This document shows, in pieces, positions 1-64,000 of a stretch of 64,000 nt of DNA. Each line of letters starts with the position of its first letter. The stretch's first letter is position 1. Below the pieces are notes generated by a model that saw nothing but the letters and a program-made list of their open reading frames with translations, ran no database searches and had not been told where the DNA came from. The stretch is from Vicinamibacteria bacterium (lineage in GTDB: Bacteria > Acidobacteriota > Vicinamibacteria > Fen-336), in assembly GCA_035570235.1 (NCBI GenBank), contig DATMML010000091.1, positions 1-64,000 of the forward strand. The letters run 5' to 3'. A program made the position numbers and the translations under genes.

Positions 1-75
1 TGGAGCCGGCGCTCGGGATTGAACCGAGGACCTGCTGATTACGAATCAGCTGCTCTACCGCTGAGCTACGCCGGC
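1..75 (-). tRNA. tRNA-Thr (CGT anticodon)
   Basis: Read on the minus strand, this folds as a full cloverleaf. The acceptor arm GCCGGCG pairs with CGCCGGC, followed by discriminator T and an encoded CCA at positions 3-1. The anticodon loop TTCGTAA sits on a CTGA.. stem and gives anticodon CGT, which decodes ACG (Thr). The T arm carries the usual TTCAATC loop. Only the minus-strand reading gives a proper tRNA. It is transcribed leftward, away from the rest of the window. Confidence 0.96.
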
Positions 76-196
76 AGGGTGGGGCCGAATCTCTAGAGGC
101 CCTGAGCAAGGAATCCTAGCAGAAGGCCAGTGCGAACGACAGCCCGGGGGGCAGGTCTGACCCCAGCAGGCCGGCATCGACAACTGACGAAAAAGC

Positions 197-224
197 TTGT
201 TTCCAATGATAGTTACTGTAATAA
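197..224 (+). promoter_or_regulatory. Candidate sigma70 promoter of the lipoprotein gene
   Basis: TTGTTT (197-202) is followed 16 bases later by TAATAA (219-224), inside an A/T-rich island that stands out from the GC-rich surroundings. The predicted transcription start lies about 20 bases before the GTG start at 253, with a purine-rich GGGGGA ribosome site between. Assigned by pattern only. Confidence 0.4.
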
Positions 225-252
225 TGTTAAAGTTTCTTCGAAAGGGGGAGTC

Positions 253-852
253 GTGACACGAACCCTGGTGTTGTCTGTGACAGGGGCCCTAGCCGCGGGC
301 CTACTGGCGGGGGCCTGCCAAACCACCTTCACTGAGGACCTGCCGACTCGGGCGTCCATTACCGTGCCGCCAGCACCTCTTCCCGTCATCGTTAGCCCGG
401 CTCCCACGCCTGGACCGAAGCCCACCGCCGCCCCGGCCCCCGCTCCGGCTCCGGCTCCCACTCCTGCCCCCGCTCCCACTCCTGCCCCGGTGTCCGGGAG
501 CTGCCAGCTCCCCCGCAGTCCCGGCACCAACAGCTGCGTCCAAACGAGCGCATCGTTCATGAGCGATGTCCAGAGCGCCATTGACCAACTCGTCAAGCAG
601 CAGCCAGATATCTTCGACCTGAACGATAAGAAGTGTGACAACTGTTTCCGCGTTCGCTCCGCGGACCGCTTCGGCCAGGGAATGGTCTCGATCCTTGGAC
701 AGCGCGGTCTCTGCTCGATCTATGACGGAGCCGAACTTGGGGTCAAGAACACGAACACTTTCAACGACCAGTATGCGGTCGTCAGTTCCGCAGGCTACCT
801 CCGGCGGGGTGACGGGACCTACGTTTCGACGTGTAGGCCGTCATGGTTTTGA
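253..852 (+). CDS. Secreted lipoprotein with Pro/Ala-rich stalk
   Basis: About 199 residues. I chose the GTG at 253 because it follows a GGGGGA ribosome site and gives a clean lipoprotein signal: a short basic N-terminus, a hydrophobic core, then L-A-G-A-C with the lipidated Cys at residue 22. An upstream in-frame ATG at 130 would add a sequence unlike a signal peptide. A Pro/Ala/Thr spacer at roughly residues 45-85, rich in PAPAP and PTPAP, is followed by a compact domain of about 115 residues with six Cys, including a K-C-D-N-C-F pair, and aromatic residues near the C-terminus. The layout suggests a domain held off the membrane on a flexible stalk. I do not recognise the domain. Confidence 0.75.
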   Translation: MTRTLVLSVTGALAAGLLAGACQTTFTEDLPTRASITVPPAPLPVIVSPAPTPGPKPTAAPAPAPAPAPTPAPAPTPAPVSGSCQLPRSPGTNSCVQTSASFMSDVQSAIDQLVKQQPDIFDLNDKKCDNCFRVRSADRFGQGMVSILGQRGLCSIYDGAELGVKNTNTFNDQYAVVSSAGYLRRGDGTYVSTCRPSWF

Positions 853-925
853 GGGGTGCCCAGCAGCGCTTCGTGCATAGTCCCCGCAGGGCCTAAACGT
901 CTCAGCCGGGGGGACTTGCCTGGCC

Positions 926-954
926 TTTACTTCACTAGGGCCTTCTGTTAGAGT
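926..954 (+). promoter_or_regulatory. Candidate promoter of the nuoA-N operon
   Basis: TTTACT (926-931), a 17-base spacer, then TAGAGT (949-954) lie in the 160-base gap before nuoA. Each hexamer matches the sigma70 consensus at four of six positions. A GGGAG ribosome site (about 1002-1006) precedes the TTG start at 1013. This is the only reasonable pair seen in the gap; the assignment is tentative. Confidence 0.35.
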
Positions 955-1012
955 CCCGGCCGCTGGGAGGTTCCTGAGGAAGTCGTCGCCTTGAACCCAG
1001 CGGGAGACCCTA

Positions 1013-1414
1013 TTGGCCACCGGCCCCCTCGGCAGCAGTTTCCTGGCCGCTCATTCCGTCATTCTTAGCTTTCTGTTCATGGTCGTAGGCCTCTTGGCCT
1101 TCACCCTCGTCCTCTGGTGGGCGATCCGCCCCTCGCGTTTCAGCGAAGAGAAGCTGACGACCTACGAGTGCGGCGAGAACCCCAGTGGCCCCGCCTGGAT
1201 CCAGTTCAACATCCGCTTTTACGTCTTCGCCCTGATCTTCATCATCTTCGACGTGGAGGCCGTCTTCCTGCTTCCCTGGGCGGTTGTGTTCCGGGAGCTG
1301 GGGCTGCTAGCGTATGTGGAGGGCCTTGTTTTCATAGGTATCCTGGTGGTCGCCCTTGCCTACGTCTGGCGCAAAGGCGATCTCGAGTGGGTGCGGGCGG
1401 AAGACAGGAGCTGA
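1013..1414 (+). CDS. nuoA: NADH-quinone oxidoreductase subunit A
   Basis: 133 residues, normal for NuoA, a small membrane-arm subunit of respiratory complex I that packs against NuoH, NuoJ and NuoK. Three hydrophobic segments are visible. The loop after the first holds T-Y-E-C-G-E, the conserved Cys-bearing loop near the quinone site, followed by a stretch ending F-D-V-E-A-V-F, typical of the family. The start is a TTG at 1013 behind a GGGAG ribosome site. It is the first gene of complex I cluster 1; the next gene begins 8 bases downstream. Confidence 0.95.
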
Positions 1415-1421
1415 AGCGGCT

Positions 1422-1973
1422 ATGCCCGAGGTCACAGGGCTGATCCAGAACCGGTTCGCCGATAGCGTGGTCACGACCACGGTCGACAACCTGATCAACT
1501 GGGCCCGTAAGTCAAGCCTTTGGCCTATGACCTTCGGTCTTGCCTGCTGCGCGATCGAGATGATGGCCACGGGGGGGACGCGCTACGATTGGGACCGCTT
1601 CGGTCTCATCCCCCGCGGAACGCCACGGCAAAGCGACCTCATGATCGTGGCCGGCACCGTCACCCTTAAGATGGCCACGCGAGTGAAACGGCTCTACGAG
1701 CAGATGGCGGAGCCAAAGTATGTCATCTCCATGGGCTCCTGCGCCAACAATGGCGGCCCCTACTGGCGGCATGGTTATCACGTCCTCAAGGGCGTGGACG
1801 AGGTGGTGCCGGTGGATGTCTACGTGCCCGGCTGCCCGCCCCGGCCCGAGGCCCTGCTGTACGGCATCATGAAGCTTCAAGAGAAGATCCAGGAGGACCG
1901 CGTGCTGCGCCGCAAGGGGGAGACTCTGGGCAGCCTGGCCGGCGCCTCTCTGGCCCCCGAGGCCGTCAAGTAG
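1422..1973 (+). CDS. nuoB: NADH-quinone oxidoreductase subunit B (cluster 1)
   Basis: 183 residues from the ATG at 1422; an upstream in-frame ATG at 1356 lies inside nuoA and was rejected. NuoB carries the N2 [4Fe-4S] cluster that hands electrons to quinone. The ligands are visible: the adjacent pair in L-A-C-C-A-I-E, the Cys in M-G-S-C-A-N-N, and the Cys in P-G-C-P-P-R-P. It sits between nuoA and nuoC in the standard order. A second, clearly related copy lies at 27273-27962. Confidence 0.96.
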
Positions 1974-1977
1974 CCCG

Positions 1978-2553
1978 ATGGACACCAAAGCCGTCCACGA
2001 GCGGCTCACCCAGAAGTTCGGCGAGAAGATCACGGGGGCCAACCTCGAGGTCGCGAGTCCTTTCGCCGTGGTAGCGGTGGAAGCCATCGAGGAAGTCGCG
2101 GCTTTTTGCAAGGCGGATCCCGACCTGGCCTTCGACAATCTGATGTGCCTGGCCGGGGTTGACTTTCCAAAGGAGACGCCGGCGCGGATGGAGGTCGTCT
2201 ACCACCTGCTCTCCTATCCCCACGGCCATACCTTCTCGCTCAAGGTCCACGTCCCCCGCGAGAGCCCCGCTCTCCCCACCGTGGAGAACGTGTGGGGCGT
2301 GGCGAACTGGCACGAGCGCGAGGCTTACGACCTTCTGGGGATCGTCTTCACCGGACACAGCGACCTGAGGCGCATCCTCTTGCCGGACGACTGGGTGGGC
2401 CACCCTCTGCGCAAGGACTGGACCGACCCCGACTTCTACAATGGAATGCACGTGAAGCCGACCCCGCAGATGGCGGACCGGGCGATGGGAGGGGAGAAGA
2501 TAGGCGTGGGGCCCTTCGACTTCACGCCCCCGAACGCCCACGTCGCAGAGTGA
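1978..2553 (+). CDS. nuoC: NADH-quinone oxidoreductase subunit C (cluster 1)
   Basis: 191 residues. NuoC is a peripheral-arm subunit without cofactors that packs against NuoD. The family signature is visible in the middle of the protein: N-W-H-E-R-E-A-Y-D-L-L-G, then H-P-L-R-K-D-W. The gene starts 4 bases after nuoB stops and ends just before nuoD, so translation is probably coupled. In cluster 2 the equivalent domain is fused to NuoD; here it is separate. Confidence 0.95.
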   Translation: MDTKAVHERLTQKFGEKITGANLEVASPFAVVAVEAIEEVAAFCKADPDLAFDNLMCLAGVDFPKETPARMEVVYHLLSYPHGHTFSLKVHVPRESPALPTVENVWGVANWHEREAYDLLGIVFTGHSDLRRILLPDDWVGHPLRKDWTDPDFYNGMHVKPTPQMADRAMGGEKIGVGPFDFTPPNAHVAE

Positions 2554-2555
2554 GC

Positions 2556-3728
2556 ATGGCCAGCGAACACAGAGCCGCCGATTACGCCTGGGACGTCGGA
2601 GAGATCGACACCGACGAGATGGTACTCAACATGGGGCCCCAGCACCCGGCTACCCATGGCGTACTCCGCATCGAGCTCCGCACCGACGGTGAGGTCGTCA
2701 AGGCGGCACGCCCCCACATCGGATATCTGCATCGCTGCTTCGAGAAGCACGCGGAAAGCGTCGACTACCCCGGGGTCATTCCCTACACCGACCGCATGGA
2801 CTACGTGGCTTCCATGGGTAACTCGCTGGGCTATGCCTTGGCCGTCGAGAAACTGATGGGGATCGAGGTCAGCCCCTACGTCCAGATCATCCGCGTGATC
2901 GTGGCCGAGCTGCAGCGCATCGCCTCGCACTGCGTGGCCGTGGGCACCTACGGTATGGACATCGGGGCGTTCACCCCCTTTCTACACCTGCTGCGGGACC
3001 GCGAGAAGATCCTGGACCTCTTCGAGTGGACCTGCGGGGCGCGACTTCTCTACAACTACAACTGGGTGGGAGGCGTGAGCCACGACCTACCGGAGGGCTT
3101 CGCGCGCGCGTGCCGCGACTTCCTCCGGGAGTTCGACGCCATCACCTTCCCGGAACTGATGGAGCTTCTGATCGGCAACAAGATCTTTGTCAAGCGCACG
3201 GCGAGCATCGGCGTCTGCCCGGTGCCCCTGGCCGTTTCCTTCGACCTGACCGGTCCCAATCTACGCGGCAGCGGGGTCCCCCGCGACCTGCGCAAGGACG
3301 CGCCCTACTGCGGCTACCAGAACTATGACTTCGCGGTCTGCGTCGGAAAGGGGGACTACGGCCCCATCGGTTCCTGCTTCGACCGGAACCTCGTCCGCGC
3401 CCGGGAGATGGCCGAGAGCTCCAAGATACTCCACCAGGCGGTGGAAGCCCTCGAGAAGACGGAGAAGACCGACGTCCACGAGAAGGTGCCGAAGCGCGTG
3501 AAGCCCGCGGCGGGGGAGATCTACTTCCGGACGGAGGCTCCCCGCGGACAGCTCGGCTACTACATCGTCGCCGACGGAACGGGCGTGAACCCCTATCGCG
3601 TGAAGGTGAAGAGTCCCTGCTTCACGGCCATGAGCGTCTTCCACATCCTGGCCCGGGGGATGATGATCGCGGACATCATCGCTCTCATCGGGTCGCTGGA
3701 CATCGTCCTCGGAGAAATCGACCGCTGA
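2556..3728 (+). CDS. nuoD: NADH-quinone oxidoreductase subunit D (cluster 1)
   Basis: 390 residues from the ATG at 2556; longer in-frame starts fall inside nuoC. NuoD forms the quinone-binding pocket with NuoB. The GPQHPATHG motif near residue 28 includes the His expected to contact the quinone head group, and Y-T-D-R-M-D-Y supplies the partner Tyr region. The C-terminus ends D-I-V-L-G-E-I-D-R, as in the family. Its stop TGA overlaps the ATG of nuoH (TGATG). Confidence 0.96.
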   Translation: MASEHRAADYAWDVGEIDTDEMVLNMGPQHPATHGVLRIELRTDGEVVKAARPHIGYLHRCFEKHAESVDYPGVIPYTDRMDYVASMGNSLGYALAVEKLMGIEVSPYVQIIRVIVAELQRIASHCVAVGTYGMDIGAFTPFLHLLRDREKILDLFEWTCGARLLYNYNWVGGVSHDLPEGFARACRDFLREFDAITFPELMELLIGNKIFVKRTASIGVCPVPLAVSFDLTGPNLRGSGVPRDLRKDAPYCGYQNYDFAVCVGKGDYGPIGSCFDRNLVRAREMAESSKILHQAVEALEKTEKTDVHEKVPKRVKPAAGEIYFRTEAPRGQLGYYIVADGTGVNPYRVKVKSPCFTAMSVFHILARGMMIADIIALIGSLDIVLGEIDR

Positions 3729-4915
3729 TGGAGTTCACCTACGGCCTCCTCACAGGCTTGATCCCGGGACTGGCGGCGGCCCCTTCCTGGGTCTTGGTGG
3801 CCCTGGGCGGGCTCATCCCCGCCTTCATCACCTTCAACTTCGTGGGGTTGGGTCCGATCATCTACGTCTACGCCGAGCGCAAGTTTTCCGCCTTCATGCA
3901 GGACCGCCTGGGGCCCATGCGGGTGGGGCCCTATGGCTTGCTCCAGACCATCGCCGACGCCATCAAGCTGCTTTTCAAGGAAGCGATCTTCCCGGCCGGG
4001 GTGGACAAGCTCTTGTTCTTGGTCGCCCCCATCATCGTGGTCGCGGGTTCCTTTCTCCCCTTCGTGGTCATCCCCTGGGGGGCGCGGCTTCAGGCCGTGG
4101 ACCTGAACGTCGGCGTCTTCTACGTGAGCGCGGTCTCCAGCCTGGCCACCGTGGGGCTCATCATGGCCGGTTGGGCCTCCGACAATAAGTACGCTCTCTT
4201 CGGAGCGATGCGCTCGGCGGCCCAGATCGTTTCCTACGAGATCCCCTCCGTCATGGCCCTCCTCACGGTGGTGATGATGGCGGGGAGTCTCTCTCTCCAG
4301 GACATCGTGCGCGGCCAGGCGGGGGGCCTCCAAAACTGGTATTTGTTCCGATACTTCCCCCTGATGCCAATCGCCTTCTTGACCTTCTTCACGGCCGGGC
4401 TCGCGGAATGCAACCGGACGCCATTTGACATCCCGGAAGCGGAGAGCGAGCTCGTGGCCGGCTTCCATACCGAATACAGCGGCTTCTTCTTCGCCATGTT
4501 CTTCCTCGCTGAGTACACCGAGATGTTCGTCATCTCTTCGGTGGCCTCCGTACTCTTCCTGGGAGGCTTCCAGGCCCCGCTGCCGATCTTTCAGGCCATC
4601 GGCCCCCTCGGACTAGGCTGGTTCTGGCTCATTTTCAAGGCTTGGATCCTGATCTTCGTGATGATGTGGCTGCGATGGACCCTGCCTCGGCTCCGCGTGG
4701 ATCAGCTCATGCACGTGGCCTGGAAGGTACTGCTCCCCATCTCGTTCGTGCTGGTGGTCGTGGTGGGGGGGCTGGTTTTGCGGTTTCCCAACGGCTTCGT
4801 CTGGGACCGCTGGTTCGGCTGGCCCATCACGCTAGTCCTCATCGGATTCCTGGGCGTCGGTATGATCCGCGCGATCAGCTGGAGCCGGCGACGTACGGAG
4901 GAGCTGCTGGCATGA
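3728..4915 (+). CDS. nuoH: NADH-quinone oxidoreductase subunit H
   Basis: 395 residues, a multispanning membrane subunit at the junction of the two complex I arms that forms part of the quinone channel. Motifs include Y-A-E-R-K-F-S-A, R-M-G-P (here D-R-L-G-P-M-R-V-G-P), and the acidic loop around C-N-R-T-P-F-D-I-P-E-A-E-S-E-L, a NuoH hallmark. About eight hydrophobic segments are visible. It overlaps nuoD by one base and nuoI by four. Only cluster 1 carries an H subunit in this window. Confidence 0.96.
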   Translation: MEFTYGLLTGLIPGLAAAPSWVLVALGGLIPAFITFNFVGLGPIIYVYAERKFSAFMQDRLGPMRVGPYGLLQTIADAIKLLFKEAIFPAGVDKLLFLVAPIIVVAGSFLPFVVIPWGARLQAVDLNVGVFYVSAVSSLATVGLIMAGWASDNKYALFGAMRSAAQIVSYEIPSVMALLTVVMMAGSLSLQDIVRGQAGGLQNWYLFRYFPLMPIAFLTFFTAGLAECNRTPFDIPEAESELVAGFHTEYSGFFFAMFFLAEYTEMFVISSVASVLFLGGFQAPLPIFQAIGPLGLGWFWLIFKAWILIFVMMWLRWTLPRLRVDQLMHVAWKVLLPISFVLVVVVGGLVLRFPNGFVWDRWFGWPITLVLIGFLGVGMIRAISWSRRRTEELLA

Positions 4916-5481
4916 AGCGTTGGTGCACGGACCTCTGGGAGGGCTTCTGGACAGTCCTCATCGGCATGAAGGTCACCTGGCGTCACCTCTTCACGCGGAG
5001 CGTGACCCTGCAGTACCCGGACGTGAAATGGCAGCTTCCGCCCCGCACGCGGATGCGCCTGTTCATGAAGTACGAGGACTGCATCGGCTGCGGGCAATGC
5101 GTGCGCGCCTGCCCCGTGAGCTGCATCTACCTGAAAGCGGAGAAGCGGCCCACGACCGAGCCCGCCATTTTCGCGGCGAACGGCCAGCCCATCAAGCTCG
5201 ACGTGCACGTGTTCGACATCGACATGTCCCTTTGCTGCTACTGCAACCTGTGCACGTACCCTTGCCCGACCGATTGCATCTACATGACGCCGGAATATGA
5301 GTTCGCCACCACCGACCTAACCCATCACCTTTATCACTTCGCAAAGAACGACGCCAAGTTCTTGACCGTGAACCCCAAGGCCGCCGCCGCGCCCCCCAAG
5401 CCGGCGCCGCCCGCCCCCCCCGCCGCGCCCGCCCCGGGGGCGCCGCCCACCCCTCCGCCGGCGAGCCCGGCCGGAGCCTAA
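4912..5481 (+). CDS. nuoI: NADH-quinone oxidoreductase subunit I (cluster 1) with Pro/Ala tail
   Basis: 189 residues from the ATG at 4912, which overlaps the nuoH stop. NuoI carries clusters N6a and N6b. Two ferredoxin-type motifs are present: C-I-G-C-G-Q-C-V-R-A-C-P near residue 58 and C-C-Y-C-N-L-C-T-Y-P-C-P near residue 104. The last 40 or so residues are almost only Ala, Pro and Gly and are not part of the usual family fold. The tail is in frame and followed by a normal gap to nuoJ, so it appears to be a real extension. Confidence 0.93.
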   Translation: MKRWCTDLWEGFWTVLIGMKVTWRHLFTRSVTLQYPDVKWQLPPRTRMRLFMKYEDCIGCGQCVRACPVSCIYLKAEKRPTTEPAIFAANGQPIKLDVHVFDIDMSLCCYCNLCTYPCPTDCIYMTPEYEFATTDLTHHLYHFAKNDAKFLTVNPKAAAAPPKPAPPAPPAAPAPGAPPTPPPASPAGA

Positions 5482-5564
5482 GATGGCGACCATTTTGGGG
5501 ACCTCCTCGCCGGCGAGCAGCACCGCCGCGCTCGCCGGCCCGAAGGAGCGAAGGGGGTGAGGGG

Positions 5565-6065
5565 ATGACGGCCGAAGCCGCCGTCTTCTGGCTTTTTGCG
5601 CTGATCACGGTGGGGTCGGCGGGGGTGGTGGTCTTAGCCCGCAGCCTCATCTATAGCGCCTTCGCTCTCCTCTTCACGTTCTTCGGGGTGGCCGGCCTCT
5701 ACGTGATGCTGGGAGCGGACTTCTTGGCCGCCACCCAGCTTTTGATCTACGTGGGCGGGATCCTGGTTCTGCTGCTCTTCGGGGTGATGCTCACCCACAA
5801 GCTCTACGACCTCGACCTCAAGAGCGAGGTCACCCAGTTCGTGCCGGGGTTGATCGTGGCCGTGGGCCTCTTCATCGTCCTGACCGTTACCGCGGTGGGG
5901 ACGCAATGGGCGGCCGGGCCCCCCCGCCTCCCCGCCTTCACCACCAGGGCTATCGGGGAGATGTTTATGGGCTCTTTCCTGCTCCCCTTCGAGGCGGCCT
6001 CCGTGCTCCTGTTGGTCGCCCTCATCGGGGCGGCCATGATCGTCCGGCGCAAGAGAGAGGCCTGA
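5565..6065 (+). CDS. nuoJ: NADH-quinone oxidoreductase subunit J
   Basis: 166 residues with five hydrophobic segments. The ATG at 5565 follows a GGGGTGAGGGG stretch. The typical NuoJ region reads A-L-L-F-T-F-F-G-V-A-G-L-Y-V-M-L-G-A-D-F-L, then Q-L-L-I-Y-V-G-G-I, the pi-bulge helix region of the membrane arm. The end, A-A-M-I-V-R-R-K-R-E-A, is also family-like. It is separated from nuoI by 83 bases with no recognisable gene and runs into nuoK. Confidence 0.93.
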   Translation: MTAEAAVFWLFALITVGSAGVVVLARSLIYSAFALLFTFFGVAGLYVMLGADFLAATQLLIYVGGILVLLLFGVMLTHKLYDLDLKSEVTQFVPGLIVAVGLFIVLTVTAVGTQWAAGPPRLPAFTTRAIGEMFMGSFLLPFEAASVLLLVALIGAAMIVRRKREA

Positions 6066-6082
6066 GTGTCCCCGAGGACCCG

Positions 6083-6388
6083 ATGATCACCCTCCAACAC
6101 TACCTGGTCGTTTCCGCCGCTCTTTTCTCCCTGGGCGTGCTCGGCGTCCTCACCCGCCGGAACGCGGTGAACGTGCTCATGGGGGTGGAGCTGATCCTGA
6201 ACTCGGCCAACGTCAACCTGGTGGCTTTCTCCCGCTACGCGGCCGGCAACCTCAATGGCCAGCTCTTCGCGGTCTTCGTGATCGTGATCGCGGCGGCAGA
6301 GGTGGCAGTGGCCCTGGCCATCGTGCTCACCCTCTATCGGCTGCGCCACAGCCCGAACCTGGACGAAGCCGATATCCTGCGGGGCTAA
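6083..6388 (+). CDS. nuoK: NADH-quinone oxidoreductase subunit K
   Basis: 101 residues, standard for this MrpC-like subunit with three membrane helices. The two buried Glu of the proton path are visible in L-M-G-V-E-L-I-L-N and in A-A-A-E-V-A-V-A-L. The ATG at 6083 gives the usual N-terminus; a longer frame reaching back into nuoJ was rejected. In the standard order nuoL and nuoM come next, but here 128 bases later comes nuoN. Confidence 0.95.
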   Translation: MITLQHYLVVSAALFSLGVLGVLTRRNAVNVLMGVELILNSANVNLVAFSRYAAGNLNGQLFAVFVIVIAAAEVAVALAIVLTLYRLRHSPNLDEADILRG

Positions 6389-6516
6389 CACAGTGAAGCG
6401 AAGCCGCCAAGAGCACGGCCTACACCGAGTCGGGTCGAGGGCTGCCGCCTCTGAGAGCTCGAGGGCTCCGGTGCCTTCCCTTGGCTCGTCGGCAAAGACT
6501 AGGGGGGTAGGCCAGC
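6389..6516. other. Gap where nuoL and nuoM would normally be
   Basis: 128 bases between nuoK and nuoN. No frame shows any NuoL or NuoM motif, and no hairpin followed by a T run was seen. The last 20 bases hold a G-rich ribosome site for nuoN. The gap is longer than the others in this operon and would mark the point of loss if L and M were deleted; that is inference. Confidence 0.5.
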
Positions 6517-8016
6517 ATGGATGAGGTCCTCAGGAGCCTCGCCCGCTTCGGACCGGAGACCGTCCTCACCGGCGCTCTCCTCCTGGTGGTGCTGGTGGAC
6601 GCGAGCGGGGTGCGCGGGCGCAACCGGGCGAACCACCTCCTGACCGTAGCCTCCTTGATTGCGGCCCTGGCCCTCTGCTTTCCGCTCTACGCGCGGGGCC
6701 ATTCCGGGCCCATCTTCAGCGGCATGCTGGTGGTGGACCCCATGGCTGTTTTCTTCAAGATCATCCTGATCGGCGCTTCCCTGCTGGTGGTGCTCGGCTT
6801 CACCTTCCGCAACTCCCGCGAGCTAGCCGGCCTCGGCCAGGGCGAGTTCTACTCCTTGCTCCTGGCCGTCACCCTCTCCAACATGCTCATGGCCGCGGCC
6901 AACGACCTTGTCATGCTCTACCTCTCCCTGGAGATGGTGTCCATCACCTCCTACGTGATGGTGGCGTACATGAAGGGAGACCGCATGTCGAACGAGGCCT
7001 CCCTAAAGTACATCCTGTTCGGGGCAGTCTCCACAGGGGGGATGCTCTACGGGTTGTCCCTCCTCTACGGGTTGACGGGGGCCACCAGCCTTCCCCGCAT
7101 CCAGGAGTTCCTGGCCGGTGGCCTCACCCAGGCCAACCACAAAGCCGTCCACCTCATCGCCCTCTTTGTCCTCACCGGCTTCGGGTTCAAGGTGGCGGCG
7201 GTGCCCTTCCACTTCTGGTGCCCCGACGTCTACCAGGGCGCTCCCACCCCCGTCACCGCCCTCCTGTCCGTCGGCCCCAAGGCGGCGGGCTTCGCCATCA
7301 TGACGCGCTTCTTCTTCGGGGGCCTTGCCGTGCCGGGGACGGGCCGCTGGGATCTCACGGGGACCATCGACTGGCCGCAGGTCCTCATGCTGGTGTCTGT
7401 GCTGACCATGACGGTGGGCAACGTGGCCGCCCTCACCCAGACCAACATGAAACGGCTGCTCGCTTACTCTTCCATCGCCCACGCCGGCTACATCATGATG
7501 GGGGTGGTGGCCCTCTCGGAGAACGGGGCGCGCGGCCTAATGATTTATCTTCTCGCCTATATCTTCATGAACCTCGGGGCCTTCCTGGTGGTCACCCTGA
7601 TCCACGGACAGGAGGGCACCTTCGACCTTCGCGACTACGCCGGGATGTACCGTCGGGCTCCCTTCCTCACCCTGGCCATGGCGGCCTTCCTGTTGTCGCT
7701 CGTGGGCATCCCACCCTTCGTGGGCTTCATGGGCAAGCTCTATGTCTTCGCGGCCATCATCGAGAAGGGGCCGGCCTACTGGTGGTACGCGGTGGCGGCG
7801 GCGGTGAACGCGACCATCGCCGCCTACTACTACTTTCGTGTGCTCAAGACCATGGCCATCGACCCGGGCAACGAGGAGAAGCCCGCGCTGCACTTGGCCC
7901 CCCTGGACACCGCTTGGGTGGGCGCCCTGGTCGCGGCTAATCTGCTCCCGCTCTTGTTCTGGGGAGTGATCGAGGGCTGGGCGAGGTCGTCGCTGGTCCT
8001 CTACGCGGGACGTTGA
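6517..8016 (+). CDS. nuoN: NADH-quinone oxidoreductase subunit N
   Basis: 499 residues, one of the three antiporter-like proton-pumping subunits. The family core is visible: A-N-D-L-V-M-L-Y-L-S-L-E-M with the key Glu of the fifth helix, S-L-K-Y-I-L-F-G-A with its Lys, and the N-M-K-R-L-L-A-Y-S-S-I-A-H stretch. The length and the S-L-K-Y pattern point to N rather than L or M. L and M homologues are absent from the window. The gene ends overlapping the TTG start of the pyrophosphatase gene. Confidence 0.94.
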   Translation: MDEVLRSLARFGPETVLTGALLLVVLVDASGVRGRNRANHLLTVASLIAALALCFPLYARGHSGPIFSGMLVVDPMAVFFKIILIGASLLVVLGFTFRNSRELAGLGQGEFYSLLLAVTLSNMLMAAANDLVMLYLSLEMVSITSYVMVAYMKGDRMSNEASLKYILFGAVSTGGMLYGLSLLYGLTGATSLPRIQEFLAGGLTQANHKAVHLIALFVLTGFGFKVAAVPFHFWCPDVYQGAPTPVTALLSVGPKAAGFAIMTRFFFGGLAVPGTGRWDLTGTIDWPQVLMLVSVLTMTVGNVAALTQTNMKRLLAYSSIAHAGYIMMGVVALSENGARGLMIYLLAYIFMNLGAFLVVTLIHGQEGTFDLRDYAGMYRRAPFLTLAMAAFLLSLVGIPPFVGFMGKLYVFAAIIEKGPAYWWYAVAAAVNATIAAYYYFRVLKTMAIDPGNEEKPALHLAPLDTAWVGALVAANLLPLLFWGVIEGWARSSLVLYAGR

Positions 8017-8678
8017 CGGGGCTCCACTTCACGTCCCATCCCTGGCACGGGGTGCCGATTGGCAGCGACTGGCCGCGGTCGGTGACCGTGTACGTGGAGA
8101 TCGTTCCCACCGACGCCGTCAAGTACGAGCTGGACAAGGCCACCGGCCTGCTCAAGGTGGACCGGCCGCAGATGTACTCCAACGTCTGCCCCAGCCTCTA
8201 CGGCCTCATCCCCCAGACCCTCTGTGGAGACCGAGTGGCCGCGCTCTGCATGGAGCGCACCGGCCGCCGGGGGATCGTGGGGGACGAGGACCCCATGGAC
8301 ATCTGCGTCCTAACCGAGAAGCCGATTTCCCACGGAAACGTGCTCGTCCGGGCCACTCCCATCGGGGGCCTGCGCATGCTGGACGGCAATGAAGCCGACG
8401 ACAAGATCATCGCCGTGCTCGCCGGGGATGCGGTCTACGGGGCTTTCGGCGACGTCGAAGAGTGCCCCCCTCTCCTCCTCGACCGGCTGCGCCACTACTT
8501 CCTGACCTACAAGCAGGCCCCCGACCCCGCGATCCCGGCTTGCGAGATCACGCACGTCTATGGCCGCGACGAAGCCCAAGAGGCGATCCGTCGCAGCCAC
8601 GAGGACTACCGCAGCCGGTTTCCGGGCTTTGCGGAGGCGACGGCCGCGGGCCCGGGTCGGGGGATCCCCGCGGGCTGA
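8013..8678 (+). CDS. ppa: Inorganic pyrophosphatase (family I)
   Basis: 221 residues. It hydrolyses pyrophosphate to phosphate in the cytoplasm. Family I motifs are visible: Y-G-L-I-P-Q-T-L near residue 67, the metal-binding D-E-D-P-M-D-I-C-V-L near residue 91, and D-D-K-I-I-A-V around residue 130. The start used is a TTG overlapping the nuoN stop; a slightly later start is possible because the first 15 residues are weakly conserved. A cytoplasmic Ppa directly after a complex I operon suggests co-transcription. Confidence 0.9.
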   Translation: MTGLHFTSHPWHGVPIGSDWPRSVTVYVEIVPTDAVKYELDKATGLLKVDRPQMYSNVCPSLYGLIPQTLCGDRVAALCMERTGRRGIVGDEDPMDICVLTEKPISHGNVLVRATPIGGLRMLDGNEADDKIIAVLAGDAVYGAFGDVEECPPLLLDRLRHYFLTYKQAPDPAIPACEITHVYGRDEAQEAIRRSHEDYRSRFPGFAEATAAGPGRGIPAG

Positions 8679-8699
8679 CACCGGGGCCACGGAAGCGGA

Positions 8700-9776
8700 A
8701 TGGGAACTCTGATCGTCACCGGGGGCGCGGGCTTCATCGGGGTGAACTTCGTGCGTCACGCCCTCGCCCAGACCGAGGACCGGGTAGTGGTCCTGGACAA
8801 GCTCACTTACGCGGGCAACCTCGAGAGCCTGGCCGAAGTCTCTGGCCACCCCCGGTTCGCCTTCGTGCAGGCCGACATCGCAGACCGGGCGGCGGTGCGG
8901 GCCGTCTTCCGCGCCGAGCGCCCCCGCGCGCTCGTGAACTTCGCGGCCGAGACCCACGTGGACCGATCCATCGACGACGCGGCCGCCTTCATCCACACCA
9001 ACATAGGGGGTACCTTCGAGTTGCTGGAGGCGGCCCGTCACTACGTGGCGGAGGGGGGCGCGAGCGGGGTGGCCTTCCGCTTCCTCCATATCTCCACGGA
9101 CGAGGTCTACGGCAGCGTAGGCCCCACCGGGGCCTTCTCCGAAACGACTCCCTACGCCCCCAACTCCCCCTACGCCGCCTCCAAAGCGGCCGCGGACCAC
9201 TTGGTCCGCGCCTACCACGAAACCTACGCTCTCCCCGTCCTCGTCACCAACTGCTCGAACAACTATGGCCCCTACCAATTCCCCGAAAAGCTGATCCCCC
9301 TCATGATCCTGAATGCGGTTGAGGGTCGGCCCCTTCCTATCTACGGTGACGGGGGCAATGTGCGGGACTGGCTCTTCGTGGAGGACCACTGCGAGGCGGT
9401 GCTGCTCGTGCTGCAGCGGGGGCGCCCGGGTGGAAAATACAACGTGGGGGGAGGAAATGAGAAGAGCAACCTGGCGGTGGTGGACACCCTCTGCGCGCTT
9501 CTGGAAGAGCAGCGCCCCGCGGGCGGCAACCCGGCCCTCTCCGCGCGGGGCATACGGAGCTACTCGGCCCTGAAGACCTTCGTGCCCGACCGGCCCGGCC
9601 ACGACCGCCGCTACGCCATCGACGCCACCCGGATTCGGCAGGAGCTGGGATGGCGGCCGCGGCACGACTTCGATCTCGGCCTGGGCCAGACCGTCCGCTG
9701 GTATCTCGCCCACGCTGATTGGTGCGCGTCCGTGCAGTCGGGGAAGTACCAGCGGGAACGGCTGGGACGAGGCTAG
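8700..9776 (+). CDS. rfbB: dTDP-glucose 4,6-dehydratase
   Basis: 358 residues. It converts dTDP-glucose to the 4-keto-6-deoxy sugar, the second step toward dTDP-L-rhamnose for surface polysaccharide. The NAD-binding G-G-A-G-F-I-G is at residues 7-13, the catalytic T-D-E-V-Y-G in the middle, and Y-A-A-S-K supplies the Tyr and Lys of the short-chain dehydrogenase site. rfbC follows at once. The other rhamnose genes, rfbA and rfbD, are not in the window. Confidence 0.93.
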
Positions 9777-9778
9777 CG

Positions 9779-10339
9779 GTGAAGTTCATCCCGACCGAGA
9801 TTCCGGGGGTGGTGATCATCGAGCCCGACGTCCACCGCGACCCCCGCGGCTATTTCCTGGAGACATACCACGAACGCAAGTACGCGGAGGGGGGCATCCG
9901 GGGGCCCTTCGTCCAGGACAACCATTCGTTCTCGCTCCGGGGGACGCTGCGCGGCTTGCACGCTCAGCAGCGGCGCCCGCAGGGCAAGTTAGTCCGGGCC
10001 GTGGAGGGGGAGATGTTCGACGTGGCGGTGGACATCCGTCGCGGTTCCCCCACGTTTTCCAGATGGGTGGGGGTCACGCTCTCGGGCGAGAACCTGCGGC
10101 AGTTCTACATCCCGCCCGGCTTCGCCCACGGTTTCTGCGTTCTCTCCGAACGCGTGCACGTGGAGTACAAGTGCACAGACTTCTACGACCGTGAGGATGA
10201 GTTTGGTCTGGCCTGGAACGACCCCGAGATCGGCATCGCCTGGCCGATCAGGGAGCCCGTCTTGTCCGCCAAAGACGCCGCCGCCCCCCGATTGGACAAG
10301 ATCCGTGACCGCCTGCCCGTATTCGGGGAGTCCGCCTAA
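9779..10339 (+). CDS. rfbC: dTDP-4-dehydrorhamnose 3,5-epimerase
   Basis: 186 residues from the GTG at 9779, two bases after rfbB stops; a longer frame starting inside rfbB was rejected. It epimerises the product of RfbB. Cupin-fold signatures visible: [17 protein letters not shown] with the catalytic His, the [13 protein letters not shown] strand, and P-P-G-F-A-H-G-F. Its stop overlaps, on the opposite strand, the stop of the PDZ-protein gene, leaving no room for a terminator hairpin. Confidence 0.93.
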
Positions 10340-11514
10340 GGCAGCGAGGAGGGGGCCTTCACCTCGTGGTCCTGCTGCTTGCCCTCACGCTCGAAGACGA
10401 CGCGGAGTCTCTTGCCCGCGTTGGCCCGGATGGCCAGCTTCAGGTCCCAGACCGAGGCCACATTCTGGCCGTTCACGGAGACGATCCGATCGCCATCCTT
10501 GAATCCCATGTCGGAGGCCATCCCCCCCTTCACCACCACGGCCAGCATGTTCGGCTCGCTGTGGTAGTACTTGACCCCGAAGTTGAAGTCACGAGGATCG
10601 CCGCCCAGACCCAGCTCCTTCCGCCGGTCGGCGGGCACGGGCTCGGCGAAAGCCTTCGAGGTCTTGAGGGTGGTCAGGGCATCCTGCGGGAACACGATCG
10701 TGGCCTTCAGAGCCCGGGCCTGGGAGTACATGTCGGCGGGCGCTCCCATCCAGGAGTTGGCCTTCTGGGCCTCGGTGATGGCCTTGGTCATGAGGTCGAT
10801 GTACTTGTCGGCGGACGCCGAAATCTTCAGCACGTCCTCTGACATCCGCTTGCGGGTGGTATCGCTGGGCACGATCTTCTTGAGATCCTCGATCTGCTGC
10901 TTCAGATACTCGTGCGAGGTGTGGAGGGCGGTGCTGAGGTACTGGTTCTGGAAGCCAAAGGCCTTGTTCAGAGCCACTTCCGCATAGGCGGCCGCCACGT
11001 TCAAATCGTCGATGCCGATCCACACCTGCGCCATCTTCCGGTCGAAATCCTCGGTCGAGAAGATGGTTGCCCCTCCCGCCAGGTTGATCTCTACGACCGT
11101 CTGGCCGGCCTTGGCGTCCACGACCTTCTTCCATTGCAGCCGGCCGTTGTCGCTGGTCGCGGTCAGCAGGTGCTGGCCTGGCGTCACGGAGACTTTCCTG
11201 TCCTCGCCCGCCCGGAGGGTCGCGACCCTCTCGCTGTCCACCGCGACCACGCAGGCGAGGTCGGTCACGAGGAGCAAGATGGACGCTTGCGTTGAAACCC
11301 CACCCGCCCCTCCCCCCGAGCCCGCGTCCGTTCTGCCACCCGAGCTGCCGCCTTTACCCTTGGCACCGCCGGTCTTCGGAGGGATCTTGACTTCGGGGGG
11401 CGGCGGCTCCTGGCCTGCGGCAGGGAAGATGGGCGCGAGAAGGGCGAAAACCACCGCGAGAGCGGTGAACCACTGCGGACAACGCCTGATGAATGAGAGA
11501 GATGGAGAGGACAT
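10336..11514 (-). CDS. Membrane-anchored or secreted PDZ-domain protein
   Basis: 392 residues, starting at the ATG at 11514 behind AGGAGGT. Residues 12-33 form a signal peptide or anchor ending near A-A-G-Q. A Gly/Lys-rich linker (40-75) leads to a beta-rich segment at 76-145 with [12 protein letters not shown] and P-G-Q-H-L-L, resembling PEGA-type repeats. A helical region follows (155-300), then a PDZ domain at about 312-386 with G-D-R-I-V-S-V-N-G. No protease motif is visible, so it is probably a binding protein. It is the last gene of the five-gene operon reaching back to 17934, 28 bases after the FHA gene. The job is unknown; the PDZ domain may bind C-termini of exported partners. Confidence 0.8.
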
Positions 11515-11542
11515 CGTGTACAGACCTCCTGTGCTTCGCGCC

Positions 11543-13000
11543 TTACCAACCCACCCCGATGTTGACGCACTCCTGACGGCCGTAGGTGAGCCCTGAGAGC
11601 CAGGTCTGGGTGCCGGGGTCGCCCGGCTTCTTCTCGGCCTGCTCGGAAGCCCCTCCACCCTTCTTGGCCTTTCGCGGTGCCTTCTCCTCACTGGGGGCCT
11701 CGGGCGCGGCTGCCGCCGGCCGCCGCAGGGAAAAGGCATAGACGAGGGCGGAGCCGTCAAACGCGCAACGGGGCTCCTGCGAGCTGAGCTCGACCACGCG
11801 CTCGGCCCCCGGCTCCAGGACCAGCTTGAAGTCGCGGCCACAGAACTGGCTGTTGTAAGTGGTTAGCTTGTAGCCGCTGGCCTCCTCCGCGAGCTTGCGG
11901 TCGGCGATGCCGGGCAGGTCATCCTTGGCCACATACATGGCGCCCAGCCAGTTGATGGCCAGCGAGCTTCCAGACTTATTGCAGAGCTTGAGCTTGCCGT
12001 TCCGGAGGGCGCCGTTTTTCTGAAGGAGTCCAGCCATCTCGTACTTGGCCGCGGCCTGCCGCAAGTTCTGCAGCTCGGAGCCCTCCTCCATCTTCTTGAT
12101 GGCGGTCCGGTTCTTGCCCGCGCTCAGGGAGAAAAACGCGAAGAGGGCGATGAAACCCGTAGCCGCGAACACGAACACGCTGGTTGCGGGGGGCAACACG
12201 CTGGCACCCTTGGCGTGGGCGGCTTCCGGTAGGGGCGGCACCTCCACCTCCGCCCGCCTCTCCTCTGACTCCAGGAGGTCCGGATCCACCACCGGCTGGG
12301 CCGAGGGCAAGTCGGCCAAATGGTCCAGGGGGGAAGCTTCGGGCGAAAGAACGTGAAAGGCCTTGCTGAGAGAGGCCAGGTTCTTCTCGTAGGTGCTCTT
12401 CAGGACCGGGGTCTTGGCGTTGGCGAGCTTGAGCTGCAAGTCACGGGAAAGCTCCTCGTACCGCTCCTTGATCTCGTACGGTGAGGCCCCCGCGTGCACG
12501 CCAAGGACATCGGCCGCCTCGTCCTCCGCATTCCGCGCGGGGGCCGGGGGTGCGGCCGAGGAAGCCGGGCCCGACCGGACCGGCCCCGGCAGGGGGGGGG
12601 CGGCAGCGCGGACGGGGGCAGGGGCGGGCGCCCGGGGGGGAGGGCTGATCTCGGGCGTGGTCATGAGCACGGTGCCGCTCGTCTCGGGAGTGGTCATGAG
12701 CACGGTGCCCATCAGCCCGGCCTCGATCTCTACGCGGAAGTTGACCATGCCCAAGCGCAGTTCGTGACCGTCATGCAGCTCGGCCTCCGCCACTTTCTGG
12801 CCGTTCACGAAGGTTCCGTTGGCGCTGCCCTGGTCCACGACCGTCCAGCCCTCGCCACGATGCTCGATCACGGCGTGCTTGCGGGAGACCGACTTGTCCT
12901 CCACGACCACGTCGCAGGTGGCCTCGCGCCCCACCAGCGTGCGGTCGAGGGTGAACTCCAGCTCCGTTCCCGTCTCCCCAATGAGGCGCAAGTTGGCCAT
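11543..13000 (-). CDS. FHA / J-like / transmembrane protein
   Basis: 485 residues. An FHA domain fills residues 1-92, with GR at 24-25, S-V-S-R-K-H at 37-42 and NGT at 61-63, the residues that read phosphothreonine. Two copies of GTVLMTTPE follow at 98-106 and 109-117. After a Pro/Ala linker, residues 159-221 resemble a J domain (L-G-V-H-A-G-A, then E-I-K-E-R-Y, then A-F-H-V-L-S-P-E), but the H-P-D that activates Hsp70 is replaced by L-Q-L-K. A membrane helix spans 275-294. Residues 331-427 form a domain with C-N-K-S shared with the upstream 184-aa protein. Partner of the neighbouring Hsp70 by context; function unknown. Confidence 0.85.
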   Translation of the reverse strand: MANLRLIGETGTELEFTLDRTLVGREATCDVVVEDKSVSRKHAVIEHRGEGWTVVDQGSANGTFVNGQKVAEAELHDGHELRLGMVNFRVEIEAGLMGTVLMTTPETSGTVLMTTPEISPPPRAPAPAPVRAAAPPLPGPVRSGPASSAAPPAPARNAEDEAADVLGVHAGASPYEIKERYEELSRDLQLKLANAKTPVLKSTYEKNLASLSKAFHVLSPEASPLDHLADLPSAQPVVDPDLLESEERRAEVEVPPLPEAAHAKGASVLPPATSVFVFAATGFIALFAFFSLSAGKNRTAIKKMEEGSELQNLRQAAAKYEMAGLLQKNGALRNGKLKLCNKSGSSLAINWLGAMYVAKDDLPGIADRKLAEEASGYKLTTYNSQFCGRDFKLVLEPGAERVVELSSQEPRCAFDGSALVYAFSLRRPAAAAPEAPSEEKAPRKAKKGGGASEQAEKKPGDPGTQTWLSGLTYGRQECVNIGVGW

Positions 13001-13004
13001 GCTG

Positions 13005-13559
13005 TCACTCCACCGTGAAGCAGTCGCGGTCGAATCCCTTCCAGGGCCCTACCATGTTGTAGATCTTGGTGGCTTCCTCGGACTCCCGGATGTAGTTGAG
13101 GGAGTAGAACATCACCCCCCCCGTCCAGTTACAGCCCTCCTCCTCGGAGCTGAACGTGAAAATGTGGGACTCCCCCTTGTTCAGGATCTGGGGGCGCCAA
13201 GCCGGGCAGCGCGAGCTGTCGAAGATCGCGAGCTGCTTGCCGTCGTGAAAGACGGCCGTGATCCAGGGAATGGTCAAGGTATCGGCGCTCTTGTTGCAGA
13301 TCTGGAACTTGTGGTTCTGGAGGATGTCATAGGCCTTCTCGAGCACCGCGTTGCGGCTTTGCAGGGTCGCGATTTCGTTTTCCAGCGCGGTGGCCTTCGA
13401 CGACAGCGCACGCCATTCCCGTCCGGAGTTGAAGGCCACCACCGCCAAGGGGAGCGCGATCACGGCCGCGATGATGGTGGACCACTGGAACGAGGAGGGT
13501 TTCTTGGCGGGGGCGGCGGGGTCCGACTCGGCTTCGTGCGGCTTATGCTCTTTGCTCAT
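13005..13559 (-). CDS. Membrane-anchored coiled-coil protein with the C-N-K-S domain
   Basis: 184 residues. Cytoplasmic charged N-terminus (1-25), one membrane helix at about 28-44, a short coiled coil (48-82), then a domain at 83-184. That domain aligns by eye with residues 331-427 of the next protein in the operon: K-F-Q-I-C-N-K-S against K-L-K-L-C-N-K-S, then a Cys-containing strand and S-S-E-E-E-G-C against S-S-Q-E-P-R-C. Conserved Cys pairs would suit an oxidising, extracytoplasmic location. It overlaps the Hsp70 gene by ATGA, so the two are translationally coupled. I do not recognise the domain. Confidence 0.82.
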   Translation of the reverse strand: MSKEHKPHEAESDPAAPAKKPSSFQWSTIIAAVIALPLAVVAFNSGREWRALSSKATALENEIATLQSRNAVLEKAYDILQNHKFQICNKSADTLTIPWITAVFHDGKQLAIFDSSRCPAWRPQILNKGESHIFTFSSEEEGCNWTGGVMFYSLNYIRESEEATKIYNMVGPWKGFDRDCFTVE

Positions 13560-15085
13560 GTGATGATGTTGTTGATGACGGTGGCATCCACGAGGGACTT
13601 CTGCAAAGCGAGGTTGGCCGTCCCCCCTTCCTCGTCGCCCCCGAAAACCGCTGCCAGCTCCATCCCGGTCTGCGCATCATACGCTTCCGCGGCGATGGTG
13701 CCGTCCACCCGGTACTCGGTCGTCAGCTCGACGGGGTAGTTCTGGCGGGGCGCGCCCAGGGGACCCACAACCAAGTGGCCGAGGCTCACCAGCTTCTCCC
13801 CCGCATCGCGGTACTGCACGAAGTCGAGAACGATGCGTTCCTGCTTGGGCCGGCTGGTGTAGTAGGTCTTCCGCACCTTGATGGGCAGGGTCATGTTCTT
13901 CTTGATCAGGGGGTCCACGGCCACCCGCCCGCTGGCGGGGTCCACGGTGCGCACACCCACATGATACCCGCTCACCCCCTTCAGCTCGGGGGGTATGTGG
14001 AACATCTCCGCCTCGCCGCTGAGCTGGCTGGCATGGATGGCGGCTCCGTAGGCCACCGCCTTGCTCGGCTCGTGATAGAGCACATTCTGGCCGGGCTTGG
14101 AGAACATCTGCCGCAGCCGGGCCTCCGCCATGGGCACGAGCGAGGAGCCACCCACCAACAACAGGTGGTTCACGTCCCCCGGCTGAAGCCCTGCCTCCCG
14201 AACGCATCGCACCGTCTCGGCCTCGGTCTGGTCGACGATCTCCTTGATGGCGGCCTCAAACTCGCCCAGGCGGATTTCCACCTCGACCGCCTGTCCCCCG
14301 AGGAGAACGAGCTTGCGCACCGCCTTCTTGCCGGGCATGCAGAGCTCGATCTTGATCTCCTCGGAAACTCGTCGCAGGTCAAGCAGCGTGCGGGCCCCGG
14401 TTGCGATGGGCTTGCCAAGCGCCTTCTGGAACTGGTTGAGGACCATCTCCCCAACCTTCTCATCGATCTCCTTGCCTCCCAGCTCGGTGAGGCCAGTCTT
14501 GGCCAGGACGTAGACCCCGCTCGCATCCATGCTGAGGGCGGTGGCATCGAAGGTTCCGCCGCCAAAATCGTAGACGAGGAGGATCTTGTCCCGGGTGGAG
14601 GTCTCCACCCCGTAGTGCAGCGCCGCCGCCACCGGCTCCTCGACAAGGCCCAGCACCGTGACCTTGGCCAGGGCGGCCGCGTTCAGGAGGGCCTTGCGCT
14701 GGGGGTCGTTGAAGTGCGCGGGCACAGTGATGACCGCGCGCTCCACCCGTCCCGAGGACGCATTCTCGGCATCGAAGACCAGCTTCTTCAGGACGAGGGC
14801 GGAGAACGCCTCCGGCAGCCAGCCCGAGCCCTTCTCGTCGTAGAAGAGGGGTTCCGGGATGCCGAGGTGCCGCTTGAAGAAGCGAACCACCTGTATGGTG
14901 GGGTCGTTCTCCAGGAGGGCCTCGGCAAGGCTCCCTACGAACGCGCTGCTCTGCGCAACGTGGACCACGGAAGGGGTGTGGAACACCTCGGGATCCGCCT
15001 GGTCGGGGATGAGGTTGGGCCTCCCCTCGACATCCATCTCCGCAACGAGCGAGTACGTGGTGCCGAGGTCGATTCCTACCTTCAT
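13556..15085 (-). CDS. Hsp70-family protein lacking the helical lid
   Basis: 509 residues, against about 640 for DnaK. The ATPase domain (1-355) looks intact: G-I-D-L-G-T-T-Y at 4-11, Lys71 in F-F-K-R, the E-E-P at 149-151, D-F-G-G-G-T-F-D at 173-180, and V-G-G-S-S at 311-315. The remaining 150 residues look like the beta-sandwich substrate-binding part; the alpha-helical lid and acidic C-terminal tail are missing. It overlaps both neighbours by four bases. No grpE or canonical dnaJ is nearby; the J-like proteins in the locus lack HPD. Probably a dedicated Hsp70 for this system rather than the housekeeping chaperone. Confidence 0.9.
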   Translation of the reverse strand: MKVGIDLGTTYSLVAEMDVEGRPNLIPDQADPEVFHTPSVVHVAQSSAFVGSLAEALLENDPTIQVVRFFKRHLGIPEPLFYDEKGSGWLPEAFSALVLKKLVFDAENASSGRVERAVITVPAHFNDPQRKALLNAAALAKVTVLGLVEEPVAAALHYGVETSTRDKILLVYDFGGGTFDATALSMDASGVYVLAKTGLTELGGKEIDEKVGEMVLNQFQKALGKPIATGARTLLDLRRVSEEIKIELCMPGKKAVRKLVLLGGQAVEVEIRLGEFEAAIKEIVDQTEAETVRCVREAGLQPGDVNHLLLVGGSSLVPMAEARLRQMFSKPGQNVLYHEPSKAVAYGAAIHASQLSGEAEMFHIPPELKGVSGYHVGVRTVDPASGRVAVDPLIKKNMTLPIKVRKTYYTSRPKQERIVLDFVQYRDAGEKLVSLGHLVVGPLGAPRQNYPVELTTEYRVDGTIAAEAYDAQTGMELAAVFGGDEEGGTANLALQKSLVDATVINNIIT

Positions 15086-17934
15086 TTACTCGTGGGCTCG
15101 GCTGCGGGCGGGGCCGTGGCCGGGGTCGTCGGGCCTGGGAGGGACGCCGCCACCGCGGGGGCCAGCTTGTTCGCTTCGGGGGCGGGGGGCGGCGGAGCCG
15201 GAGGGGCCGGCGTCGGAGTCGTCGAGGAAGCGGGAGTGGCCGTTGGAGCGGGTGGCGCCGGCTTGCTCGCTTCGGCGGCGGGCGACGGAGCCAGAGGCGC
15301 CGACGTCGGCGTCGTCGAAGGAGCGGGAGCGGCGGCCGGAGCCGCGGCCGCCGGCATGCTCGCGGCGGCGGCGGGTGGAGCCGGAGGCGCTGGCGTCGGA
15401 GTCGTCGAAGGAGCAGGAGCGGCGGCAGGAGCCGGGGTCGCCGGCTTGCTCGCGGCGGCGGCGGGTGGAGCCGGAGCCGGAGCCGCTAGCGTCGGAGTCG
15501 TCGAAGGAGCAGGAGCGGCGGCAGGAGCCGGGGCCGCCGGCTTGCTCGCGGCGCCGGCGGGTGGCACCGGAGCCGGAGGTGCCGGCTGCGGGGTCGTCGA
15601 TGGGGCGGCGGCAGGAGCCGGAGTCGCTCCGGCCGGCTTGGTCACGGCGGCCAGAGGCCGAGGCGGAGCGGCCGGGGGCGGGGCGGCCAAGGTCGGAACC
15701 GCGGGCTTGACCGCCGAGGCCGTGGGTCGGGCCGTAGCCGGACTCGGCGCCCCGGATGAGACCGGCGGCGTGGTCGCGGCCGCGCCTGGCTTCGCGGGCG
15801 GCGTGGCCGCCGCGGGCTTGGGTGCAGGAGCGGACGTGCGCGCCGCGGCCTCCGCCTTCATGGCCGCGAACCTCGCCTTGGCTTCCTCGAGGGCACTCGG
15901 TTTGGCGGGGCCCGCGGGCGGGGTGGCGGCAGCCGCCGCGGGCTTCGCGGCACCCGCCCGGAGAGCCGCAAATTTCGCCTTGGCCTCTTCGAGAGCACTG
16001 GGCTTGGCGGGTCCCGCGGCCGGGGCGGCCGCCGCGGGCTTCGCAGCCGGAGCCGCCGGGCGGCCAGCCGCGGCCTGCGCTTTCAAGGCCTCGATCTTGG
16101 CCTTGGCGTCTTGGATCGCGCTCGAGGGTGCCCCACCAGGTGCCGCCGCCGCTGCGGCGGGCTTGGCGGCACCCGGCGCCCCCGGCTTGGGGAGGAGGGG
16201 CTTGAGGTCGCCTCGCACTTGCGCCAGGGCGGCCACGATCCCTTCCTTGGACTTTAGGGGGATGGCCAGCTTCTTCTCGGCCGTTTCCAGCTGCGTGAGC
16301 TGGCGGGTCAGCCGCTCCTTCTCAGGGCTAGCCTCGGCACCCCGGCGCGCCTGGTAATCCTTGACCGTCGTGTCCACATCCGCGAGCACGCTCGCAATCT
16401 GCTCGTTCATGTGCTGGAGGAGGATACTTGACCAATTCTTCTGAACATCGGTGAAGATCCGCTTGAGGTCCGGCCGGAGAGCGGTGCGGGCGGCCTCCAG
16501 CTCCTTCTCCAGATTCTCCACGCGCTGCTGGCGGGTAGAGCTGATCACGCTATAGGTACCGATAAGGACGAGGAGGATGGTGGCCGGTACCGTGAACTCC
16601 CGGTACTGCCTCATGAGCGACGACATCCCAAACATGGAGGCGGCCATCACCAGGATCATCGAGTACTTTCGGACGGAGGCGAAGTACTCGCTGAATCCAT
16701 GGTGCGGCATCTCGCCCCGGTACTGAGCCTGGAAGGCGATGCTCATGTCCATCATGCGCCGCACCCGATCCTCGGTGAGATAGGCGAAGTGCGGCACGAA
16801 GGGCGGTCCCTGGGCCTGGGCGATCTCCCTCTCGATCTCCTGGGACAGGAGCCGGAAGAGATCGTTCAGGGCTACCACGTCCCCCGCGCAATGGCGGGCA
16901 ACGCGGTCCCGGATCGTCTTCAGGAGCTTCTGCTCAAAGGCCGGGGGGATGCGGCATTCGATCTTGGTCGTGCCCTCTCTCTCGTCCAACTCGTCGAGGG
17001 CGAGCATCATGGCCTCGGTCTCATGCGCGAGCGTGCCCGCGGCCAGTCCGAGCAAATCCTGCAGCCTCTCGACCGCCCCTCGTTCAAATTCTTGGGAGTG
17101 GCGCTGGATCCGGGCCTTGATGTCGGGGATGAGATCGGCCCCCACTTGGGGGCCGGTCTTGGCCGCGCCCGGACCGGTCTTGCCGATCTTGGCCTGGGTC
17201 GCGGCCTTCTTGGTCCGGAGGTCGCGGGCCTGCTGCTGGAGGACGATGTCGAAGACGCCGCAGAGCGACTCCAGGGCCACTACCGTGGAGTGGGCGCGGA
17301 AGAGGTCGTGGGCGGCGTCCCAGGGGGCGACGGACAGGCGGGCCTGAAAGGACGTCTCGGGAATAGTAGCGGGGACGTCTCCGAGCAGAGCCGTCCAAGC
17401 CGACGCCTTTGCGCGCTCGTCGAGCTGCTTCACGGCCGGATCGTCTGGGGGCCCGATGACCACGACGCTGGGGCGGTCTTCCACGAGGCTTTCCAGGGCG
17501 GCCATGTTCTCCGGGTGCAGCGCAGTGGGGCTCCCTACGAGCAGGATCAGCACCGCGGGTCGAGGGGTCCCGGCGGGCACCGCCCCCCCGGACGCCAAAG
17601 AACGGATACGGGCTCGCAGGGGGACAAGGCCAGTTCCCCCCGGCAGCTCCACGGCCGTGGGCTCGACCGTTCGCGCCTGCAGGGGGGCGGCGGGGAAGCC
17701 GGCCCCGATCCAGCCCGCCACGCGACCCGCCTGGTCTCCCGCCACTGGTGCCACCACCACCACCTCGACTTCGAGGGCTTTGCGCGAGGAGTAGTCTTCG
17801 AGGTTGGCCAGACCCTGGCCCACGGCTTCGAGGCCCGGCAGCCCGCCCGTCTCCTTGATCGCCTTGTCGAGCTCGCCGATCATCTGGCGCACGGTGGGGA
17901 GGGCGGTGGGTAGGGTGACCTTGATCAATGCCAT
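15082..17934 (-). CDS. Large membrane protein, dynamin-like layout without a P-loop, Pro/Ala repeat tail
   Basis: 950 residues, first gene of the five-gene minus operon, behind AGGAGG. Residues 1-230 alternate strand and helix: an L-E-V-E-V-V-V-V strand followed by A-P-V-A-G-D-Q-A-G-R where a GTPase would have its P-loop, then P-T-A-V and a V-L-I-L-L-V-G strand. This recalls dynamin-like GTPases but with the nucleotide loop lost. A helical region follows, two hydrophobic segments (about 420-440 and 448-468), a coiled coil to about 560, then a 370-residue Ala/Pro tail. The tail holds three S-A-(L/I)-(E/Q)-(E/D)-A-K-A repeats and five P/S-S-T-T-P repeats. The dynamin link is inference from layout. 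Confidence 0.75.
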   Translation of the reverse strand: MALIKVTLPTALPTVRQMIGELDKAIKETGGLPGLEAVGQGLANLEDYSSRKALEVEVVVVAPVAGDQAGRVAGWIGAGFPAAPLQARTVEPTAVELPGGTGLVPLRARIRSLASGGAVPAGTPRPAVLILLVGSPTALHPENMAALESLVEDRPSVVVIGPPDDPAVKQLDERAKASAWTALLGDVPATIPETSFQARLSVAPWDAAHDLFRAHSTVVALESLCGVFDIVLQQQARDLRTKKAATQAKIGKTGPGAAKTGPQVGADLIPDIKARIQRHSQEFERGAVERLQDLLGLAAGTLAHETEAMMLALDELDEREGTTKIECRIPPAFEQKLLKTIRDRVARHCAGDVVALNDLFRLLSQEIEREIAQAQGPPFVPHFAYLTEDRVRRMMDMSIAFQAQYRGEMPHHGFSEYFASVRKYSMILVMAASMFGMSSLMRQYREFTVPATILLVLIGTYSVISSTRQQRVENLEKELEAARTALRPDLKRIFTDVQKNWSSILLQHMNEQIASVLADVDTTVKDYQARRGAEASPEKERLTRQLTQLETAEKKLAIPLKSKEGIVAALAQVRGDLKPLLPKPGAPGAAKPAAAAAAPGGAPSSAIQDAKAKIEALKAQAAAGRPAAPAAKPAAAAPAAGPAKPSALEEAKAKFAALRAGAAKPAAAAATPPAGPAKPSALEEAKARFAAMKAEAAARTSAPAPKPAAATPPAKPGAAATTPPVSSGAPSPATARPTASAVKPAVPTLAAPPPAAPPRPLAAVTKPAGATPAPAAAPSTTPQPAPPAPVPPAGAASKPAAPAPAAAPAPSTTPTLAAPAPAPPAAAASKPATPAPAAAPAPSTTPTPAPPAPPAAAASMPAAAAPAAAPAPSTTPTSAPLAPSPAAEASKPAPPAPTATPASSTTPTPAPPAPPPPAPEANKLAPAVAASLPGPTTPATAPPAAEPTSK
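15195..15640 (-). repeat. Five tandem 90-96 bp repeats encoding S-T-T-P-T units
   Basis: Within the tail of the 950-aa protein, a G-T-C-G-T-C-G-containing core recurs near 15212, 15305, 15395, 15491 and 15587. The period is 90-96 bases, always a multiple of three. Each copy encodes P-(S)-S-T-T-P followed by about 25 Ala/Pro residues. The frame-preserving period suggests selection on the protein. Thr-Thr-Pro units could be phosphorylation or FHA docking sites; this is inference. Confidence 0.7.
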
Positions 17935-18041
17935 TGGCCAGCCTCCTAGAGGCGGGAATGGGGGGCGTTCGACGAGCGCACAGACTCCAGGAGGGTGGCC
18001 GAGGGCGCAGGTCGCCTGTCCGCCTATATCAGAGCGGCCCT

Positions 18042-18070
18042 ACCGTAACCCACGACCCACCCGCCGTCAA
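18042..18070 (-). promoter_or_regulatory. Candidate promoter of the Hsp70/FHA operon
   Basis: On the minus strand, TTGACG (complement of 18065-18070), 17 bases, then TACGGT (complement of 18042-18047). The -35 is five of six, the -10 weak (three of six). Transcription would begin near 18035, leaving a leader of about 100 bases before the ATG at 17934. It lies back to back with the plus-strand promoter at 18132-18161, in the 297-base divergent gap, which otherwise shows no gene. Confidence 0.35.
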
Positions 18071-18131
18071 GCCGTCTCCAGGCCCGTCTCCAGGCCTGCT
18101 TGCCCGGTGCCGGCAACCCCGCAAACCGATC

Positions 18132-18161
18132 TTGATCGCGCCTTGGGTTGGGGGATATACT
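18132..18161 (+). promoter_or_regulatory. Candidate promoter of the DUF481 gene
   Basis: TTGATC (18132-18137), an 18-base spacer, then TATACT (18156-18161), matching consensus at four and five of six positions. The predicted start is about 60 bases before the ATG at 18232. The position in a divergent gap supports it. Confidence 0.5.
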
Positions 18162-18231
18162 CCTGCTCCCCTCCGCGAACGAATTGAGGTCGCCCAGAAC
18201 TGATGTGCACTCTCGAACGAGGTTGCGATAT

Positions 18232-19200
18232 ATGAGACACCCATTTCGCGCTGCCGCCGTGGCGGCTCTGGCCTTCGCCTTTGGGATCCTCCCTGCGTCT
18301 AGCCGCGCGGAGACCAAACCCGTGGGGTGGTCAGCCAACATCAACCTGGGAGCCGTATTGACCCAGGGCAACACCGAGACCGTAAGCGCCACCCTGAAGG
18401 CCAGAGTCGAACGAAACTGGCTGCGAACCCTCTTCTACATCGACGGATCGGGCATGAGGCAGGATGCCACGGACAACACCTCGTATGCCGTGGGGGACGC
18501 TTCGTTTGTCCAGCCGAACGGCGGCGCGCCGGGAAAAGTCTGCACCGGCACATGTGTGGTTTTCCCAAACTCGGTACGGTCGACGAAGGCGGAGAAGTAC
18601 TCATTCGACATGGGCTTCGAGCGACGGATCACTGAGCGCGTCTTCTGGGACGCGGAAGGAGCCTACGATCGGGACCTGTTCAGTGGTGTGCAGCGCAAGG
18701 TGGCCGGGCGACTGGGCGTAGGCTACGTCTGGAGCAGCCGGGACAACGGCGATTTCAAGCTGGGCGTGCAGGCCACTTACACGGACCAACAAGAGATTAA
18801 CCCGAACCCGGACACCAAGGACCATTACGTGGGTGGTCGCGTGACCGCGGAGTACGACGTCAAGTTCGGGATGACCAAGCAAAACACCTTCAACAGCAAG
18901 CTCGCCGCGGACGAGGACCTTCAGGTCACGAACGACTTCCGAACTACCTGGGACAACACCCTGACCGTGAACATGACGCAGAAGCTGTCCCTCCAGGTGG
19001 GCGACAAGCTGGCGTTCCGCAACCTTCCGGCCTTGAATACGATTCCCCTCTTCGCTAGCCAGGCCCTGGCCCAGGCCGCGGGGGCGTCGGGTAGCGGCCA
19101 GACCCTGACCCCTTTCAAGAAGGTGGACAACACAGTGCAGGTAACACTGGTGATCAGCTGGACGCCGCACGCACCCACCGCCTCGCGGCCGACTCGGTAG
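18232..19200 (+). CDS. DUF481-family outer-membrane beta-barrel protein
   Basis: 322 residues from the ATG at 18232, behind GAGG. A signal peptide covers about residues 1-26, cut near S-S-R-A-E. The mature part alternates polar and hydrophobic residues in strands, with the family's opening pattern N-L-G-A-V-L-T-Q-G-N-T-E-T. Internal features are K-Y-S-F-D-M-G-F-E-R and a final strand V-Q-V-T-L-V-I-S-W. DUF481 proteins (YdiY type) are outer-membrane barrels of poorly known function, some salt-responsive. It is divergent from the Hsp70/FHA operon and precedes the second FHA gene. Confidence 0.85.
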   Translation: MRHPFRAAAVAALAFAFGILPASSRAETKPVGWSANINLGAVLTQGNTETVSATLKARVERNWLRTLFYIDGSGMRQDATDNTSYAVGDASFVQPNGGAPGKVCTGTCVVFPNSVRSTKAEKYSFDMGFERRITERVFWDAEGAYDRDLFSGVQRKVAGRLGVGYVWSSRDNGDFKLGVQATYTDQQEINPNPDTKDHYVGGRVTAEYDVKFGMTKQNTFNSKLAADEDLQVTNDFRTTWDNTLTVNMTQKLSLQVGDKLAFRNLPALNTIPLFASQALAQAAGASGSGQTLTPFKKVDNTVQVTLVISWTPHAPTASRPTR

Positions 19201-19291
19201 GCCCTTAACCGAAGGGGTGCGGGGAAGAAAGCAGACTTTGGGGTTCCCCCGGGGGGCGGTGCCCTAGGGGGACAGCCGAGGAACGGAACAG

Positions 19292-19927
19292 ATGACCAGC
19301 CTTTGGCTCTTACCCCCGGACGGCGATCCCATCCGGGTCGATGGCGACCGCAGTGTCGTCGGACGGGATCCCCACGTGGACGTGGTCGTCAACGACAACT
19401 CGGTGTCCCGCAAGCATGCGGTGATCGAGCGGGACTCGGACACTTGGATCGTGGCCGACCAGAAGAGCGCCAACGGCACCTGGATCGACGGCCAGCGGGT
19501 CATCCGCGCCATCCTCAAGCCTGGCCAGCAGGTCCGGTTCGGGGCGGTCAGCTTCGACATCAGCCTGGAAAAGCCGGCCTCCCGTGGCCGGGCGGGCCAG
19601 ACCGCCGAACCCCCCCCGCCCCCCCGTCGGCCCCAACCTCCCCCAGCCCCGCACGACTCGACCCGCGCCGCTCCTCCCCCCCGGCGCGGACATCCTCCCG
19701 CGGCGGGGGGGTCGTCGCTGGAGGAAGCGGCCGAACTGCTCGGAGTTCTTGCCGGTGCGCCCAAGCACGAGATCCGAAAAAAGTATCAAAAGATCTACAA
19801 CGACTACCAGATCCGCCTGACCAACGCTCCCACCCCAAGCCTGAAGCGTATGTATCAGAAGAACTTACAGGATCTGAAGGCCGCGGCAGAGCTTCTCTCG
19901 CCCGGAATCCTAGACGACGGGGCCTGA
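19292..19927 (+). CDS. FHA / J-like adaptor protein (soluble)
   Basis: 211 residues. The FHA domain (1-93) has GR at 24-25, S-V-S-R-K-H at 37-42 and NGT at 61-63, nearly the same as in the 485-aa protein. A Pro/Arg-rich linker (105-140) is followed by a J-like domain at 142-205 (E-L-L-G-V-L-A-G-A, then E-I-R-K-K-Y, then K-N-L-Q-D-L). It is collinear with that of the larger protein and likewise lacks HPD. There is no membrane helix. It reads like a soluble version of the same adaptor. It lies 91 bases after the DUF481 gene and just before the strong promoter of the coiled-coil run. Confidence 0.87.
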   Translation: MTSLWLLPPDGDPIRVDGDRSVVGRDPHVDVVVNDNSVSRKHAVIERDSDTWIVADQKSANGTWIDGQRVIRAILKPGQQVRFGAVSFDISLEKPASRGRAGQTAEPPPPPRRPQPPPAPHDSTRAAPPPRRGHPPAAGGSSLEEAAELLGVLAGAPKHEIRKKYQKIYNDYQIRLTNAPTPSLKRMYQKNLQDLKAAAELLSPGILDDGA

Positions 19928-20330
19928 CCGACGGGGTAGCCGCGAATTACTTGTCGGTAGAAGAAAATTATAAAAAAATCCTTGACGCCAAGGGCTAAGA
20001 GTCCTACTATCTCGTTTGTCCCTCCCGGAAAACATTCATGCGGTGGAGCCCGAAGGGTCGTTCGTCTCCGAGCGGCGGTGAGGTGTCCGCGGCCTCACCC
20101 CGCGGTGTCCCTGGTCCGCGCGGCGGAAAAATCCCTTCTTTGTGTCGGTAGTCACAGTCGACAACGGGGGTCGTTCGTACATTTGCACGAAAGCGAAAGT
20201 AACGATGAAGGGGACAAGGAGCTTCGATCCGGTGATGCGGTCAGCGAGTGAAACGCGGGGCGACGAGGCGGGCTCAGGACCGGCCAGCGTGATGACCCCT
20301 GCGCCAAACCGAATGGAGGTTCGATAAGTC
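19928..20330 (+). other. 403-base gap: promoter region and long leader of the coiled-coil genes
   Basis: No convincing gene. A frame of 89 codons at 19982-20251 has no ribosome site and begins at the -35 hexamer, so I reject it. The gap holds an A/T-rich stretch, a strong promoter and a leader of about 315 bases. In the leader, GGTGAGG (20077-20083) can pair with CCTCACC (20093-20099), and the 11-base direct repeat GGGTCGTTCGT occurs at 20055-20065 and 20168-20178. I could not match the leader to a known riboswitch class. Confidence 0.6.
19967..20010 (+). promoter_or_regulatory. Strong sigma70 promoter with UP-like element
   Basis: TTGACG (19982-19987), an exact 17-base spacer, then TACTAT (20005-20010): five of six matches in each hexamer. 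Immediately upstream, about 19967-19980 is almost all A and T, ending in a run of seven A, as in the UP elements of rRNA-type promoters. This A/T-rich stretch is unusual against the surrounding sequence. It faces the four coiled-coil genes starting at 20331, with a transcription start expected near 20017. Confidence 0.72.
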
Positions 20331-21224
20331 ATGGCAAAGTCAGAGATGCAAGAGGCCCTAGCCGCAGCTGAGGCCGCAGCGGAGAAGCTGGCTTCGGAGG
20401 CGGAGCAGGCTCAGCAGGCCATCGAAGGGTTGAACAAGCGAGTCAACATGCTCGACGAGCGCATCGAACTGGTGGGAGACGAGTCCAAGACCCGCCTCCA
20501 GCACCTCATGGAGGAGCTCGAGAAGGCCCAGCACGACTACGACAGCCACGGCGCGACGCTCAAGCAGAACTACGCCGAGATGGTCAAGAAGGCGGGCGAG
20601 GTCGAGCACCAGACGGAAGAGCTCGTGCAGAAGATCCATGCGGGAACGCAGGAGGTCCAAGCGGCCCATCACGAGGTTGAGAACAACATCAACCATGAGG
20701 CGGACGACAAGAAGCACAAGATAACCGACCTCACGCAGAAGATCGAGCAGCTGCACAAGGGCGTCGAGGAGGAGGCCCACGAGGCCGAGACCCTGGTCAA
20801 CGCCTTCAAGGAGAATGTGGACCACGCCGTGCACTCCGTGAAGGACAACACCGACCACTTCACCAACGAGCTCAACCAGGTGAAGAGCACCCACGACGAG
20901 GAGACCCACAGCCTCTTCGACACCATCTCCCAGTTCGTGAGCCACGCCGGGAGCACCATGAGCGAGATGCACGGCAACCTGGAGCACATGACGGAAGGGG
21001 CAATCGGCCAGGTCGGGACGCAGTTCATGGAGCAGGCCATCAACGCCCTCACCGGCAGCTCCGGCCCTCTGCACAGCGCCTTCGAGACCCTGACCGGGAA
21101 TATCGGAAACAGCCACGAGAGCTTCATGGGCAAGTTCCAGGGCATCGCCTCGCAAGTGGAGAACATCACCGACGTCCTGAAGCCCATCGAGCCCGTGATC
21201 GACGCGATCAAGGCTCTGACCTAG
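20331..21224 (+). CDS. Coiled-coil protein 1 of a four-gene set
   Basis: 297 residues with no signal peptide. Nearly the whole chain up to about residue 215 is predicted helical with heptad spacing. It is acidic, rich in Glu, Gln, Lys and His, with only three Arg and three Pro. The last 70 residues are more Gly/Ser-rich and end in a hydrophobic amphipathic helix (D-V-L-K-P-I-E-P-V-I-D-A-I). A GGAGG ribosome site precedes the ATG. The heptad pattern resembles apolipoprotein-type or filament-forming helices, but no family is recognised. First gene behind the strong promoter; likely abundant. Confidence 0.82.
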   Translation: MAKSEMQEALAAAEAAAEKLASEAEQAQQAIEGLNKRVNMLDERIELVGDESKTRLQHLMEELEKAQHDYDSHGATLKQNYAEMVKKAGEVEHQTEELVQKIHAGTQEVQAAHHEVENNINHEADDKKHKITDLTQKIEQLHKGVEEEAHEAETLVNAFKENVDHAVHSVKDNTDHFTNELNQVKSTHDEETHSLFDTISQFVSHAGSTMSEMHGNLEHMTEGAIGQVGTQFMEQAINALTGSSGPLHSAFETLTGNIGNSHESFMGKFQGIASQVENITDVLKPIEPVIDAIKALT

Positions 21225-21264
21225 GGCGGCGTGAGCACTTAAGGCAAGGAGCGGAGGAATAGCA

Positions 21265-22242
21265 ATGGCCGACCCACTTGAACACGTACACGACTTCACC
21301 CAGCACCTGACCGCCGCCTCAGACGTGGTCCAGCACGGCACCGACAGCGTTGGCCAACAGGGCGACCAGGTCGACCACATCGAGGAGGGCTTCGCGAGCC
21401 ACGCCGAGGACTTCGTGAAGCTCGTGCAGCAGTTCACCGAGACCCTCACCCACGAGCACGCGGAGCTGAACGAAGAGTTCGAGCAGCTCCACACCGCCGT
21501 GACGGAGGGAACCAACCACCACCTGGGCGGGACCCTCGAGTACCTGGAGCACGCGGAGGAGGAGCACTCTCAGGTGCTGTCGCAGTCCGAGCAGCACCTC
21601 CACGAGCAGTACCAGAACCTGGATCAGCATGGCTTCCAGACCGTGGAACACACCCACCAGGAGGTCGATCACTCCGTGGGCGACCTTGATCACATGACCC
21701 AGGACACCTTCAAGACCTTCGGCGAGGGCGTGCACTCGCTGGAGAGCAACCTGAGCGAGCTCAAGGGCAAGACCGAGGATCACTTCCACGACATCATCGA
21801 GCATCTCGGGGGGCCCATCGCCAGCGCCCTCAAAGACACCTTCGAACACGCCACCCAAGGTTTTGCCCAGACCATCACCAGCAACTTCACGAGTCAGCTG
21901 GGTGAGCTGGGAGGGAACTTCACGAACCTCTTCAGCCAGTTCGGGCAGACCGCGGAAGAGGTCGGCTCGGAACTCATCAAGACCGGCGAGGACATCTTCA
22001 AGGACATGGTCGAGCACGCCGAGCAAGAGGTCACCCAGAAGATCGCGCAGACCGTGGAGCACGCCATCGAAGAGGTCATCGAGGAGCTGGTCCAGGAGCT
22101 GGTGGAGCACATCGTGGAGGGGACGGCGGGGGCTGCCGTCACCGCCGCCATCGGGGAGTTCGTGCCTCTCCTGGCCATTTGCAAGGCCATCCTGCCCATC
22201 ATCGACGAGCTGATCAAGGCCATGACCCTCGGTCTCGGCTAA
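21265..22242 (+). CDS. Coiled-coil protein 2: His-rich, no arginine
   Basis: 325 residues. I see no Arg at all, remarkable for a GC-rich genome where Arg codons are favoured. About 28 His and very many Glu/Asp/Gln give a strongly acidic protein. Long amphipathic helices run to about residue 290, often as E-H or H-x-x-E. The C-terminus (A-A-V-T-A-A-I-G-E-F-V-P-L-L-A, then I-L-P-I-I) is hydrophobic enough to insert into or lie on a membrane. There is no signal peptide. Preceded by GGAGG and 40 bases from gene 1. Function unknown; pH sensing, metal binding or a structural role are possibilities. Confidence 0.82.
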   Translation: MADPLEHVHDFTQHLTAASDVVQHGTDSVGQQGDQVDHIEEGFASHAEDFVKLVQQFTETLTHEHAELNEEFEQLHTAVTEGTNHHLGGTLEYLEHAEEEHSQVLSQSEQHLHEQYQNLDQHGFQTVEHTHQEVDHSVGDLDHMTQDTFKTFGEGVHSLESNLSELKGKTEDHFHDIIEHLGGPIASALKDTFEHATQGFAQTITSNFTSQLGELGGNFTNLFSQFGQTAEEVGSELIKTGEDIFKDMVEHAEQEVTQKIAQTVEHAIEEVIEELVQELVEHIVEGTAGAAVTAAIGEFVPLLAICKAILPIIDELIKAMTLGLG

Positions 22243-22279
22243 CCGGACCGGGCAATGAGCTGGAAGGGAGTTTTTGATC

Positions 22280-23215
22280 ATGTCTGATCTCCAAGAAACG
22301 TTGAAGCAGCTGGGGGACGATCTCCCCAAGATCACGCAAGAGATGGACCAGCTCGTCCACAGGGGGGCGGAGGCGGAGAAGAACGCAGACGATCTCCTGA
22401 AGACGTTCGAGCAGGTCGAGCAGGAGGCCCAATCGATCTTCCATGAGATCGAGCAGGCCTTGGCCGCCCTCAAGCAGGATGCCACCCATCACCTCCAGGA
22501 ATTGAACCAGGATCTGGCGGGCGTCGAGAAGGGCCTGGAGGAAGTGAAGACGCTCGAGCACACCCGCGACGAGCTGAAGAGTGGCGTCGAGGCCGCGGGC
22601 CACGCCATGACCAGCTTCCAGAGCAAGATGCAGGAAGGCGCCGAGGACCTCAACCATGCCCACGAGGAGTTCAAGAGCTCGCTCAACAAGGTGAAAGAGG
22701 GCGTGGAGGAGGGCCACAGCCAGCTGGAGCAGGCCCAGAACGAGGTCCACTCCGCAGGCGAGGCCCTGCAGCACAAGGTCGAGGAGAGCAAGAACAGCCT
22801 CAGCGACCTCATCCAGAATGTGTTCCACAACGCCATGGACCAGCACCTGCAAGAGACCGAGTCCAAGGTGACCGAGTTCCTCTCCGCGGCCCACAGCCTC
22901 GGGGATCAGTTCGAGCACCAGGCGACCGACCTCCTGAACAATGTGGTCAAGGCCAAGTCGCACGAGATCATGGACGAGGCCAAGAACAAGATCGAGGAGG
23001 AGCTCAAGTCGCTCATGGACAAGGCCACGGACGAGATCTGCCATGCCATCGAGGGAATGGTGGAGAAGGTCACCGGGGCCAAGGCCAGCTCGGAGGAGCA
23101 CAAGACCGCCACCAAGGGCCACGTCGACGCTGTCAACGAGTTCTCGGAGCCCTTCAAAGCCGCCATCGATGCGGTGAAGGGTGCCTGCGAGACCGTCGGT
23201 ATCAACTTCGGCTAG
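22280..23215 (+). CDS. Coiled-coil protein 3
   Basis: 311 residues from the ATG at 22280; a TTG six bases upstream is possible but less well placed relative to GGAAGGGAG. Continuous amphipathic helices with heptads, two Arg, about 20 His, and many Glu, Gln and Lys. Two Cys occur near the C-terminus (D-E-I-C-H, G-A-C-E-T). It ends with a short helix and G-I-N-F-G, similar in position to the C-terminal helices of its neighbours. Clearly of the same type as genes 1, 2 and 4, though direct similarity is mostly compositional. Confidence 0.82.
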   Translation: MSDLQETLKQLGDDLPKITQEMDQLVHRGAEAEKNADDLLKTFEQVEQEAQSIFHEIEQALAALKQDATHHLQELNQDLAGVEKGLEEVKTLEHTRDELKSGVEAAGHAMTSFQSKMQEGAEDLNHAHEEFKSSLNKVKEGVEEGHSQLEQAQNEVHSAGEALQHKVEESKNSLSDLIQNVFHNAMDQHLQETESKVTEFLSAAHSLGDQFEHQATDLLNNVVKAKSHEIMDEAKNKIEEELKSLMDKATDEICHAIEGMVEKVTGAKASSEEHKTATKGHVDAVNEFSEPFKAAIDAVKGACETVGINFG

Positions 23216-23261
23216 GTTTGGCGTCGCTTAGAGAAAACTGCGTAGGTAGAGGAGGATTTCC

Positions 23262-24173
23262 GTGAATCTAGAAGCTGCGGCAAGCAAGGCGCTCAGCGAC
23301 GTCAAGAACCTGATCAACGATTTCGGGGAAGGGTTCAAGGCTTTCGATGCCCTCGAGGAGTCTATCAAGAAGGTTTCTCAGGAGATCCACGCGGACTGGC
23401 CCCAGGCCCTGGAGAAGGCGAAGCACCTGCTGGATGACATCAAGCGCCAGCAGCACGATCTGGACGAAGAGGCGCATCACGCCGACCAGATCCTGAAGGA
23501 CGTGCAGCACAAGCTGGACGCCGCCCACCATGATGCCCAGGAGGCGTTGCAACAGACCCACCAGGGAGTCCAGGAGCTCGAGCAACACGTCCACGGCTTA
23601 GAGCCCGACGTGGCCCAGGTCTTGAGCCATGCCGAGGACACCGGACACTCACTCCGGGACGGGGCGAATCACCTCCACGACGAGTTCCACCACAAGGTGC
23701 AGGACGTAAGCCACTACATGCACAACGACGCGGTCAGCGGCTTTAAGGATTCGGAGAGCCACGTCGGGGATCACACCCACGAATACCACGATCACGTTCA
23801 GAGCAACGTGATGCCCGAGATCCAGAGCAAGCACGAGGACTGCCACCACCACATGGATGAGCACCATAGCCAGCTCGAGGAGAAGCTCAGCCAGCTGCAC
23901 CAGCAGCAGGAAGAGCACACCACCCAGTCCATGAACGACTGCCACGAGAAGCACAGCCAGGTCTTCCAGGACTTCACGCAGATCGGCGAGCAGGCCCAGC
24001 ACATCATGGATGCGCTCAGCAAGGCCGTCGACGCGGGGGGCACCGCCGTCCACGAGGGTAGCGAGGTCATCGGTGCGACCTGCGACAGCCTGGGTATCGG
24101 GCTCAAGCTGTGCATCGACATCTTCAAGGAAATTTCGGACATGTTCAAACACTTCTCGTTCCTCGGGCTCTAA
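23262..24173 (+). CDS. Coiled-coil protein 4: about 12% histidine
   Basis: 303 residues from the GTG at 23262 behind GAGGAGG. It holds about 37 His, densest at residues 160-240, with clusters such as D-H-T-H-E-Y-H-D-H and D-C-H-H-H-M-D-E-H-H. Only two Arg. The N-terminal 150 residues form regular amphipathic helices. Cys occurs in D-C-H and D-C-H-E settings, which together with His could bind zinc, nickel or copper. The C-terminal 45 residues are hydrophobic. No signal peptide. Last of the four, followed 16 bases later by a strong terminator. Confidence 0.82.
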   Translation: MNLEAAASKALSDVKNLINDFGEGFKAFDALEESIKKVSQEIHADWPQALEKAKHLLDDIKRQQHDLDEEAHHADQILKDVQHKLDAAHHDAQEALQQTHQGVQELEQHVHGLEPDVAQVLSHAEDTGHSLRDGANHLHDEFHHKVQDVSHYMHNDAVSGFKDSESHVGDHTHEYHDHVQSNVMPEIQSKHEDCHHHMDEHHSQLEEKLSQLHQQQEEHTTQSMNDCHEKHSQVFQDFTQIGEQAQHIMDALSKAVDAGGTAVHEGSEVIGATCDSLGIGLKLCIDIFKEISDMFKHFSFLGL

Positions 24174-24188
24174 GCGGGGGACGAGCAG

Positions 24189-24223
24189 AGCCGGGGGGCG
24201 GGCGCCCCCCGGCTTGTTGTTTC
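24189..24223 (+). terminator. Rho-independent terminator closing the coiled-coil operon
   Basis: AGCCGGGGGGC (from 24189) pairs perfectly with its complement ending at 24214, an 11-12 bp GC stem with a tiny loop, followed by TTGTTGTTT. This is the clearest intrinsic terminator I found, and it separates the four coiled-coil genes from the methyltransferase gene 23 bases beyond. Confidence 0.85.
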
Positions 24224-24245
24224 CTGGCATTAGAAGCGAGCACAA

Positions 24246-25865
24246 ATGGAGCAAGTCGGAGCGGGACCGCCGGCACCGGAGAGCGCTACCTTCGTCCTCG
24301 AAGAGAAAAAGCGCCTGTCCGACTCCTTGATCTGGCGCCTACAACGGGATTTCTACGGCCAAAAGGGCGAGGAGGCCTGGCTGACGGGCCGCACCCCGTA
24401 TTACGTCACCAGCAACGCCTTCATCGCCAACGCCTACGCAAGGGTGGTCGCGGGCTTCCTTCGGGACTGCGCCCGGGCCAGCTCCTCCCTCGGCCCCCTC
24501 GACCCCAGGGAGCCCGTCTACATCCTGGAGGTCGCGGCCGGATCCGGGAAGTTCGGCTTCCTCTTCCTGAAGAAGCTGCTCGCCCTCAAGCAAAGGATCC
24601 CCCTCTTGGCCGGCCTCACGTTGCGCTATGTGATGACCGACCTCGTGCCCGCCAACCTGAAGGCTTGGCAGGCGCGCGACCGTTTTCGCCCCTTCGTGGA
24701 AGCGGGGGTCCTCGATTTTGCGACTTTCGATCTGGAGCGGGACGAGAAAATCACCCTCGCCCATTCCGGGCAGACCCTCTCCGCGGAGAGCCTGAAGAAC
24801 CCCCTGGCCGTGATCGCCAACTACGCTTTCGATACCACCGCCCAGGATGCGTTCTGGATCAAGGGAGGAGCGCTGCAGGAGAGCCTGGTCACCACCGCCT
24901 CCACCCGAAAGGAAAAAGAGGGTCTCCCGGATCCGGAGACGTTGAAGCGAGTCTCCACCCGCTACGAGCAGCGGCCGGTGGAGGACGACTATTACGAGGA
25001 CGAGGCCATGAACCGGATCCTGGCCGCCTATCGGACGCGGCTGGGCGACACATCATTCCTCTTCCCTATCGGGGCCCTGAAGGGCATCCGAACCCTAAGG
25101 GCCATGGCCAGCGGGCGGATGCTCCTGCTCTCCGGCGACAAGGGCTACACCCACGAGGACGAGCTGACCGTGCGAGGCGATCCCCAGATGGCGTTGCACG
25201 GCGGCTTCTCCATGATGGTGAACTACCACGCCATCGGGCTCTATTTCCGCGAGCACGGGGGCCTGGCTCTCCATTCCTCATCCCGGAACAAGAGCCTCAA
25301 GGTGTCCGCCTTCCTGAGCGGAGCCCCCGAGGCCATGCTCGCGGAGACGCGCTCGGCATTCCACCAGGCCATCGACGGCTTCGGCCCCTGTGAGTACTAC
25401 GCCCTCGTCACCGGCATCCGCAAGGAGCTGCCCGCGCCATCCCTGGACGTGATTCTGGGCCTCCTCCGGGTCGGAGAGGGGGACCCCCACCTGGTCAGCC
25501 TGTTCGCGCTGCCCTTGGCCGATCACGCCAAGAAGGCGCCAGATCCCGCGCGGCGGGAGTTGGTCCGAGCCCTCGAGCAGGCCTGGGACCACTTCTATCC
25601 CATGGACCACGATCTGCCCTTCGAGCTGGGAAGGATCTACAGCGCCCTGGAGCGACCCTTGGACGCCCTCCGCTGCTACCTGGAGTCCCTGAGGCTGTAC
25701 AAGGAGCACCCCGCCACCCTCTTCAATGCCGGGCTCTGCCTGTACCGCCTGCAACGGCCCCAGGAGGCCCTCACCCTGATGGAACGGGCCCTCAGCATCC
25801 AGGAGGGATACGGACCGGCCCGGGAGTGGAGAATTCGCCTCCAGAGCGAGCTCGCGGGGCGCTGA
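24246..25865 (+). CDS. Class I SAM-dependent methyltransferase with TPR tail
   Basis: 539 residues. The SAM-binding motif I is Y-I-L-E-V-A-A-G-S-G-K-F-G at about 92-104, preceded by P-Y-Y-V-T-S-N-A-F-I. This order recalls MidA/NDUFAF7-type arginine methyltransferases (a Y-hydrophobic-T-S-P-x-I motif ahead of E-x-G-x-G), but the usual P after T-S is missing, so the family call is tentative. Residues from about 430 to the end read as two or three TPR helices (L-F-N-A-G-L-C-L-Y-R-L, then A-L-T-L-M-E-R-A-L). It lies between the coiled-coil set and complex I cluster 2. NDUFAF7 assists complex I assembly by methylating the NuoD homologue; whether this protein does so is open. Confidence 0.72.
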   Translation: MEQVGAGPPAPESATFVLEEKKRLSDSLIWRLQRDFYGQKGEEAWLTGRTPYYVTSNAFIANAYARVVAGFLRDCARASSSLGPLDPREPVYILEVAAGSGKFGFLFLKKLLALKQRIPLLAGLTLRYVMTDLVPANLKAWQARDRFRPFVEAGVLDFATFDLERDEKITLAHSGQTLSAESLKNPLAVIANYAFDTTAQDAFWIKGGALQESLVTTASTRKEKEGLPDPETLKRVSTRYEQRPVEDDYYEDEAMNRILAAYRTRLGDTSFLFPIGALKGIRTLRAMASGRMLLLSGDKGYTHEDELTVRGDPQMALHGGFSMMVNYHAIGLYFREHGGLALHSSSRNKSLKVSAFLSGAPEAMLAETRSAFHQAIDGFGPCEYYALVTGIRKELPAPSLDVILGLLRVGEGDPHLVSLFALPLADHAKKAPDPARRELVRALEQAWDHFYPMDHDLPFELGRIYSALERPLDALRCYLESLRLYKEHPATLFNAGLCLYRLQRPQEALTLMERALSIQEGYGPAREWRIRLQSELAGR

Positions 25866-25886
25866 CCCCGTCGGACGACTCTCCTT

Positions 25887-26261
25887 CTAGCCCTGGCCGA
25901 GCTGCTGCTGGACCCAGAGCAGCTCGGTGCGCCGGGCCGTCAGCAGGCGCATCTCGAACCCGAAGTCGGTAAGCTCCTTCTGAAGGTGGTGGTCCTGGCT
26001 CGCGGGGTGGCTGGCTACGCGCGCGCGCGCCGCCTTCTCGAAGCGCTTCTTCGCCTCCTCGAACTGCCGGGCGTTCTGGACGAGCCGCTTCTCCACTTGA
26101 TCGGCCAGGAAGGCGTGTGCGTCTGCCCCCACCCCGCCCCCGGCCACCCGGGGGGACGAAGGGGGCAATGGCCCGGCCCTCTTCGCGGCCACCGCCGACC
26201 CCGCGGGCGCGGCCTTCTTCGCTTTCGTGGCTCCACCCTTCGTTTCTGCCTTCTTCTTCAA
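25887..26261 (-). CDS. Small basic helical protein, unknown
   Basis: 124 residues. A Lys/Ala/Pro-rich N-terminal tail of about 45 residues (K-K-K-A-E-T-K..) resembles a nucleic-acid or acidic-partner binding tail. It is followed by two charged amphipathic helices (V-E-K-R-L-V-Q, then F-E-E-A-K-K-R-F-E-K-A) and a final helix with R-R-T-E-L-L-W-V-Q-Q-Q-L. It is the second gene of a minus pair with 26302-27042, 40 bases downstream, and converges on the methyltransferase gene. Its positive tail could pair with the very acidic coiled-coil proteins nearby; that is speculation. Confidence 0.6.
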   Translation of the reverse strand: MKKKAETKGGATKAKKAAPAGSAVAAKRAGPLPPSSPRVAGGGVGADAHAFLADQVEKRLVQNARQFEEAKKRFEKAARARVASHPASQDHHLQKELTDFGFEMRLLTARRTELLWVQQQLGQG

Positions 26262-26301
26262 ATACCCCTCCTCGTTCCTGCGCCCGTCGCCTACGACCCC
26301 C

Positions 26302-27042
26302 TCAACTCTCCTTGGCCTTGCCCCCGTCGGGGAGGCCGAGTTTCTTGAGCAGCGAGATCCGGATGAGCGCCAAAACGCTGTGCCGGATCTTCGAGAGATC
26401 GCCGCCCGCGGTGCCGAAGCGGCTGGTCATCTCTTCATTGCACTGGCGGATGGCACCTTCCAGGGTGGTCACCAGATCGGAGGCACCGGGGTGGCCCACC
26501 GCTAGGGCCTGCAAGCGGGCCCAATCCTCTGGGCGGCGCGGCTCGCCCCGTCCGATCTCCCGCTCCGCAATCGCGAGAAGCATATCGCTCAGCTGCTGGT
26601 TGGAGGGCCCGCTCTCTCCCGCCGGGGCCTGGGCGTCCCCCTCCGGGCGGGGGCTCGGGTCGACTCTGGGCTGGTCGGTGAGGCCCAACTTCTTGAGCAA
26701 GGACACTCGAATCAGCTGCGCCACGCTGTGCCGGATCTTGCTGGCGTCCAGGCCCGTGCTCCCGAAGCGGCCGGCCACCTCCTGATTGCACTGCTGGATG
26801 ACTCCTTCGAGCGCGGTCACCAGGTCAGAGGCACCCGGGTGGCTCAGGGCCAGGGCGTGCAGCCGGGTCCAGTCCGCAGGATCGCGGGCTTCGCCCCGTC
26901 CGATCTCCCTGTCCACGATCGCCATCAGAAGATTGTTGAGCTGCTGGCTCTGCTGCTGGGAGGAGCCGTTCTTCCCCGTCGATATCGGCGAACCCCCCTC
27001 CGGGGAGGCCTTGGTCCCGTCAGCTTTCGGTCGATCGGACAT
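26302..27042 (-). CDS. Protein made of two tandem copies of an unknown helical domain
   Basis: 246 residues. Residues 35-122 and 150-237 are clear copies, offset by 115 residues. Shared stretches include R-E-I-G-R-G-E, H-P-G-A-S-D-L-V-T, Q-C-N, S-K-I-R-H-S-V and L-L-K-K-L-G-L. The linkers are Pro/Gly/Ser-rich, and so is the N-terminus. Each copy is predicted all-helical with one conserved Cys. I do not recognise the domain. It starts behind GAGGAGGT and is divergent from nuoB of cluster 2. Confidence 0.78.
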   Translation of the reverse strand: MSDRPKADGTKASPEGGSPISTGKNGSSQQQSQQLNNLLMAIVDREIGRGEARDPADWTRLHALALSHPGASDLVTALEGVIQQCNQEVAGRFGSTGLDASKIRHSVAQLIRVSLLKKLGLTDQPRVDPSPRPEGDAQAPAGESGPSNQQLSDMLLAIAEREIGRGEPRRPEDWARLQALAVGHPGASDLVTTLEGAIRQCNEEMTSRFGTAGGDLSKIRHSVLALIRISLLKKLGLPDGGKAKES

Positions 27043-27062
27043 GAGACCTCCTCGAGGGCCTG

Positions 27063-27129
27063 ATTCTACATCCCTAAACGGGTCGTTGCCGGCAGCATCC
27101 GTGACGGTCCGGGGGGGGATGCGATATCA
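27063..27129. promoter_or_regulatory. Divergent promoter region, weak signals
   Basis: The 230-base gap between the duplicated-domain gene and nuoB2 must hold promoters for both directions. On the minus strand a TAGAAT -10 (complement of 27063-27068) has no good -35. On the plus strand TATCAT near 27124-27129 is preceded 18 bases earlier by GTGACG. Neither pair is convincing alone. Confidence 0.25.
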
Positions 27130-27272
27130 TACGCTGCGACCCATCGACGTCACCCCCTCGTGCAAGCGGCGGGGCGTCCGTTCAGGGTCCGGGGCCGCTT
27201 CGCATCCTGCCGGCGGCGGCAGGGCGGATCGCCCGTGGTTTCCACAAGAGACCGGGGAGAGAAGGTTCCAGC

Positions 27273-27962
27273 ATGGGACTCTTGGACCTCTTCAAGGGAA
27301 AGTTCGTGGATCCTACCTACCCTGGGGTCCACGCAGGGGGGGACATCATCACCACCACCCTGGACGCGGTCGTGAAGTGGGGCCGTAAGTCCTCGCTTTG
27401 GCCGATGCCCTTCGGCACGGCCTGCTGCGCCATCGAGTTCATGGCGGTCTCCTTCTCGCACTACGACATCGCGCGCTTCGGGGCGGAGGTGCTGCGTTTC
27501 TCGCCGCGCCAGGCCGACCTCATGTTCGTAGCGGGGACAATCGTGGACAAGCAGGGCCCGATCCTGAAGACCATCTACGACCAGATGCCGGAGCCCAAGT
27601 GGGTCATTTCCATGGGTGTCTGCGCTTCCTCCGGGGGCTTCTACCGCTCCTACCACACCATGCAGGGAATCGACGAGATCATCCCCGTGGACGTGTATGT
27701 GCCGGGTTGCCCGCCCGCCCCCGAGGCCCTGCTCGCGGCGATCATGAAGATCCAGGAAAGGATCAAGAGGGGAGAGCAGGCCAAAGCGCCGCAGGGAGCG
27801 CACCGGCTGGGAGCCTCGGGAGAGGGGGCCATCGACCGGCGGGCCCGGCGGCAGGCTTGGGCCAAAGATGACGCGGAACGGCTGAAGCAGGGCCTCCCCC
27901 CGCGGGGCGTGATCCCGCTCCGGGTCATCCCGCCTGCGCCCCCCGAGACAAACCGTGGCTAG
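27273..27962 (+). CDS. nuoB: NADH-quinone oxidoreductase subunit B (cluster 2)
   Basis: 229 residues, longer than cluster 1 NuoB because of an added, charged C-terminal tail of about 50 residues. All N2 ligands are present: T-A-C-C-A-I-E, M-G-V-C-A-S-S and P-G-C-P-P-A-P. The N-terminus ([11 protein letters not shown]) also differs from cluster 1. It opens the nuoB-CD-G-I cluster and overlaps the nuoCD start by eight bases. It is a diverged paralogue of the copy at 1422-1973, not a recent duplicate. Confidence 0.95.
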
Positions 27963-29667
27963 CACCGTCGAGAACGCCGCCGGCGCCGCGGGCTCGAGTA
28001 GCCTCTCGACGCGTGTGCTTCGCGAGGCACTGGGCGAGGACGTGCAGGCAGTGGAGGAGTTCCGGGGGGATCTCGCCGTCAAGGTCTCCCCCCGCGCCTG
28101 GGTCAGGGCCGCCACCCTGGTCCGCGATCATCCGGAGCTCGACTTCAAGCTCTTTCTGGACCTTTGTGGAGTGGACTACCTCGATAAGGAAGACCACCGG
28201 GACCGTTTTGAGGTGGTCCTACATGCCTACTCCGTGTCCCAGAGGCACCATCTGCGGCTCAAGACGGGCCTGGCGGAGAGCGACCCCACCCTGGACACCC
28301 TCGTCGGCGTCTACAAGGGGGCCAACTGGTTCGAGCGGGAGGCATGGGATCTCTACGGCATCGTGTTCCGGGGCCACCCGAACCTGACCCGTCTCCTGAC
28401 CCACGAGGCGTTCGTGGGCCATCCCATGCGCAAGGACTACCCCACCGCCAAGCGCCACGTGCTCAAGACCCCCAAAACCCACCTGCTCGACGTGGCTCAG
28501 GCCGGCCCGGGCATGATCATCAACATCGGTCCCTCCCACCCCGCGATGCACGGCGCTTTTCGGGTCCAAGCCCGGCTGGACGGCGAGACCATCGTGGAGT
28601 CGGAGGCCGAGATCGGCTACATGCACCGCAACTTCGAGAAGATGGCGGAGGAGCGGACCTACTGGCAGGTTATCCCCTACACCGACCGCCTCAACTACTG
28701 CTCGGCCTTCATGAACGGCCATGGTTGGGCCCTGGCCGTGGAGAAGCTACTGGGGATTAAGGCCCCCCCGCGGGCGGAGGCCGTGCGGGTGATCCTCTCC
28801 GAGTTCTCCCGAATCATGGACCACTTCGTGTGCATCGGGGCGAACGTCGTGGACCTGGGAGCCATCACCCCTATCTTCGTGTTGTTTCGCGCGCGGGAGA
28901 TCATCTACGACCTCCTGGAGGCCTGCTGTGGCGCCCGCCTCACCGTCTCCTACGTGCGGATCGGGGGTCTGGCCGAGGACGTACCCGAGGACTTCGAGGC
29001 GCGCTGCCGTCAGGCCATGAAGAGCGTGCAGGAGGTTACGGACCAGGGCCACCGCCTGCTCACCCGCAACGTGATCTTCGCCCGGCGCTTCCGGGACGTA
29101 GGGGTGATGCCGGCCGTGGACGCGCTCTCCTGGGGGTGGGTGGGGCCCTGTCTCCGCGGCTCGGGGGTCGCCTACGACATCCGCAAGGATCACCCCTATT
29201 CGGGCTATGAGGAGTATGACTTCGATGTGCCGGTGGGCGCGGTGGGTGACTGCTACGACCGCTATCTCGTGCGCATGGAGGAGATCCGCCAGAGCCTGCG
29301 TATCATCGAGCAGGCCCTGGGCAAGCTCCCCCCGGGACCGGTGATCGTGGACGACAAGAAAGTGGCCCTCCCCCCGAAATCCGAGGTCTACAGCAACATC
29401 GAAGCCCTCATGAACCACTTCAAGCTGGTCTACGAGGGCATCCTGCCCCCGCGGGGGGAGGTCTACGGATACACGGAGGCCGCAAACGGCGAGCTCGGCT
29501 ATTACATCGTGAGCGACGGGCAGAAGCATCCGTGGCGGGTCAAGGTCCGGCCCCCCTGCTTCAACATCTACCAAGCCTTCCCGGAGATGATCAAAGGGAG
29601 GATGCTGGCCGATGCCGTCGCGATCATCGGGGGCCTCAACGTCGTAGCGGGCGAGCTGGATCGGTAA
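27955..29667 (+). CDS. nuoCD: NADH-quinone oxidoreductase subunits C and D, fused
   Basis: 570 residues from a GTG at 27955. The NuoC part (to about residue 175) has [12 protein letters not shown] and H-P-M-R-K-D-Y. The NuoD part begins near residue 180 with [12 protein letters not shown], keeping the quinone-site His, and later Y-T-D-R-L-N-Y. The end V-V-A-G-E-L-D-R matches NuoD. C-D fusion is known in enterobacteria and others. Cluster 1 has the two as separate genes, so the two clusters belong to different complex I lineages. Confidence 0.95.
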
Positions 29668-29670
29668 CCC

Positions 29671-31260
29671 ATGCCAAAGTGCACGATCGACGGGAAGGAA
29701 ATCGAGGTCGCGGCGGGGGTCACCGTCCTCCAGGCCGCCCTCGAGCACGGGATTCCCCTCCAGTACTTCTGCTGGCACCCCGACCTTCCCGTCGATGGCA
29801 ACTGTCGGACCTGCATGGTCGAGATCGAGAAGCTCCCCAAGCTGCAGATCGCCTGCAACACGATGATCACCGAAGGCATGGTCGTGCACACCACGAGCGA
29901 GAAGGCCAAGCAGGCCCAGCGGTCGGCCCTCGAGTTCCTCCTCATCAACCACCCCATCGACTGCCCGGTCTGCGACCAGGCCGGGGAGTGCTACCTCCAG
30001 GACAACTACATGGCCCACGGCCTGTACGACTCCGAGGTGCGTCTGGAGGACAAGGTCCGCAAGCGCAAGGTGGTGGACTTGGGGCCCATCATGCTCGACG
30101 CCGAGCGCTGCGTGCTCTGCTCGCGCTGCCTCCGCTTCGAGCGCGAGGTCACCGGCACCAACAGCTTCGAGTTCGTGGAGCGGGGGGATCACACCCAGAT
30201 TGCCACCTTCGAGAACCGGCCCCTCACCCACGACTACGCGGGGAACCTGGCCGATGTGTGTCCGGTGGGAGCGCTGCTCTCCCACGACTTCCGCTTCAAG
30301 CAGCGGGTCTGGTTCCTCACCTCCACCGACTCCGTCTGCGCGGGCTGCTCCACCGGCTGCAACATCTACGTCGACCATCGGGACGGCGAGGTGCAGCGCC
30401 TGCGGCCGCGCCGCAACGTGGAGGTGAACAAGTCCTGGATCTGCGACCCCGGGCGCGCTTCCTACAAAGAGATCGCCCTCACCAGCCGGGTCGCAATGGC
30501 GCGGGTCAGGGGCGTCCTCCCCGGTACCGGCCCCTCCCTTCCCGGCGCCCTCGACGCGGTCGCGGACCGTCTGCGGGAAGGCGGTCCCGCCGTGGCCTTC
30601 GTGGCCTCACCCCGCGCCACCAACGAGGACCTCTTCGCCTTCCGCGCCCTGGCGGAGGCGGTGGGGGGTCCGCTCGATTTCCGGGTGGGCGACCCCCAGC
30701 TCAAGGTGCGCGTGCGCTCGGACGGCGTGCTGCTGCGGGCGGACCGGAACCCCAACACCCAGGGCTGCCTGGATCAGGGCCTGGGTCGAACGGGGGTGGA
30801 CGCCATCCTGACCGGCTGCCGGACGGGCTCCATCCGCGCCTTGCTTCTGCAGGGGCCGGAGCTGCTGCGGCTTCCCGAGGCGGGAGAGGCCCTGGCCCGG
30901 GTTTCCTTCATCGCCGTTCTGGCCACCCACGAGGGGCCGGAGCTGGACCGGGCCCATGCCGTGCTGCCCGCGGCGGTGTGGGCGGAGGTGGACGGCACGT
31001 TCACGAACTACCAGCGGCGCGTGCAGCGGATCCGGCGGGCCGTTCCTCCCCCCGGGGAGGCGGCCCCGGGCTGGGAGTTGGCGGCTGGCCTCCTCTCCCG
31101 CCTGGGCCGGCCCCTCCAAGCCAACTCCGCCCGCGAGGTGTTTGCCCTCCTGGCGCGAACGGTCCCCGGCTACGCCGCCCTCGACTACGCGTCTCTGGGC
31201 GCGGGCGGCCGCGTCCTGCCCCTGGCGGAGGGGACGCCACCAGAAGCCCGGGTCCCATAG
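29671..31260 (+). CDS. nuoG: NADH-quinone oxidoreductase subunit G
   Basis: 529 residues, shorter than most NuoG (about 650-900). The iron-sulphur part is complete: [2Fe-2S] ligands Y-F-C-W and N-C-R-T-C with a later A-C, the H-P-I-D-C-P-V-C-D-Q-A-G-E-C site of N5, then C-V-L-C-S-R-C and D-V-C-P-V-G. A further C-A-G-C-S-T-G-C with a Cys about 27 residues on fits the extra N7-type cluster. The molybdopterin-like C-terminal part is cut down to about 270 residues. No nuoE or nuoF lies beside it, so how NADH electrons reach it is not shown here. Confidence 0.93.
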   Translation: MPKCTIDGKEIEVAAGVTVLQAALEHGIPLQYFCWHPDLPVDGNCRTCMVEIEKLPKLQIACNTMITEGMVVHTTSEKAKQAQRSALEFLLINHPIDCPVCDQAGECYLQDNYMAHGLYDSEVRLEDKVRKRKVVDLGPIMLDAERCVLCSRCLRFEREVTGTNSFEFVERGDHTQIATFENRPLTHDYAGNLADVCPVGALLSHDFRFKQRVWFLTSTDSVCAGCSTGCNIYVDHRDGEVQRLRPRRNVEVNKSWICDPGRASYKEIALTSRVAMARVRGVLPGTGPSLPGALDAVADRLREGGPAVAFVASPRATNEDLFAFRALAEAVGGPLDFRVGDPQLKVRVRSDGVLLRADRNPNTQGCLDQGLGRTGVDAILTGCRTGSIRALLLQGPELLRLPEAGEALARVSFIAVLATHEGPELDRAHAVLPAAVWAEVDGTFTNYQRRVQRIRRAVPPPGEAAPGWELAAGLLSRLGRPLQANSAREVFALLARTVPGYAALDYASLGAGGRVLPLAEGTPPEARVP

Positions 31261-31264
31261 AGCT

Positions 31265-31843
31265 ATGAGCGCCCGAATCGTGACCGTCGATCGCAACACC
31301 CGGCCCGGTGTTTACCCCGTCCTCTTGGGCATGGCCCTGGTCTTCAAGAACCTGGTGCGCACCCTCTTCTTGGGCCACGCTTCCACCATCCAGTTCCCGG
31401 AGGAGAAGCGGCCCACGTCCGGCCGTTACCGGGGGGTGCACCTTCTGACCGTGCGCGAGGACGGGACCCCCAAGTGCGTGGCTTGCTACATGTGCGCCAC
31501 CGCCTGCCCCGCCGAATGCATCTACATCGAGGCCGGGGAGCGGCCGGAGCAGACGATCGAGAAGTACCCCACCCGGTTCGAGATCGATCTCCTGCGCTGC
31601 GTCTACTGCGGCTTCTGCGTGGACGCCTGCCCGGAGGAGGCCATCTTCATGAGCCGCGAGAACGACCTCGTGGGGACGAGCCGGGAGGAGCTGATCATCG
31701 ACCGCGACCGGCTGATGGAGCGCGGCAAGTTGGTCGAGTTCGGCCCCGGGTACCGCCCCGACCAGCACGACGTCCGCCGCCCCGTGCGCATCGCCGCCCT
31801 GGAGCGACTGAAGAAAGAGCACGGGATCGTGCCCGGCGCCTAG
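31265..31843 (+). CDS. nuoI: NADH-quinone oxidoreductase subunit I (cluster 2)
   Basis: 192 residues from the ATG at 31265. Two [4Fe-4S] motifs: C-V-A-C-Y-M-C-A-T-A-C-P and C-V-Y-C-G-F-C-V-D-A-C-P, with E-E-A-I-F-M following as in the family. It lacks the Pro/Ala tail of the cluster 1 copy. It starts 4 bases after nuoG and its stop shares a CTAG with the stop of the EAL gene on the other strand. Last gene of cluster 2; no membrane-arm genes (A, H, J-N) follow. Confidence 0.94.
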   Translation: MSARIVTVDRNTRPGVYPVLLGMALVFKNLVRTLFLGHASTIQFPEEKRPTSGRYRGVHLLTVREDGTPKCVACYMCATACPAECIYIEAGERPEQTIEKYPTRFEIDLLRCVYCGFCVDACPEEAIFMSRENDLVGTSREELIIDRDRLMERGKLVEFGPGYRPDQHDVRRPVRIAALERLKKEHGIVPGA

Positions 31844-33084
31844 GGGACGGTCGCGGCCTTCGGCTTCTGGGCGTAGGGATCGACGGGCCGACTGTAGAGG
31901 TAGCCCTGGCCGAAGCGGACGCCGATTTGGCGGAGGGCGTCCGCCTCGTCCTGGGTCTGGATTCCCTCCGCGATGACGGTGGCCCCCACTCCCACCCCCA
32001 TCTCCAGGATGGCCTTCACCACCTGCTGGCTGACCCGCTTCTGGTGCACGTCCCGCACGAGCCCCATATCGATCTTCAGGTAGCTGGGCTTCAGGGTGAC
32101 GACCGTCTCCAGCCCCGAGTATCCCGCCCCCAAATCGTCGATGGCGAAGGAGAAGCCCAGGTCCATGAACGAATGCATCGCCTCTCGATACAGGTTCAGG
32201 TTCTCGATGACCTGGCGCTCGGTGATCTCTAGGGTCACGAAGCGGGGGGAGAGGCGGGGGCCCAGATAGTCGAGCACGCCCCGCCCCAGGAAGCTGCTGT
32301 CGCGGATGGTGGCGGGGACGGTGTTCACGAACAAGCGCCCGGGGGCCCCGAAGATCTCCCAGTCCACGAAGGCCTGGCGCCGACAGGAGCGCTCCAGCTC
32401 CTCGGTGAGACCGTGGCGAGCGGCCCGGCCAAAGAGCGCCAGGGGGAGCTCGAGATCGGTCCCCCGGGGTCCGCGGGACAGTCCCTCCCAGCCCATCGCC
32501 TGCCGGCTCTCCATGTCCACGATGGTCTGGAAGGCTGTCCAGATGTTGCGGTTGTAGATGATTTCCAGCAGCCGCTCCCGCTGGTCGCGATCGCGGAGGC
32601 GCCGCCTGAGATCGGCGGAGGTGACAGCGTCCTCGATGACCCGCAACACCAAACGCTCCTCGCTTTCCAGCGGGCTCCAGAGCACCACCCCGTAGCCCAC
32701 GTCGACGGCGGGCCGCTCGCGAAGGTAGGGGGTGGTGAGGCGGCCGATGCGGGGGGTCAGGAATTCCTCCACCCGGTCCGCCAGCTTGCGCAGGTCAGAG
32801 GCCGCGAAGATGGTCTCTCCGAGGCGACGCCCCCCGAGGAAGAGCAGGAAGCGGTCCCCCTCCCGCTCGTCTCGGGTGATGAGATCCCCCTGGCGGAAGC
32901 GCTCCCTCATCTCCTCCAGAATGGGATCGATCTGGGCATAGAGGCTCTGGAAGGTCTGGCCGCCGAAGCTGCGCTCGATGTGAGCCAGGGGTCCGAGGTC
33001 CACCAGCACCGCCCCCAGGCAGCCGTGCTGGCGCAGGATCTCGCTCACCTGATCTTGTACGTCCCGGAAGGTCGGGATCCTCAT
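31840..33084 (-). CDS. EAL-domain c-di-GMP phosphodiesterase with degenerate GGDEF-like half
   Basis: 414 residues, no membrane helix. The first 165 residues resemble a GGDEF fold, but the motif reads R-E-G-D-R-F, so no cyclase activity is expected. The EAL half (from about 170) has E-G-L for E-A-L with the Glu kept, plus N-T-V-P, L-E-I-T-E, I-D-D-L-G-A-G-Y, L-K-I-D, A-E-G and G-Q-G-Y. All the metal and catalytic residues I can check are present. Likely hydrolyses c-di-GMP. It converges on nuoI with overlapping stops, so it is not part of that operon. Confidence 0.87.
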   Translation of the reverse strand: MRIPTFRDVQDQVSEILRQHGCLGAVLVDLGPLAHIERSFGGQTFQSLYAQIDPILEEMRERFRQGDLITRDEREGDRFLLFLGGRRLGETIFAASDLRKLADRVEEFLTPRIGRLTTPYLRERPAVDVGYGVVLWSPLESEERLVLRVIEDAVTSADLRRRLRDRDQRERLLEIIYNRNIWTAFQTIVDMESRQAMGWEGLSRGPRGTDLELPLALFGRAARHGLTEELERSCRRQAFVDWEIFGAPGRLFVNTVPATIRDSSFLGRGVLDYLGPRLSPRFVTLEITERQVIENLNLYREAMHSFMDLGFSFAIDDLGAGYSGLETVVTLKPSYLKIDMGLVRDVHQKRVSQQVVKAILEMGVGVGATVIAEGIQTQDEADALRQIGVRFGQGYLYSRPVDPYAQKPKAATVP

Positions 33085-33117
33085 CGCCCCCCAATTGTGC
33101 GCCCGCCCCCCGCGATT

Positions 33118-34431
33118 TCAAACCAGGGGCGGCGCCTCCCCCGACGGCCTCCGCCCGCGTCCGGCCACGACCCAGAGCGCCGCCCCCAACACGAGGAGGA
33201 CGAGGAGCGTGCGGGCCTGGGTGACGGAGCGGGTCAAGAGCCAGGCGCAGGAGAGAGAGCCCAGGACCGCGATGGGGACTGCCCCCGCCAGGCGGAACCC
33301 CGGCTCCTCCTCCGGCCGCCGTCGGCGCAGCACGGGCAGAGCCGCACAGGTGAGACCGTAGGTCACGAGGCGGACGAACGCGGACGCGGTGGCGATGGTC
33401 TCGAAGGTCCCGGAGAGGGCCAGGCCCAGAACGAGCGCGCTGTAGACCAAGATCGCGACATGAGGCGTGTGGAAGCGGGCGTGGACACGGGCCAGGATCC
33501 CCGGCAGCTCCCCGCGCTCCGCCATGGAGAAAAGCACCCGGGGAGACTGGAGGGTGGTCCCTGTGGCATAGCCGGAGATCGAGACCATGGCTGCCGACGC
33601 GGCAAGCGTCACCCCCAGGGGCCCCAGGAGAACCGCGTAGGTGGCGGCCAGGGGCGCCCGAGCCAGGGCGACTCGGGGCAGCACGCCGAGGATCACCAGT
33701 TGTACGAGCAGGTAGACGGAGGCGATGATGGCCAGCGCCACCAGGAGTGCGAAGGCGCTATCGCGGCGGGGGTCGCGGGCCTCCGCGGCGGGGATGAGGG
33801 GGGCCTCGAAGCCGCCGTAGGCGAAGACCAAGAGGAGGATGGCCCGAGTCCAATCGGGCTCGGGCACGGTCTGGGTGGCGAGTACCTCGGGGCGGATGTG
33901 GGGGAGCCCGATTGCTACGAGCAGGGCTAAGGGAGCCAGTTTGGCCACGGTGAAGACATCCACGGTCCAGGCCGCTTGGCGCACTCCGATCACGTTGATC
34001 GCGGTGATCATGCTGACCACCGCGGCCATGACGAGGGCGCGGCCGAGGGGTGAGCTGGCGGGGGCGAGCAGGGTGGCCAGGTACTCCACGAACACGTTGA
34101 GGCTGGCGGCGAGGGCGGTGACGCGGATCCAGAACGTGAGCCAGCCCGCCTCGAACCCCACGAAGGGACCGAAGGCCTCGCGCGCGTACAGGTAGGGCCC
34201 ACCCGGGTCGGGGAAGCGGCTCGCCACCTCCGCGAAGCACAGCACGACCGCGAGCACACCCAGCCCGACGAGCACGATGAGCAGGGGGCTGAGAGCCCCG
34301 GCCGCGGCGGCGAGGGCCGCCGGCATGCCAAAGATCGAGCTGCCGATGACGGCGTTGACGACGGCCGCGGTCAGATCCCAGCGCCCTATGGCGCGGACGA
34401 GAGTCGGGCGGGGAGCAACGGGGGGCGGCAT
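33118..34431 (-). CDS. APC-family amino acid permease
   Basis: 437 residues with about 12 hydrophobic segments. The first helix has the broken-helix G-S-S-I-F-G-M-P pattern typical of the amino acid/polyamine/organocation superfamily, and the second repeat-like region has F-A-Y-G-G-F-E. The inner-membrane location follows from the helices. Substrate cannot be told. It lies 33 bases upstream of the EAL gene on the same strand, so the two may be co-transcribed, and is divergent from the secreted protein at 34526. Confidence 0.88.
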   Translation of the reverse strand: MPPPVAPRPTLVRAIGRWDLTAAVVNAVIGSSIFGMPAALAAAAGALSPLLIVLVGLGVLAVVLCFAEVASRFPDPGGPYLYAREAFGPFVGFEAGWLTFWIRVTALAASLNVFVEYLATLLAPASSPLGRALVMAAVVSMITAINVIGVRQAAWTVDVFTVAKLAPLALLVAIGLPHIRPEVLATQTVPEPDWTRAILLLVFAYGGFEAPLIPAAEARDPRRDSAFALLVALAIIASVYLLVQLVILGVLPRVALARAPLAATYAVLLGPLGVTLAASAAMVSISGYATGTTLQSPRVLFSMAERGELPGILARVHARFHTPHVAILVYSALVLGLALSGTFETIATASAFVRLVTYGLTCAALPVLRRRRPEEEPGFRLAGAVPIAVLGSLSCAWLLTRSVTQARTLLVLLVLGAALWVVAGRGRRPSGEAPPLV

Positions 34432-34525
34432 CGATGCCGCTCATCATAAGCGAGAGGGTGCGCGCGCCGTGGGGAGGGGGGTGGCATAATGGCCCGCGTC
34501 TTAGGGTCGCGGAGGGGGAACGCCC

Positions 34526-35086
34526 GTGAGGAGGCTCTGTCTGGCGGTGGTCGTGCTCGCCCTGGCTTCCGAGGTGGCGGGCGAAGGAGGAGAGACTATC
34601 CTCGTCCACTTCGCGGACGGGAGCAGCCTTCCCCTGCGGTCCTGGTCGCTCTCCTACGAATACTCCGCCTGGCAGCGGGGGGAGTCTCCGGCCCTCGCCA
34701 CAACCGCCCGCAAGGAGGCGAAGGAGCTCTGGGCCGGGAAGCGCGCCCTTCCCGTTGCCGGCCTCATCCTGGAGATTCAGTACAGCCAACTGGAACGCGG
34801 CCAGGAAGTGGAGGGGGAGATCCGGCCGGTGGTGGTCGCGGTGGCCAAGAGCCTCACCATGGTGGCCGCGGACGGGAAGCGGACCGTCCTCAAACCGGAT
34901 CCTCCCCACCGCGACCTCATGGCCCCGGGCCCGGAGAGCACCTTGGTGCAGGCGCGCAGTCTGGACCTTCGGGGCGAGACCCTGACCGGCACCAAGCGCG
35001 ACCTCTGCCTGCTCTCCTACTCGGCCTTCGTGCAATGCTCGAGCGAGGCCGACCAGCGCGTGGTCAAGATCCAGTTCCCCCCCTGA
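34526..35086 (+). CDS. Secreted protein of unknown function
   Basis: 186 residues from a GTG at 34526. Residues 1-19 form a signal peptide (L-A-V-V-V-L-A-L-A-S-E-V-A-G). The mature part starts with a short beta-rich motif (I-L-V-H-F-A-D-G-S-S-L-P-L) seen in proteins that read out as small barrels, then mixed strands, and two Cys near the end (L-C-L-L, V-Q-C-S-S) that could form a disulphide. No family recognised. It converges on the RHH/SPFH pair. Confidence 0.7.
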   Translation: MRRLCLAVVVLALASEVAGEGGETILVHFADGSSLPLRSWSLSYEYSAWQRGESPALATTARKEAKELWAGKRALPVAGLILEIQYSQLERGQEVEGEIRPVVVAVAKSLTMVAADGKRTVLKPDPPHRDLMAPGPESTLVQARSLDLRGETLTGTKRDLCLLSYSAFVQCSSEADQRVVKIQFPP

Positions 35087-35092
35087 GCCCCT

Positions 35093-35260
35093 TCAGTCCT
35101 GCCGTTTGCCCTCCGGAAGGCGGTCGGCCGCGCGCAGAGCGCGCCGCAGGAGGAACTCGATCTGCGCGTTCAGGCTGCGCAGATCGTCGTTGGCCCAGCG
35201 CTGGACGGCGAGCAGGACCTCGGGGTCAATGCGCAGCAGGAACGTCTTTCGCTCGGCCAC
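35093..35260 (-). CDS. 55-residue ribbon-helix-helix DNA-binding protein
   Basis: Found by reading the minus strand below the SPFH gene. A GTG at 35260 starts V-A-E-R-K-T-F-L-L-R-I-D-P-E-V-L and continues W-A-N-D-D-L-R-S-L-N-A-Q-I-E-F-L-L-R-R-A. This is the Arc/MetJ pattern: a beta strand (K-T-F-L-L-R-I) that reads the major groove, then two helices with S-L-N-A-Q-I-E. It begins one base after the SPFH stop codon, so translation is coupled. A palindrome at 36142-36170 upstream of the pair is the obvious candidate operator, making it a likely autorepressor. Confidence 0.82.
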   Translation of the reverse strand: MAERKTFLLRIDPEVLLAVQRWANDDLRSLNAQIEFLLRRALRAADRLPEGKRQD

Positions 35261-35261
35261 C

Positions 35262-36131
35262 TTATTGATAGATGGAGCCCGTGTTCACCACGGGCTGGAC
35301 CTCCCGGTCTCCGCAGAGCACGACCAGCAGGTTGCTGACCATGGCCGCCTTGCGCTCCTCGTCGAGCTGGACGAGCTTGCTCGCGGAAAGACGCTCCAAG
35401 GCCAAATCCACCATCCCCACCGCTCCTTCCACGATCTTCTGGCGCGCGGCGATGATGGCCCCCGCCTGCTGCCGCCGGAGCATGGCGGCCGCGATCTCCG
35501 GGGCGTAGGCCAAGTGGCTGAGGCGGGCCTCTATGACCTCGACCCCCGCCTTGGCCAGACGCTCTTGGATCTCGTGTCTCAGATCCTTGGCCACCTCCGC
35601 CGTGGCGCCGCGCAGCGAGACCTTGTGCTCCTCGTGGGTGTCGTAGGGGTAGCGGGTGGCCAGGTTGCGGACCGCGGCCTCGCTCTGCACCTTGACGTAG
35701 TTCTCGAAGTCGTCCACTTCGAAGCAGGCCTCCGCGGTGTCCACCACGCGCCAGACCACGACCGCCGCGATCTCGACGGGATTCCCGTCGGTGTCGTTGA
35801 CCTTCAGGAGAGAGCTCTCGAAGTTGCGCACGCGCTGGGAGACCCGCCGCTTGGAGTAAAAGGGGTTGGCCCAGCGAAGCCCCGCGGCGGTGACCGTCCC
35901 CCGGTAGTCGCCGAAGAGCTGCAGGACCAGGCCCTCGTTGGGATTGACGACGAAGAGGCCTGCGAAGGAGATGACGACCAGGAACAGCCCCGCCACGCAG
36001 GCCAGAACCCCCCCCATGGACGCCTCCCGCGCCGCCCCTATGAGGCCCCGGCCCAGAACGGGCAGGAGCACGAACAGGACCACGAGTGCGACCAACCCCG
36101 AGACTGCGGAGTGCTTTCTCTCCCGGATCAT
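35262..36131 (-). CDS. SPFH/Band-7 (stomatin-like) membrane protein
   Basis: 289 residues. Two hydrophobic segments at about 10-30 and 38-62, then an SPFH domain opening [18 protein letters not shown]. The region R-V-R-N-F-E-S-S, then [12 protein letters not shown] is typical. A coiled-coil stretch with [22 protein letters not shown] follows. SPFH proteins form ring or cage assemblies on membranes and organise partner proteins. It starts behind AAGGAGG, whose bases run into the right arm of the palindrome. Confidence 0.9.
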
Positions 36132-36141
36132 GGTGAGGCCT

Positions 36142-36184
36142 CCTTGTGATTTCGTTATGATATCACAAGGATAGCACTAGTCAA
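36142..36184 (-). promoter_or_regulatory. Promoter with palindromic operator for the SPFH/RHH pair
   Basis: On the minus strand, TTGACT (complement of 36179-36184), 16 bases, then TATCAT (complement of 36157-36162). A perfect inverted repeat, CCTTGTGA (36142-36149) and TCACAAGG (36163-36170) with a 13-base spacer, brackets the -10. Its start-proximal arm merges with the ribosome site. A protein bound here would block transcription; the same repeat in RNA could also hide the ribosome site. Confidence 0.68.
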
Positions 36185-36209
36185 TCCGCCCAGCGAGGCG
36201 CGACAGGGA

Positions 36210-36542
36210 TCAGGGGCAGGTCTCGGCGATAGTATTGACGCGTTTCCGGATGGCCTCCAGGCTGGTGCGGCCGGCGACCGTCCGAACGCTGCCCGCCACC
36301 GCGTCCAAGCGCCGGTTGGCCTCGGGCAGCGCCGCTTTGACCGCGTCGCAGTCGCCCGCGGCCCGGACGACGGGGTTGGCCGCGCCGTTGGCCTCGCTCA
36401 GAGCGCCCGTGTCCGAGACCACGTCCGCCGCCTGGGCCCCGAAATCCTTGGCCGCGGGCGCGGCACCCTCCGGCTTCTTCTGACAGGCACCGAGGAGCAG
36501 CGGGAGCACGCCGGCTAGGAGGGCGGTCTTGGGCACCTTCAT
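36210..36542 (-). CDS. Small lipoprotein
   Basis: 110 residues. A signal peptide with lipobox L-L-G-A-C puts the lipidated Cys at residue 20, followed by K-K-P-E-G and an Ala-rich helical body with two further Cys (G-D-C-D, E-T-C-P) that may pair. Its ATG overlaps the stop of the TPR gene (ATGA), so the two are translated together. Family not recognised. Confidence 0.75.
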   Translation of the reverse strand: MKVPKTALLAGVLPLLLGACQKKPEGAAPAAKDFGAQAADVVSDTGALSEANGAANPVVRAAGDCDAVKAALPEANRRLDAVAGSVRTVAGRTSLEAIRKRVNTIAETCP

Positions 36543-38053
36543 TTGATCGGCTCTCCCCCTTCAACTCGGGTCAAGTACTGAAGAAGCGTGGGCTCCTTGT
36601 GTCCCAGCGCGCGCGCCTTCCCTGCCGCCTTCTTGAAATTCTCCGCGTCCTTGAGGCCGAAGTAGGCCCAGGCGAGCGAGGCCTGGACCCGGGCGTTCTC
36701 CGGGGCGGCGCTCGCGGCCTTTTGGAGGGCGCCAATCGCCTCCTTGTAGCGCTTGGCTCCGAGCTGCGCCTCCCCGAGATAGATCCAGGCCTCGGGCCGG
36801 CTGTACCCCGGATCCATTGTGATCTTGGTCAGCTCGGCGACTGCCCGGTCGTATTGCTTGAGGTCGGAGAGCACCGCCCCTAGGTTGGTGCGGTACTCGG
36901 TGTTCGCGGGATCCGCGGCTACCGCCTTTTCGTAGGCGCCGAGGGCCGAGGTCGGGTCCCCTTGCAGAGCGTGGAGCACAAACCCCAGGCGGAAATGGGC
37001 CTCCGCGTTGGCGGGCTCGAGCTCGATGGCCTTCTTGAGCTCCGCCACCGCCGGAGCGGCCTGACGTTTGGCGATGAAGACGCGGGCCAGGCCAACCCGC
37101 ACCTCCGCCGCGTTCGGGTTCTCGTCGCGCAGGGCGGTCAAGTCCTGGACCGCCAGCTCCACCTGGTTCTTGGGCAGGTAGTCGAGAGCCTTGGCCACCT
37201 TCACCTGCCGAACCAGCCGCTGAGCCTCAGGGTCGTTCTCCGCCATGGCCGCCGCCGTGGCCGCGTCTCCCTCCGCTTCCGCGGCGCGGTTCAAGGCCAT
37301 CTTCACCCGGGCCGATTCCTTGTAGGCTTCGATCGCGCCGGGGGCGGCTTCGAGGACCTTCTTCAGGAGCGGCTCGGCCTCCGCGGCCCGGTTGGTCTTC
37401 CGCAGCACGCGGGCCAGGCCCAGGCTGGGCCCGACCCCGCTCGGCTGGGCGGCGAGGGCGGACCGGTAAGACGCCTCCGCCGCGGCGAGGTCGCCCTGGG
37501 CCTCCTGGGCGTAGCCGAGGGCCTCCGTGGCCGCTACCCCGCCCCCTGCCCCGGCCTTCCGGGCCAGAGCCACCGCCTCCTCGCCCTTACCCTCGCGGGC
37601 CCGCGCGCGCGAGAGGGCCAGCGTGGGCCACACGCCTTCGGGGTCCGCGGCCACGGCCGCCTGAGCGCTCGCGGCGGCCTCGGCCATCCCGCGCACGCCC
37701 TCCACGACGGAGAGGCGGCCCAGGGCCTCGCCCTTGGCGCCCCCGCTCAGCTTCTCGGCTGCGGCCTTGTAGGCGTCGATGGCCAGATCGAGGTCGTACC
37801 TCGCCTCCAGCAGGCGTCCCAGACGAAGGGACGGCTCGCCCGTGGCCCCGGGCAGGGCCGCGGCGCGCCGCAGCAGGTCGAGGCCGGCGTCGACCTCCCC
37901 CGCCGCAGCCTTTTCGTCCGCCTGCTTAAGGAGGTCGTCGACGGTGGCGCCCGCCTTGGCGGGGGCGGGTTTCTTCTCGTCCTTCTTGCCTTTATCGTCC
38001 CCACCCGCGGGCAGGGCCACGAGAAAGGCCAGGAGCCACACCCATCGCTTCAT
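36539..38053 (-). CDS. Exported TPR-repeat protein
   Basis: 504 residues from the ATG at 38053 behind AGGAGG; a longer frame upstream lacks a signal sequence and was rejected. A signal peptide covers about residues 1-17 (W-L-L-A-F-L-V-A-L-P-A-G-G). After a Lys-rich linker come about ten to twelve TPR-like helix pairs, with repeats such as A-L-G-A-Y-E-K-A-V-A-A-D-P-A-N and A-I-G-A-L-Q-K-A. A periplasmic scaffold is likely. It is coupled to the small lipoprotein downstream, which may anchor or partner it. Confidence 0.83.
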   Translation of the reverse strand: MKRWVWLLAFLVALPAGGDDKGKKDEKKPAPAKAGATVDDLLKQADEKAAAGEVDAGLDLLRRAAALPGATGEPSLRLGRLLEARYDLDLAIDAYKAAAEKLSGGAKGEALGRLSVVEGVRGMAEAAASAQAAVAADPEGVWPTLALSRARAREGKGEEAVALARKAGAGGGVAATEALGYAQEAQGDLAAAEASYRSALAAQPSGVGPSLGLARVLRKTNRAAEAEPLLKKVLEAAPGAIEAYKESARVKMALNRAAEAEGDAATAAAMAENDPEAQRLVRQVKVAKALDYLPKNQVELAVQDLTALRDENPNAAEVRVGLARVFIAKRQAAPAVAELKKAIELEPANAEAHFRLGFVLHALQGDPTSALGAYEKAVAADPANTEYRTNLGAVLSDLKQYDRAVAELTKITMDPGYSRPEAWIYLGEAQLGAKRYKEAIGALQKAASAAPENARVQASLAWAYFGLKDAENFKKAAGKARALGHKEPTLLQYLTRVEGGEPIK

Positions 38054-38127
38054 GGCATCCTCCTGGTTCGTTGCCGGGGACCGCTTCGCCCGGGGATCGT
38101 AGGCCCCCGCCGGCGCCAGCGTCAAGG

Positions 38128-39375
38128 TCAATCGATGGCGTTCAGGATGGCCTGGAAGTCCTGGCCCAGGCGCAGCAACTCCTCGATGGCAGGACGAATC
38201 TCCGAACGCTGCGCGCGCAGGGTCTGCACCTCCACCCGCTTGAGAGTGCGGAGGAGACCCTGGATCGCCTCCAGGGGCGACTGCTGATTGCGGTGGGCCA
38301 GGTAATCGAGCTCCAGCTCGGCCATGGGCCGTGCCTCCTCCGGCCGCTCGGGGTCGAGCTGCTGGGCGAAGCCGGTCTTGTGTTGATCGTCGTAGCGGGC
38401 CATGCGGGTCCAGAGGCTGATGTCGTCCCCGGAGCGGAGCACGTTGCGGTTCTCCGCCCCGTAGGCGCCGCTCCGGGGTTTGGCAAAGGCCCATCGAAAG
38501 AGCACCTCCTCCATTTCCGGACGAAGCCAGAGGTCCTCTTCCCGCAAGCCGAAGCGCTGACGCGCGTAGCCGGGCTCCAGGACGCGCTGGAAATAGCCCT
38601 GGTCCTGGTCCCCGAAGCCCTCCCCTTCGGGCAGACGGCCCTCGAAGCCATCCCGGAAGTGGCTGAAGGCGACCGCGGTCTGGATGGACCGTCGAGCCTT
38701 CCAGAGGGAGATGCTGACGAGGCCGGCGACCTGCTCGAGGATCGCATCGTCGAGCCGCAGGGGCACGTCACCGCAGGCGGCGTGGAAGTGGTCCAGGTAG
38801 AGCGAGTAGATATAGAGGTTGGTGGCGTAGGGCTTCCACTGCTGGGCGTGGGTGATGTGGCGGACCCCCAGCAAGCGGGGCAGCAACTCCCCGAGCTCGC
38901 CTTCGTCCCGGGCCGCCAGGGGATGGACCTCCAGCTCGTCGGTCGCCGCGATCACGCGGTCGTAACGAGCGACCACCGCTTCCTGGTCCAGCGCCCGGCC
39001 GGGGTCCAGGCTCCGGTGGTCGCGGGCCCGGGCCAGCCGCGCCCTCTCCCTTTCGTAGTTGCGGCGGATCGTGCGGAGGGCCACCGTCCGCGTGTTGCCC
39101 TCCACCACCAAGTAGCGACCGGGGGTCGGGGGCGGCTCCCAAACGAGCATGGCGTCCACGGGCGTCCAGCCCATGCCCAGGATGGAGTTGATGAGGGCCC
39201 CCACCCTGTACTTCTTGCGAATTTGCTGCTCCAGCTCCGCCTGCACCCCGTCTTCGAAGAAGGTGCCCGGGTTTGTGTAACCCGGCCGGTGCTCGTTGGC
39301 CAGGCGCGGGTTGTTGGGATCGAGGAACAACCGGTCCAGACTCACCTTGATCGGATACTTGAGGCCGACGGGCAT
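38128..39375 (-). CDS. Stand-alone ParB/Srx-fold protein
   Basis: 415 residues. The N-terminal 130 residues carry the ParB-like pattern: L-D-P-N-N-P-R-L near residue 18, then V-V-E-G-N-T-R-T-V-A-L-R near residue 90, which in ParB forms the nucleotide-binding G-E-R-R-x-R-A/S-like site. There is no helix-turn-helix region like that of partition ParB; the remaining 280 residues are helical and unfamiliar. No parA is nearby. ParB/Srx-fold proteins outside partition loci are often NTP-binding enzymes or part of DNA-modification and defence systems. Function unknown. Confidence 0.75.
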   Translation of the reverse strand: MPVGLKYPIKVSLDRLFLDPNNPRLANEHRPGYTNPGTFFEDGVQAELEQQIRKKYRVGALINSILGMGWTPVDAMLVWEPPPTPGRYLVVEGNTRTVALRTIRRNYERERARLARARDHRSLDPGRALDQEAVVARYDRVIAATDELEVHPLAARDEGELGELLPRLLGVRHITHAQQWKPYATNLYIYSLYLDHFHAACGDVPLRLDDAILEQVAGLVSISLWKARRSIQTAVAFSHFRDGFEGRLPEGEGFGDQDQGYFQRVLEPGYARQRFGLREEDLWLRPEMEEVLFRWAFAKPRSGAYGAENRNVLRSGDDISLWTRMARYDDQHKTGFAQQLDPERPEEARPMAELELDYLAHRNQQSPLEAIQGLLRTLKRVEVQTLRAQRSEIRPAIEELLRLGQDFQAILNAID

Positions 39376-39472
39376 TCCTGAGTCCTCCTCCTGGCCACGA
39401 TTCTATCCCTATCCCGCGCGGAAGAGCGCTGACAGGACGGCGCCCGGTGTGACACCATAGCCGCAGGCACCC

Positions 39473-41629
39473 ATGGCCAACACGCGGACCCACTTCCGCA
39501 CCTGCAACCTCTGTGAGGCCATGTGCGGCATCGCCATTGATGTGGAGGGCCCCCGGATCCTCGCCATCCGGGGGGACAAGGAGGATCCCTTCAGCCAAGG
39601 CCACATATGCCCCAAGGCCGTGGCCCTGAAGGACGTTCACGAAGACCCCGACCGCTTGCGTCGGCCGCTGCGCCGGACGGGGGCGACCTGGGAGGAGGTG
39701 GGCTGGGAGGAGGCCCTGTCCTTGGCCGCGGAGGGGCTGGCCGCGGTGCAACGGGTCCACGGGCGGAACGCAGTGGCCGTGTACCAGGGCAACCCGGTCG
39801 TCCACAACTACGGCTCCCTGCTCTTTGGCCAGCTCCTCCTCAAGAGCCTGGGCACGCGCAGCCGCTTCTCCGCCACCTCCGTGGATCAGCTCCCCCACAT
39901 GCTGGCCTCCTACTTGATGTTCGGACACCAACTCCTTTTGCCCGTCCCCGACCTCGACCGCACGGACTTCCTGCTCATCCTGGGCGCCAACCCGGTTGCC
40001 TCCAACGGCAGCCTCCTCACCGCTCCCGGCGTGGAGAAGCGGCTCCGCGCCCTCCGGGCCCGCGGCGGACACATCGTGGTCGTCGACCCGCGTCGATCGG
40101 AAACCGCCGCCCTCGCCGACCGCCACTTCCCCATCCGGCCCGGCGCCGATGCCTTCCTGCTCCTCGCGCTGCTCCAAGTGATTTTCCAGGAGGAACGGAT
40201 CCGGGAGGGGAGGCTCCTCCCCCTCACGGACGGGCTCCGGGCGGTGGCGGAAGCGGTGGGGCCGTTCTCCCCCGAGGCGGTGGCCGAGCACACGGGAATC
40301 GAAGCCCGGGCCATCCGCGTGCTGGCCCGGGACTTCGCGGCCGCCCCCGCCGCCGTGGCCTATGGCCGGGTCGGTGTCTCCACCCAGGAGTTCGGCGGCC
40401 TCTGCTGCTGGCTTATCAACGTGCTCAATATCGTGACGGGCAACCTCGACCGCGCGGGGGGCGCCATGTTCGCGCGCCCCGCCGCCGACATTGTGGCCTT
40501 CGCCGACCGGATCGGCCAGCGCGGGCATTTCGATAAGGGGCGCAGCCGCGTTCGCGGCCTCCCGGAGTTCGGCGGCGAGTGGCCGCTGGCCGTGCTCGCG
40601 GAGGAGATCGAGACCACGGGCCCGGGCCAGATACGCGCCCTCGTGACGAGCGCGGGCAACCCCGTCCTTTCCGCCCCCAACGGAGCCCGGCTCGACCGCG
40701 CCCTCAAAGGGCTGGACTTCATGGTCTCGATCGATGTGTACCTGAACGAGACCACGCGCCATGCGCACCTCATCCTGCCCCCCACGTTCGCCCTTGAGCA
40801 CGCGAACTACGACCTCGTGTTCCACGCCCTCGCGGTGCGCAACACCGCCAAGTATTCCCCCGCCCTTTTCCCGGCCGCGACCGGAGCGCGGGAGGACTGG
40901 AAGATCCTGCTCGATCTTGCCACCGCCCTGGAGGTGGCCCGCGACGGGCGGCGGCTCCGCCCGGCCCTGAAGCGCGCGCTTCTCAAGGCCATCGGGCCCG
41001 ACGGTGTCGTGGCCTTCCTCCTCCGCGACGGACCCTACGGCGCGGGCTGGCTGCCGTTTCGCCGGGGCCTGACCCTGAGCGCGGTGAGAGGGGCTCCCCA
41101 CGGGATCGACCTGGGGGCCCTCGAGCCCTGCCTGCCCGACCGCCTCTACACGCGCGGGAAGCGGATTGACCTAGCGCCCTCCCGGCTGGTCGAAGACGTG
41201 GCGCGCGCCCGCACTGCCCTGGCCGCCCCGAGGCCGACGGGACTGCGTCTCATCGGCCGCCGCGACCTGCGCAGCAACAACTCCTGGATGCACAACAGCC
41301 CGCGCCTTACGAAAGGCCGCGATCGCTGCACCCTCTACATGCACCCCGCGGACGCCCGCGACCGCGGTCTGGAGAACGGCCGGCGCGTGCGCGTCACCTC
41401 CCGGGCGGGTTCGGTGGTGGCTCCGCTCGAGGTCACGGAGGCCATGATGCCGGGGGTGGTGAGCCTGCCCCACGGGTGGGGCCATGACCGGGAGGGAACC
41501 CGCCTGACCGTGGCCAGGGCCACCCCCGGGGTGAGCCTCAACGACCTGACCGACGAGCGCCTCGTCGACGCCCTCTGCGGGAATGCGGGTTTCAGCGGAG
41601 TGCCGGTCCAGGTAGCGGCTTTCGGCTGA
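39473..41629 (+). CDS. Molybdopterin-dependent oxidoreductase
   Basis: 718 residues, cytoplasmic (no Tat signal). An N-terminal [4Fe-4S] site C-N-L-C-E-A-M-C with a fourth Cys in G-H-I-C-P-K-A is followed by the pterin-binding MopB folds (V-Y-Q-G-N-P, T-S-A-G-N-P-V-L-S, N-E-T-T-R-H-A-H-L-I-L-P-P). A C-terminal domain has N-S-W-M-H-N-S-P-R-L and P-H-G-W-G-H. The region R-F-S-A-T-S-V-D-Q is where the metal ligand would be; I see no Cys or Sec there. Related enzymes are formate dehydrogenase-like or of unknown substrate. No electron-transfer partner lies beside it. Confidence 0.87.
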   Translation: MANTRTHFRTCNLCEAMCGIAIDVEGPRILAIRGDKEDPFSQGHICPKAVALKDVHEDPDRLRRPLRRTGATWEEVGWEEALSLAAEGLAAVQRVHGRNAVAVYQGNPVVHNYGSLLFGQLLLKSLGTRSRFSATSVDQLPHMLASYLMFGHQLLLPVPDLDRTDFLLILGANPVASNGSLLTAPGVEKRLRALRARGGHIVVVDPRRSETAALADRHFPIRPGADAFLLLALLQVIFQEERIREGRLLPLTDGLRAVAEAVGPFSPEAVAEHTGIEARAIRVLARDFAAAPAAVAYGRVGVSTQEFGGLCCWLINVLNIVTGNLDRAGGAMFARPAADIVAFADRIGQRGHFDKGRSRVRGLPEFGGEWPLAVLAEEIETTGPGQIRALVTSAGNPVLSAPNGARLDRALKGLDFMVSIDVYLNETTRHAHLILPPTFALEHANYDLVFHALAVRNTAKYSPALFPAATGAREDWKILLDLATALEVARDGRRLRPALKRALLKAIGPDGVVAFLLRDGPYGAGWLPFRRGLTLSAVRGAPHGIDLGALEPCLPDRLYTRGKRIDLAPSRLVEDVARARTALAAPRPTGLRLIGRRDLRSNNSWMHNSPRLTKGRDRCTLYMHPADARDRGLENGRRVRVTSRAGSVVAPLEVTEAMMPGVVSLPHGWGHDREGTRLTVARATPGVSLNDLTDERLVDALCGNAGFSGVPVQVAAFG

Positions 41630-41634
41630 ATGAT

Positions 41635-41665
41635 TTGCACTCACCCCTGCCGGTTGTGCTACAGT
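41635..41665 (+). promoter_or_regulatory. Candidate promoter of smc
   Basis: TTGCAC (41635-41640) and an extended -10, TGC followed by TACAGT (41660-41665). The spacing is long at 19 bases, but the TG before the -10 can compensate. It lies in the 67-base gap before smc, with AGGGG as ribosome site near 41686. Confidence 0.4.
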
Positions 41666-41696
41666 GCCAGTAGTTCACAATATCTAGGGGTCTGAA

Positions 41697-44600
41697 TTGG
41701 CTTCGATGCGCGTGGAGACGGTCGAGATCATCGGCTTCAAGAGCTTCTGCGACCGGCAGGAGCTGTCCTTCAAGGCCGGTGTGACCGGCATCGTCGGCCC
41801 CAACGGCTGCGGCAAGAGCAACATCTCCGACGCGATCTCCTGGGTCCTGGGTGAGCAGAGCGTCAAAAGCCTGCGCGGCGCCGCCATGGAGGACGTCATC
41901 TTCGCGGGCAGCCAGTCGCGCCAGCCCCTGGGCATGGCCGAGGTCAACCTCAAGGTCTCGGGCCTGAACGGCACCAGCCCCGACGGCAACCCCGAATGCG
42001 TCGTGACCCGGCGCCTTTACCGCAACGGCGAGAGCGAATACCTGATGAACGGGCACGTCTGCCGTTTGCGGGACATCCACGAGCTGTTCATGGACACCGG
42101 CCTCGGCTCCAAGGCCTACTCCATCATCGAGCAGGGCAAGATCGGGCTCATCCTTTCCAGCAAGCCCGCGGACCGGCGGGCCCTCATCGAGGAGGCGGCC
42201 GGGATCACGAAGTACAAGGCGCGCCGGCGCCAGACCTCGCTCAAGCTGGAGGCCGCCCAGCAGAACCTCCTCCGCGTCAACGACATCGTCCACGAGGTGG
42301 AGAAGCAGCTAGAGAGCCTGAAGCGGCAGGCGAGCAAAGCCCGGCGCTACCGGGTCGTGCGCGAGGAGATGCAGGGAGTGGAGCGGGTGCTCTTCGGCCG
42401 CCGCTTCCTCGACCTGCAGGAGCGGGCCAAGAGCCTCGAAGAGCGCCGGCGGGTGGAGGCCGAGCGCGAGCAGGCGGTTACCATCGCCCTCGAGGCCGAG
42501 GAGGCCCACACCGAAGCCCGCCGCCATGCCCTCTACGAGGAAGAGGCCCGCTTGGAGGCGGTCCGCCACCGCCTCCACGAGCTGACCCTGTCCGTAGACC
42601 GCCACCAGAGCCGGAGTGGCTACTGCCAGCAGCAGATTACCGAGACGCGCACCCGGGCCGCGGAGGCGGCGGTGGAAGCGGCCGAGCTGGAGGCCCGCGT
42701 GGGCCCGCTCGCGGAGGCGCTGCTCGTACGGCGGGGGGAAGAGAGCCGGCTGCGGGCCGAGCGGCAAGCGGCGGAGCAGGATACACAGACGGCGGAGGCG
42801 GCGGTTCAGGAGGCGGCCGCCCACCAAGCCGCCCTCGAGGCCAAGCAGGAGCAAGCCCGCGACGGCCAGGTGGGGATCATGGGCCGCACCGCCGCCCTCC
42901 AGAATGCGCGCGCGTCGGTCTCCGCGCGGGCGGAGCGGGCGGGGACCGATCTTCTCAAACTGGCGGCGGAGCGGCAGGAGCTGGAGCGCGAGCAGGCGCG
43001 GGTCGTCGAGCTGCGGGAGGGCGCCCGCATCCTGGGCGAGGAGGCGGAGTCCCTCCGGGCCGGGTTCCTTCGGGAGAGGGACGACGCGGCCCGGCGCGCG
43101 GGCGAGGCCCGAGCGCGGGCCGAGGCCCGGGCCCACGAGGCCGACCTCCAGCAGAGCGACCGGGACAGCCTGGCCGGCCGGCGGGCCTCGCTCGAAGAGA
43201 TCGTGGCCACGCACTCCGCCTTCGACGAGGGCACGCGGGCACTGCTCGCGGGACCGGCCGGGATCGAGGTGCTGGGGGTGGTGGCCGATGCCCTCGAGAC
43301 CGACTCCGCCCATGAGCGCGCGGTGGAGGCCTTCCAGGGCGACAGCTTGCAGGCCGTGCTCACCCCCGACGCCTCCCATGCCCTCCGCGGCATCCGCTAC
43401 CTAGAGGAGGCGGGCGCCGGCCGCGGCACCTTCCTGCCCCTGGCCACGGCGGGGGCGGCCCGGCCGGGCGGCCCCCTCCGCGAGATCGCGGAAAAGGAGC
43501 CGCGGGTGCGCGGTCTCTTGAGCGACCACTACCGCGTGACCGGCCCTCACGCCGCCGCCATTCACGCCGCCCTGCCCGACGCCCTCGTGGTCGAGAGCCT
43601 GGAGGACGCCTTAGAGATCGCGGCCCGTCACGGGGGGGTGGCCTGCGCAACCCTGGTCGGGGAGACGCTTCGGGGGTCCTTGGTCCAGGGCGGCCGCGAC
43701 GTCCGGGGGCTGCTCGCCCCGCGCCGGGAGATCCGCGAGATCACGGCCCGGCAAGGGGAGCTGGAGGCGCTACTCGCGGCTACCCGCAGCGAAGAGGCGA
43801 GGGAGGCCGGGGGCGCGGAGGCCGCAGCCGAGGAGGCGCGCCGGTTGGACGAGCGCATCCACGCGGCGGAGAAGGAGCTGGTGGTGGTCCGCCGCGACGC
43901 GGCCGCGGCGGAGGAGGAGGGAGTGCGGCTCGACCGCAAGGCGGCCGTGCTGGAGACGGAGCGGAGCCAGGCCGAGGAGGAGCAGAGCGCGGCCGCCGTC
44001 CGAATGGCCGAGATCGAGCATGCGCTCCAGGCCGCAGAGGCGGAGCGGGAAGAGGGCAGTTCGCGCCTGGCAGGCCTGGCTACGCTGGTGGTGGAAGCAC
44101 GGGCCGCGGCGGAGGCCACCCAGGCCCGCTGGTCGGAGGCGCGGAGCACTCTGGCCGCCCTTCGCGAGCGCCTGGCCGCGGCGGAGGCCGAGGGCCGGCG
44201 TCTGGAACAGGACCACACCGAGCTCGGGGAGCGGATCGCGGCCGCCCGGGACCGGGTCCGGGAGATGGAGGCCCGGGGGGAGCAGCTCGCGGCCGAGCTT
44301 CGGGAGGGCGAGCGGCAACTGGCGGAGGCCCTGGTCGAACGCGACCGCGTGACGGGCGAGGTGGCGGGGGCGGAGGATCGGGTGCGCGATGTGCGCAACG
44401 AGCTGGAGGGGCGCGAGCTCGGCCTCAAGGAACGCCGCCGCGAGCGGGAGCTGCTGCGCGACGCGCTCTCCGAGCTGGAGGTCGGGGCCGCCCGAACCTC
44501 CTCCGATCTGGACCACCTGGCCCGCGAGTGCCACCAGGCCGTTGGCCAGACCGCGGCGGAGGCGGCCGCCGGCCTCCGCGAGGAGGACCGGGCGGAGGAC

Positions 44601-45245
44601 CTCCCTGCCCTGGAGGCGCGGGTCCAGGAGCTGCGCGAGAAGCTGGACCGGATGGGAGCGGTCAACATCCTGGCCGTGGAGCAGGCTCAGGAGTTGGAGG
44701 AGCGCCATACCTTCCTCGTGGCCCAGCGCCAGGATCTGCTGGAGTCCATCGCCGAGCTCGACCAGGCCATCAAGAAGATCGACCGCACGTCCCGCGAGCG
44801 CTTCGCGGAAGCTTTCCAGGTCATCAACCAGCACTTCGGCGAGATCTTCCGCCGGCTCTTCGGGGGCGGCACCGCCGGGCTCTCCCTCATCGACGAGGAG
44901 GACCTCTTGGAGAGCGGCATCGACGTGATGGCCCAGCCCCCGGGCAAGCGGCTCCAGAACGTCATGCTGCTGTCGGGAGGGGAGAAAGCCCTCACTGCTA
45001 TCGCGCTCCTCTTCGCGATCTTCCAGCACAAGCCCTCGCCCTTCTGCATCCTGGACGAGGTGGACGCTCCCCTCGACGACGCCAACATCGGCCGCTTCGC
45101 CAAGATGCTGGAAGGCATGAAGGACCAGACCCAGTTCGTACTGATCACCCACAGCCGCAAGACCATGGAGATCGCCGACCAGCTCTACGGGGTGACCATG
45201 GAGGAGCCCGGCGTCTCCAAGCTCGTGAGCGTCAAGTTCGGCTAG
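41697..45245 (+). CDS. smc: Chromosome segregation protein SMC
   Basis: 1182 residues, normal for bacterial SMC, the ATPase that organises and helps separate chromosomes. Walker A G-P-N-G-C-G-K-S-N near residue 35; a hinge around 500-650 flanked by long coiled coils; then the signature L-L-S-G-G-E-K-A-L-T-A and Walker B C-I-L-D-E-V-D-A-P-L-D-D at the C-terminus. I kept the TTG at 41697 because it is 7 bases from AGGGG; the ATG at 41706 is the alternative. The scpA and scpB partners are not adjacent. Confidence 0.96.
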   Translation: MASMRVETVEIIGFKSFCDRQELSFKAGVTGIVGPNGCGKSNISDAISWVLGEQSVKSLRGAAMEDVIFAGSQSRQPLGMAEVNLKVSGLNGTSPDGNPECVVTRRLYRNGESEYLMNGHVCRLRDIHELFMDTGLGSKAYSIIEQGKIGLILSSKPADRRALIEEAAGITKYKARRRQTSLKLEAAQQNLLRVNDIVHEVEKQLESLKRQASKARRYRVVREEMQGVERVLFGRRFLDLQERAKSLEERRRVEAEREQAVTIALEAEEAHTEARRHALYEEEARLEAVRHRLHELTLSVDRHQSRSGYCQQQITETRTRAAEAAVEAAELEARVGPLAEALLVRRGEESRLRAERQAAEQDTQTAEAAVQEAAAHQAALEAKQEQARDGQVGIMGRTAALQNARASVSARAERAGTDLLKLAAERQELEREQARVVELREGARILGEEAESLRAGFLRERDDAARRAGEARARAEARAHEADLQQSDRDSLAGRRASLEEIVATHSAFDEGTRALLAGPAGIEVLGVVADALETDSAHERAVEAFQGDSLQAVLTPDASHALRGIRYLEEAGAGRGTFLPLATAGAARPGGPLREIAEKEPRVRGLLSDHYRVTGPHAAAIHAALPDALVVESLEDALEIAARHGGVACATLVGETLRGSLVQGGRDVRGLLAPRREIREITARQGELEALLAATRSEEAREAGGAEAAAEEARRLDERIHAAEKELVVVRRDAAAAEEEGVRLDRKAAVLETERSQAEEEQSAAAVRMAEIEHALQAAEAEREEGSSRLAGLATLVVEARAAAEATQARWSEARSTLAALRERLAAAEAEGRRLEQDHTELGERIAAARDRVREMEARGEQLAAELREGERQLAEALVERDRVTGEVAGAEDRVRDVRNELEGRELGLKERRRERELLRDALSELEVGAARTSSDLDHLARECHQAVGQTAAEAAAGLREEDRAEDLPALEARVQELREKLDRMGAVNILAVEQAQELEERHTFLVAQRQDLLESIAELDQAIKKIDRTSRERFAEAFQVINQHFGEIFRRLFGGGTAGLSLIDEEDLLESGIDVMAQPPGKRLQNVMLLSGGEKALTAIALLFAIFQHKPSPFCILDEVDAPLDDANIGRFAKMLEGMKDQTQFVLITHSRKTMEIADQLYGVTMEEPGVSKLVSVKFG

Positions 45246-45369
45246 TGCTCTGGGCTCCGCGCCTCCCCGCCCTCGTGGCGGGGCTCCCCCGGGCCCGGGA
45301 GGGCGGGACGGAATCAGGCCCCCGGGCTCACGAAAACAACGCCCCCGCCCCGGGGGCGCCGCTCCCCGC

Positions 45370-46617
45370 ATGAAGCCGCGCTCCCTGGCCTTCCTCACCG
45401 TCAGCCTGACCACGGCCCTGATCGTGCTCGGCCTCGCCTTGGCCCGCGTTCTGGTGGGCGCCATCAAGTACGGGCACACCCCCCTGCGCAGCGTCTTGGT
45501 CGCCGCCCTCGCGGGCGCGCTCGCCCTCTACGCCCTCTTCGTGGTCGTGTGGACCCTGGGGGTACCCAAGCGGCGCCGCTTCCTGCCTTTCGCGGCGGTG
45601 GCCTGGTGGCTGGGCGTCGAGTGCGCGGTGCCCCCGTTCCTCTCCTACCCGTTTCTGCCCGAGCAGTACGAGATCATCCGGGACGTGGACCACTGGCCCC
45701 GGGACACCGGCAGCCGCCAGTTCAACGCGGACGCCCTGCGTGATACCCCCGACAGCGAGGCCTTCCATGCGGAGGGCCTGAACCTGATCATCCTCGGCGA
45801 CTCCTTCACCTACGGCTACGGGGTGAAGGCCACGGAGTCCTTTCCCAGCTGCCTGCGGCGGCTCCTCCGCGACGCTTATCCGGGGCGCGACGTGGAGGTG
45901 GCCAACTTCGGCTGGATAAGCTCCTCCCCTCTCCTCAGCTACCGCCGCCTGGAGAAGATCGGCGACCAGTACAAGCCCAAGATCGTCGTCCTCTGCGTGG
46001 ACATGACCGACTTCTCGGAGGACATCCGCTATCAGCTCATGCTCGACCGCCGGGGCCTGTACGCCCTCTACGACCGGATCCCGATCGCCCTCGCGACCTT
46101 CGAGCGGCTGGCCCCCGAGACCTACCAACGGTTCCTGTCCTGGACGGTGGGGGGGATTCCCGTGAAGCGCTACTTCGTGACGGAGGCTCCTCTCTCCGAG
46201 ACCCGGCCCTTCTTCGCACCCCTCGTATTCAACCTGGACAGGATCAACGCCTGGTGCCGGCGGCGGGGCGCCGACTTCGTCTTCGTGCTCCTCCCCCGCT
46301 CGCACCAATACAGCGCGCGGGAGGCACCCCACAACTGGGAGAGTCACGAGTACACCCGGCTCGGACCCTACGCCCTCGAGCCCTTCCGCTATTTCGACGA
46401 GCTGCGCGGCCACGTGCCCTACCCGGTCGTTTCCCTGCTCCCCGACTTCCAGGCCGCGAAGGAGTTTCCCCTGTACCTGGACAACGATCCTCACTGGAGC
46501 GCGGCCGGCAACCGTGTGGCCGCAGAGGCCATCTGGCGGGCCATCCGGCCCTTGGTCGACAAGCGGCTGCCCCCTGCGCCCGCGGGGGCCCGGCTTGACG
46601 GCCCCGGGCCCCTGTAA
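45370..46617 (+). CDS. Membrane-anchored SGNH-hydrolase-like protein
   Basis: 415 residues. Three hydrophobic helices at the N-terminus (to about residue 95) are followed by an SGNH/GDSL hydrolase domain. The nucleophile motif L-G-D-S-F-T-Y-G-Y-G is at about 142-151, A-N-F-G-W gives block II, and D-P-H-W-S-A-A-G near residue 375 holds the catalytic Asp and His. Such membrane-linked SGNH proteins often add or remove acyl groups on surface sugars. The glycosyltransferase downstream fits that setting. It starts 124 bases after smc in a gap with a CCCCGCC/GGCGGGG hairpin but no T run. Confidence 0.83.
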   Translation: MKPRSLAFLTVSLTTALIVLGLALARVLVGAIKYGHTPLRSVLVAALAGALALYALFVVVWTLGVPKRRRFLPFAAVAWWLGVECAVPPFLSYPFLPEQYEIIRDVDHWPRDTGSRQFNADALRDTPDSEAFHAEGLNLIILGDSFTYGYGVKATESFPSCLRRLLRDAYPGRDVEVANFGWISSSPLLSYRRLEKIGDQYKPKIVVLCVDMTDFSEDIRYQLMLDRRGLYALYDRIPIALATFERLAPETYQRFLSWTVGGIPVKRYFVTEAPLSETRPFFAPLVFNLDRINAWCRRRGADFVFVLLPRSHQYSAREAPHNWESHEYTRLGPYALEPFRYFDELRGHVPYPVVSLLPDFQAAKEFPLYLDNDPHWSAAGNRVAAEAIWRAIRPLVDKRLPPAPAGARLDGPGPL

Positions 46618-46633
46618 GACCATTTCCGGGTTG

Positions 46634-46801
46634 ATGCGACCGGCGCTATCCATCGTCCTTCCCGCCTACAACGAGGAGGGCAACATCGAGCGGGCGTTCC
46701 GGACGGCGGCGGCCACCGCCACGGTCCTCGCCCTCGCCCGCATATGGGCCCGCCTGCGGGGAGAGCGCCGGGCGGCTCTGTCTGCCGGCGCTCGTTCCTG
46801 A
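46634..46801 (+). pseudogene. Remnant of a GT2-family glycosyltransferase
   Basis: A 55-codon frame from the ATG at 46634 begins L-S-I-V-L-P-A-Y-N-E-E-G-N-I-E, the standard N-terminus of a family 2 (dolichyl-phosphate-sugar synthase-like) glycosyltransferase. It then leaves the family pattern after about residue 32 and ends. The nucleotide-sugar D-x-D and all catalytic parts are missing. It is probably what is left after an internal deletion joining it to the next gene, which starts 8 bases later. Confidence 0.65.
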
Positions 46802-46808
46802 GCCGCCC

Positions 46809-48497
46809 TTGAGCCGCCGCCTCGTCGGCTGTTCCCTGCTCTTTCTCATCTGCCTGCTCGTCTGCTTCCCCACTCTCAAAGCCTACTTGGCGGCCGACGA
46901 CTTCGGCTACCTGAAGCTCTTCCACGACAAGCCGCTCCTGGACTTTCTCCGCCTGGGCGACACCTCGGAGGGGATCTGGGGCTTTCAACTCGACGAGTGG
47001 CGACCGCTCTTCGGGCTCCTCTGGAGGGTCGACGGGGCCCTCTGGGGCGTGAACGACGTCGGTTACCACCTGACGAACGTCATCGTGCACGGCCTGGCCA
47101 CCTGTCTCGTCTTCCTGATCGCGGCCGAGGCGGCGGGGAGCGCGGGGGGGACGGCCTTTCTGGCCGGGCTCCTTTTTGCGGTGGCCCCCGTCCATGCGGA
47201 GGCGATCTGCTGGGTCACCGGCCGCACCGACTCCCTGCCCGTGGTGTTCTACCTGGCCGCGGTCCTCTCCTATCTGCGCTTCCGGGCCTCGGGCTCCCGG
47301 CTCGCCTACGTCCTGGCTCTGCTCGCGATGGCGTTGGGTCTTCTGGTCAAGGAGATCCTGTTCACCCTGCCCGTGATGCTGTGCGCCTACGAGATCCTGC
47401 GGAGCCGGCGGGAGCCGTCGGCGGGGGCCGGCCGGGCCCGAGCCCTCCTGGCCGTGGTCCCCTTCTTCGCCTTCGCGGCCCTCTACGCACTCCTCCGGCG
47501 GCTGGCGGTGGGGAGTCTGGGACGCGAGCACCTGCTCACCGGGCAGGCGGTGCGCGAGTTCCTCCATGACCAGCCGATCTATGCCGTCCACCTTCTGACG
47601 CCCTTCGGCACCCTGATCCGCGACGGGCGGGCCGCGGGGCACGATCTCCTGCTGGCCGGGCTGGTGGCGGGGACGCTCCTCGCCTGCGGCGCCCTGCCCT
47701 TCCTGCGGCGGCCCCGCGATTTCCGGAGCCTGGCCCCCGTCCTCTTCTTCGGCGTGGTCTGGTACGCGATCTCCATATTGCCCCTGGTGGTGACCTATCG
47801 GACGCCGCGGCACCTCTATCTCCCCTCGGCCGGGGTGGCGATCGCTCTCGCCTTTCTCGTCCTGCCCTCCCGCGGGGCGGGCCCCTCGCCCGGGCGGTGG
47901 GCTGCGGCCACCCTCCTCCTCGGCTTGTACGCGGTGGCTTTCGTCGAGTGCGACGCGGAATGGGTCGCTGCGGGTCGCGCCTCGCGGGCGGCCCGGGCCG
48001 CGATGCAGCGACTCCTGGACACGCGGCCCCGCGGCGGTCTGGCCATCCTCCGGGGGGTGCCCCCGCGGGCGCCCGGGGGCTTCGGGTCCATCCGCATGTG
48101 GGAGTTCGCCCTTCCCTTCGCCCTCCAACCCCCCTTCAGCCCGAGCGATCCCCTGACGTCCACCACGCTCCTCGAATCGCCTAGCGTCTACTGCTGCCCG
48201 CTGACCGTCTGGTGGAGCGACCAGAGGCCCCGCCTCCAGGCCCTGGCCTCGGGCCCCCCCGCGGAGGGCGTGGAGGTCACCGTTCTCGATTGGGACGCTC
48301 CCCACAACACCGTCACCGCCCGCCAGGCCACGATCACGCGGGGCTTCTTACAGGAGCAGCTCGAGGCCTCCATCTCGGGCCGGCGGCGCGCCGCCAGGCT
48401 TCTCGACGCCTTGAGCGCGGGGGCGGGCCTCGGCCCCACCCCGCTCTCTTCCGCCGACGCGGAGGAGCCCCCCGCCGGGTCGCGACGGCTTCGCTGA
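46809..48497 (+). CDS. TMTC-like integral membrane glycosyltransferase
   Basis: 562 residues from a TTG at 46809. Ten or more hydrophobic segments to about residue 390, then a soluble tail. The first loop holds A-D-D-F-G-Y near residue 30, where the catalytic Asp pair of GT-C enzymes sits. P-V-H-A-E-A-I-C-W-V-T-G-R-T-D near residue 125 matches the pattern of TMTC/PMT-type O-mannosyltransferases. It likely transfers a sugar from a lipid carrier to an exported acceptor. It follows a decayed GT2 gene that may once have supplied the lipid-linked sugar. Confidence 0.78.
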   Translation: MSRRLVGCSLLFLICLLVCFPTLKAYLAADDFGYLKLFHDKPLLDFLRLGDTSEGIWGFQLDEWRPLFGLLWRVDGALWGVNDVGYHLTNVIVHGLATCLVFLIAAEAAGSAGGTAFLAGLLFAVAPVHAEAICWVTGRTDSLPVVFYLAAVLSYLRFRASGSRLAYVLALLAMALGLLVKEILFTLPVMLCAYEILRSRREPSAGAGRARALLAVVPFFAFAALYALLRRLAVGSLGREHLLTGQAVREFLHDQPIYAVHLLTPFGTLIRDGRAAGHDLLLAGLVAGTLLACGALPFLRRPRDFRSLAPVLFFGVVWYAISILPLVVTYRTPRHLYLPSAGVAIALAFLVLPSRGAGPSPGRWAAATLLLGLYAVAFVECDAEWVAAGRASRAARAAMQRLLDTRPRGGLAILRGVPPRAPGGFGSIRMWEFALPFALQPPFSPSDPLTSTTLLESPSVYCCPLTVWWSDQRPRLQALASGPPAEGVEVTVLDWDAPHNTVTARQATITRGFLQEQLEASISGRRRAARLLDALSAGAGLGPTPLSSADAEEPPAGSRRLR

Positions 48498-48582
48498 GCG
48501 CGGCGGGACCGATGACGGCGGCGTGACGGAGCCCGGCCGGGGCAGGGGCCCGGGGAGGGGCTCTTGGGCTAGACTCCCGGGC

Positions 48583-50223
48583 GTGAATCACCATCCCCGC
48601 CGCCTGCTCGTCTTCGCCGCCCTCCTCTTCCTCGCCCCCGGTGGTCGGCTGCCCGCGGAGCCGCCACCCATCCGGCCCCGGCTGGTCCTCGTGCTGACCA
48701 TCGACCAGATGCGCTTCGACTATTTGACGCGCTTCGGGCCCCTCTTCAAGGGCGGCTTCCGGAGGCTGCTCGACCGCGGGGCGGTCTTCACGAATGCGCG
48801 CTACGCCCACGCCTGCACCGAGACCGGCCCCGGCCACGCTACCATCCTCTCCGGTCGGCACCCCAGCCACTCCGGCGTGATCGCCAATGCCTGGTTCGAC
48901 GCCCTGCTCGGTCAACGAATCAACGTGGTGGACGATCCCGTGGTGTCCACGGTGGGGGGCTCGGGGCGGGGGGCCTCACCCGCGAACTTCATCGGCTTCA
49001 CCTTCGGTGACTTCCTCAAGCTTCGCTCCCCGGCCTCGCGGGTGGTGGGGGTGTCGCTCAAGGACCGGGGGGCCATCCTCCCCGCCGGCCCGCGCGCGGA
49101 CGGCGCCTATTGGTACGAGACGGAGGGCGGACGCTTCGTCACCAGCACCTACTATCGGTCCACCCCTCCCGCCTGGCTCGAGGCGTGGAACCAGAGGCAC
49201 CCGGTGGACGCCCACGGGGGTGGAACCTGGAACCGCCTGCTCAGCGACGAAAGCGTCTACCGGCAGTTCGCGGGCGAGGACGACGTCAAGGGCGAGTGGG
49301 ACGGCAAGGACACGGTGTTCCCCCACCGGATCCGGGGAATGCCCCCGTCGCGGGAGTTCTACGAGGATTTTCGGCGCACGCCCTTCGCGGACGAGGTCAC
49401 CCTTGACCTGAGCCTGGCCGCCATGGCCGGCCATGAGCTCGGCGTCCGCGAGGCGACCGACGTGCTCGCCATCAGCTTCTCCGCCACCGACATCATCGGC
49501 CACACCTACGGGCCCGACAGCCAGGAGCTCATGGACCAGATGCTGAGGCTGGACCTCACCCTGCAAAGGCTGCTGGACGCGGTCGAGGCCCGGGTCGGCC
49601 CCGACCGCACGCTTCTCGTCCTGACCGCCGACCACGGCGTCCTGCCCCTGGTGGAGGTGCTCCAGGCGCGGGGGGTGGACGCCCGCCGCGTCCCCCCCGG
49701 GGTCTTCGAGAAGGCGGTGAGCGAGGCTCTGGCCGCCCGCTTCCCGAGAGCCAAAGGCCTCGTCGCGAGCGCGGATGGCCCCGACTTCTACCTCGATCTT
49801 GCCGCCCTTCGCCGCCAGGGCTTGCGGCGGGAGGAGGTGGAGGCCACGATCGAGAAGGCCCTTCTGGGAACGGGGGCCATCGCCGCCGTCTACACCCATG
49901 CCCGTCTGCTCGGGGAGGCGCCCCCCGACGATCCCTTCTTCCCCCTCTTCCAGAACGCCTTCTTCGAGCCGCGCAGCCCCCACATCGTGTCGCGGGTGAA
50001 AGAGCACGTCTATGTCGGGGACAGGACGGGAGGGACGGGCCACGGAACCGCTTACGATTACGACCGCCACGTCCCCCTCGTCTTCCTGGGGGCGGCGATC
50101 AAGCCCGGTTCCTACCCCGAGCCCTGCGGCCCGGAGGACATCGCCTTCACCCTCGCTCGGCTCCTGTGGCTCGACTACCCCAAGCTCGACGCCACGCGCG
50201 CCCTCACGGAAATGATGCGCTGA
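48583..50223 (+). CDS. PafA-like secreted alkaline phosphatase
   Basis: 546 residues from the GTG at 48583, which directly precedes a signal peptide (L-L-V-F-A-A-L-L-F-L-A-P-G-G); an upstream GTG at 48523 would place 20 charged residues ahead of it. Alkaline phosphatase superfamily motifs: T-I-D-Q-M-R-F-D-Y, the nucleophile Thr in T-E-T-G-P-G-H-A-T, S-A-T-D-I-I-G-H-T-Y-G-P and T-A-D-H-G. The order matches the phosphate-irrepressible PafA type. Likely periplasmic or extracellular phosphomonoesterase. Confidence 0.87.
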   Translation: MNHHPRRLLVFAALLFLAPGGRLPAEPPPIRPRLVLVLTIDQMRFDYLTRFGPLFKGGFRRLLDRGAVFTNARYAHACTETGPGHATILSGRHPSHSGVIANAWFDALLGQRINVVDDPVVSTVGGSGRGASPANFIGFTFGDFLKLRSPASRVVGVSLKDRGAILPAGPRADGAYWYETEGGRFVTSTYYRSTPPAWLEAWNQRHPVDAHGGGTWNRLLSDESVYRQFAGEDDVKGEWDGKDTVFPHRIRGMPPSREFYEDFRRTPFADEVTLDLSLAAMAGHELGVREATDVLAISFSATDIIGHTYGPDSQELMDQMLRLDLTLQRLLDAVEARVGPDRTLLVLTADHGVLPLVEVLQARGVDARRVPPGVFEKAVSEALAARFPRAKGLVASADGPDFYLDLAALRRQGLRREEVEATIEKALLGTGAIAAVYTHARLLGEAPPDDPFFPLFQNAFFEPRSPHIVSRVKEHVYVGDRTGGTGHGTAYDYDRHVPLVFLGAAIKPGSYPEPCGPEDIAFTLARLLWLDYPKLDATRALTEMMR

Positions 50224-50285
50224 GGCCGGGCTCCCGGCAGAAGGCGGCGGTCTCGGGCCGGGTCGCTCATGCTACCATCCGATCG

Positions 50286-51905
50286 ATGGCCGAGCTCGCG
50301 GTGCCCCTGCGTGCCGACGCCGAGCCGGGGCTGACGTCCGGGGACTGGGGAAGGGCCCGCGCCCAGGCCCGGGCCCTGGGCCTTCCCTTCGAGCCTCTGG
50401 AGGGGGTCCCGGATGATCCCGCCCTCTGGTCAGAGGCGCCCCTGGAGCTGCTGGTGCGCTTCGGCTGCGCCCCCGTGGGCAGGGAGGGGGCGCGCCTCAT
50501 CCTGGCTTTCGGCGACCTCGAGGACCTCTCAAGGGTCGACGAGCTCGAGTTCCTGCTCGAGCGGCCGCTCGAGGCGGTGGTCGCGCCCGCGGAGCGGGTG
50601 GCCGCGCTCCTCCGCCGCCACCGAGGGGGCGAGATCCTGCTCGAGCAGGCCAGCGAGGGCCTGCGCCTGCAGTTCGTGGCCGACGACGAGACGGACGCGG
50701 TGGACGACCGCGGCCGGCCCACGGAGAGCCCGATCGTGCGCCTGGTGGACTCCCTCATTCTGGGGGCCATCGACCGACGGGCATCGGACATCCACCTCGA
50801 GACCAAGGACCGCGAGGTGCTGGCCAAGTACCGCATCGACGGCGTGCTCTACCCGGCCCTGGAGCCCCTGGACAAGCGGCACCACGAGACGATCCTGAGC
50901 CGGATCAAGGTGATGTCCGAGCTGGACATAGCGGAAAAACGCGTTCCCCAGGACGGACGCTTCCGGCTGCGCGTGAAGGGGCGCACCATCGACTTCCGCG
51001 TGTCCGTGATGCCCTCCATCTACGGGGAGGACGCGGTCATCCGGATCCTGGACAAGGAGTCGCTGAACGCGGCCTTCCGGCGCCTGCGCCTCGACGTGCT
51101 GGGCTTCTCCGAGGCCGATCTGAGGAAGTTGCGCAAGTACGTGACCGAGCCCTACGGGATGGTAGTGGTCACCGGCCCCACCGGCAGCGGCAAGACCACC
51201 ACCCTCTACGCCGCCCTCTCCGAGATCGCCACCCCCGAGGACAAGATCATCACCATCGAGGACCCGGTGGAGTACCAGATCCCGGGGATCACCCAGGTGC
51301 CGGTGAACGAGAAGAAGGGGCTCACCTTCGCCCGGGGGCTGCGTTCCATCCTCCGCCATGACCCCGACAAGATCATGGTGGGGGAGGTCCGCGACCCCGA
51401 GACCGCGCAGATCGCGGTGCAGTCCGCCCTCACCGGCCATCTGGTCTTCACCACCGTGCACGCCAACAACGTATTCGACGTGATCGGCCGCTTCCTCCAC
51501 ATGGGGGTGGAGCCCTATAACTTCGTTTCCGCCCTCAACTGCGTCATGGCCCAGCGCCTGGTGCGAGTGCTGTGCATGCGCTGCCGGCGGGAGGCGGAGA
51601 TCGCGGAGCCCCAGCTTCGGGAGTCGGGCCTCGACCCCGACATCTACCACGACCAGGCCTTCCACGAGTCGATCGGGTGCGAGGAGTGCGGAGGGACGGG
51701 CTTCCGGGGCCGGACGGCGGTGGCCGAACTCCTCGACATGTCGGACCGCATCCGGCAGATGATCCTGGAGCGACGCCCGGCCGCGGAGATCAAGCAAGCG
51801 GCGCGGGAGGAGGGGATGACCTTCCTCCGCGATTCCGCGCTGGAGAAGGTCTTTGCCGGCGTCACCACCCTGCGCGAGATCAACAAAGTCACCTTCGTGC
51901 AGTAA
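50286..51905 (+). CDS. GspE/PilB-type secretion or pilus ATPase
   Basis: 539 residues from the ATG at 50286; the longer frame overlaps the upstream gene. An N-terminal domain of about 130 residues precedes the RecA-like core: G-P-T-G-S-G-K-T-T-T (Walker A), E-D-P-V-E-Y, V-G-E-V-R-D-P-E-T-A and H-A-N-N. A zinc-binding C-M-R-C .. C-E-E-C set is present. This ATPase powers type II secretion or type IV pilus assembly from the cytoplasmic face. None of the usual partners (gspF/pilC, pilins) is adjacent, so its system lies elsewhere. Confidence 0.92.
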   Translation: MAELAVPLRADAEPGLTSGDWGRARAQARALGLPFEPLEGVPDDPALWSEAPLELLVRFGCAPVGREGARLILAFGDLEDLSRVDELEFLLERPLEAVVAPAERVAALLRRHRGGEILLEQASEGLRLQFVADDETDAVDDRGRPTESPIVRLVDSLILGAIDRRASDIHLETKDREVLAKYRIDGVLYPALEPLDKRHHETILSRIKVMSELDIAEKRVPQDGRFRLRVKGRTIDFRVSVMPSIYGEDAVIRILDKESLNAAFRRLRLDVLGFSEADLRKLRKYVTEPYGMVVVTGPTGSGKTTTLYAALSEIATPEDKIITIEDPVEYQIPGITQVPVNEKKGLTFARGLRSILRHDPDKIMVGEVRDPETAQIAVQSALTGHLVFTTVHANNVFDVIGRFLHMGVEPYNFVSALNCVMAQRLVRVLCMRCRREAEIAEPQLRESGLDPDIYHDQAFHESIGCEECGGTGFRGRTAVAELLDMSDRIRQMILERRPAAEIKQAAREEGMTFLRDSALEKVFAGVTTLREINKVTFVQ

Positions 51906-54590
51906 CTAGGGGCCCCCCTCCAGCCGCTTGCGGAGCTTCTCCAGGGTGGCCGCGTGGTCGGGGTCGCCGGCCAGGTTGCGGAGCGGGTTGCGGCCGAGCA
52001 GCCGCGCCAGGAAAGATCGCCAAGCGCCCCCCTGGCCCCAAAGGTCGTAGAGCTCCTCGCTGCCGTCGGGCCACTGGGTGTAGCGCCAGCGCCGGGTGCG
52101 CAGGCTCCGCCCCAGTTCCGGGGGCTGGCGGGGAACGAGCGAGAAGGCCGCCCGCTTCACCGGCGGCCGCGGGTCCTGGAGGAGAGGGAGCAGGCTCACC
52201 CCCTCCAGGCCCTCGACCCGCGGCAGGCCGGCCAGCTCGACCAGGGTCGGGTAGAGATCGACCGACTCCACCAGCTGTTCGCTGGGCGAGCCGGGCTCCC
52301 GGACGGAGGGCGCGGCGATGATGAGGGGGACGCGGAGCGACTCCTCGAAGAGGGTGTTCTTCCGCCAGAGGCCGGTGTGCTCGCCGAGATGGAAGCCGTG
52401 GTCGCTCAGCAGCACGACCACCGTTTGCTCCCAGAGCTTGAGCCGGTCCAGCGCCTCCAGGAGGACGCCGACCTGGGCATCCGCGAAAGAGACGCAGGCA
52501 TAGTAGGCGGCGGTGGCCCGGCGGCGGAGGTCGTCGTCGGGGGCCTCCACGGGGCCGGTCAGGAACGCCCCCGGCCAGCGGGGGGGATGGCGCGCAATGG
52601 CGATCTCGGGGATGTCCTTCCAATCGTCCGACGGCTCGGGGGGGAGGAGGATGCGCCCGGGCGGGTAGAGGTCGAAGTAGCGGCGGGGAGCCACCCAGTG
52701 GATGTGGGGCTTGTTGAAGCCGGCGGCGATGAAGAACGGCTTCCCACGGTGGGCCTCGATGAGGCCCGCCACCCGGCGGGCGGTGCGTCCGTCCGGCTCG
52801 TCCTCATCCTTGTTGTCGGTGGCGGTCCAGGCCAGGGAGCTCCCCCCCGCCAGCAGACGCTCCTTCCTGGGCGGGGGCTCGTTGGCCTCGTCCCCGGGCA
52901 GGTAGGGCGTGTGCTCGGCCAGCGCCCAGCGGAACTCATCCTCGAAGGGGCCGTGGTAGATCTTGCCGACGCGGGCCGTGAAGTAACCTTGGGCCTGGAA
53001 GTGCTCTTGGAGGGGGACCGCCCCCGGGAGCTTGTCGCGCGGTATCTGCAGGTTGTCCCAGACTCCCGTCCGCTCCGGACGCCAGCCAGTCATGAGGGAA
53101 GTCCGCGACGGGCTGCAGGACGGCACTTGGCAGTAGGCATGATGGAAGGCGCGCCCCACGTGGGCGAGACGGTCGATGTTGGGCGACTTCACGTCGTAGC
53201 CATAGCAGCCGAGGCGGACGTTCAAGTCGTCCACGATGATGAGGAGAACGTTCAAGGGGGCGGACAGGGCGGGGGCGGGGCCGGGAGGCGCGGGGAGGGC
53301 GGCCGCCCGCGGGCCGGCGTCGAGCAGGGCCTTCGCGTCGCGCAGGGCCGCCGCGTGCGCGGGGGACCGGGCGAGGTTGGTGTACTCGTGGGGATCGGCT
53401 CTGTGGTCGTACAGCTCCCGGCTGCCGTCCGGCCACTCGGTGTAGCGGTAGCGGTCCGTGCGCACGCTGCGCCCGAGGGGCCCCGCTTCCCGCCGGACGC
53501 TGGACCGCGCGGATGACTTCACGGCCCGCCCAGGGTCGCGGAGCGCGGGCAGGAGGCTCGCGCCCTCGATCCCGGGGGGGGCAGGGAGGCCAGCGAGATC
53601 CAGGAAGGTCGGGTAGAGGTCGATGAGCTCCACCACCTGCCCGCTGGCCGCGCCCGGCTGACGAAGGCCGGGGGCGGCCACGATGAGCGAGACCTTGAGG
53701 GCATCCTCGAGGAGCAGGTCCGGGCGCGGCAGGGGCGGGCCCGGCCAGGGGGGATCGTCGCCCACCACCGCCACCACCGTGCTCTCCTTGAGCTTCAGCC
53801 GTTCGAGCGCCTCCAAGAGCGCGCCCGCCTGCGCGTCGAGGTAGGACAGGTACGCGAGCTCGGCGGCCAGGGCACGGCGCCGCTGGTCCTCCGGGAGCGG
53901 GGGCGGCGCCGACCGGGAGGGCGGGGCGACGCCCGCGTCAGCCAGGGCCAGGGGCGGGATCCCGTCCCAGTCGATGGTCGGCTCGGGGGGGAGGGGGAGT
54001 TGCTGGGCATTGTAGAGCTCGAAGTACTTCGGGGGAGGGACCCAGCCGGGGCGGGGCCGGTTGAACCCCACGATCAGCAAGAAGGGGCCGTCCTTTTTTT
54101 CCTCCATGATCCGCACGGTCCGCGCCGCGGCCTCGTCCGGGGAGGCCTCCTCCGCCAGGTCAAAGTGGAGGGCCTCGTCTCCGGGAGGGCCGAGAAAGCG
54201 GCCCACCCGGGCCGTGAAGTAGCCCTGGCTCCGGAACTGGTCGGGGAGGGGTGCCGATCCCGGCCACGGGTCCCCGGGTTCGAGGTCGCCCCAGATGCGG
54301 GTCGTCTCCGGGCGCCGGCCGAGAAGCAGAGAGACCCGGGCCGGCACGCGCAGCGGGTACTGACGGTAGGCGTGGTCGAACCGGCGTCCCCGTCCGGCCA
54401 GGCGGTCGAGGTGGGGCGTTTTCACGCCCGGCTCGTAGCTTCCGAGCCGCAGCGCGATGTCGTCGAGGGCCACGAGCAGGACGTTGGGCTTCCGCAGCCG
54501 GGTCTCGGGAAGGGGGCGGGCCGCGCAGCCGGGGAAGGAGCCGACGGTCACCAGCGCGGCCGCGAACGGCCAGATCCACTTCGGGTTCAT
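51906..54590 (-). CDS. Double sulfatase lipoprotein, first half inactive
   Basis: 894 residues, about twice a normal sulfatase. A lipoprotein signal has its Cys at 22. Two related sulfatase domains follow, at about 34-430 and 446-894. The second has the full C-S-P-S-R at 492-496, whose Cys becomes formylglycine, and S-D-H-G-F-H-L-G-E-H. In the first, the same place reads L-R-V-P-A-R (80-85) and the metal site reads G-D-D-P-P, so it cannot be catalytic. Shared blocks such as Q-G-Y-F-T-A-R-V-G show that the halves arose by duplication or fusion. It converges on gspE. Confidence 0.87.
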   Translation of the reverse strand: MNPKWIWPFAAALVTVGSFPGCAARPLPETRLRKPNVLLVALDDIALRLGSYEPGVKTPHLDRLAGRGRRFDHAYRQYPLRVPARVSLLLGRRPETTRIWGDLEPGDPWPGSAPLPDQFRSQGYFTARVGRFLGPPGDEALHFDLAEEASPDEAAARTVRIMEEKKDGPFLLIVGFNRPRPGWVPPPKYFELYNAQQLPLPPEPTIDWDGIPPLALADAGVAPPSRSAPPPLPEDQRRRALAAELAYLSYLDAQAGALLEALERLKLKESTVVAVVGDDPPWPGPPLPRPDLLLEDALKVSLIVAAPGLRQPGAASGQVVELIDLYPTFLDLAGLPAPPGIEGASLLPALRDPGRAVKSSARSSVRREAGPLGRSVRTDRYRYTEWPDGSRELYDHRADPHEYTNLARSPAHAAALRDAKALLDAGPRAAALPAPPGPAPALSAPLNVLLIIVDDLNVRLGCYGYDVKSPNIDRLAHVGRAFHHAYCQVPSCSPSRTSLMTGWRPERTGVWDNLQIPRDKLPGAVPLQEHFQAQGYFTARVGKIYHGPFEDEFRWALAEHTPYLPGDEANEPPPRKERLLAGGSSLAWTATDNKDEDEPDGRTARRVAGLIEAHRGKPFFIAAGFNKPHIHWVAPRRYFDLYPPGRILLPPEPSDDWKDIPEIAIARHPPRWPGAFLTGPVEAPDDDLRRRATAAYYACVSFADAQVGVLLEALDRLKLWEQTVVVLLSDHGFHLGEHTGLWRKNTLFEESLRVPLIIAAPSVREPGSPSEQLVESVDLYPTLVELAGLPRVEGLEGVSLLPLLQDPRPPVKRAAFSLVPRQPPELGRSLRTRRWRYTQWPDGSEELYDLWGQGGAWRSFLARLLGRNPLRNLAGDPDHAATLEKLRKRLEGGP

Positions 54591-54778
54591 CAGCTCCTTT
54601 CCTAAGCCGGCCCTCCGAAGGCTAAGCGCCCAAGCCTTCCCGCGTCAACAACACCCCCTGCGTTGCGGCTGCGCGAGCGCTCGTGCTAGGCTCGGTTTGG
54701 TCGCCGGGAGTTCGGGCGCCGCCCCCCCGCCATCCCGCTGGTCGGGCAGTCCTGCCCCTTGAGTCAAACGAGGATCCC

Positions 54779-56170
54779 ATGACCCGTGGGCCGCGATCAG
54801 CGTTGTGGGCGGCGACGGCCTTCCTGGCCGTCTCCGCCGCCGCCTGGGCGCTCTGGTCCTCCGTCCATTCCCCCCGCGTGGAGCGGGTCATCCTGCTTGG
54901 CTTCGACGGCGCCGCTCCCAACCTGATCGGGCCCCTTCTGGAGGCGGGTCGGCTGCCCGCCATGAAGCGGCTGATCGAGCTCGGGGCCTACGGCCCCCTG
55001 CGGTCGGCCCATCCCACCAAGAGCGCCATCCTCTGGACCTCGATCTCGACCGGCAAGACCATGCTCAAGCACGGAATCATCGACTGGACTTATGTGAACC
55101 AGGCCGGCCTGACCGTGCCCTACTCGGACCGCAAGCGGCGGGTGAAGACGTACTGGGAAATCCTCTCCGAGCGCGGCGTCCGGACGGGGACCCTGAACTG
55201 GTGGGTCTCCTACCCACCCTCCCCCATCGCGAACGGCTACATCGTGAGCAACGCCTTCAAGGCCCGCTCGGATCCGAGCACCGTGCACCCGCAGGCGCTG
55301 TTCGCGGGCCTGAACGCCCTGAGACTCTACTACCCCGACGACGTGGTCCCGGAGATGACCCGGCTCGGCATCCCCCAGTGGCGGGAGGAGGACGCCACCG
55401 TCCCCATCACCACGACCCGCAGCATCCTCCAGGCCTACGGCTTCTACGTGGCCCACGACATGACGATCGACCGCGTGAGCGACTACCTTTGGGAGCATCA
55501 GCCGGTGCAGGTCTTCTCGACCTACTTCCGCCTGGTGGATGTCACCAGCCACCTCGCCGACCACTATCTGGACCCCCGGCTCTACGAGGAGGCCGTGCGG
55601 CGCGAGGAGGCGGGGACGTTTGACGCCGAGGCGGAGGCGCGTGTCGACCGGGAGTTCGCCCGGGTCATGGCGCCCATCTACGAGGCGATGGACCGCACGA
55701 TCGCGAAGTATCTGGGGCGGCTGGATGGGCGGACGCTGCTCGTCGTCTGCTCCGACCACGGCTTTCGCTTCTTCCAGGGAGCCTACAGCCACGCCAACCC
55801 GGCCCAGGCGCCGCCGGACGGGGTCCTCTTCCTGGCCGGACCAGGGGTGAAGCGGAGTCAGGGCCTGTCGGGAGCGGTGATCTTCGACATCGCCCCCACC
55901 ATTCTTTATGCCATGGGGCAGCCGGTGGCGGCAGACATGGACGGCACCGTGCTGCGCCAGGCCTTCGAGGACGGGTTTCTCAGGCGTTTTCCCGTGAAGA
56001 CCATCCCCAGCTACGAGACGGAAGCCCGAAGGGTGGCCGCCGACCCCGGCCGCCCGGAGGTGGACAAGGACGTGCTGCAGGACCTCGGCGCCATCGGCTA
56101 CATCGCGGGCCCGGACGCGCGCCCCTCCTCCCCGTCCCCACCCGCGCCTCCCGCCGGCAGCCCCCGCTAG
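54779..56170 (+). CDS. Type I phosphodiesterase / nucleotide pyrophosphatase family protein
   Basis: 463 residues from the ATG at 54779. An N-terminal hydrophobic helix (about 10-30) is a signal or anchor. Alkaline phosphatase superfamily motifs: L-L-G-F-D-G-A-A-P near residue 40, the nucleophile region H-P-T-K-S-A-I-L-W-T near residue 75, and S-D-H-G-F-R-F-F-Q near residue 325. Probably an exported phosphohydrolase; the substrate is unknown. A Pro/Ser-rich tail ends the protein. Divergent from the double sulfatase, with a 188-base gap holding weak promoter-like hexamers on both strands. Confidence 0.83.
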   Translation: MTRGPRSALWAATAFLAVSAAAWALWSSVHSPRVERVILLGFDGAAPNLIGPLLEAGRLPAMKRLIELGAYGPLRSAHPTKSAILWTSISTGKTMLKHGIIDWTYVNQAGLTVPYSDRKRRVKTYWEILSERGVRTGTLNWWVSYPPSPIANGYIVSNAFKARSDPSTVHPQALFAGLNALRLYYPDDVVPEMTRLGIPQWREEDATVPITTTRSILQAYGFYVAHDMTIDRVSDYLWEHQPVQVFSTYFRLVDVTSHLADHYLDPRLYEEAVRREEAGTFDAEAEARVDREFARVMAPIYEAMDRTIAKYLGRLDGRTLLVVCSDHGFRFFQGAYSHANPAQAPPDGVLFLAGPGVKRSQGLSGAVIFDIAPTILYAMGQPVAADMDGTVLRQAFEDGFLRRFPVKTIPSYETEARRVAADPGRPEVDKDVLQDLGAIGYIAGPDARPSSPSPPAPPAGSPR

Positions 56171-56256
56171 GGACGGACCCTCGAGAGCGGACAAGCGAAC
56201 GGACCCGTCGCGTCCGTAGGTCATGCTAGCATCCGGTCCAGGAATCCAAGGCCTAG

Positions 56257-56751
56257 ATGGCGGAACCTTTCCGGAACCCGGATGACGACGTCCTTCGCCG
56301 GCTGTTGCAAAGCCTCCGGCGGATCGCCATCGTGGGCCTCTCCCCCAAACCCCATCGCGACTCGAACCGGGTCGCGCGCTACCTGATGGAGCGGGGATAC
56401 GAAGTCGTCCCCGTCTACCCGCGCGAGGAGCGGATCCTGGGCCAGGCCGTGTACCGGAGCGTGCAAGAGATCCCGCGAGGCGTGGACCTCGTGGACGTGT
56501 TCCGGCGAAGCGAGACCCTGCCTCAGGTTGTGGACGAGGTCCTCGCCGCCGGCTCTCCCGCGCTCTGGCTGCAGCTCGATTGCATCGACTACGAGGGAGC
56601 CCGGCGGGCCGCCGAAGCCGGGGTCACCGTGGTCATGGACCGTTGCCTCATGGTGGATCACGCTCGCCTGCTGGGACGGGACTGGACTCGCCCAGGGGCG
56701 GAGATTGTCACGGGAGGTGACGCGGGGGAGCGAGTCCGGAAGCCGGGATGA
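56257..56751 (+). CDS. CoA-binding-domain protein (YccU type)
   Basis: 164 residues. A Rossmann-like CoA_binding_2 domain is visible: I-A-I-V-G-L-S-P-K-P-H-R-D-S near residue 23, G-Y-E-V-V-P-V-Y-P, V-D-L-V-D-V-F-R-R-S-E, then L-W-L-Q and V-V-M-D-R-C-L. These single-domain proteins bind CoA in the cytoplasm; their role is uncertain. It stands alone, followed by a 127-base gap with an inverted repeat. Confidence 0.87.
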   Translation: MAEPFRNPDDDVLRRLLQSLRRIAIVGLSPKPHRDSNRVARYLMERGYEVVPVYPREERILGQAVYRSVQEIPRGVDLVDVFRRSETLPQVVDEVLAAGSPALWLQLDCIDYEGARRAAEAGVTVVMDRCLMVDHARLLGRDWTRPGAEIVTGGDAGERVRKPG

Positions 56752-56767
56752 TCCCGCCGCTTGGCCC

Positions 56768-56792
56768 TAAGTGATTGTTCTACAGTCACTTA
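56768..56792. promoter_or_regulatory. Perfect 7-bp inverted repeat, candidate operator
   Basis: TAAGTGA (56768-56774) and TCACTTA (56786-56792), perfect arms with an 11-base spacer, lie about 90 bases before the start of the next gene. The A/T-rich arms and absence of a T run argue against a terminator. TACAGT inside the spacer (56781-56786) could be a -10. A likely binding site for a dimeric regulator not found in the window. Confidence 0.45.
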
Positions 56793-56878
56793 TTGCCTGG
56801 CACTGGGGGTACCCGAGTGCTCGCACGGTTCGTGCATCGTGAGGGGTAGGCGCCCGGTGAGGCGCGAGGAGCAGGGCG

Positions 56879-57481
56879 ATGCCTGAGAAGCTCGTGCAGG
56901 GCGAGACCCCGGTGGAGTTTTTCCGCGAGCAGCTTCTGAAGGCGATGGATCACCAGAGGGTCGCCACCTCAGCCTTCACGGAGTCGTACCTGGTCAATCT
57001 TCTGGCCGCTTGCCTGCGCGGGGAGATCCTGCCCGGCCGCGAGCCCGGCTACGACGAGACTCCCCTCGCCCTCCTGTACCTGCGCGCCTTGGCGGCCTCG
57101 CGCCACGAGCGGGCCCGGCTCCTCCGGGCCATGGGCGACACCGCGCTCTTCGTCTCCGGCTTCTTCGCGGACAGCCTCCACGGCCGGGTGGCCGACGCCA
57201 GCTACTACTGCGCCCTGGGGGGCCGCGCCTACGCTTCTCTGAGCCGGGAGCACGAGCAGGCCCGCGGCTTCGGCCCCGCGGTCTTCTCCGAGCTCGCCGG
57301 CCGCTTCCGATTGTTCGCCGATGTCCTCTCCGAAGTCTCGGAGGCGAGCCAGCTCAGCACGCCCGCCTCCCTGCTGCGGCTCTACGAGCGCTGGCTCCAG
57401 ACCGGGAGCCGCCGAGCGGCGGCCCTTCTCGCCGAGCGCGGGATCACGCCCCTCCTGCCCGGCGAGGGCCGGCTCCATTGA
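56879..57481 (+). CDS. Helical protein, unknown, first of three coupled genes
   Basis: 200 residues, all-helical, no signal or membrane helix. Features include F-F-R-E-Q-L-L-K-A, an acidic helix with Y-D-E-T-P-L-A-L-L-Y, and H-G-R-V-A-D-A-S-Y-Y-C-A-L-G-G-R-A-Y in the middle. The next gene starts 2 bases after the stop. I do not recognise a family. The tight three-gene coupling suggests one complex or pathway. Confidence 0.72.
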   Translation: MPEKLVQGETPVEFFREQLLKAMDHQRVATSAFTESYLVNLLAACLRGEILPGREPGYDETPLALLYLRALAASRHERARLLRAMGDTALFVSGFFADSLHGRVADASYYCALGGRAYASLSREHEQARGFGPAVFSELAGRFRLFADVLSEVSEASQLSTPASLLRLYERWLQTGSRRAAALLAERGITPLLPGEGRLH

Positions 57482-57483
57482 GC

Positions 57484-58131
57484 GTGGCCATACCCGCCGG
57501 CCTGCTCGTGGACGTCCAGCGGCGGCTGGAATCGCTCTACGCCCTCGAGCCCGAGGCCCCGGTCACCGAGTTCCTGATCCCCTCCGCGGACGCGGCCCAC
57601 CTGCCGGGGGGGGGCAGCCGCACCCTGCTCACCCAGGAAGGGGACGAGGTGGCGGTGGGCGTCATCTTCGAGGACTCGGTGGGAGAGGGCCTCGCGCGTC
57701 GGGACCCGCGCATTCACCTGGACGCCACCAACCTGGACCCTCTTTGCGTCCTGACCGAAGAGGTCAGCCACTTCCTCTATCTTCTCTTTTGCGCGCGCCG
57801 CGCGCGCTCGGTCACGGAGCTCGAGCTGGAGCTGCAGGGGGAGGTAGACAAGTACTTGACGGCCGTCTTCTTCTTCTCCCTGCAGAACGAGGGAGCGGTC
57901 TCCTCGCGCCTGCGGGAGAGCCTCTTCCGGAACTACCGGCTGGCCGGGGGCCTCAGCCCGGAGCGGGCGCAGCGCTACCGGGCGGCCAGCGCGCTCGCCT
58001 ACCGCTACTGCGGGTACTTGGAGGCGCGCTTCCTGCGGCCTTCCCGCCTGGCCGACCTTCCCCGCGAAGCCCGCCGCTTCTACCGGCTCGGACAGCGCGA
58101 GAAGCTGGAGAAGATCGCCGAGATCCATTGA
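57484..58131 (+). CDS. Unknown protein with an E-E-x-x-H motif, second of three coupled genes
   Basis: 215 residues from the GTG at 57484; the frame upstream overlaps the previous gene in another register. A strand-rich N-terminal third is followed by L-T-E-E-V-S-H-F-L-Y-L-L near residue 95 and, about 25 residues later, E-L-Q-G-E-V-D-K-Y. This looks like a gluzincin peptidase helix pair (H-E-x-x-H plus a distant Glu) in which the first His is Glu, so either the metal site is altered or the likeness is chance. The rest is helical and basic. Its stop overlaps the TTG of the third gene. Confidence 0.7.
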   Translation: MAIPAGLLVDVQRRLESLYALEPEAPVTEFLIPSADAAHLPGGGSRTLLTQEGDEVAVGVIFEDSVGEGLARRDPRIHLDATNLDPLCVLTEEVSHFLYLLFCARRARSVTELELELQGEVDKYLTAVFFFSLQNEGAVSSRLRESLFRNYRLAGGLSPERAQRYRAASALAYRYCGYLEARFLRPSRLADLPREARRFYRLGQREKLEKIAEIH

Positions 58132-58436
58132 TCGGGGAGGCCGGCATCGACCTCGAGGGCGAAACGCGCGCGCGGGCGGTGGCGGAGGAGGGGCAGCGCC
58201 TGCGTCGCCTGCGCACGGTTGTGGACCTCACCTGCGCCGTGCTCGCGCAGGGGCGGCTCACCCGCCCGGAGGCGGAGGCCCTCGTGGCGGCGGCCCGGGG
58301 CCAGGCCCTGGCGCTGTTTCCCGACAAGGAATCGACCTACGAGCTCATCCTGGCCCCCCGCTTTGCCCGCCTCATGAACGAGTTCGTGGGCCCCGAGCCC
58401 CGGGGGGCGACGGTGCTGTCCTTCCCCAAGGCCTGA
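58128..58436 (+). CDS. Small helical protein, third of three coupled genes
   Basis: 102 residues from a TTG at 58128 overlapping the previous stop codon. Two long helices (G-E-T-R-A-R-A-V-A-E-E-G-Q and E-A-E-A-L-V-A-A-A-R) are followed by a short C-terminal segment with F-P-D-K-E-S-T-Y-E-L-I. No family recognised. The ROK kinase gene begins immediately after its stop. Confidence 0.65.
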   Translation: MIGEAGIDLEGETRARAVAEEGQRLRRLRTVVDLTCAVLAQGRLTRPEAEALVAAARGQALALFPDKESTYELILAPRFARLMNEFVGPEPRGATVLSFPKA

Positions 58437-59342
58437 ATGCGGATCGGCGTGGACCTGGGGGGCACCAAGATCGAGGCCCTGGCCCTCGGCGCTGAGGGGC
58501 AGGTGCTCGGCCGGCGCCGGATCCCCACCCCCCGCCACGACTACCCGGCCACCCTCGACGCCATCGTCGGCCTGGTGGGCGCCCTCGAACGCGATCTCGG
58601 CGGGCGGGCCACGGTGGGGGTGGGCATGCCGGGGGCCATCTCCCCCGCCACCGGCCTCGTCAAGAACGCGAACTCGGTCTGGCTCAACGGAAAGCCCCTG
58701 GTCGAGGACCTCACCCAAAGGCTCGGACGGTCTCTGCGCTTCGCCAACGACGCCAACTGCTTCACCCTCTCGGAGGCGGTCGACGGGGCGGCGAGGGGCG
58801 CCCGCGTCGTCTTCGGGGTGATCGTGGGCACGGGCACCGGCGGCGGCATCGCGGTGGAGGGCCGGATCCTCACCGGTCCCAACGCCATCGCCGGGGAGTG
58901 GGGCCACAACCCGCTGCCCTGGCCGCAAGAAGGGGAGTGGCCCGGCCCCTCCTGCTACTGCGGGAAGACCGCCTGTGTGGAGACCTTCCTCTCGGGACCG
59001 GGGATGGCCCGCGACCACCAAGAGGCAACGGGCGAGGCCCTGGACGCGGCAAAGATCGCGGCCCGCGCGGAGGCCGGCGATCCTGGTTCCCGCGCGACCC
59101 TGGAGCGCTACGAGGACCGGATGGCCCGCGCCCTGGCCGTCCTCATCAACATCCTCGATCCCGACGCGGTCGTTCTGGGAGGCGGGATGTCCAAGCTGGG
59201 CCGGCTCTACGAGAACGTGCCCCGGCGGTGGCAGAGGCACGGCTTCTCCGACCGCCTGGACACCCCCCTCCTCGCCCCCCTCCACGGCGACAGCAGCGGG
59301 GTGCGCGGCGCGGCCTGGCTCTGGACCCCGGGGGAGGGCTAG
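58437..59342 (+). CDS. ROK-family sugar kinase
   Basis: 301 residues. ROK kinases phosphorylate sugars such as fructose, glucose or N-acetylglucosamine. The ATP site L-G-G-T-K-I-E is at 7-13, the catalytic F-A-N-D-A-N-C in the middle, then G-T-G-T-G-G-G. The zinc-binding H-N-P and C-Y-C-G-K-T-A-C-V-E form the ROK signature. It resembles Mak-type fructokinases, but the substrate is not certain. Its ATG follows the stop of the three-gene set without a gap, so it may belong to that operon. Confidence 0.9.
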   Translation: MRIGVDLGGTKIEALALGAEGQVLGRRRIPTPRHDYPATLDAIVGLVGALERDLGGRATVGVGMPGAISPATGLVKNANSVWLNGKPLVEDLTQRLGRSLRFANDANCFTLSEAVDGAARGARVVFGVIVGTGTGGGIAVEGRILTGPNAIAGEWGHNPLPWPQEGEWPGPSCYCGKTACVETFLSGPGMARDHQEATGEALDAAKIAARAEAGDPGSRATLERYEDRMARALAVLINILDPDAVVLGGGMSKLGRLYENVPRRWQRHGFSDRLDTPLLAPLHGDSSGVRGAAWLWTPGEG

Positions 59343-59346
59343 GGGC

Positions 59347-60516
59347 TCAGGCTTCGGTGGGCGGCCGCAGCCAGCGCCCTTCCGCAAACAGGAAATAGGG
59401 CATGGCCAGCGCGGAGAGCGTGGCCGCGGTCGCGAATGCGGGCCGGAAACCGAAGTGTTGGATGATCCAGCCCGTGCAGATCGAGCCCGTCCCGATCCCG
59501 GTGTCGAAGGCAGCCACGATCCCCCCGAAGGCCGCGCCCCGGCGGGCCGCGGCCACGTAGCGGGTCACGTGGGCGGCGTAGGCCGGATAGGCGTTCCCGA
59601 AACCGGTGGCGAAGACGGCCGCGGAGAGGACCATCCCCCAAAAGGTCCGGGTCCAGGCCAGGAGGATGAAGCCGACGACGATCAAGACCAGGCAGGGCAG
59701 GAACACCTTCCGGTGGCCCACGCGGTCAGCCAGGCGGCCAAAGGCCAGCCGGGTGGCGATGACCACAATCGCGAAGGTGGTGAAGAAGATTCCGCGGGGA
59801 GAGATCCCGCTCGCCTCCGCGTAGAGGGCCACGAAGCTGGTCACCCCCCCGTAGCCGAACGAGTAGAGGAAGAGGGCCAGGGAGACGGAAAGCACCCGCC
59901 ACTCCACGAGGTTCTTGCTCAAGAACTTCTCGTGGCTGTGCCAGGCGGAGACGCTCGTCTCGGGCAGGGTCGTGGCGATGATGGCCATGGCCAGGTTCAG
60001 GGCTCCCGTGATCGCGCAGAGCCAGCCCCAGCCCCGGTGGAAGACCCAGAGCCCCAGGCTGGGGGCCACCGACACCGCGAGCATGCTCGACATGCCCCAA
60101 TAACCGATGCCTTCCGCGCGCCGGGTTTCCGGTATCACGTCCGTCATGTAGGCGGAGGAGGCGGAGAGCAGCCCCGACCAGAAGAGGCCGTGGAAAAACA
60201 CGAGGCCCAGGGGGACGACGTAAGTTGTGCTGAGACCGTAGGCCACGGAGAAGCCGGTGATGGCCAGGCTGCAGAGCACAAGCATGCGGCGCTTGCCGAT
60301 GCGGTCCGCGAGGGCCCCCGTGAAGGGGGCGGAGAGGGCGGAGGCGTAGGTCAGCAGGCCCAGGAAGAGGCCGGCCGCCAGCTTGCTGCCTCCGAGCTCG
60401 AGGATCCGGAAGGGGGCGGTGGGCAGCAGCTGGAACGCGGAGAGGAAGACGGTGAAGGTGAACCCACACATGATGAAGAAGCTGCCGGTGAAGAGGCGAT
60501 CCGAGGGGTTGGACAT
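59347..60516 (-). CDS. Major facilitator superfamily transporter
   Basis: 389 residues from the ATG at 60516; an upstream ATG adds 19 residues not needed. Twelve hydrophobic segments in two sets of six. The loop after helix 2 reads G-A-L-A-D-R-I-G-K-R-R, and the equivalent loop in the second half reads G-R-L-A-D-R-V-G-H-R-K, both MFS signatures. Probably an inner-membrane exporter or sugar/drug transporter; the substrate is unknown. It converges on the ROK gene, 4 bases apart. Confidence 0.9.
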   Translation of the reverse strand: MSNPSDRLFTGSFFIMCGFTFTVFLSAFQLLPTAPFRILELGGSKLAAGLFLGLLTYASALSAPFTGALADRIGKRRMLVLCSLAITGFSVAYGLSTTYVVPLGLVFFHGLFWSGLLSASSAYMTDVIPETRRAEGIGYWGMSSMLAVSVAPSLGLWVFHRGWGWLCAITGALNLAMAIIATTLPETSVSAWHSHEKFLSKNLVEWRVLSVSLALFLYSFGYGGVTSFVALYAEASGISPRGIFFTTFAIVVIATRLAFGRLADRVGHRKVFLPCLVLIVVGFILLAWTRTFWGMVLSAAVFATGFGNAYPAYAAHVTRYVAAARRGAAFGGIVAAFDTGIGTGSICTGWIIQHFGFRPAFATAATLSALAMPYFLFAEGRWLRPPTEA

Positions 60517-60569
60517 GAAGCGCCCACTATACACCGCCCCCTTCGCAGGGAAGGGCGCGGGAGGGGCGG

Positions 60570-61547
60570 TCAACCAGCGGCGGCGAGGTGGGCGCTGAAG
60601 GTGGCGGGGTCGATATTGGCGCCACAGACGATGACCCCCACTCGCTTGCCGTTCAGGCGGTCGCGGAGGGGGCCACAGAGGGCGGCCGTGGCCGCCGCTC
60701 CCGCCGGCTCCACCGCGAGCTTGGCGGAGGCAAAGAGCAGACGCATGGCCCGCCGCAGCGCGTCGTCGTCGACCAAGACCAGGTCGTCCACGTAGCGCCG
60801 GCAGAGGCCGAAGCTATAGGGGGCGGCGTAGGGCGCCCCCAGGCTGTCCGCGATGGTGCGCACCTGGTCGATGGCCTGCGGGGAGCCGGCGGCAAAGCTC
60901 CGGCGCATGGTATCGGCCCCCTCCGGCTCCACCCCGAAGACCTGGCAGCGCGGACGGGCCAGCTTGACCGCGGCCGCCACCCCCGCACACAGCCCGCCCC
61001 CGCCGATAGGAACCAAGACCGCGTCCAGGTCCGGCACCTGCTCCACGAGCTCCAGGCCCAGGGTGCCCGTCCCCAGCGCGGTCAAGGGCCCCTCGAAGGG
61101 ATGTACGAAGGTCCGCCCTTCCTGCGCCTCGATCTCTTTGGCGCGCGCGAAGGCTCGGTGCACGTCCTCTTGGAGTTCCACCACCGCCCCCAGCTCCCGG
61201 CAGGCGTCTACCCGGAAGGGGTTGGCGGTTTTCATCATCACGACCTTGGCCGTGGTGCCGAGGGCACGGGCGGCGTAGGCCACGGCCATGGCGTGGTTGC
61301 CCGCGCTGACCGCGGTGACGCCGCGGGAGAGGACGGAGGGGGTCAGGTCCAGCATGACGGCCAGGGCGCCCCGCGGCTTGAAGCTCCCCGCGCGCTGAAA
61401 GAGCTCCTCCTTGAGGTACACCCGGGTCCCGGAGCCGACCGCGCGCTCGAGGGCGCCGTCTTGCCAGAGGCGCACGGGGGTCACGACGACGTGGTCGCCC
61501 AGCCGCGCGCGGGTGGCGCGGATCGCCTCCAGGGTGGGCGGTTCCAC
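60570..61547 (-). CDS. Threonine/serine dehydratase (PLP-dependent)
   Basis: 325 residues, fold-type II PLP enzyme. The Lys that binds PLP is in G-S-F-K-P-R-G-A near residue 55; S-A-G-N-H-A is at about 80; the Gly-rich phosphate loop is G-G-G-G-L-C-A-G. Family members deaminate threonine or serine, or racemise serine. The length fits the catabolic or racemase-like type without the regulatory ACT domains of biosynthetic IlvA. It lies 53 bases upstream of the MFS gene on the same strand. Confidence 0.88.
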   Translation of the reverse strand: MEPPTLEAIRATRARLGDHVVVTPVRLWQDGALERAVGSGTRVYLKEELFQRAGSFKPRGALAVMLDLTPSVLSRGVTAVSAGNHAMAVAYAARALGTTAKVVMMKTANPFRVDACRELGAVVELQEDVHRAFARAKEIEAQEGRTFVHPFEGPLTALGTGTLGLELVEQVPDLDAVLVPIGGGGLCAGVAAAVKLARPRCQVFGVEPEGADTMRRSFAAGSPQAIDQVRTIADSLGAPYAAPYSFGLCRRYVDDLVLVDDDALRRAMRLLFASAKLAVEPAGAAATAALCGPLRDRLNGKRVGVIVCGANIDPATFSAHLAAAG

Positions 61548-61548
61548 G

Positions 61549-62666
61549 CTACTCCCGGGGGGCCTCGCCCAGGAGGCCCTCGCAGGGAAGGGTCTCCGGA
61601 CCCCTCTCCGTGCAGACCGCGAAGGACAGCGGCTTGCCCCCCCAGCTGCTATAGAGGCTCACCCCCGCGTATTCTCCCAACCGGTTCAGGACGTAGAAGC
61701 TGACGTTGAATCTCGGATGGCCGTCCCCGTTGAGGAGCCTTCTCTCCACCGTGTTCTCCTTGATGTGCTGGAGCGCGGTCATCCCCGCGTCCTTGGGATG
61801 GGCCCCGCGGCGGAGCTGGTCCACGATCAGGTAGGAGGAGAGGTTATAGAGGTTGACCTCGCCGCGCCCGGTGGAGCCCGCCGCCCCCACCTCTCCGTCC
61901 ACATACAGCCCCGCCCCCAGGATGGGGGAGTCCCCCACCCGGCCCGGGATCTTGAAGGCCAGGCCGCTGGTGGTGGTGACCCCCGCCACCTCCCCCCCCG
62001 CGCTGACCCCGTTGCAGTTGATGGTGCCCCAGTAGCGGAGGGGGTCGAGGAGGCCCTCGGCCATCATCTGCAGGCTCACGCGGTGGGACTCCTCGGACCG
62101 GCGGGCGGGATCGAGGTAGTGCTCGGGGTCTGTCCTCCGCTTCCATTCCCGCCAGAGCGCGCGGGAGTGCTCGGTGTTGAGGTCGGGCTCGATGGTGAAG
62201 CCTTGGCCGCGGGCGAAAGCCTGGGCCCCCGCACCGACCAGCAGATGATGGTCCGTCTCGTCCATCACGAGCCGGGCCACCCGGGACGGGGTACGCACAC
62301 CCTCGAGCGCGGCCACTCCCCCCGCGCGCTTCCTCCCCCATGCATGCAGCAACAATCGAGCTGGACCACGCCCTCTGCGTTGGGGAGCCCGCCGTAGCCC
62401 ACGCTGTCGTCCTCGGGGTCCAGCTCTACGATGTTGACCCCCGCGATCAGAGCGTCCAGCACGTCCTCGCCGCGCGTGATCCGCTCGAAGGCCTCCTGCA
62501 CGCAGGTGCGTGGCCCGCCGTTCTTGAACTTGTTCCCGTTGGCGGAGGAGACCACCACCGGGCGCGTCGGCTTGGGAACAAGGACGGTGGGGGCTCGGGT
62601 CAGGAGCGGGCTCGCGCCCAGGGCCACCCCCGCCTTCACAAACTCACGGCGGCTCAGCCCCGGCAT
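61549..62666 (-). pseudogene. Asparaginase-like Ntn hydrolase broken by a frameshift
   Basis: The N-terminal part reads from the ATG at 62666 with a Tat signal (S-R-R-E-F-V-K-A-G) and continues to V-V-Q-L-D-C-C-C-M-H-G. The rest reads in another frame from about R-K-R-A-G-G-V-A-A-L-E-G to the stop at 61549. Together they make a normal aspartylglucosaminidase/isoaspartyl peptidase, including the W-G-T-I site whose Thr would be the self-cleaved nucleophile. One added base in the run of five C at 62335-62339 (G on the coding strand) would restore the frame. Either a true recent break or a sequencing error. Confidence 0.8.
62335..62339. other. Homopolymer at the frameshift
   Basis: A run of five C (G on the coding strand) marks the switch of reading frame in the asparaginase-like gene. 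Six would keep both parts in frame. Confidence 0.65.
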
Positions 62667-62763
62667 GGTCGGGCGGTCTCCCTCCGCGGTCGCGGCGCGG
62701 GTAGAAACGCCTCCCCCGCGGCGGAGGAGGGACGGCTCGGGGCACGGCCCCGCGCCACTCCCC

Positions 62764-63588
62764 TCAATTGAATGCCCCCGCCAGGTCCCACTTCCGGATC
62801 GTCTCCTCCACAAGCCGCGCCACCTTTTCGTTGACCCGGGCAAAGTAGCGCTTGGCCTTGGCGGGGTCGAACTGTGGATAACCCTGCCCCTCCTTATAAA
62901 GGCCGATGCTGGACGGATACGGGTACGCGCTCCAGGTGTTGGGGGCCGGGTACGCGGTGGCCATATCCGGTCGGTAACGCTCGGCGTGGACCAGGGAGGG
63001 ATCGATGGCCTGCAGGAAGGCGGTCTCGTTGTTGCCGGCGTGCCCGCCGTCCTCTCCAAAGACCTCCATGGTCACGTCCGAGCAGTACGACCACCAATTC
63101 ACGACCAAGACCCTCACCCGCTCCTCGCGCCCCACCTCCTGGGCGAGGGCGGAGAGGATGGCGGTCTGCCCGCCGCCGTGGCCATTCAGGAGGATGAGGT
63201 TCCGGAACCGGTTGCGGGCCAGCCCCAGGAGCACGGCGCGCACGTACGCCCGGTAGGCCTCCTCGGGGACCGTGAACGCACCGGGGTAGGCGTCCATGGA
63301 GCCCGTGAAGCCGTAGGGAACGACGGGCGCGACGAGGGCGTTCAGGCGGGGGGCGATCTCGCGGGCGATGGCCACGGGAGCCAGAATGTCCGCCCCGTTG
63401 GCGGTGACGCCGTGCGCCTCCAGGGTGCCCAGGGGGAGGAGCACGGTCTGGATCCGGCCCGGCACCCACTCGCGGAACTCCATCCAGTTGATGCGCTCGA
63501 GCTCGCGCGTGGGGGGGGCGGTCGGCTCTGCCGCAGGGGCGGGGAGGGCGGCCAGGAGGAGGGTGAGGGCGAGGATGGTTTGGCACAT
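62764..63588 (-). CDS. Exported creatininase-family protein
   Basis: 274 residues with a signal peptide (I-L-A-L-T-L-L-L-A-A-L-P-A-P-A-A). Creatininase-family signatures: L-P-L-G-T-L-E-A-H-G (the Glu and His bind metal), G-A-D-I, N-G-H-G-G-G near residue 140, and G-H-A-G-N-N-E-T with a further metal-binding Glu. The family are metal-dependent amidohydrolases acting on cyclic amides such as creatinine or formamides. Export is less usual for the family. It precedes the asparaginase-like gene on the same strand. Confidence 0.87.
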   Translation of the reverse strand: MCQTILALTLLLAALPAPAAEPTAPPTRELERINWMEFREWVPGRIQTVLLPLGTLEAHGVTANGADILAPVAIAREIAPRLNALVAPVVPYGFTGSMDAYPGAFTVPEEAYRAYVRAVLLGLARNRFRNLILLNGHGGGQTAILSALAQEVGREERVRVLVVNWWSYCSDVTMEVFGEDGGHAGNNETAFLQAIDPSLVHAERYRPDMATAYPAPNTWSAYPYPSSIGLYKEGQGYPQFDPAKAKRYFARVNEKVARLVEETIRKWDLAGAFN

Positions 63589-63649
63589 GGCGGCGAGCTC
63601 CGCGAGTCGCGCGTTGACCGGCGACGATCCTATCGTTCGTGGCCCGTTC

Positions 63650-64000
63650 TTACAAGACGCCGCAAGCGGCCAGGAGATGCCGGAGGTAAAGCAGGGCCGC
63701 CGCTAGGAGGAGCCCGAACGCCGTGCGCCACTCCCGGTTCCTGCCCACGCGCTCCCAGGTAAAGCGCGAGGCGCGCGGGCCCCCGGGGGTCAGCCGGGGT
63801 AGGAAGGAGGGCACTTCCGCCGCCCAGCCTCTGTACTCGACCGCGAACTTCTCGCGCAGGAACCCCGCCTCCTCCCGCATGACCGAGGGATAGAAGGCGG
63901 TGAAGTACGCGGCCACGGCCAGAACGACCCAGAGGCTGGCCGAGGCCACCGCCACCCCCAGGGCCAGAAGCAGGCTCCCCAGGTAGAGAGGGTTGCGGGT
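63650..64000 (-). CDS. Isoprenylcysteine/phospholipid methyltransferase-like membrane protein (partial)
   Basis: The gene runs off the right edge: the frame stays open to 64000, and the N-terminal part lies outside. Visible are T-R-N-P-L-Y-L-G-S-L-L-L, a motif common to ICMT-like enzymes, a hydrophobic helix, then R-E-E-A-G-F-L-R-E-K-F-A-V-E-Y with the conserved E-x-x-L..F/Y..Y pattern. A last hydrophobic helix follows. Such proteins methylate lipids or C-terminal Cys groups at the membrane. The start codon cannot be given. Confidence 0.75.
   Translation of the reverse strand, partial: TRNPLYLGSLLLALGVAVASASLWVVLAVAAYFTAFYPSVMREEAGFLREKFAVEYRGWAAEVPSFLPRLTPGGPRASRFTWERVGRNREWRTAFGLLLAAALLYLRHLLAACGVL

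Follow-up and report, generated by a model that had tools for sequence, protein, structure and literature searches.

A multiplied cassette of four acidic helical proteins and its linkage to a single locus for an Hsp70 and a predicted dynamin-fold protein in Vicinamibacteria

Four adjacent ORFs and their copies in one bacterial family

The window, i.e. the whole 64,000-nt stretch of DNA that was analysed, contains four closely spaced ORFs on the forward strand (P1 to P4), each with a Shine-Dalgarno-like leader and a GC3 of 0.86–0.90. P1 (20331..21224) encodes a putative rod protein of 297 aa, acidic and amphipathic-helical, that belongs to cassette 1 and has orthologues of 288-302 aa in nearly all cassettes. 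P2 (21265..22242; 325 aa, orthologues 317-329 aa) contains no Arg and is the most acidic of the four. P3 (22280..23215) is 311 aa long when read from ATG and has orthologues of 305-313 aa; the ATG at 22280 is more probably the start than the TTG at 22274, which is also possible, because P3 orthologues start there. P4 (23262..24173; 303 aa, orthologues 301-310 aa) contains 12% His. A terminator-like hairpin (24188..24215, forward strand) directly follows P4, with 12 pairs, 10 of them G-C, and a T-rich tail, and is a pattern match only, of a kind for which chance matches are common. In the window, P1–P4 neighbour nuo and cellular genes. The four adjacent acidic, His-rich, Arg-poor ORFs of about 300 codons reported in the initial annotation are real.

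The net charges of P1 to P4 are -31, -52, -35 and -37, and each sequence reads as a nearly uninterrupted amphipathic helix in which hydrophobic residues recur with a period of ca. 3.56–3.64 and a power far above that of shuffled sequences. A hydrophobic end helix had been claimed for each protein. Judged by the 19-residue Kyte-Doolittle mean of the C-terminal end, this is fully the case for P2 (1.99; hydrophobic segment at about residues 285-325) and partly for P4 (1.41), but not for P1 (0.77) and P3 (0.68), whose ends are amphipathic. An AlphaFold2 model of P2 built from six sequences had a pLDDT of 37, so that the rod and bundle readings rest on sequence periodicity. A helical rod or filament is favoured; filaments had been named initially as one possibility.

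A search of 60 relatives initially found P1–P4 orthologues in four genomes from the family to which the window's genome belongs, at loci with the order P1-P2-P3-P4 beside the same neighbours, one P4 lying beyond the contig end. Within a class of 193 genomes, P1 occurs in six only, all belonging to one Vicinamibacteria family (Acidobacteriota); all genomes carrying the system are MAGs and mutual relatives. These six contain 19 cassettes as counted with the P1 profile (G000, 4; G001, 2; G002, 7; G005, 2; G011, 2; G013, 2), four of them in the window's own genome, where one is ordered P1-P4-P2-P3. Wherever the contig was long enough, remote P1 copies were accompanied by profile matches to P2, P3 and P4, with two exceptions. 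In the first case, one cassette of G005 has an altered P2 that falls below the threshold; in the second (G002, C164), only P2 was recognised beside P1 in the stretch that was read, P3 and P4 going unrecognised there.

Length, periodicity and composition of the cassettes

In the first orthologue sets, mean pairwise identity is only ca. 22%, yet lengths are nearly constant with 295–297 aa for P1 (n=8), 323–326 for P2 (n=6), 310–313 for P3 (n=6) and 302–310 for P4 (n=6). Typical lengths are ca. 296, 324, 310 and 304 aa, and remote cassettes have nearly the same, except that the P2 C-terminus is altered in some, giving products of 366-368 aa with repeats. These repeats were considered as an adhesin mark, a reading that was rejected as they were found only in P2 variants of three genomes. 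The first ca. 20 residues are the most conserved part of P1, P3 and P4 or among the most conserved.

The hydrophobic period is ca. 3.55 residues near the N-terminus and drifts to 3.6–3.8 further on, with P4 drifting differently. Local period profiles computed from the first cassettes and from independent ones agree with r = 0.96, 0.63, 0.96 and 0.97 for P1 to P4, as compared with -0.27 to -0.49 for reversed controls. The profiles of P1 and P3 match in parallel orientation (r 0.91, compared with no more than 0.09 in shifted controls), and the P4 profile differs from those of P1–P3, so that the data do not establish a simple bundle of four strands in register. In profile comparisons of the four families, colinear matches were stronger than the reversed-sequence control (P1/P4, for example, aligned over 292 columns with E 1e-14, the control over 143 columns with 2e-8), which suggests that P1–P4 are probably ancient paralogues. 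Taken together, the joint occurrence of the four genes in cassettes, the constancy of length and the reproducible periodicity favour a reading of P1–P4 as the subunits of a single rod of fixed length.

As had been anticipated, profile searches yielded no named family that fits: all Pfam and NCBIfam matches of P1–P4 are far below curated cut-offs. Searches of PHROGs and PADLOC returned generic coiled-coil matches only, a scan of named genomes with P4 alone gave nothing, and neither the plasmid nor the Rfam search produced a match. Among specific candidates, a ZorA or SMC coiled coil was rejected (neither the ATPase/MotA domain nor the NCBIfam cut-off was reached), as was a phage tail tape-measure protein (weak PHROG matches of 28 bits at most, in cellular surroundings with nuo). 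The apolipoprotein A1/A4/E family (PF01442) was likewise set aside, with at best 31 bits against a cut-off of 90. Its weak matches (PF01442, E 2.5e-7; ApoA-IV, E 1e-8), together with the amphipathic helices, the hydrophobic end of P2 and the dynamin-fold neighbour described below, would suit apolipoprotein-, LEA- or phasin-like coats on a membrane, lipid or polymer, with no defined rods. We consider such coats improbable, since no match comes near a curated cut-off, the strong negative charge disfavours anionic membranes, and near-constant length, one-of-each stoichiometry and type-specific period profiles would be left without a reason.

The unusual composition noted at the outset, with almost no Arg (none in P2) and His at about 12% in P4, was confirmed against expected levels taken from other genes in the window. 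P1 to P4 contain 3, 0, 2 and 2 Arg residues where 25–28 are expected (P 1e-8 to 3e-13), and 7.1, 8.6, 6.1 and 12.2% His compared to 2.2% (P 7e-5 to 5e-17). In 11 complete cassettes, most of the variance in R (76%), K (83%), H (86%) and A (81%) content is accounted for by cassette identity, and only 2–7% by protein type. Within the window's genome, Arg stands at 0.6% in set 1 and 9.0% in set 3, and His at 8.5% and 1.2%, respectively; the individual proteins of set 3 contain 6–14% Arg and 0–2% Lys. A genome-wide mutation bias cannot therefore explain set 1. The bias is indeed common to P1–P4, as was initially proposed, but this is because composition belongs to the cassette; since other cassettes of the same genome use Arg freely, the Arg-poor, His-rich state is dispensable for core function. 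The cassette linked to the neighbouring locus is Arg-poor in five of six genomes, and high His is found in only two of the six cassette-bearing genomes, G000 and G001, between which the pseudodynamin tree shows no sister relationship (moderate support).

The His residues occupy positions that carry Q, R, N, K or E in orthologues, hydrophobic positions being spared. There are fewer His–His pairs at i,i+3 and i,i+4 than expected (8 compared to 21.7) and more His–Asp/Glu pairs at i,i+4 (86 compared to 48, z 6.6), indicating that His serves as a partner in salt bridges. The roles of metal store or pH-responsive gel, proposed initially and suggested by His contents of up to 12%, thus appear most improbable for these proteins. 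The metal store is disfavoured by the depletion of precisely those pairs that are spaced for metal binding on a helix; the enriched His–acid pairs mean that helix stability should vary with pH, and a pH effect is to that extent possible, but most orthologous cassettes have only 0–4% His.

The neighbouring locus

Upstream of P1, the window encodes a set of proteins that occurs as a single copy per genome, beside one P1–P4 cassette. Two of its genes lie on the forward strand, one (19292..19927) for a protein with an FHA domain and a J-like domain without HPD (NDYQIRL), the other (18148..19200) for a DUF481 protein (PF04338, E 2e-22), probably an outer-membrane barrel, that has counterparts at L008, L009 and L011. 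The remaining genes lie on the reverse strand. The largest (15082..17934) encodes a protein with a GTPase-like fold lacking G motifs, long helices, a low-complexity tail and a conserved membrane hairpin near residues 415-465. It is followed by an Hsp70 of 509 aa (13556..15085; Pfam HSP70 E 1e-68, above the cut-off) in which nucleotide-site motifs are present and whose matches end near DnaK residue 500, so that it has no lid. Between this gene and the next FHA gene, a small protein of 184 aa (13005..13559), probably membrane-anchored, has counterparts in the same place in L016 and within ORFs at other loci. The second FHA protein (11543..13000) combines its FHA domain with an HPD-less J-like domain, a hydrophobic segment and a C-terminal domain. 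Finally, an exported-looking protein (10336..11655) displays a PEGA-like segment, seen by eye, and a C-terminal PDZ domain (PDZ_6, E 3e-10), and has counterparts at L010, L011 and L016.

The model of the large membrane protein (pLDDT 79) points to a dynamin/mitofusin-like fold, its top Foldseek matches being BDLP (prob 1.00, E 2.9e-8), IniA, LeoA, Drp1 and OPA1, with a Z of 12.6 over 261 residues against mitofusin-1. The G1 (P-loop), G3 and G4 motifs are absent from all seven orthologues and the G3 and G4 regions are degenerate, for which reason the protein is named pseudodynamin and not dynamin GTPase. No relatives were found in viral contigs, and the only Dynamin_N match of G000 is probably Era, as the genes that it adjoins are those usually seen around era. 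In the FHA proteins, the J-like domains score 14–22 bits against a Pfam cut-off of 27.8 (E 2e-4 to 0.05); a profile search ranked J-domain proteins first (E 0.001). Both lack the HPD motif, and no HPD-bearing J-domain partner was found in the locus.

Within the 14-genome family, pseudodynamin and P1 occur in the same six genomes and neither occurs in the other eight (chance 1/3003), a co-occurrence that partly reflects descent as the genomes concerned are relatives. A seventh genome in the class of 193 has only a pseudodynamin fragment and no P1. In another class, the machine is found without P1–P4 in two genomes (G198 and G360), where in each case an unrelated repetitive helical protein adjoins it, so that the machine does not strictly depend on the cassette.

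Defence systems can include dynamin-like proteins (LeoBC in PADLOC), and P1–P4 have weak matches to ZorA coiled-coil tails and to MakB, which could suggest a module for defence against phages or an alpha-helical pore-forming toxin of several components. Either is very improbable: the matches are of the generic coiled-coil type and reach no curated cut-off, no effector enzyme was found, and P1–P4 have no central hydrophobic segment.

The locus would also suit an export apparatus, for each layer of the envelope has predicted components among its products: cytosolic Hsp70 and FHA proteins, pseudodynamin and membrane proteins at the inner membrane, a periplasmic PDZ protein and the DUF481 barrel in the outer membrane. 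P1–P4 would then be its substrates, the remote cassettes alternative fibres and the P2 C-terminus a variable tip. One machine with several variable cassettes is a machine-and-substrates pattern, to which the conserved first ca. 20 residues of P1, P3 and P4 and the altered, repeat-bearing ends of some P2 products can be added. Such export is possible if doubtful, as no Sec signal was seen on P1–P4, neither a secretion ATPase nor a channel was recognised in the locus, and no exporters are known among DUF481 proteins.

Possible handling of the rods and comparison with known systems

Genomic linkage favours a role of the Hsp70/J-like/pseudodynamin machine in handling P1–P4 at the inner membrane, and we see roughly an even chance that the four proteins are a co-assembled helical rod of fixed length handled in this way. 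P1–P4, made one of each, would co-assemble into a rod or bundle of fixed length, ca. 44 nm if a helix of 297 residues runs straight. The membrane hairpin would anchor the dynamin-fold protein that has lost its GTP-binding motifs, and the lidless Hsp70, with its intact nucleotide motifs, would supply energy in place of GTP. The FHA proteins, one of which probably has a membrane segment, may recruit the Hsp70 or regulate it through their HPD-less J-like domains, with Thr phosphorylation as a conceivable signal. Such a machine would assemble, remodel or disassemble rods at the inner membrane, and remote cassettes could supply it with alternative rod types. In a more specific and rather unlikely form of this proposal, a GTPase-dead dynamin driven by Hsp70 would handle interchangeable four-part rods, each cassette having its own charge chemistry and a variable tip in P2; the different chemistries (Arg-free His/Lys, Lys only, Arg only) would prevent cross-assembly of co-existing rods. 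These data suggest that Hsp70 could take the place of GTP for a member of the dynamin family, and that a compact bacterial system may be available in which to study defined hetero-oligomeric rods, the matching of supercoils and the specificity of assembly.

P1–P4 resemble tropomyosin and other fixed-length coiled-coil rods in their near-constant length, continuous helix and conserved ends; they differ from tropomyosin in being four paralogues with a period of 3.55–3.8 instead of strict heptads, and no homology is shown. In the mitochondrial import motor, Pam16 has an HPD-less J-like domain and acts in a system that includes Hsp70. The present locus shares this combination, and one or more of its J-like proteins probably reside at the membrane, but it differs by the FHA fusion and in that no canonical HPD-bearing partner was found in it. 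The large membrane protein shares its predicted fold with BDLP, IniA, LeoA and Cj-DLP1/2, from which it differs by lacking the P-loop and the G3 and G4 motifs. In mycobacteria, the gene for IniA adjoins that for the repetitive protein IniB, which P1–P4 are not known to resemble. The literature searched contains no description of a four-gene cassette that keeps the lengths of its products almost fixed at about 20% identity and is multiplied as a unit next to a single dynamin–Hsp70 machine. Only one note on a gene neighbourhood combining a bacterial dynamin with Hsp70 was found there, that of the cyanobacterial "chaperone group" of bacterial dynamin-like proteins (PMC5827413). In that group, as here, a dynamin-like gene is linked to a DnaK-domain gene; the locus described here differs from that group by the loss of the G motifs and by the addition of FHA/J-like, PDZ and DUF481 proteins and of the P1–P4 cassette.

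Surroundings of cassette 1

NADH dehydrogenase (nuo) genes occur on both sides of the locus as two separate sets (window 1356-8016 and 27273-31260), each with a nuoB-like gene (1356-1973 and 27273-27962, respectively). Immediately past the terminator-like hairpin (a pattern match) of cassette 1, which encodes the acidic helical, probably rod-forming proteins P1–P4, lies a gene for a methyltransferase-like protein with TPR repeats at its C-terminus (window 24246-25865); none was seen adjoining the other cassettes.

Variation among cassettes

In cassette 3 of the same genome (L049:7570-11329), the gene order is rearranged to P1-P4-P2-P3 and Lys and His are replaced by Arg. The end of cassette 4 is overlapped by an additional acidic ORF of 195 aa (L050:4488-5075), absent from the other cassettes seen. 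P2 variants with NLIGEDGASLVAAGAG-type repeats at the C-terminus (L016:2718-3818, L078:9765-10871 and, in L077, at the position of P2) were found only in the related genomes G011, G013 and G005.

Repetitive proteins beside other pseudodynamin-Hsp70 genes

At the end of one contig, a pseudodynamin-Hsp70 pair has as its neighbour an acidic, Arg-poor (1.2%) protein built of TLEELKAEF repeats (L040:1-1702); after them comes a Ser/Thr kinase that also carries a caspase-like domain (L040:6784-8922). In a class of Acidobacteriota other than Vicinamibacteria, pseudodynamin-Hsp70 genes adjoin a repetitive 853-aa protein (L019:11766-14327) whose 11-residue unit is TAAGEAQSAEG. Close to this machine locus are two mutually similar, exported-looking proteins (L019:2139-3314 and 6667-7560) with PEGA-like and DUF1566-like segments, as judged by eye.
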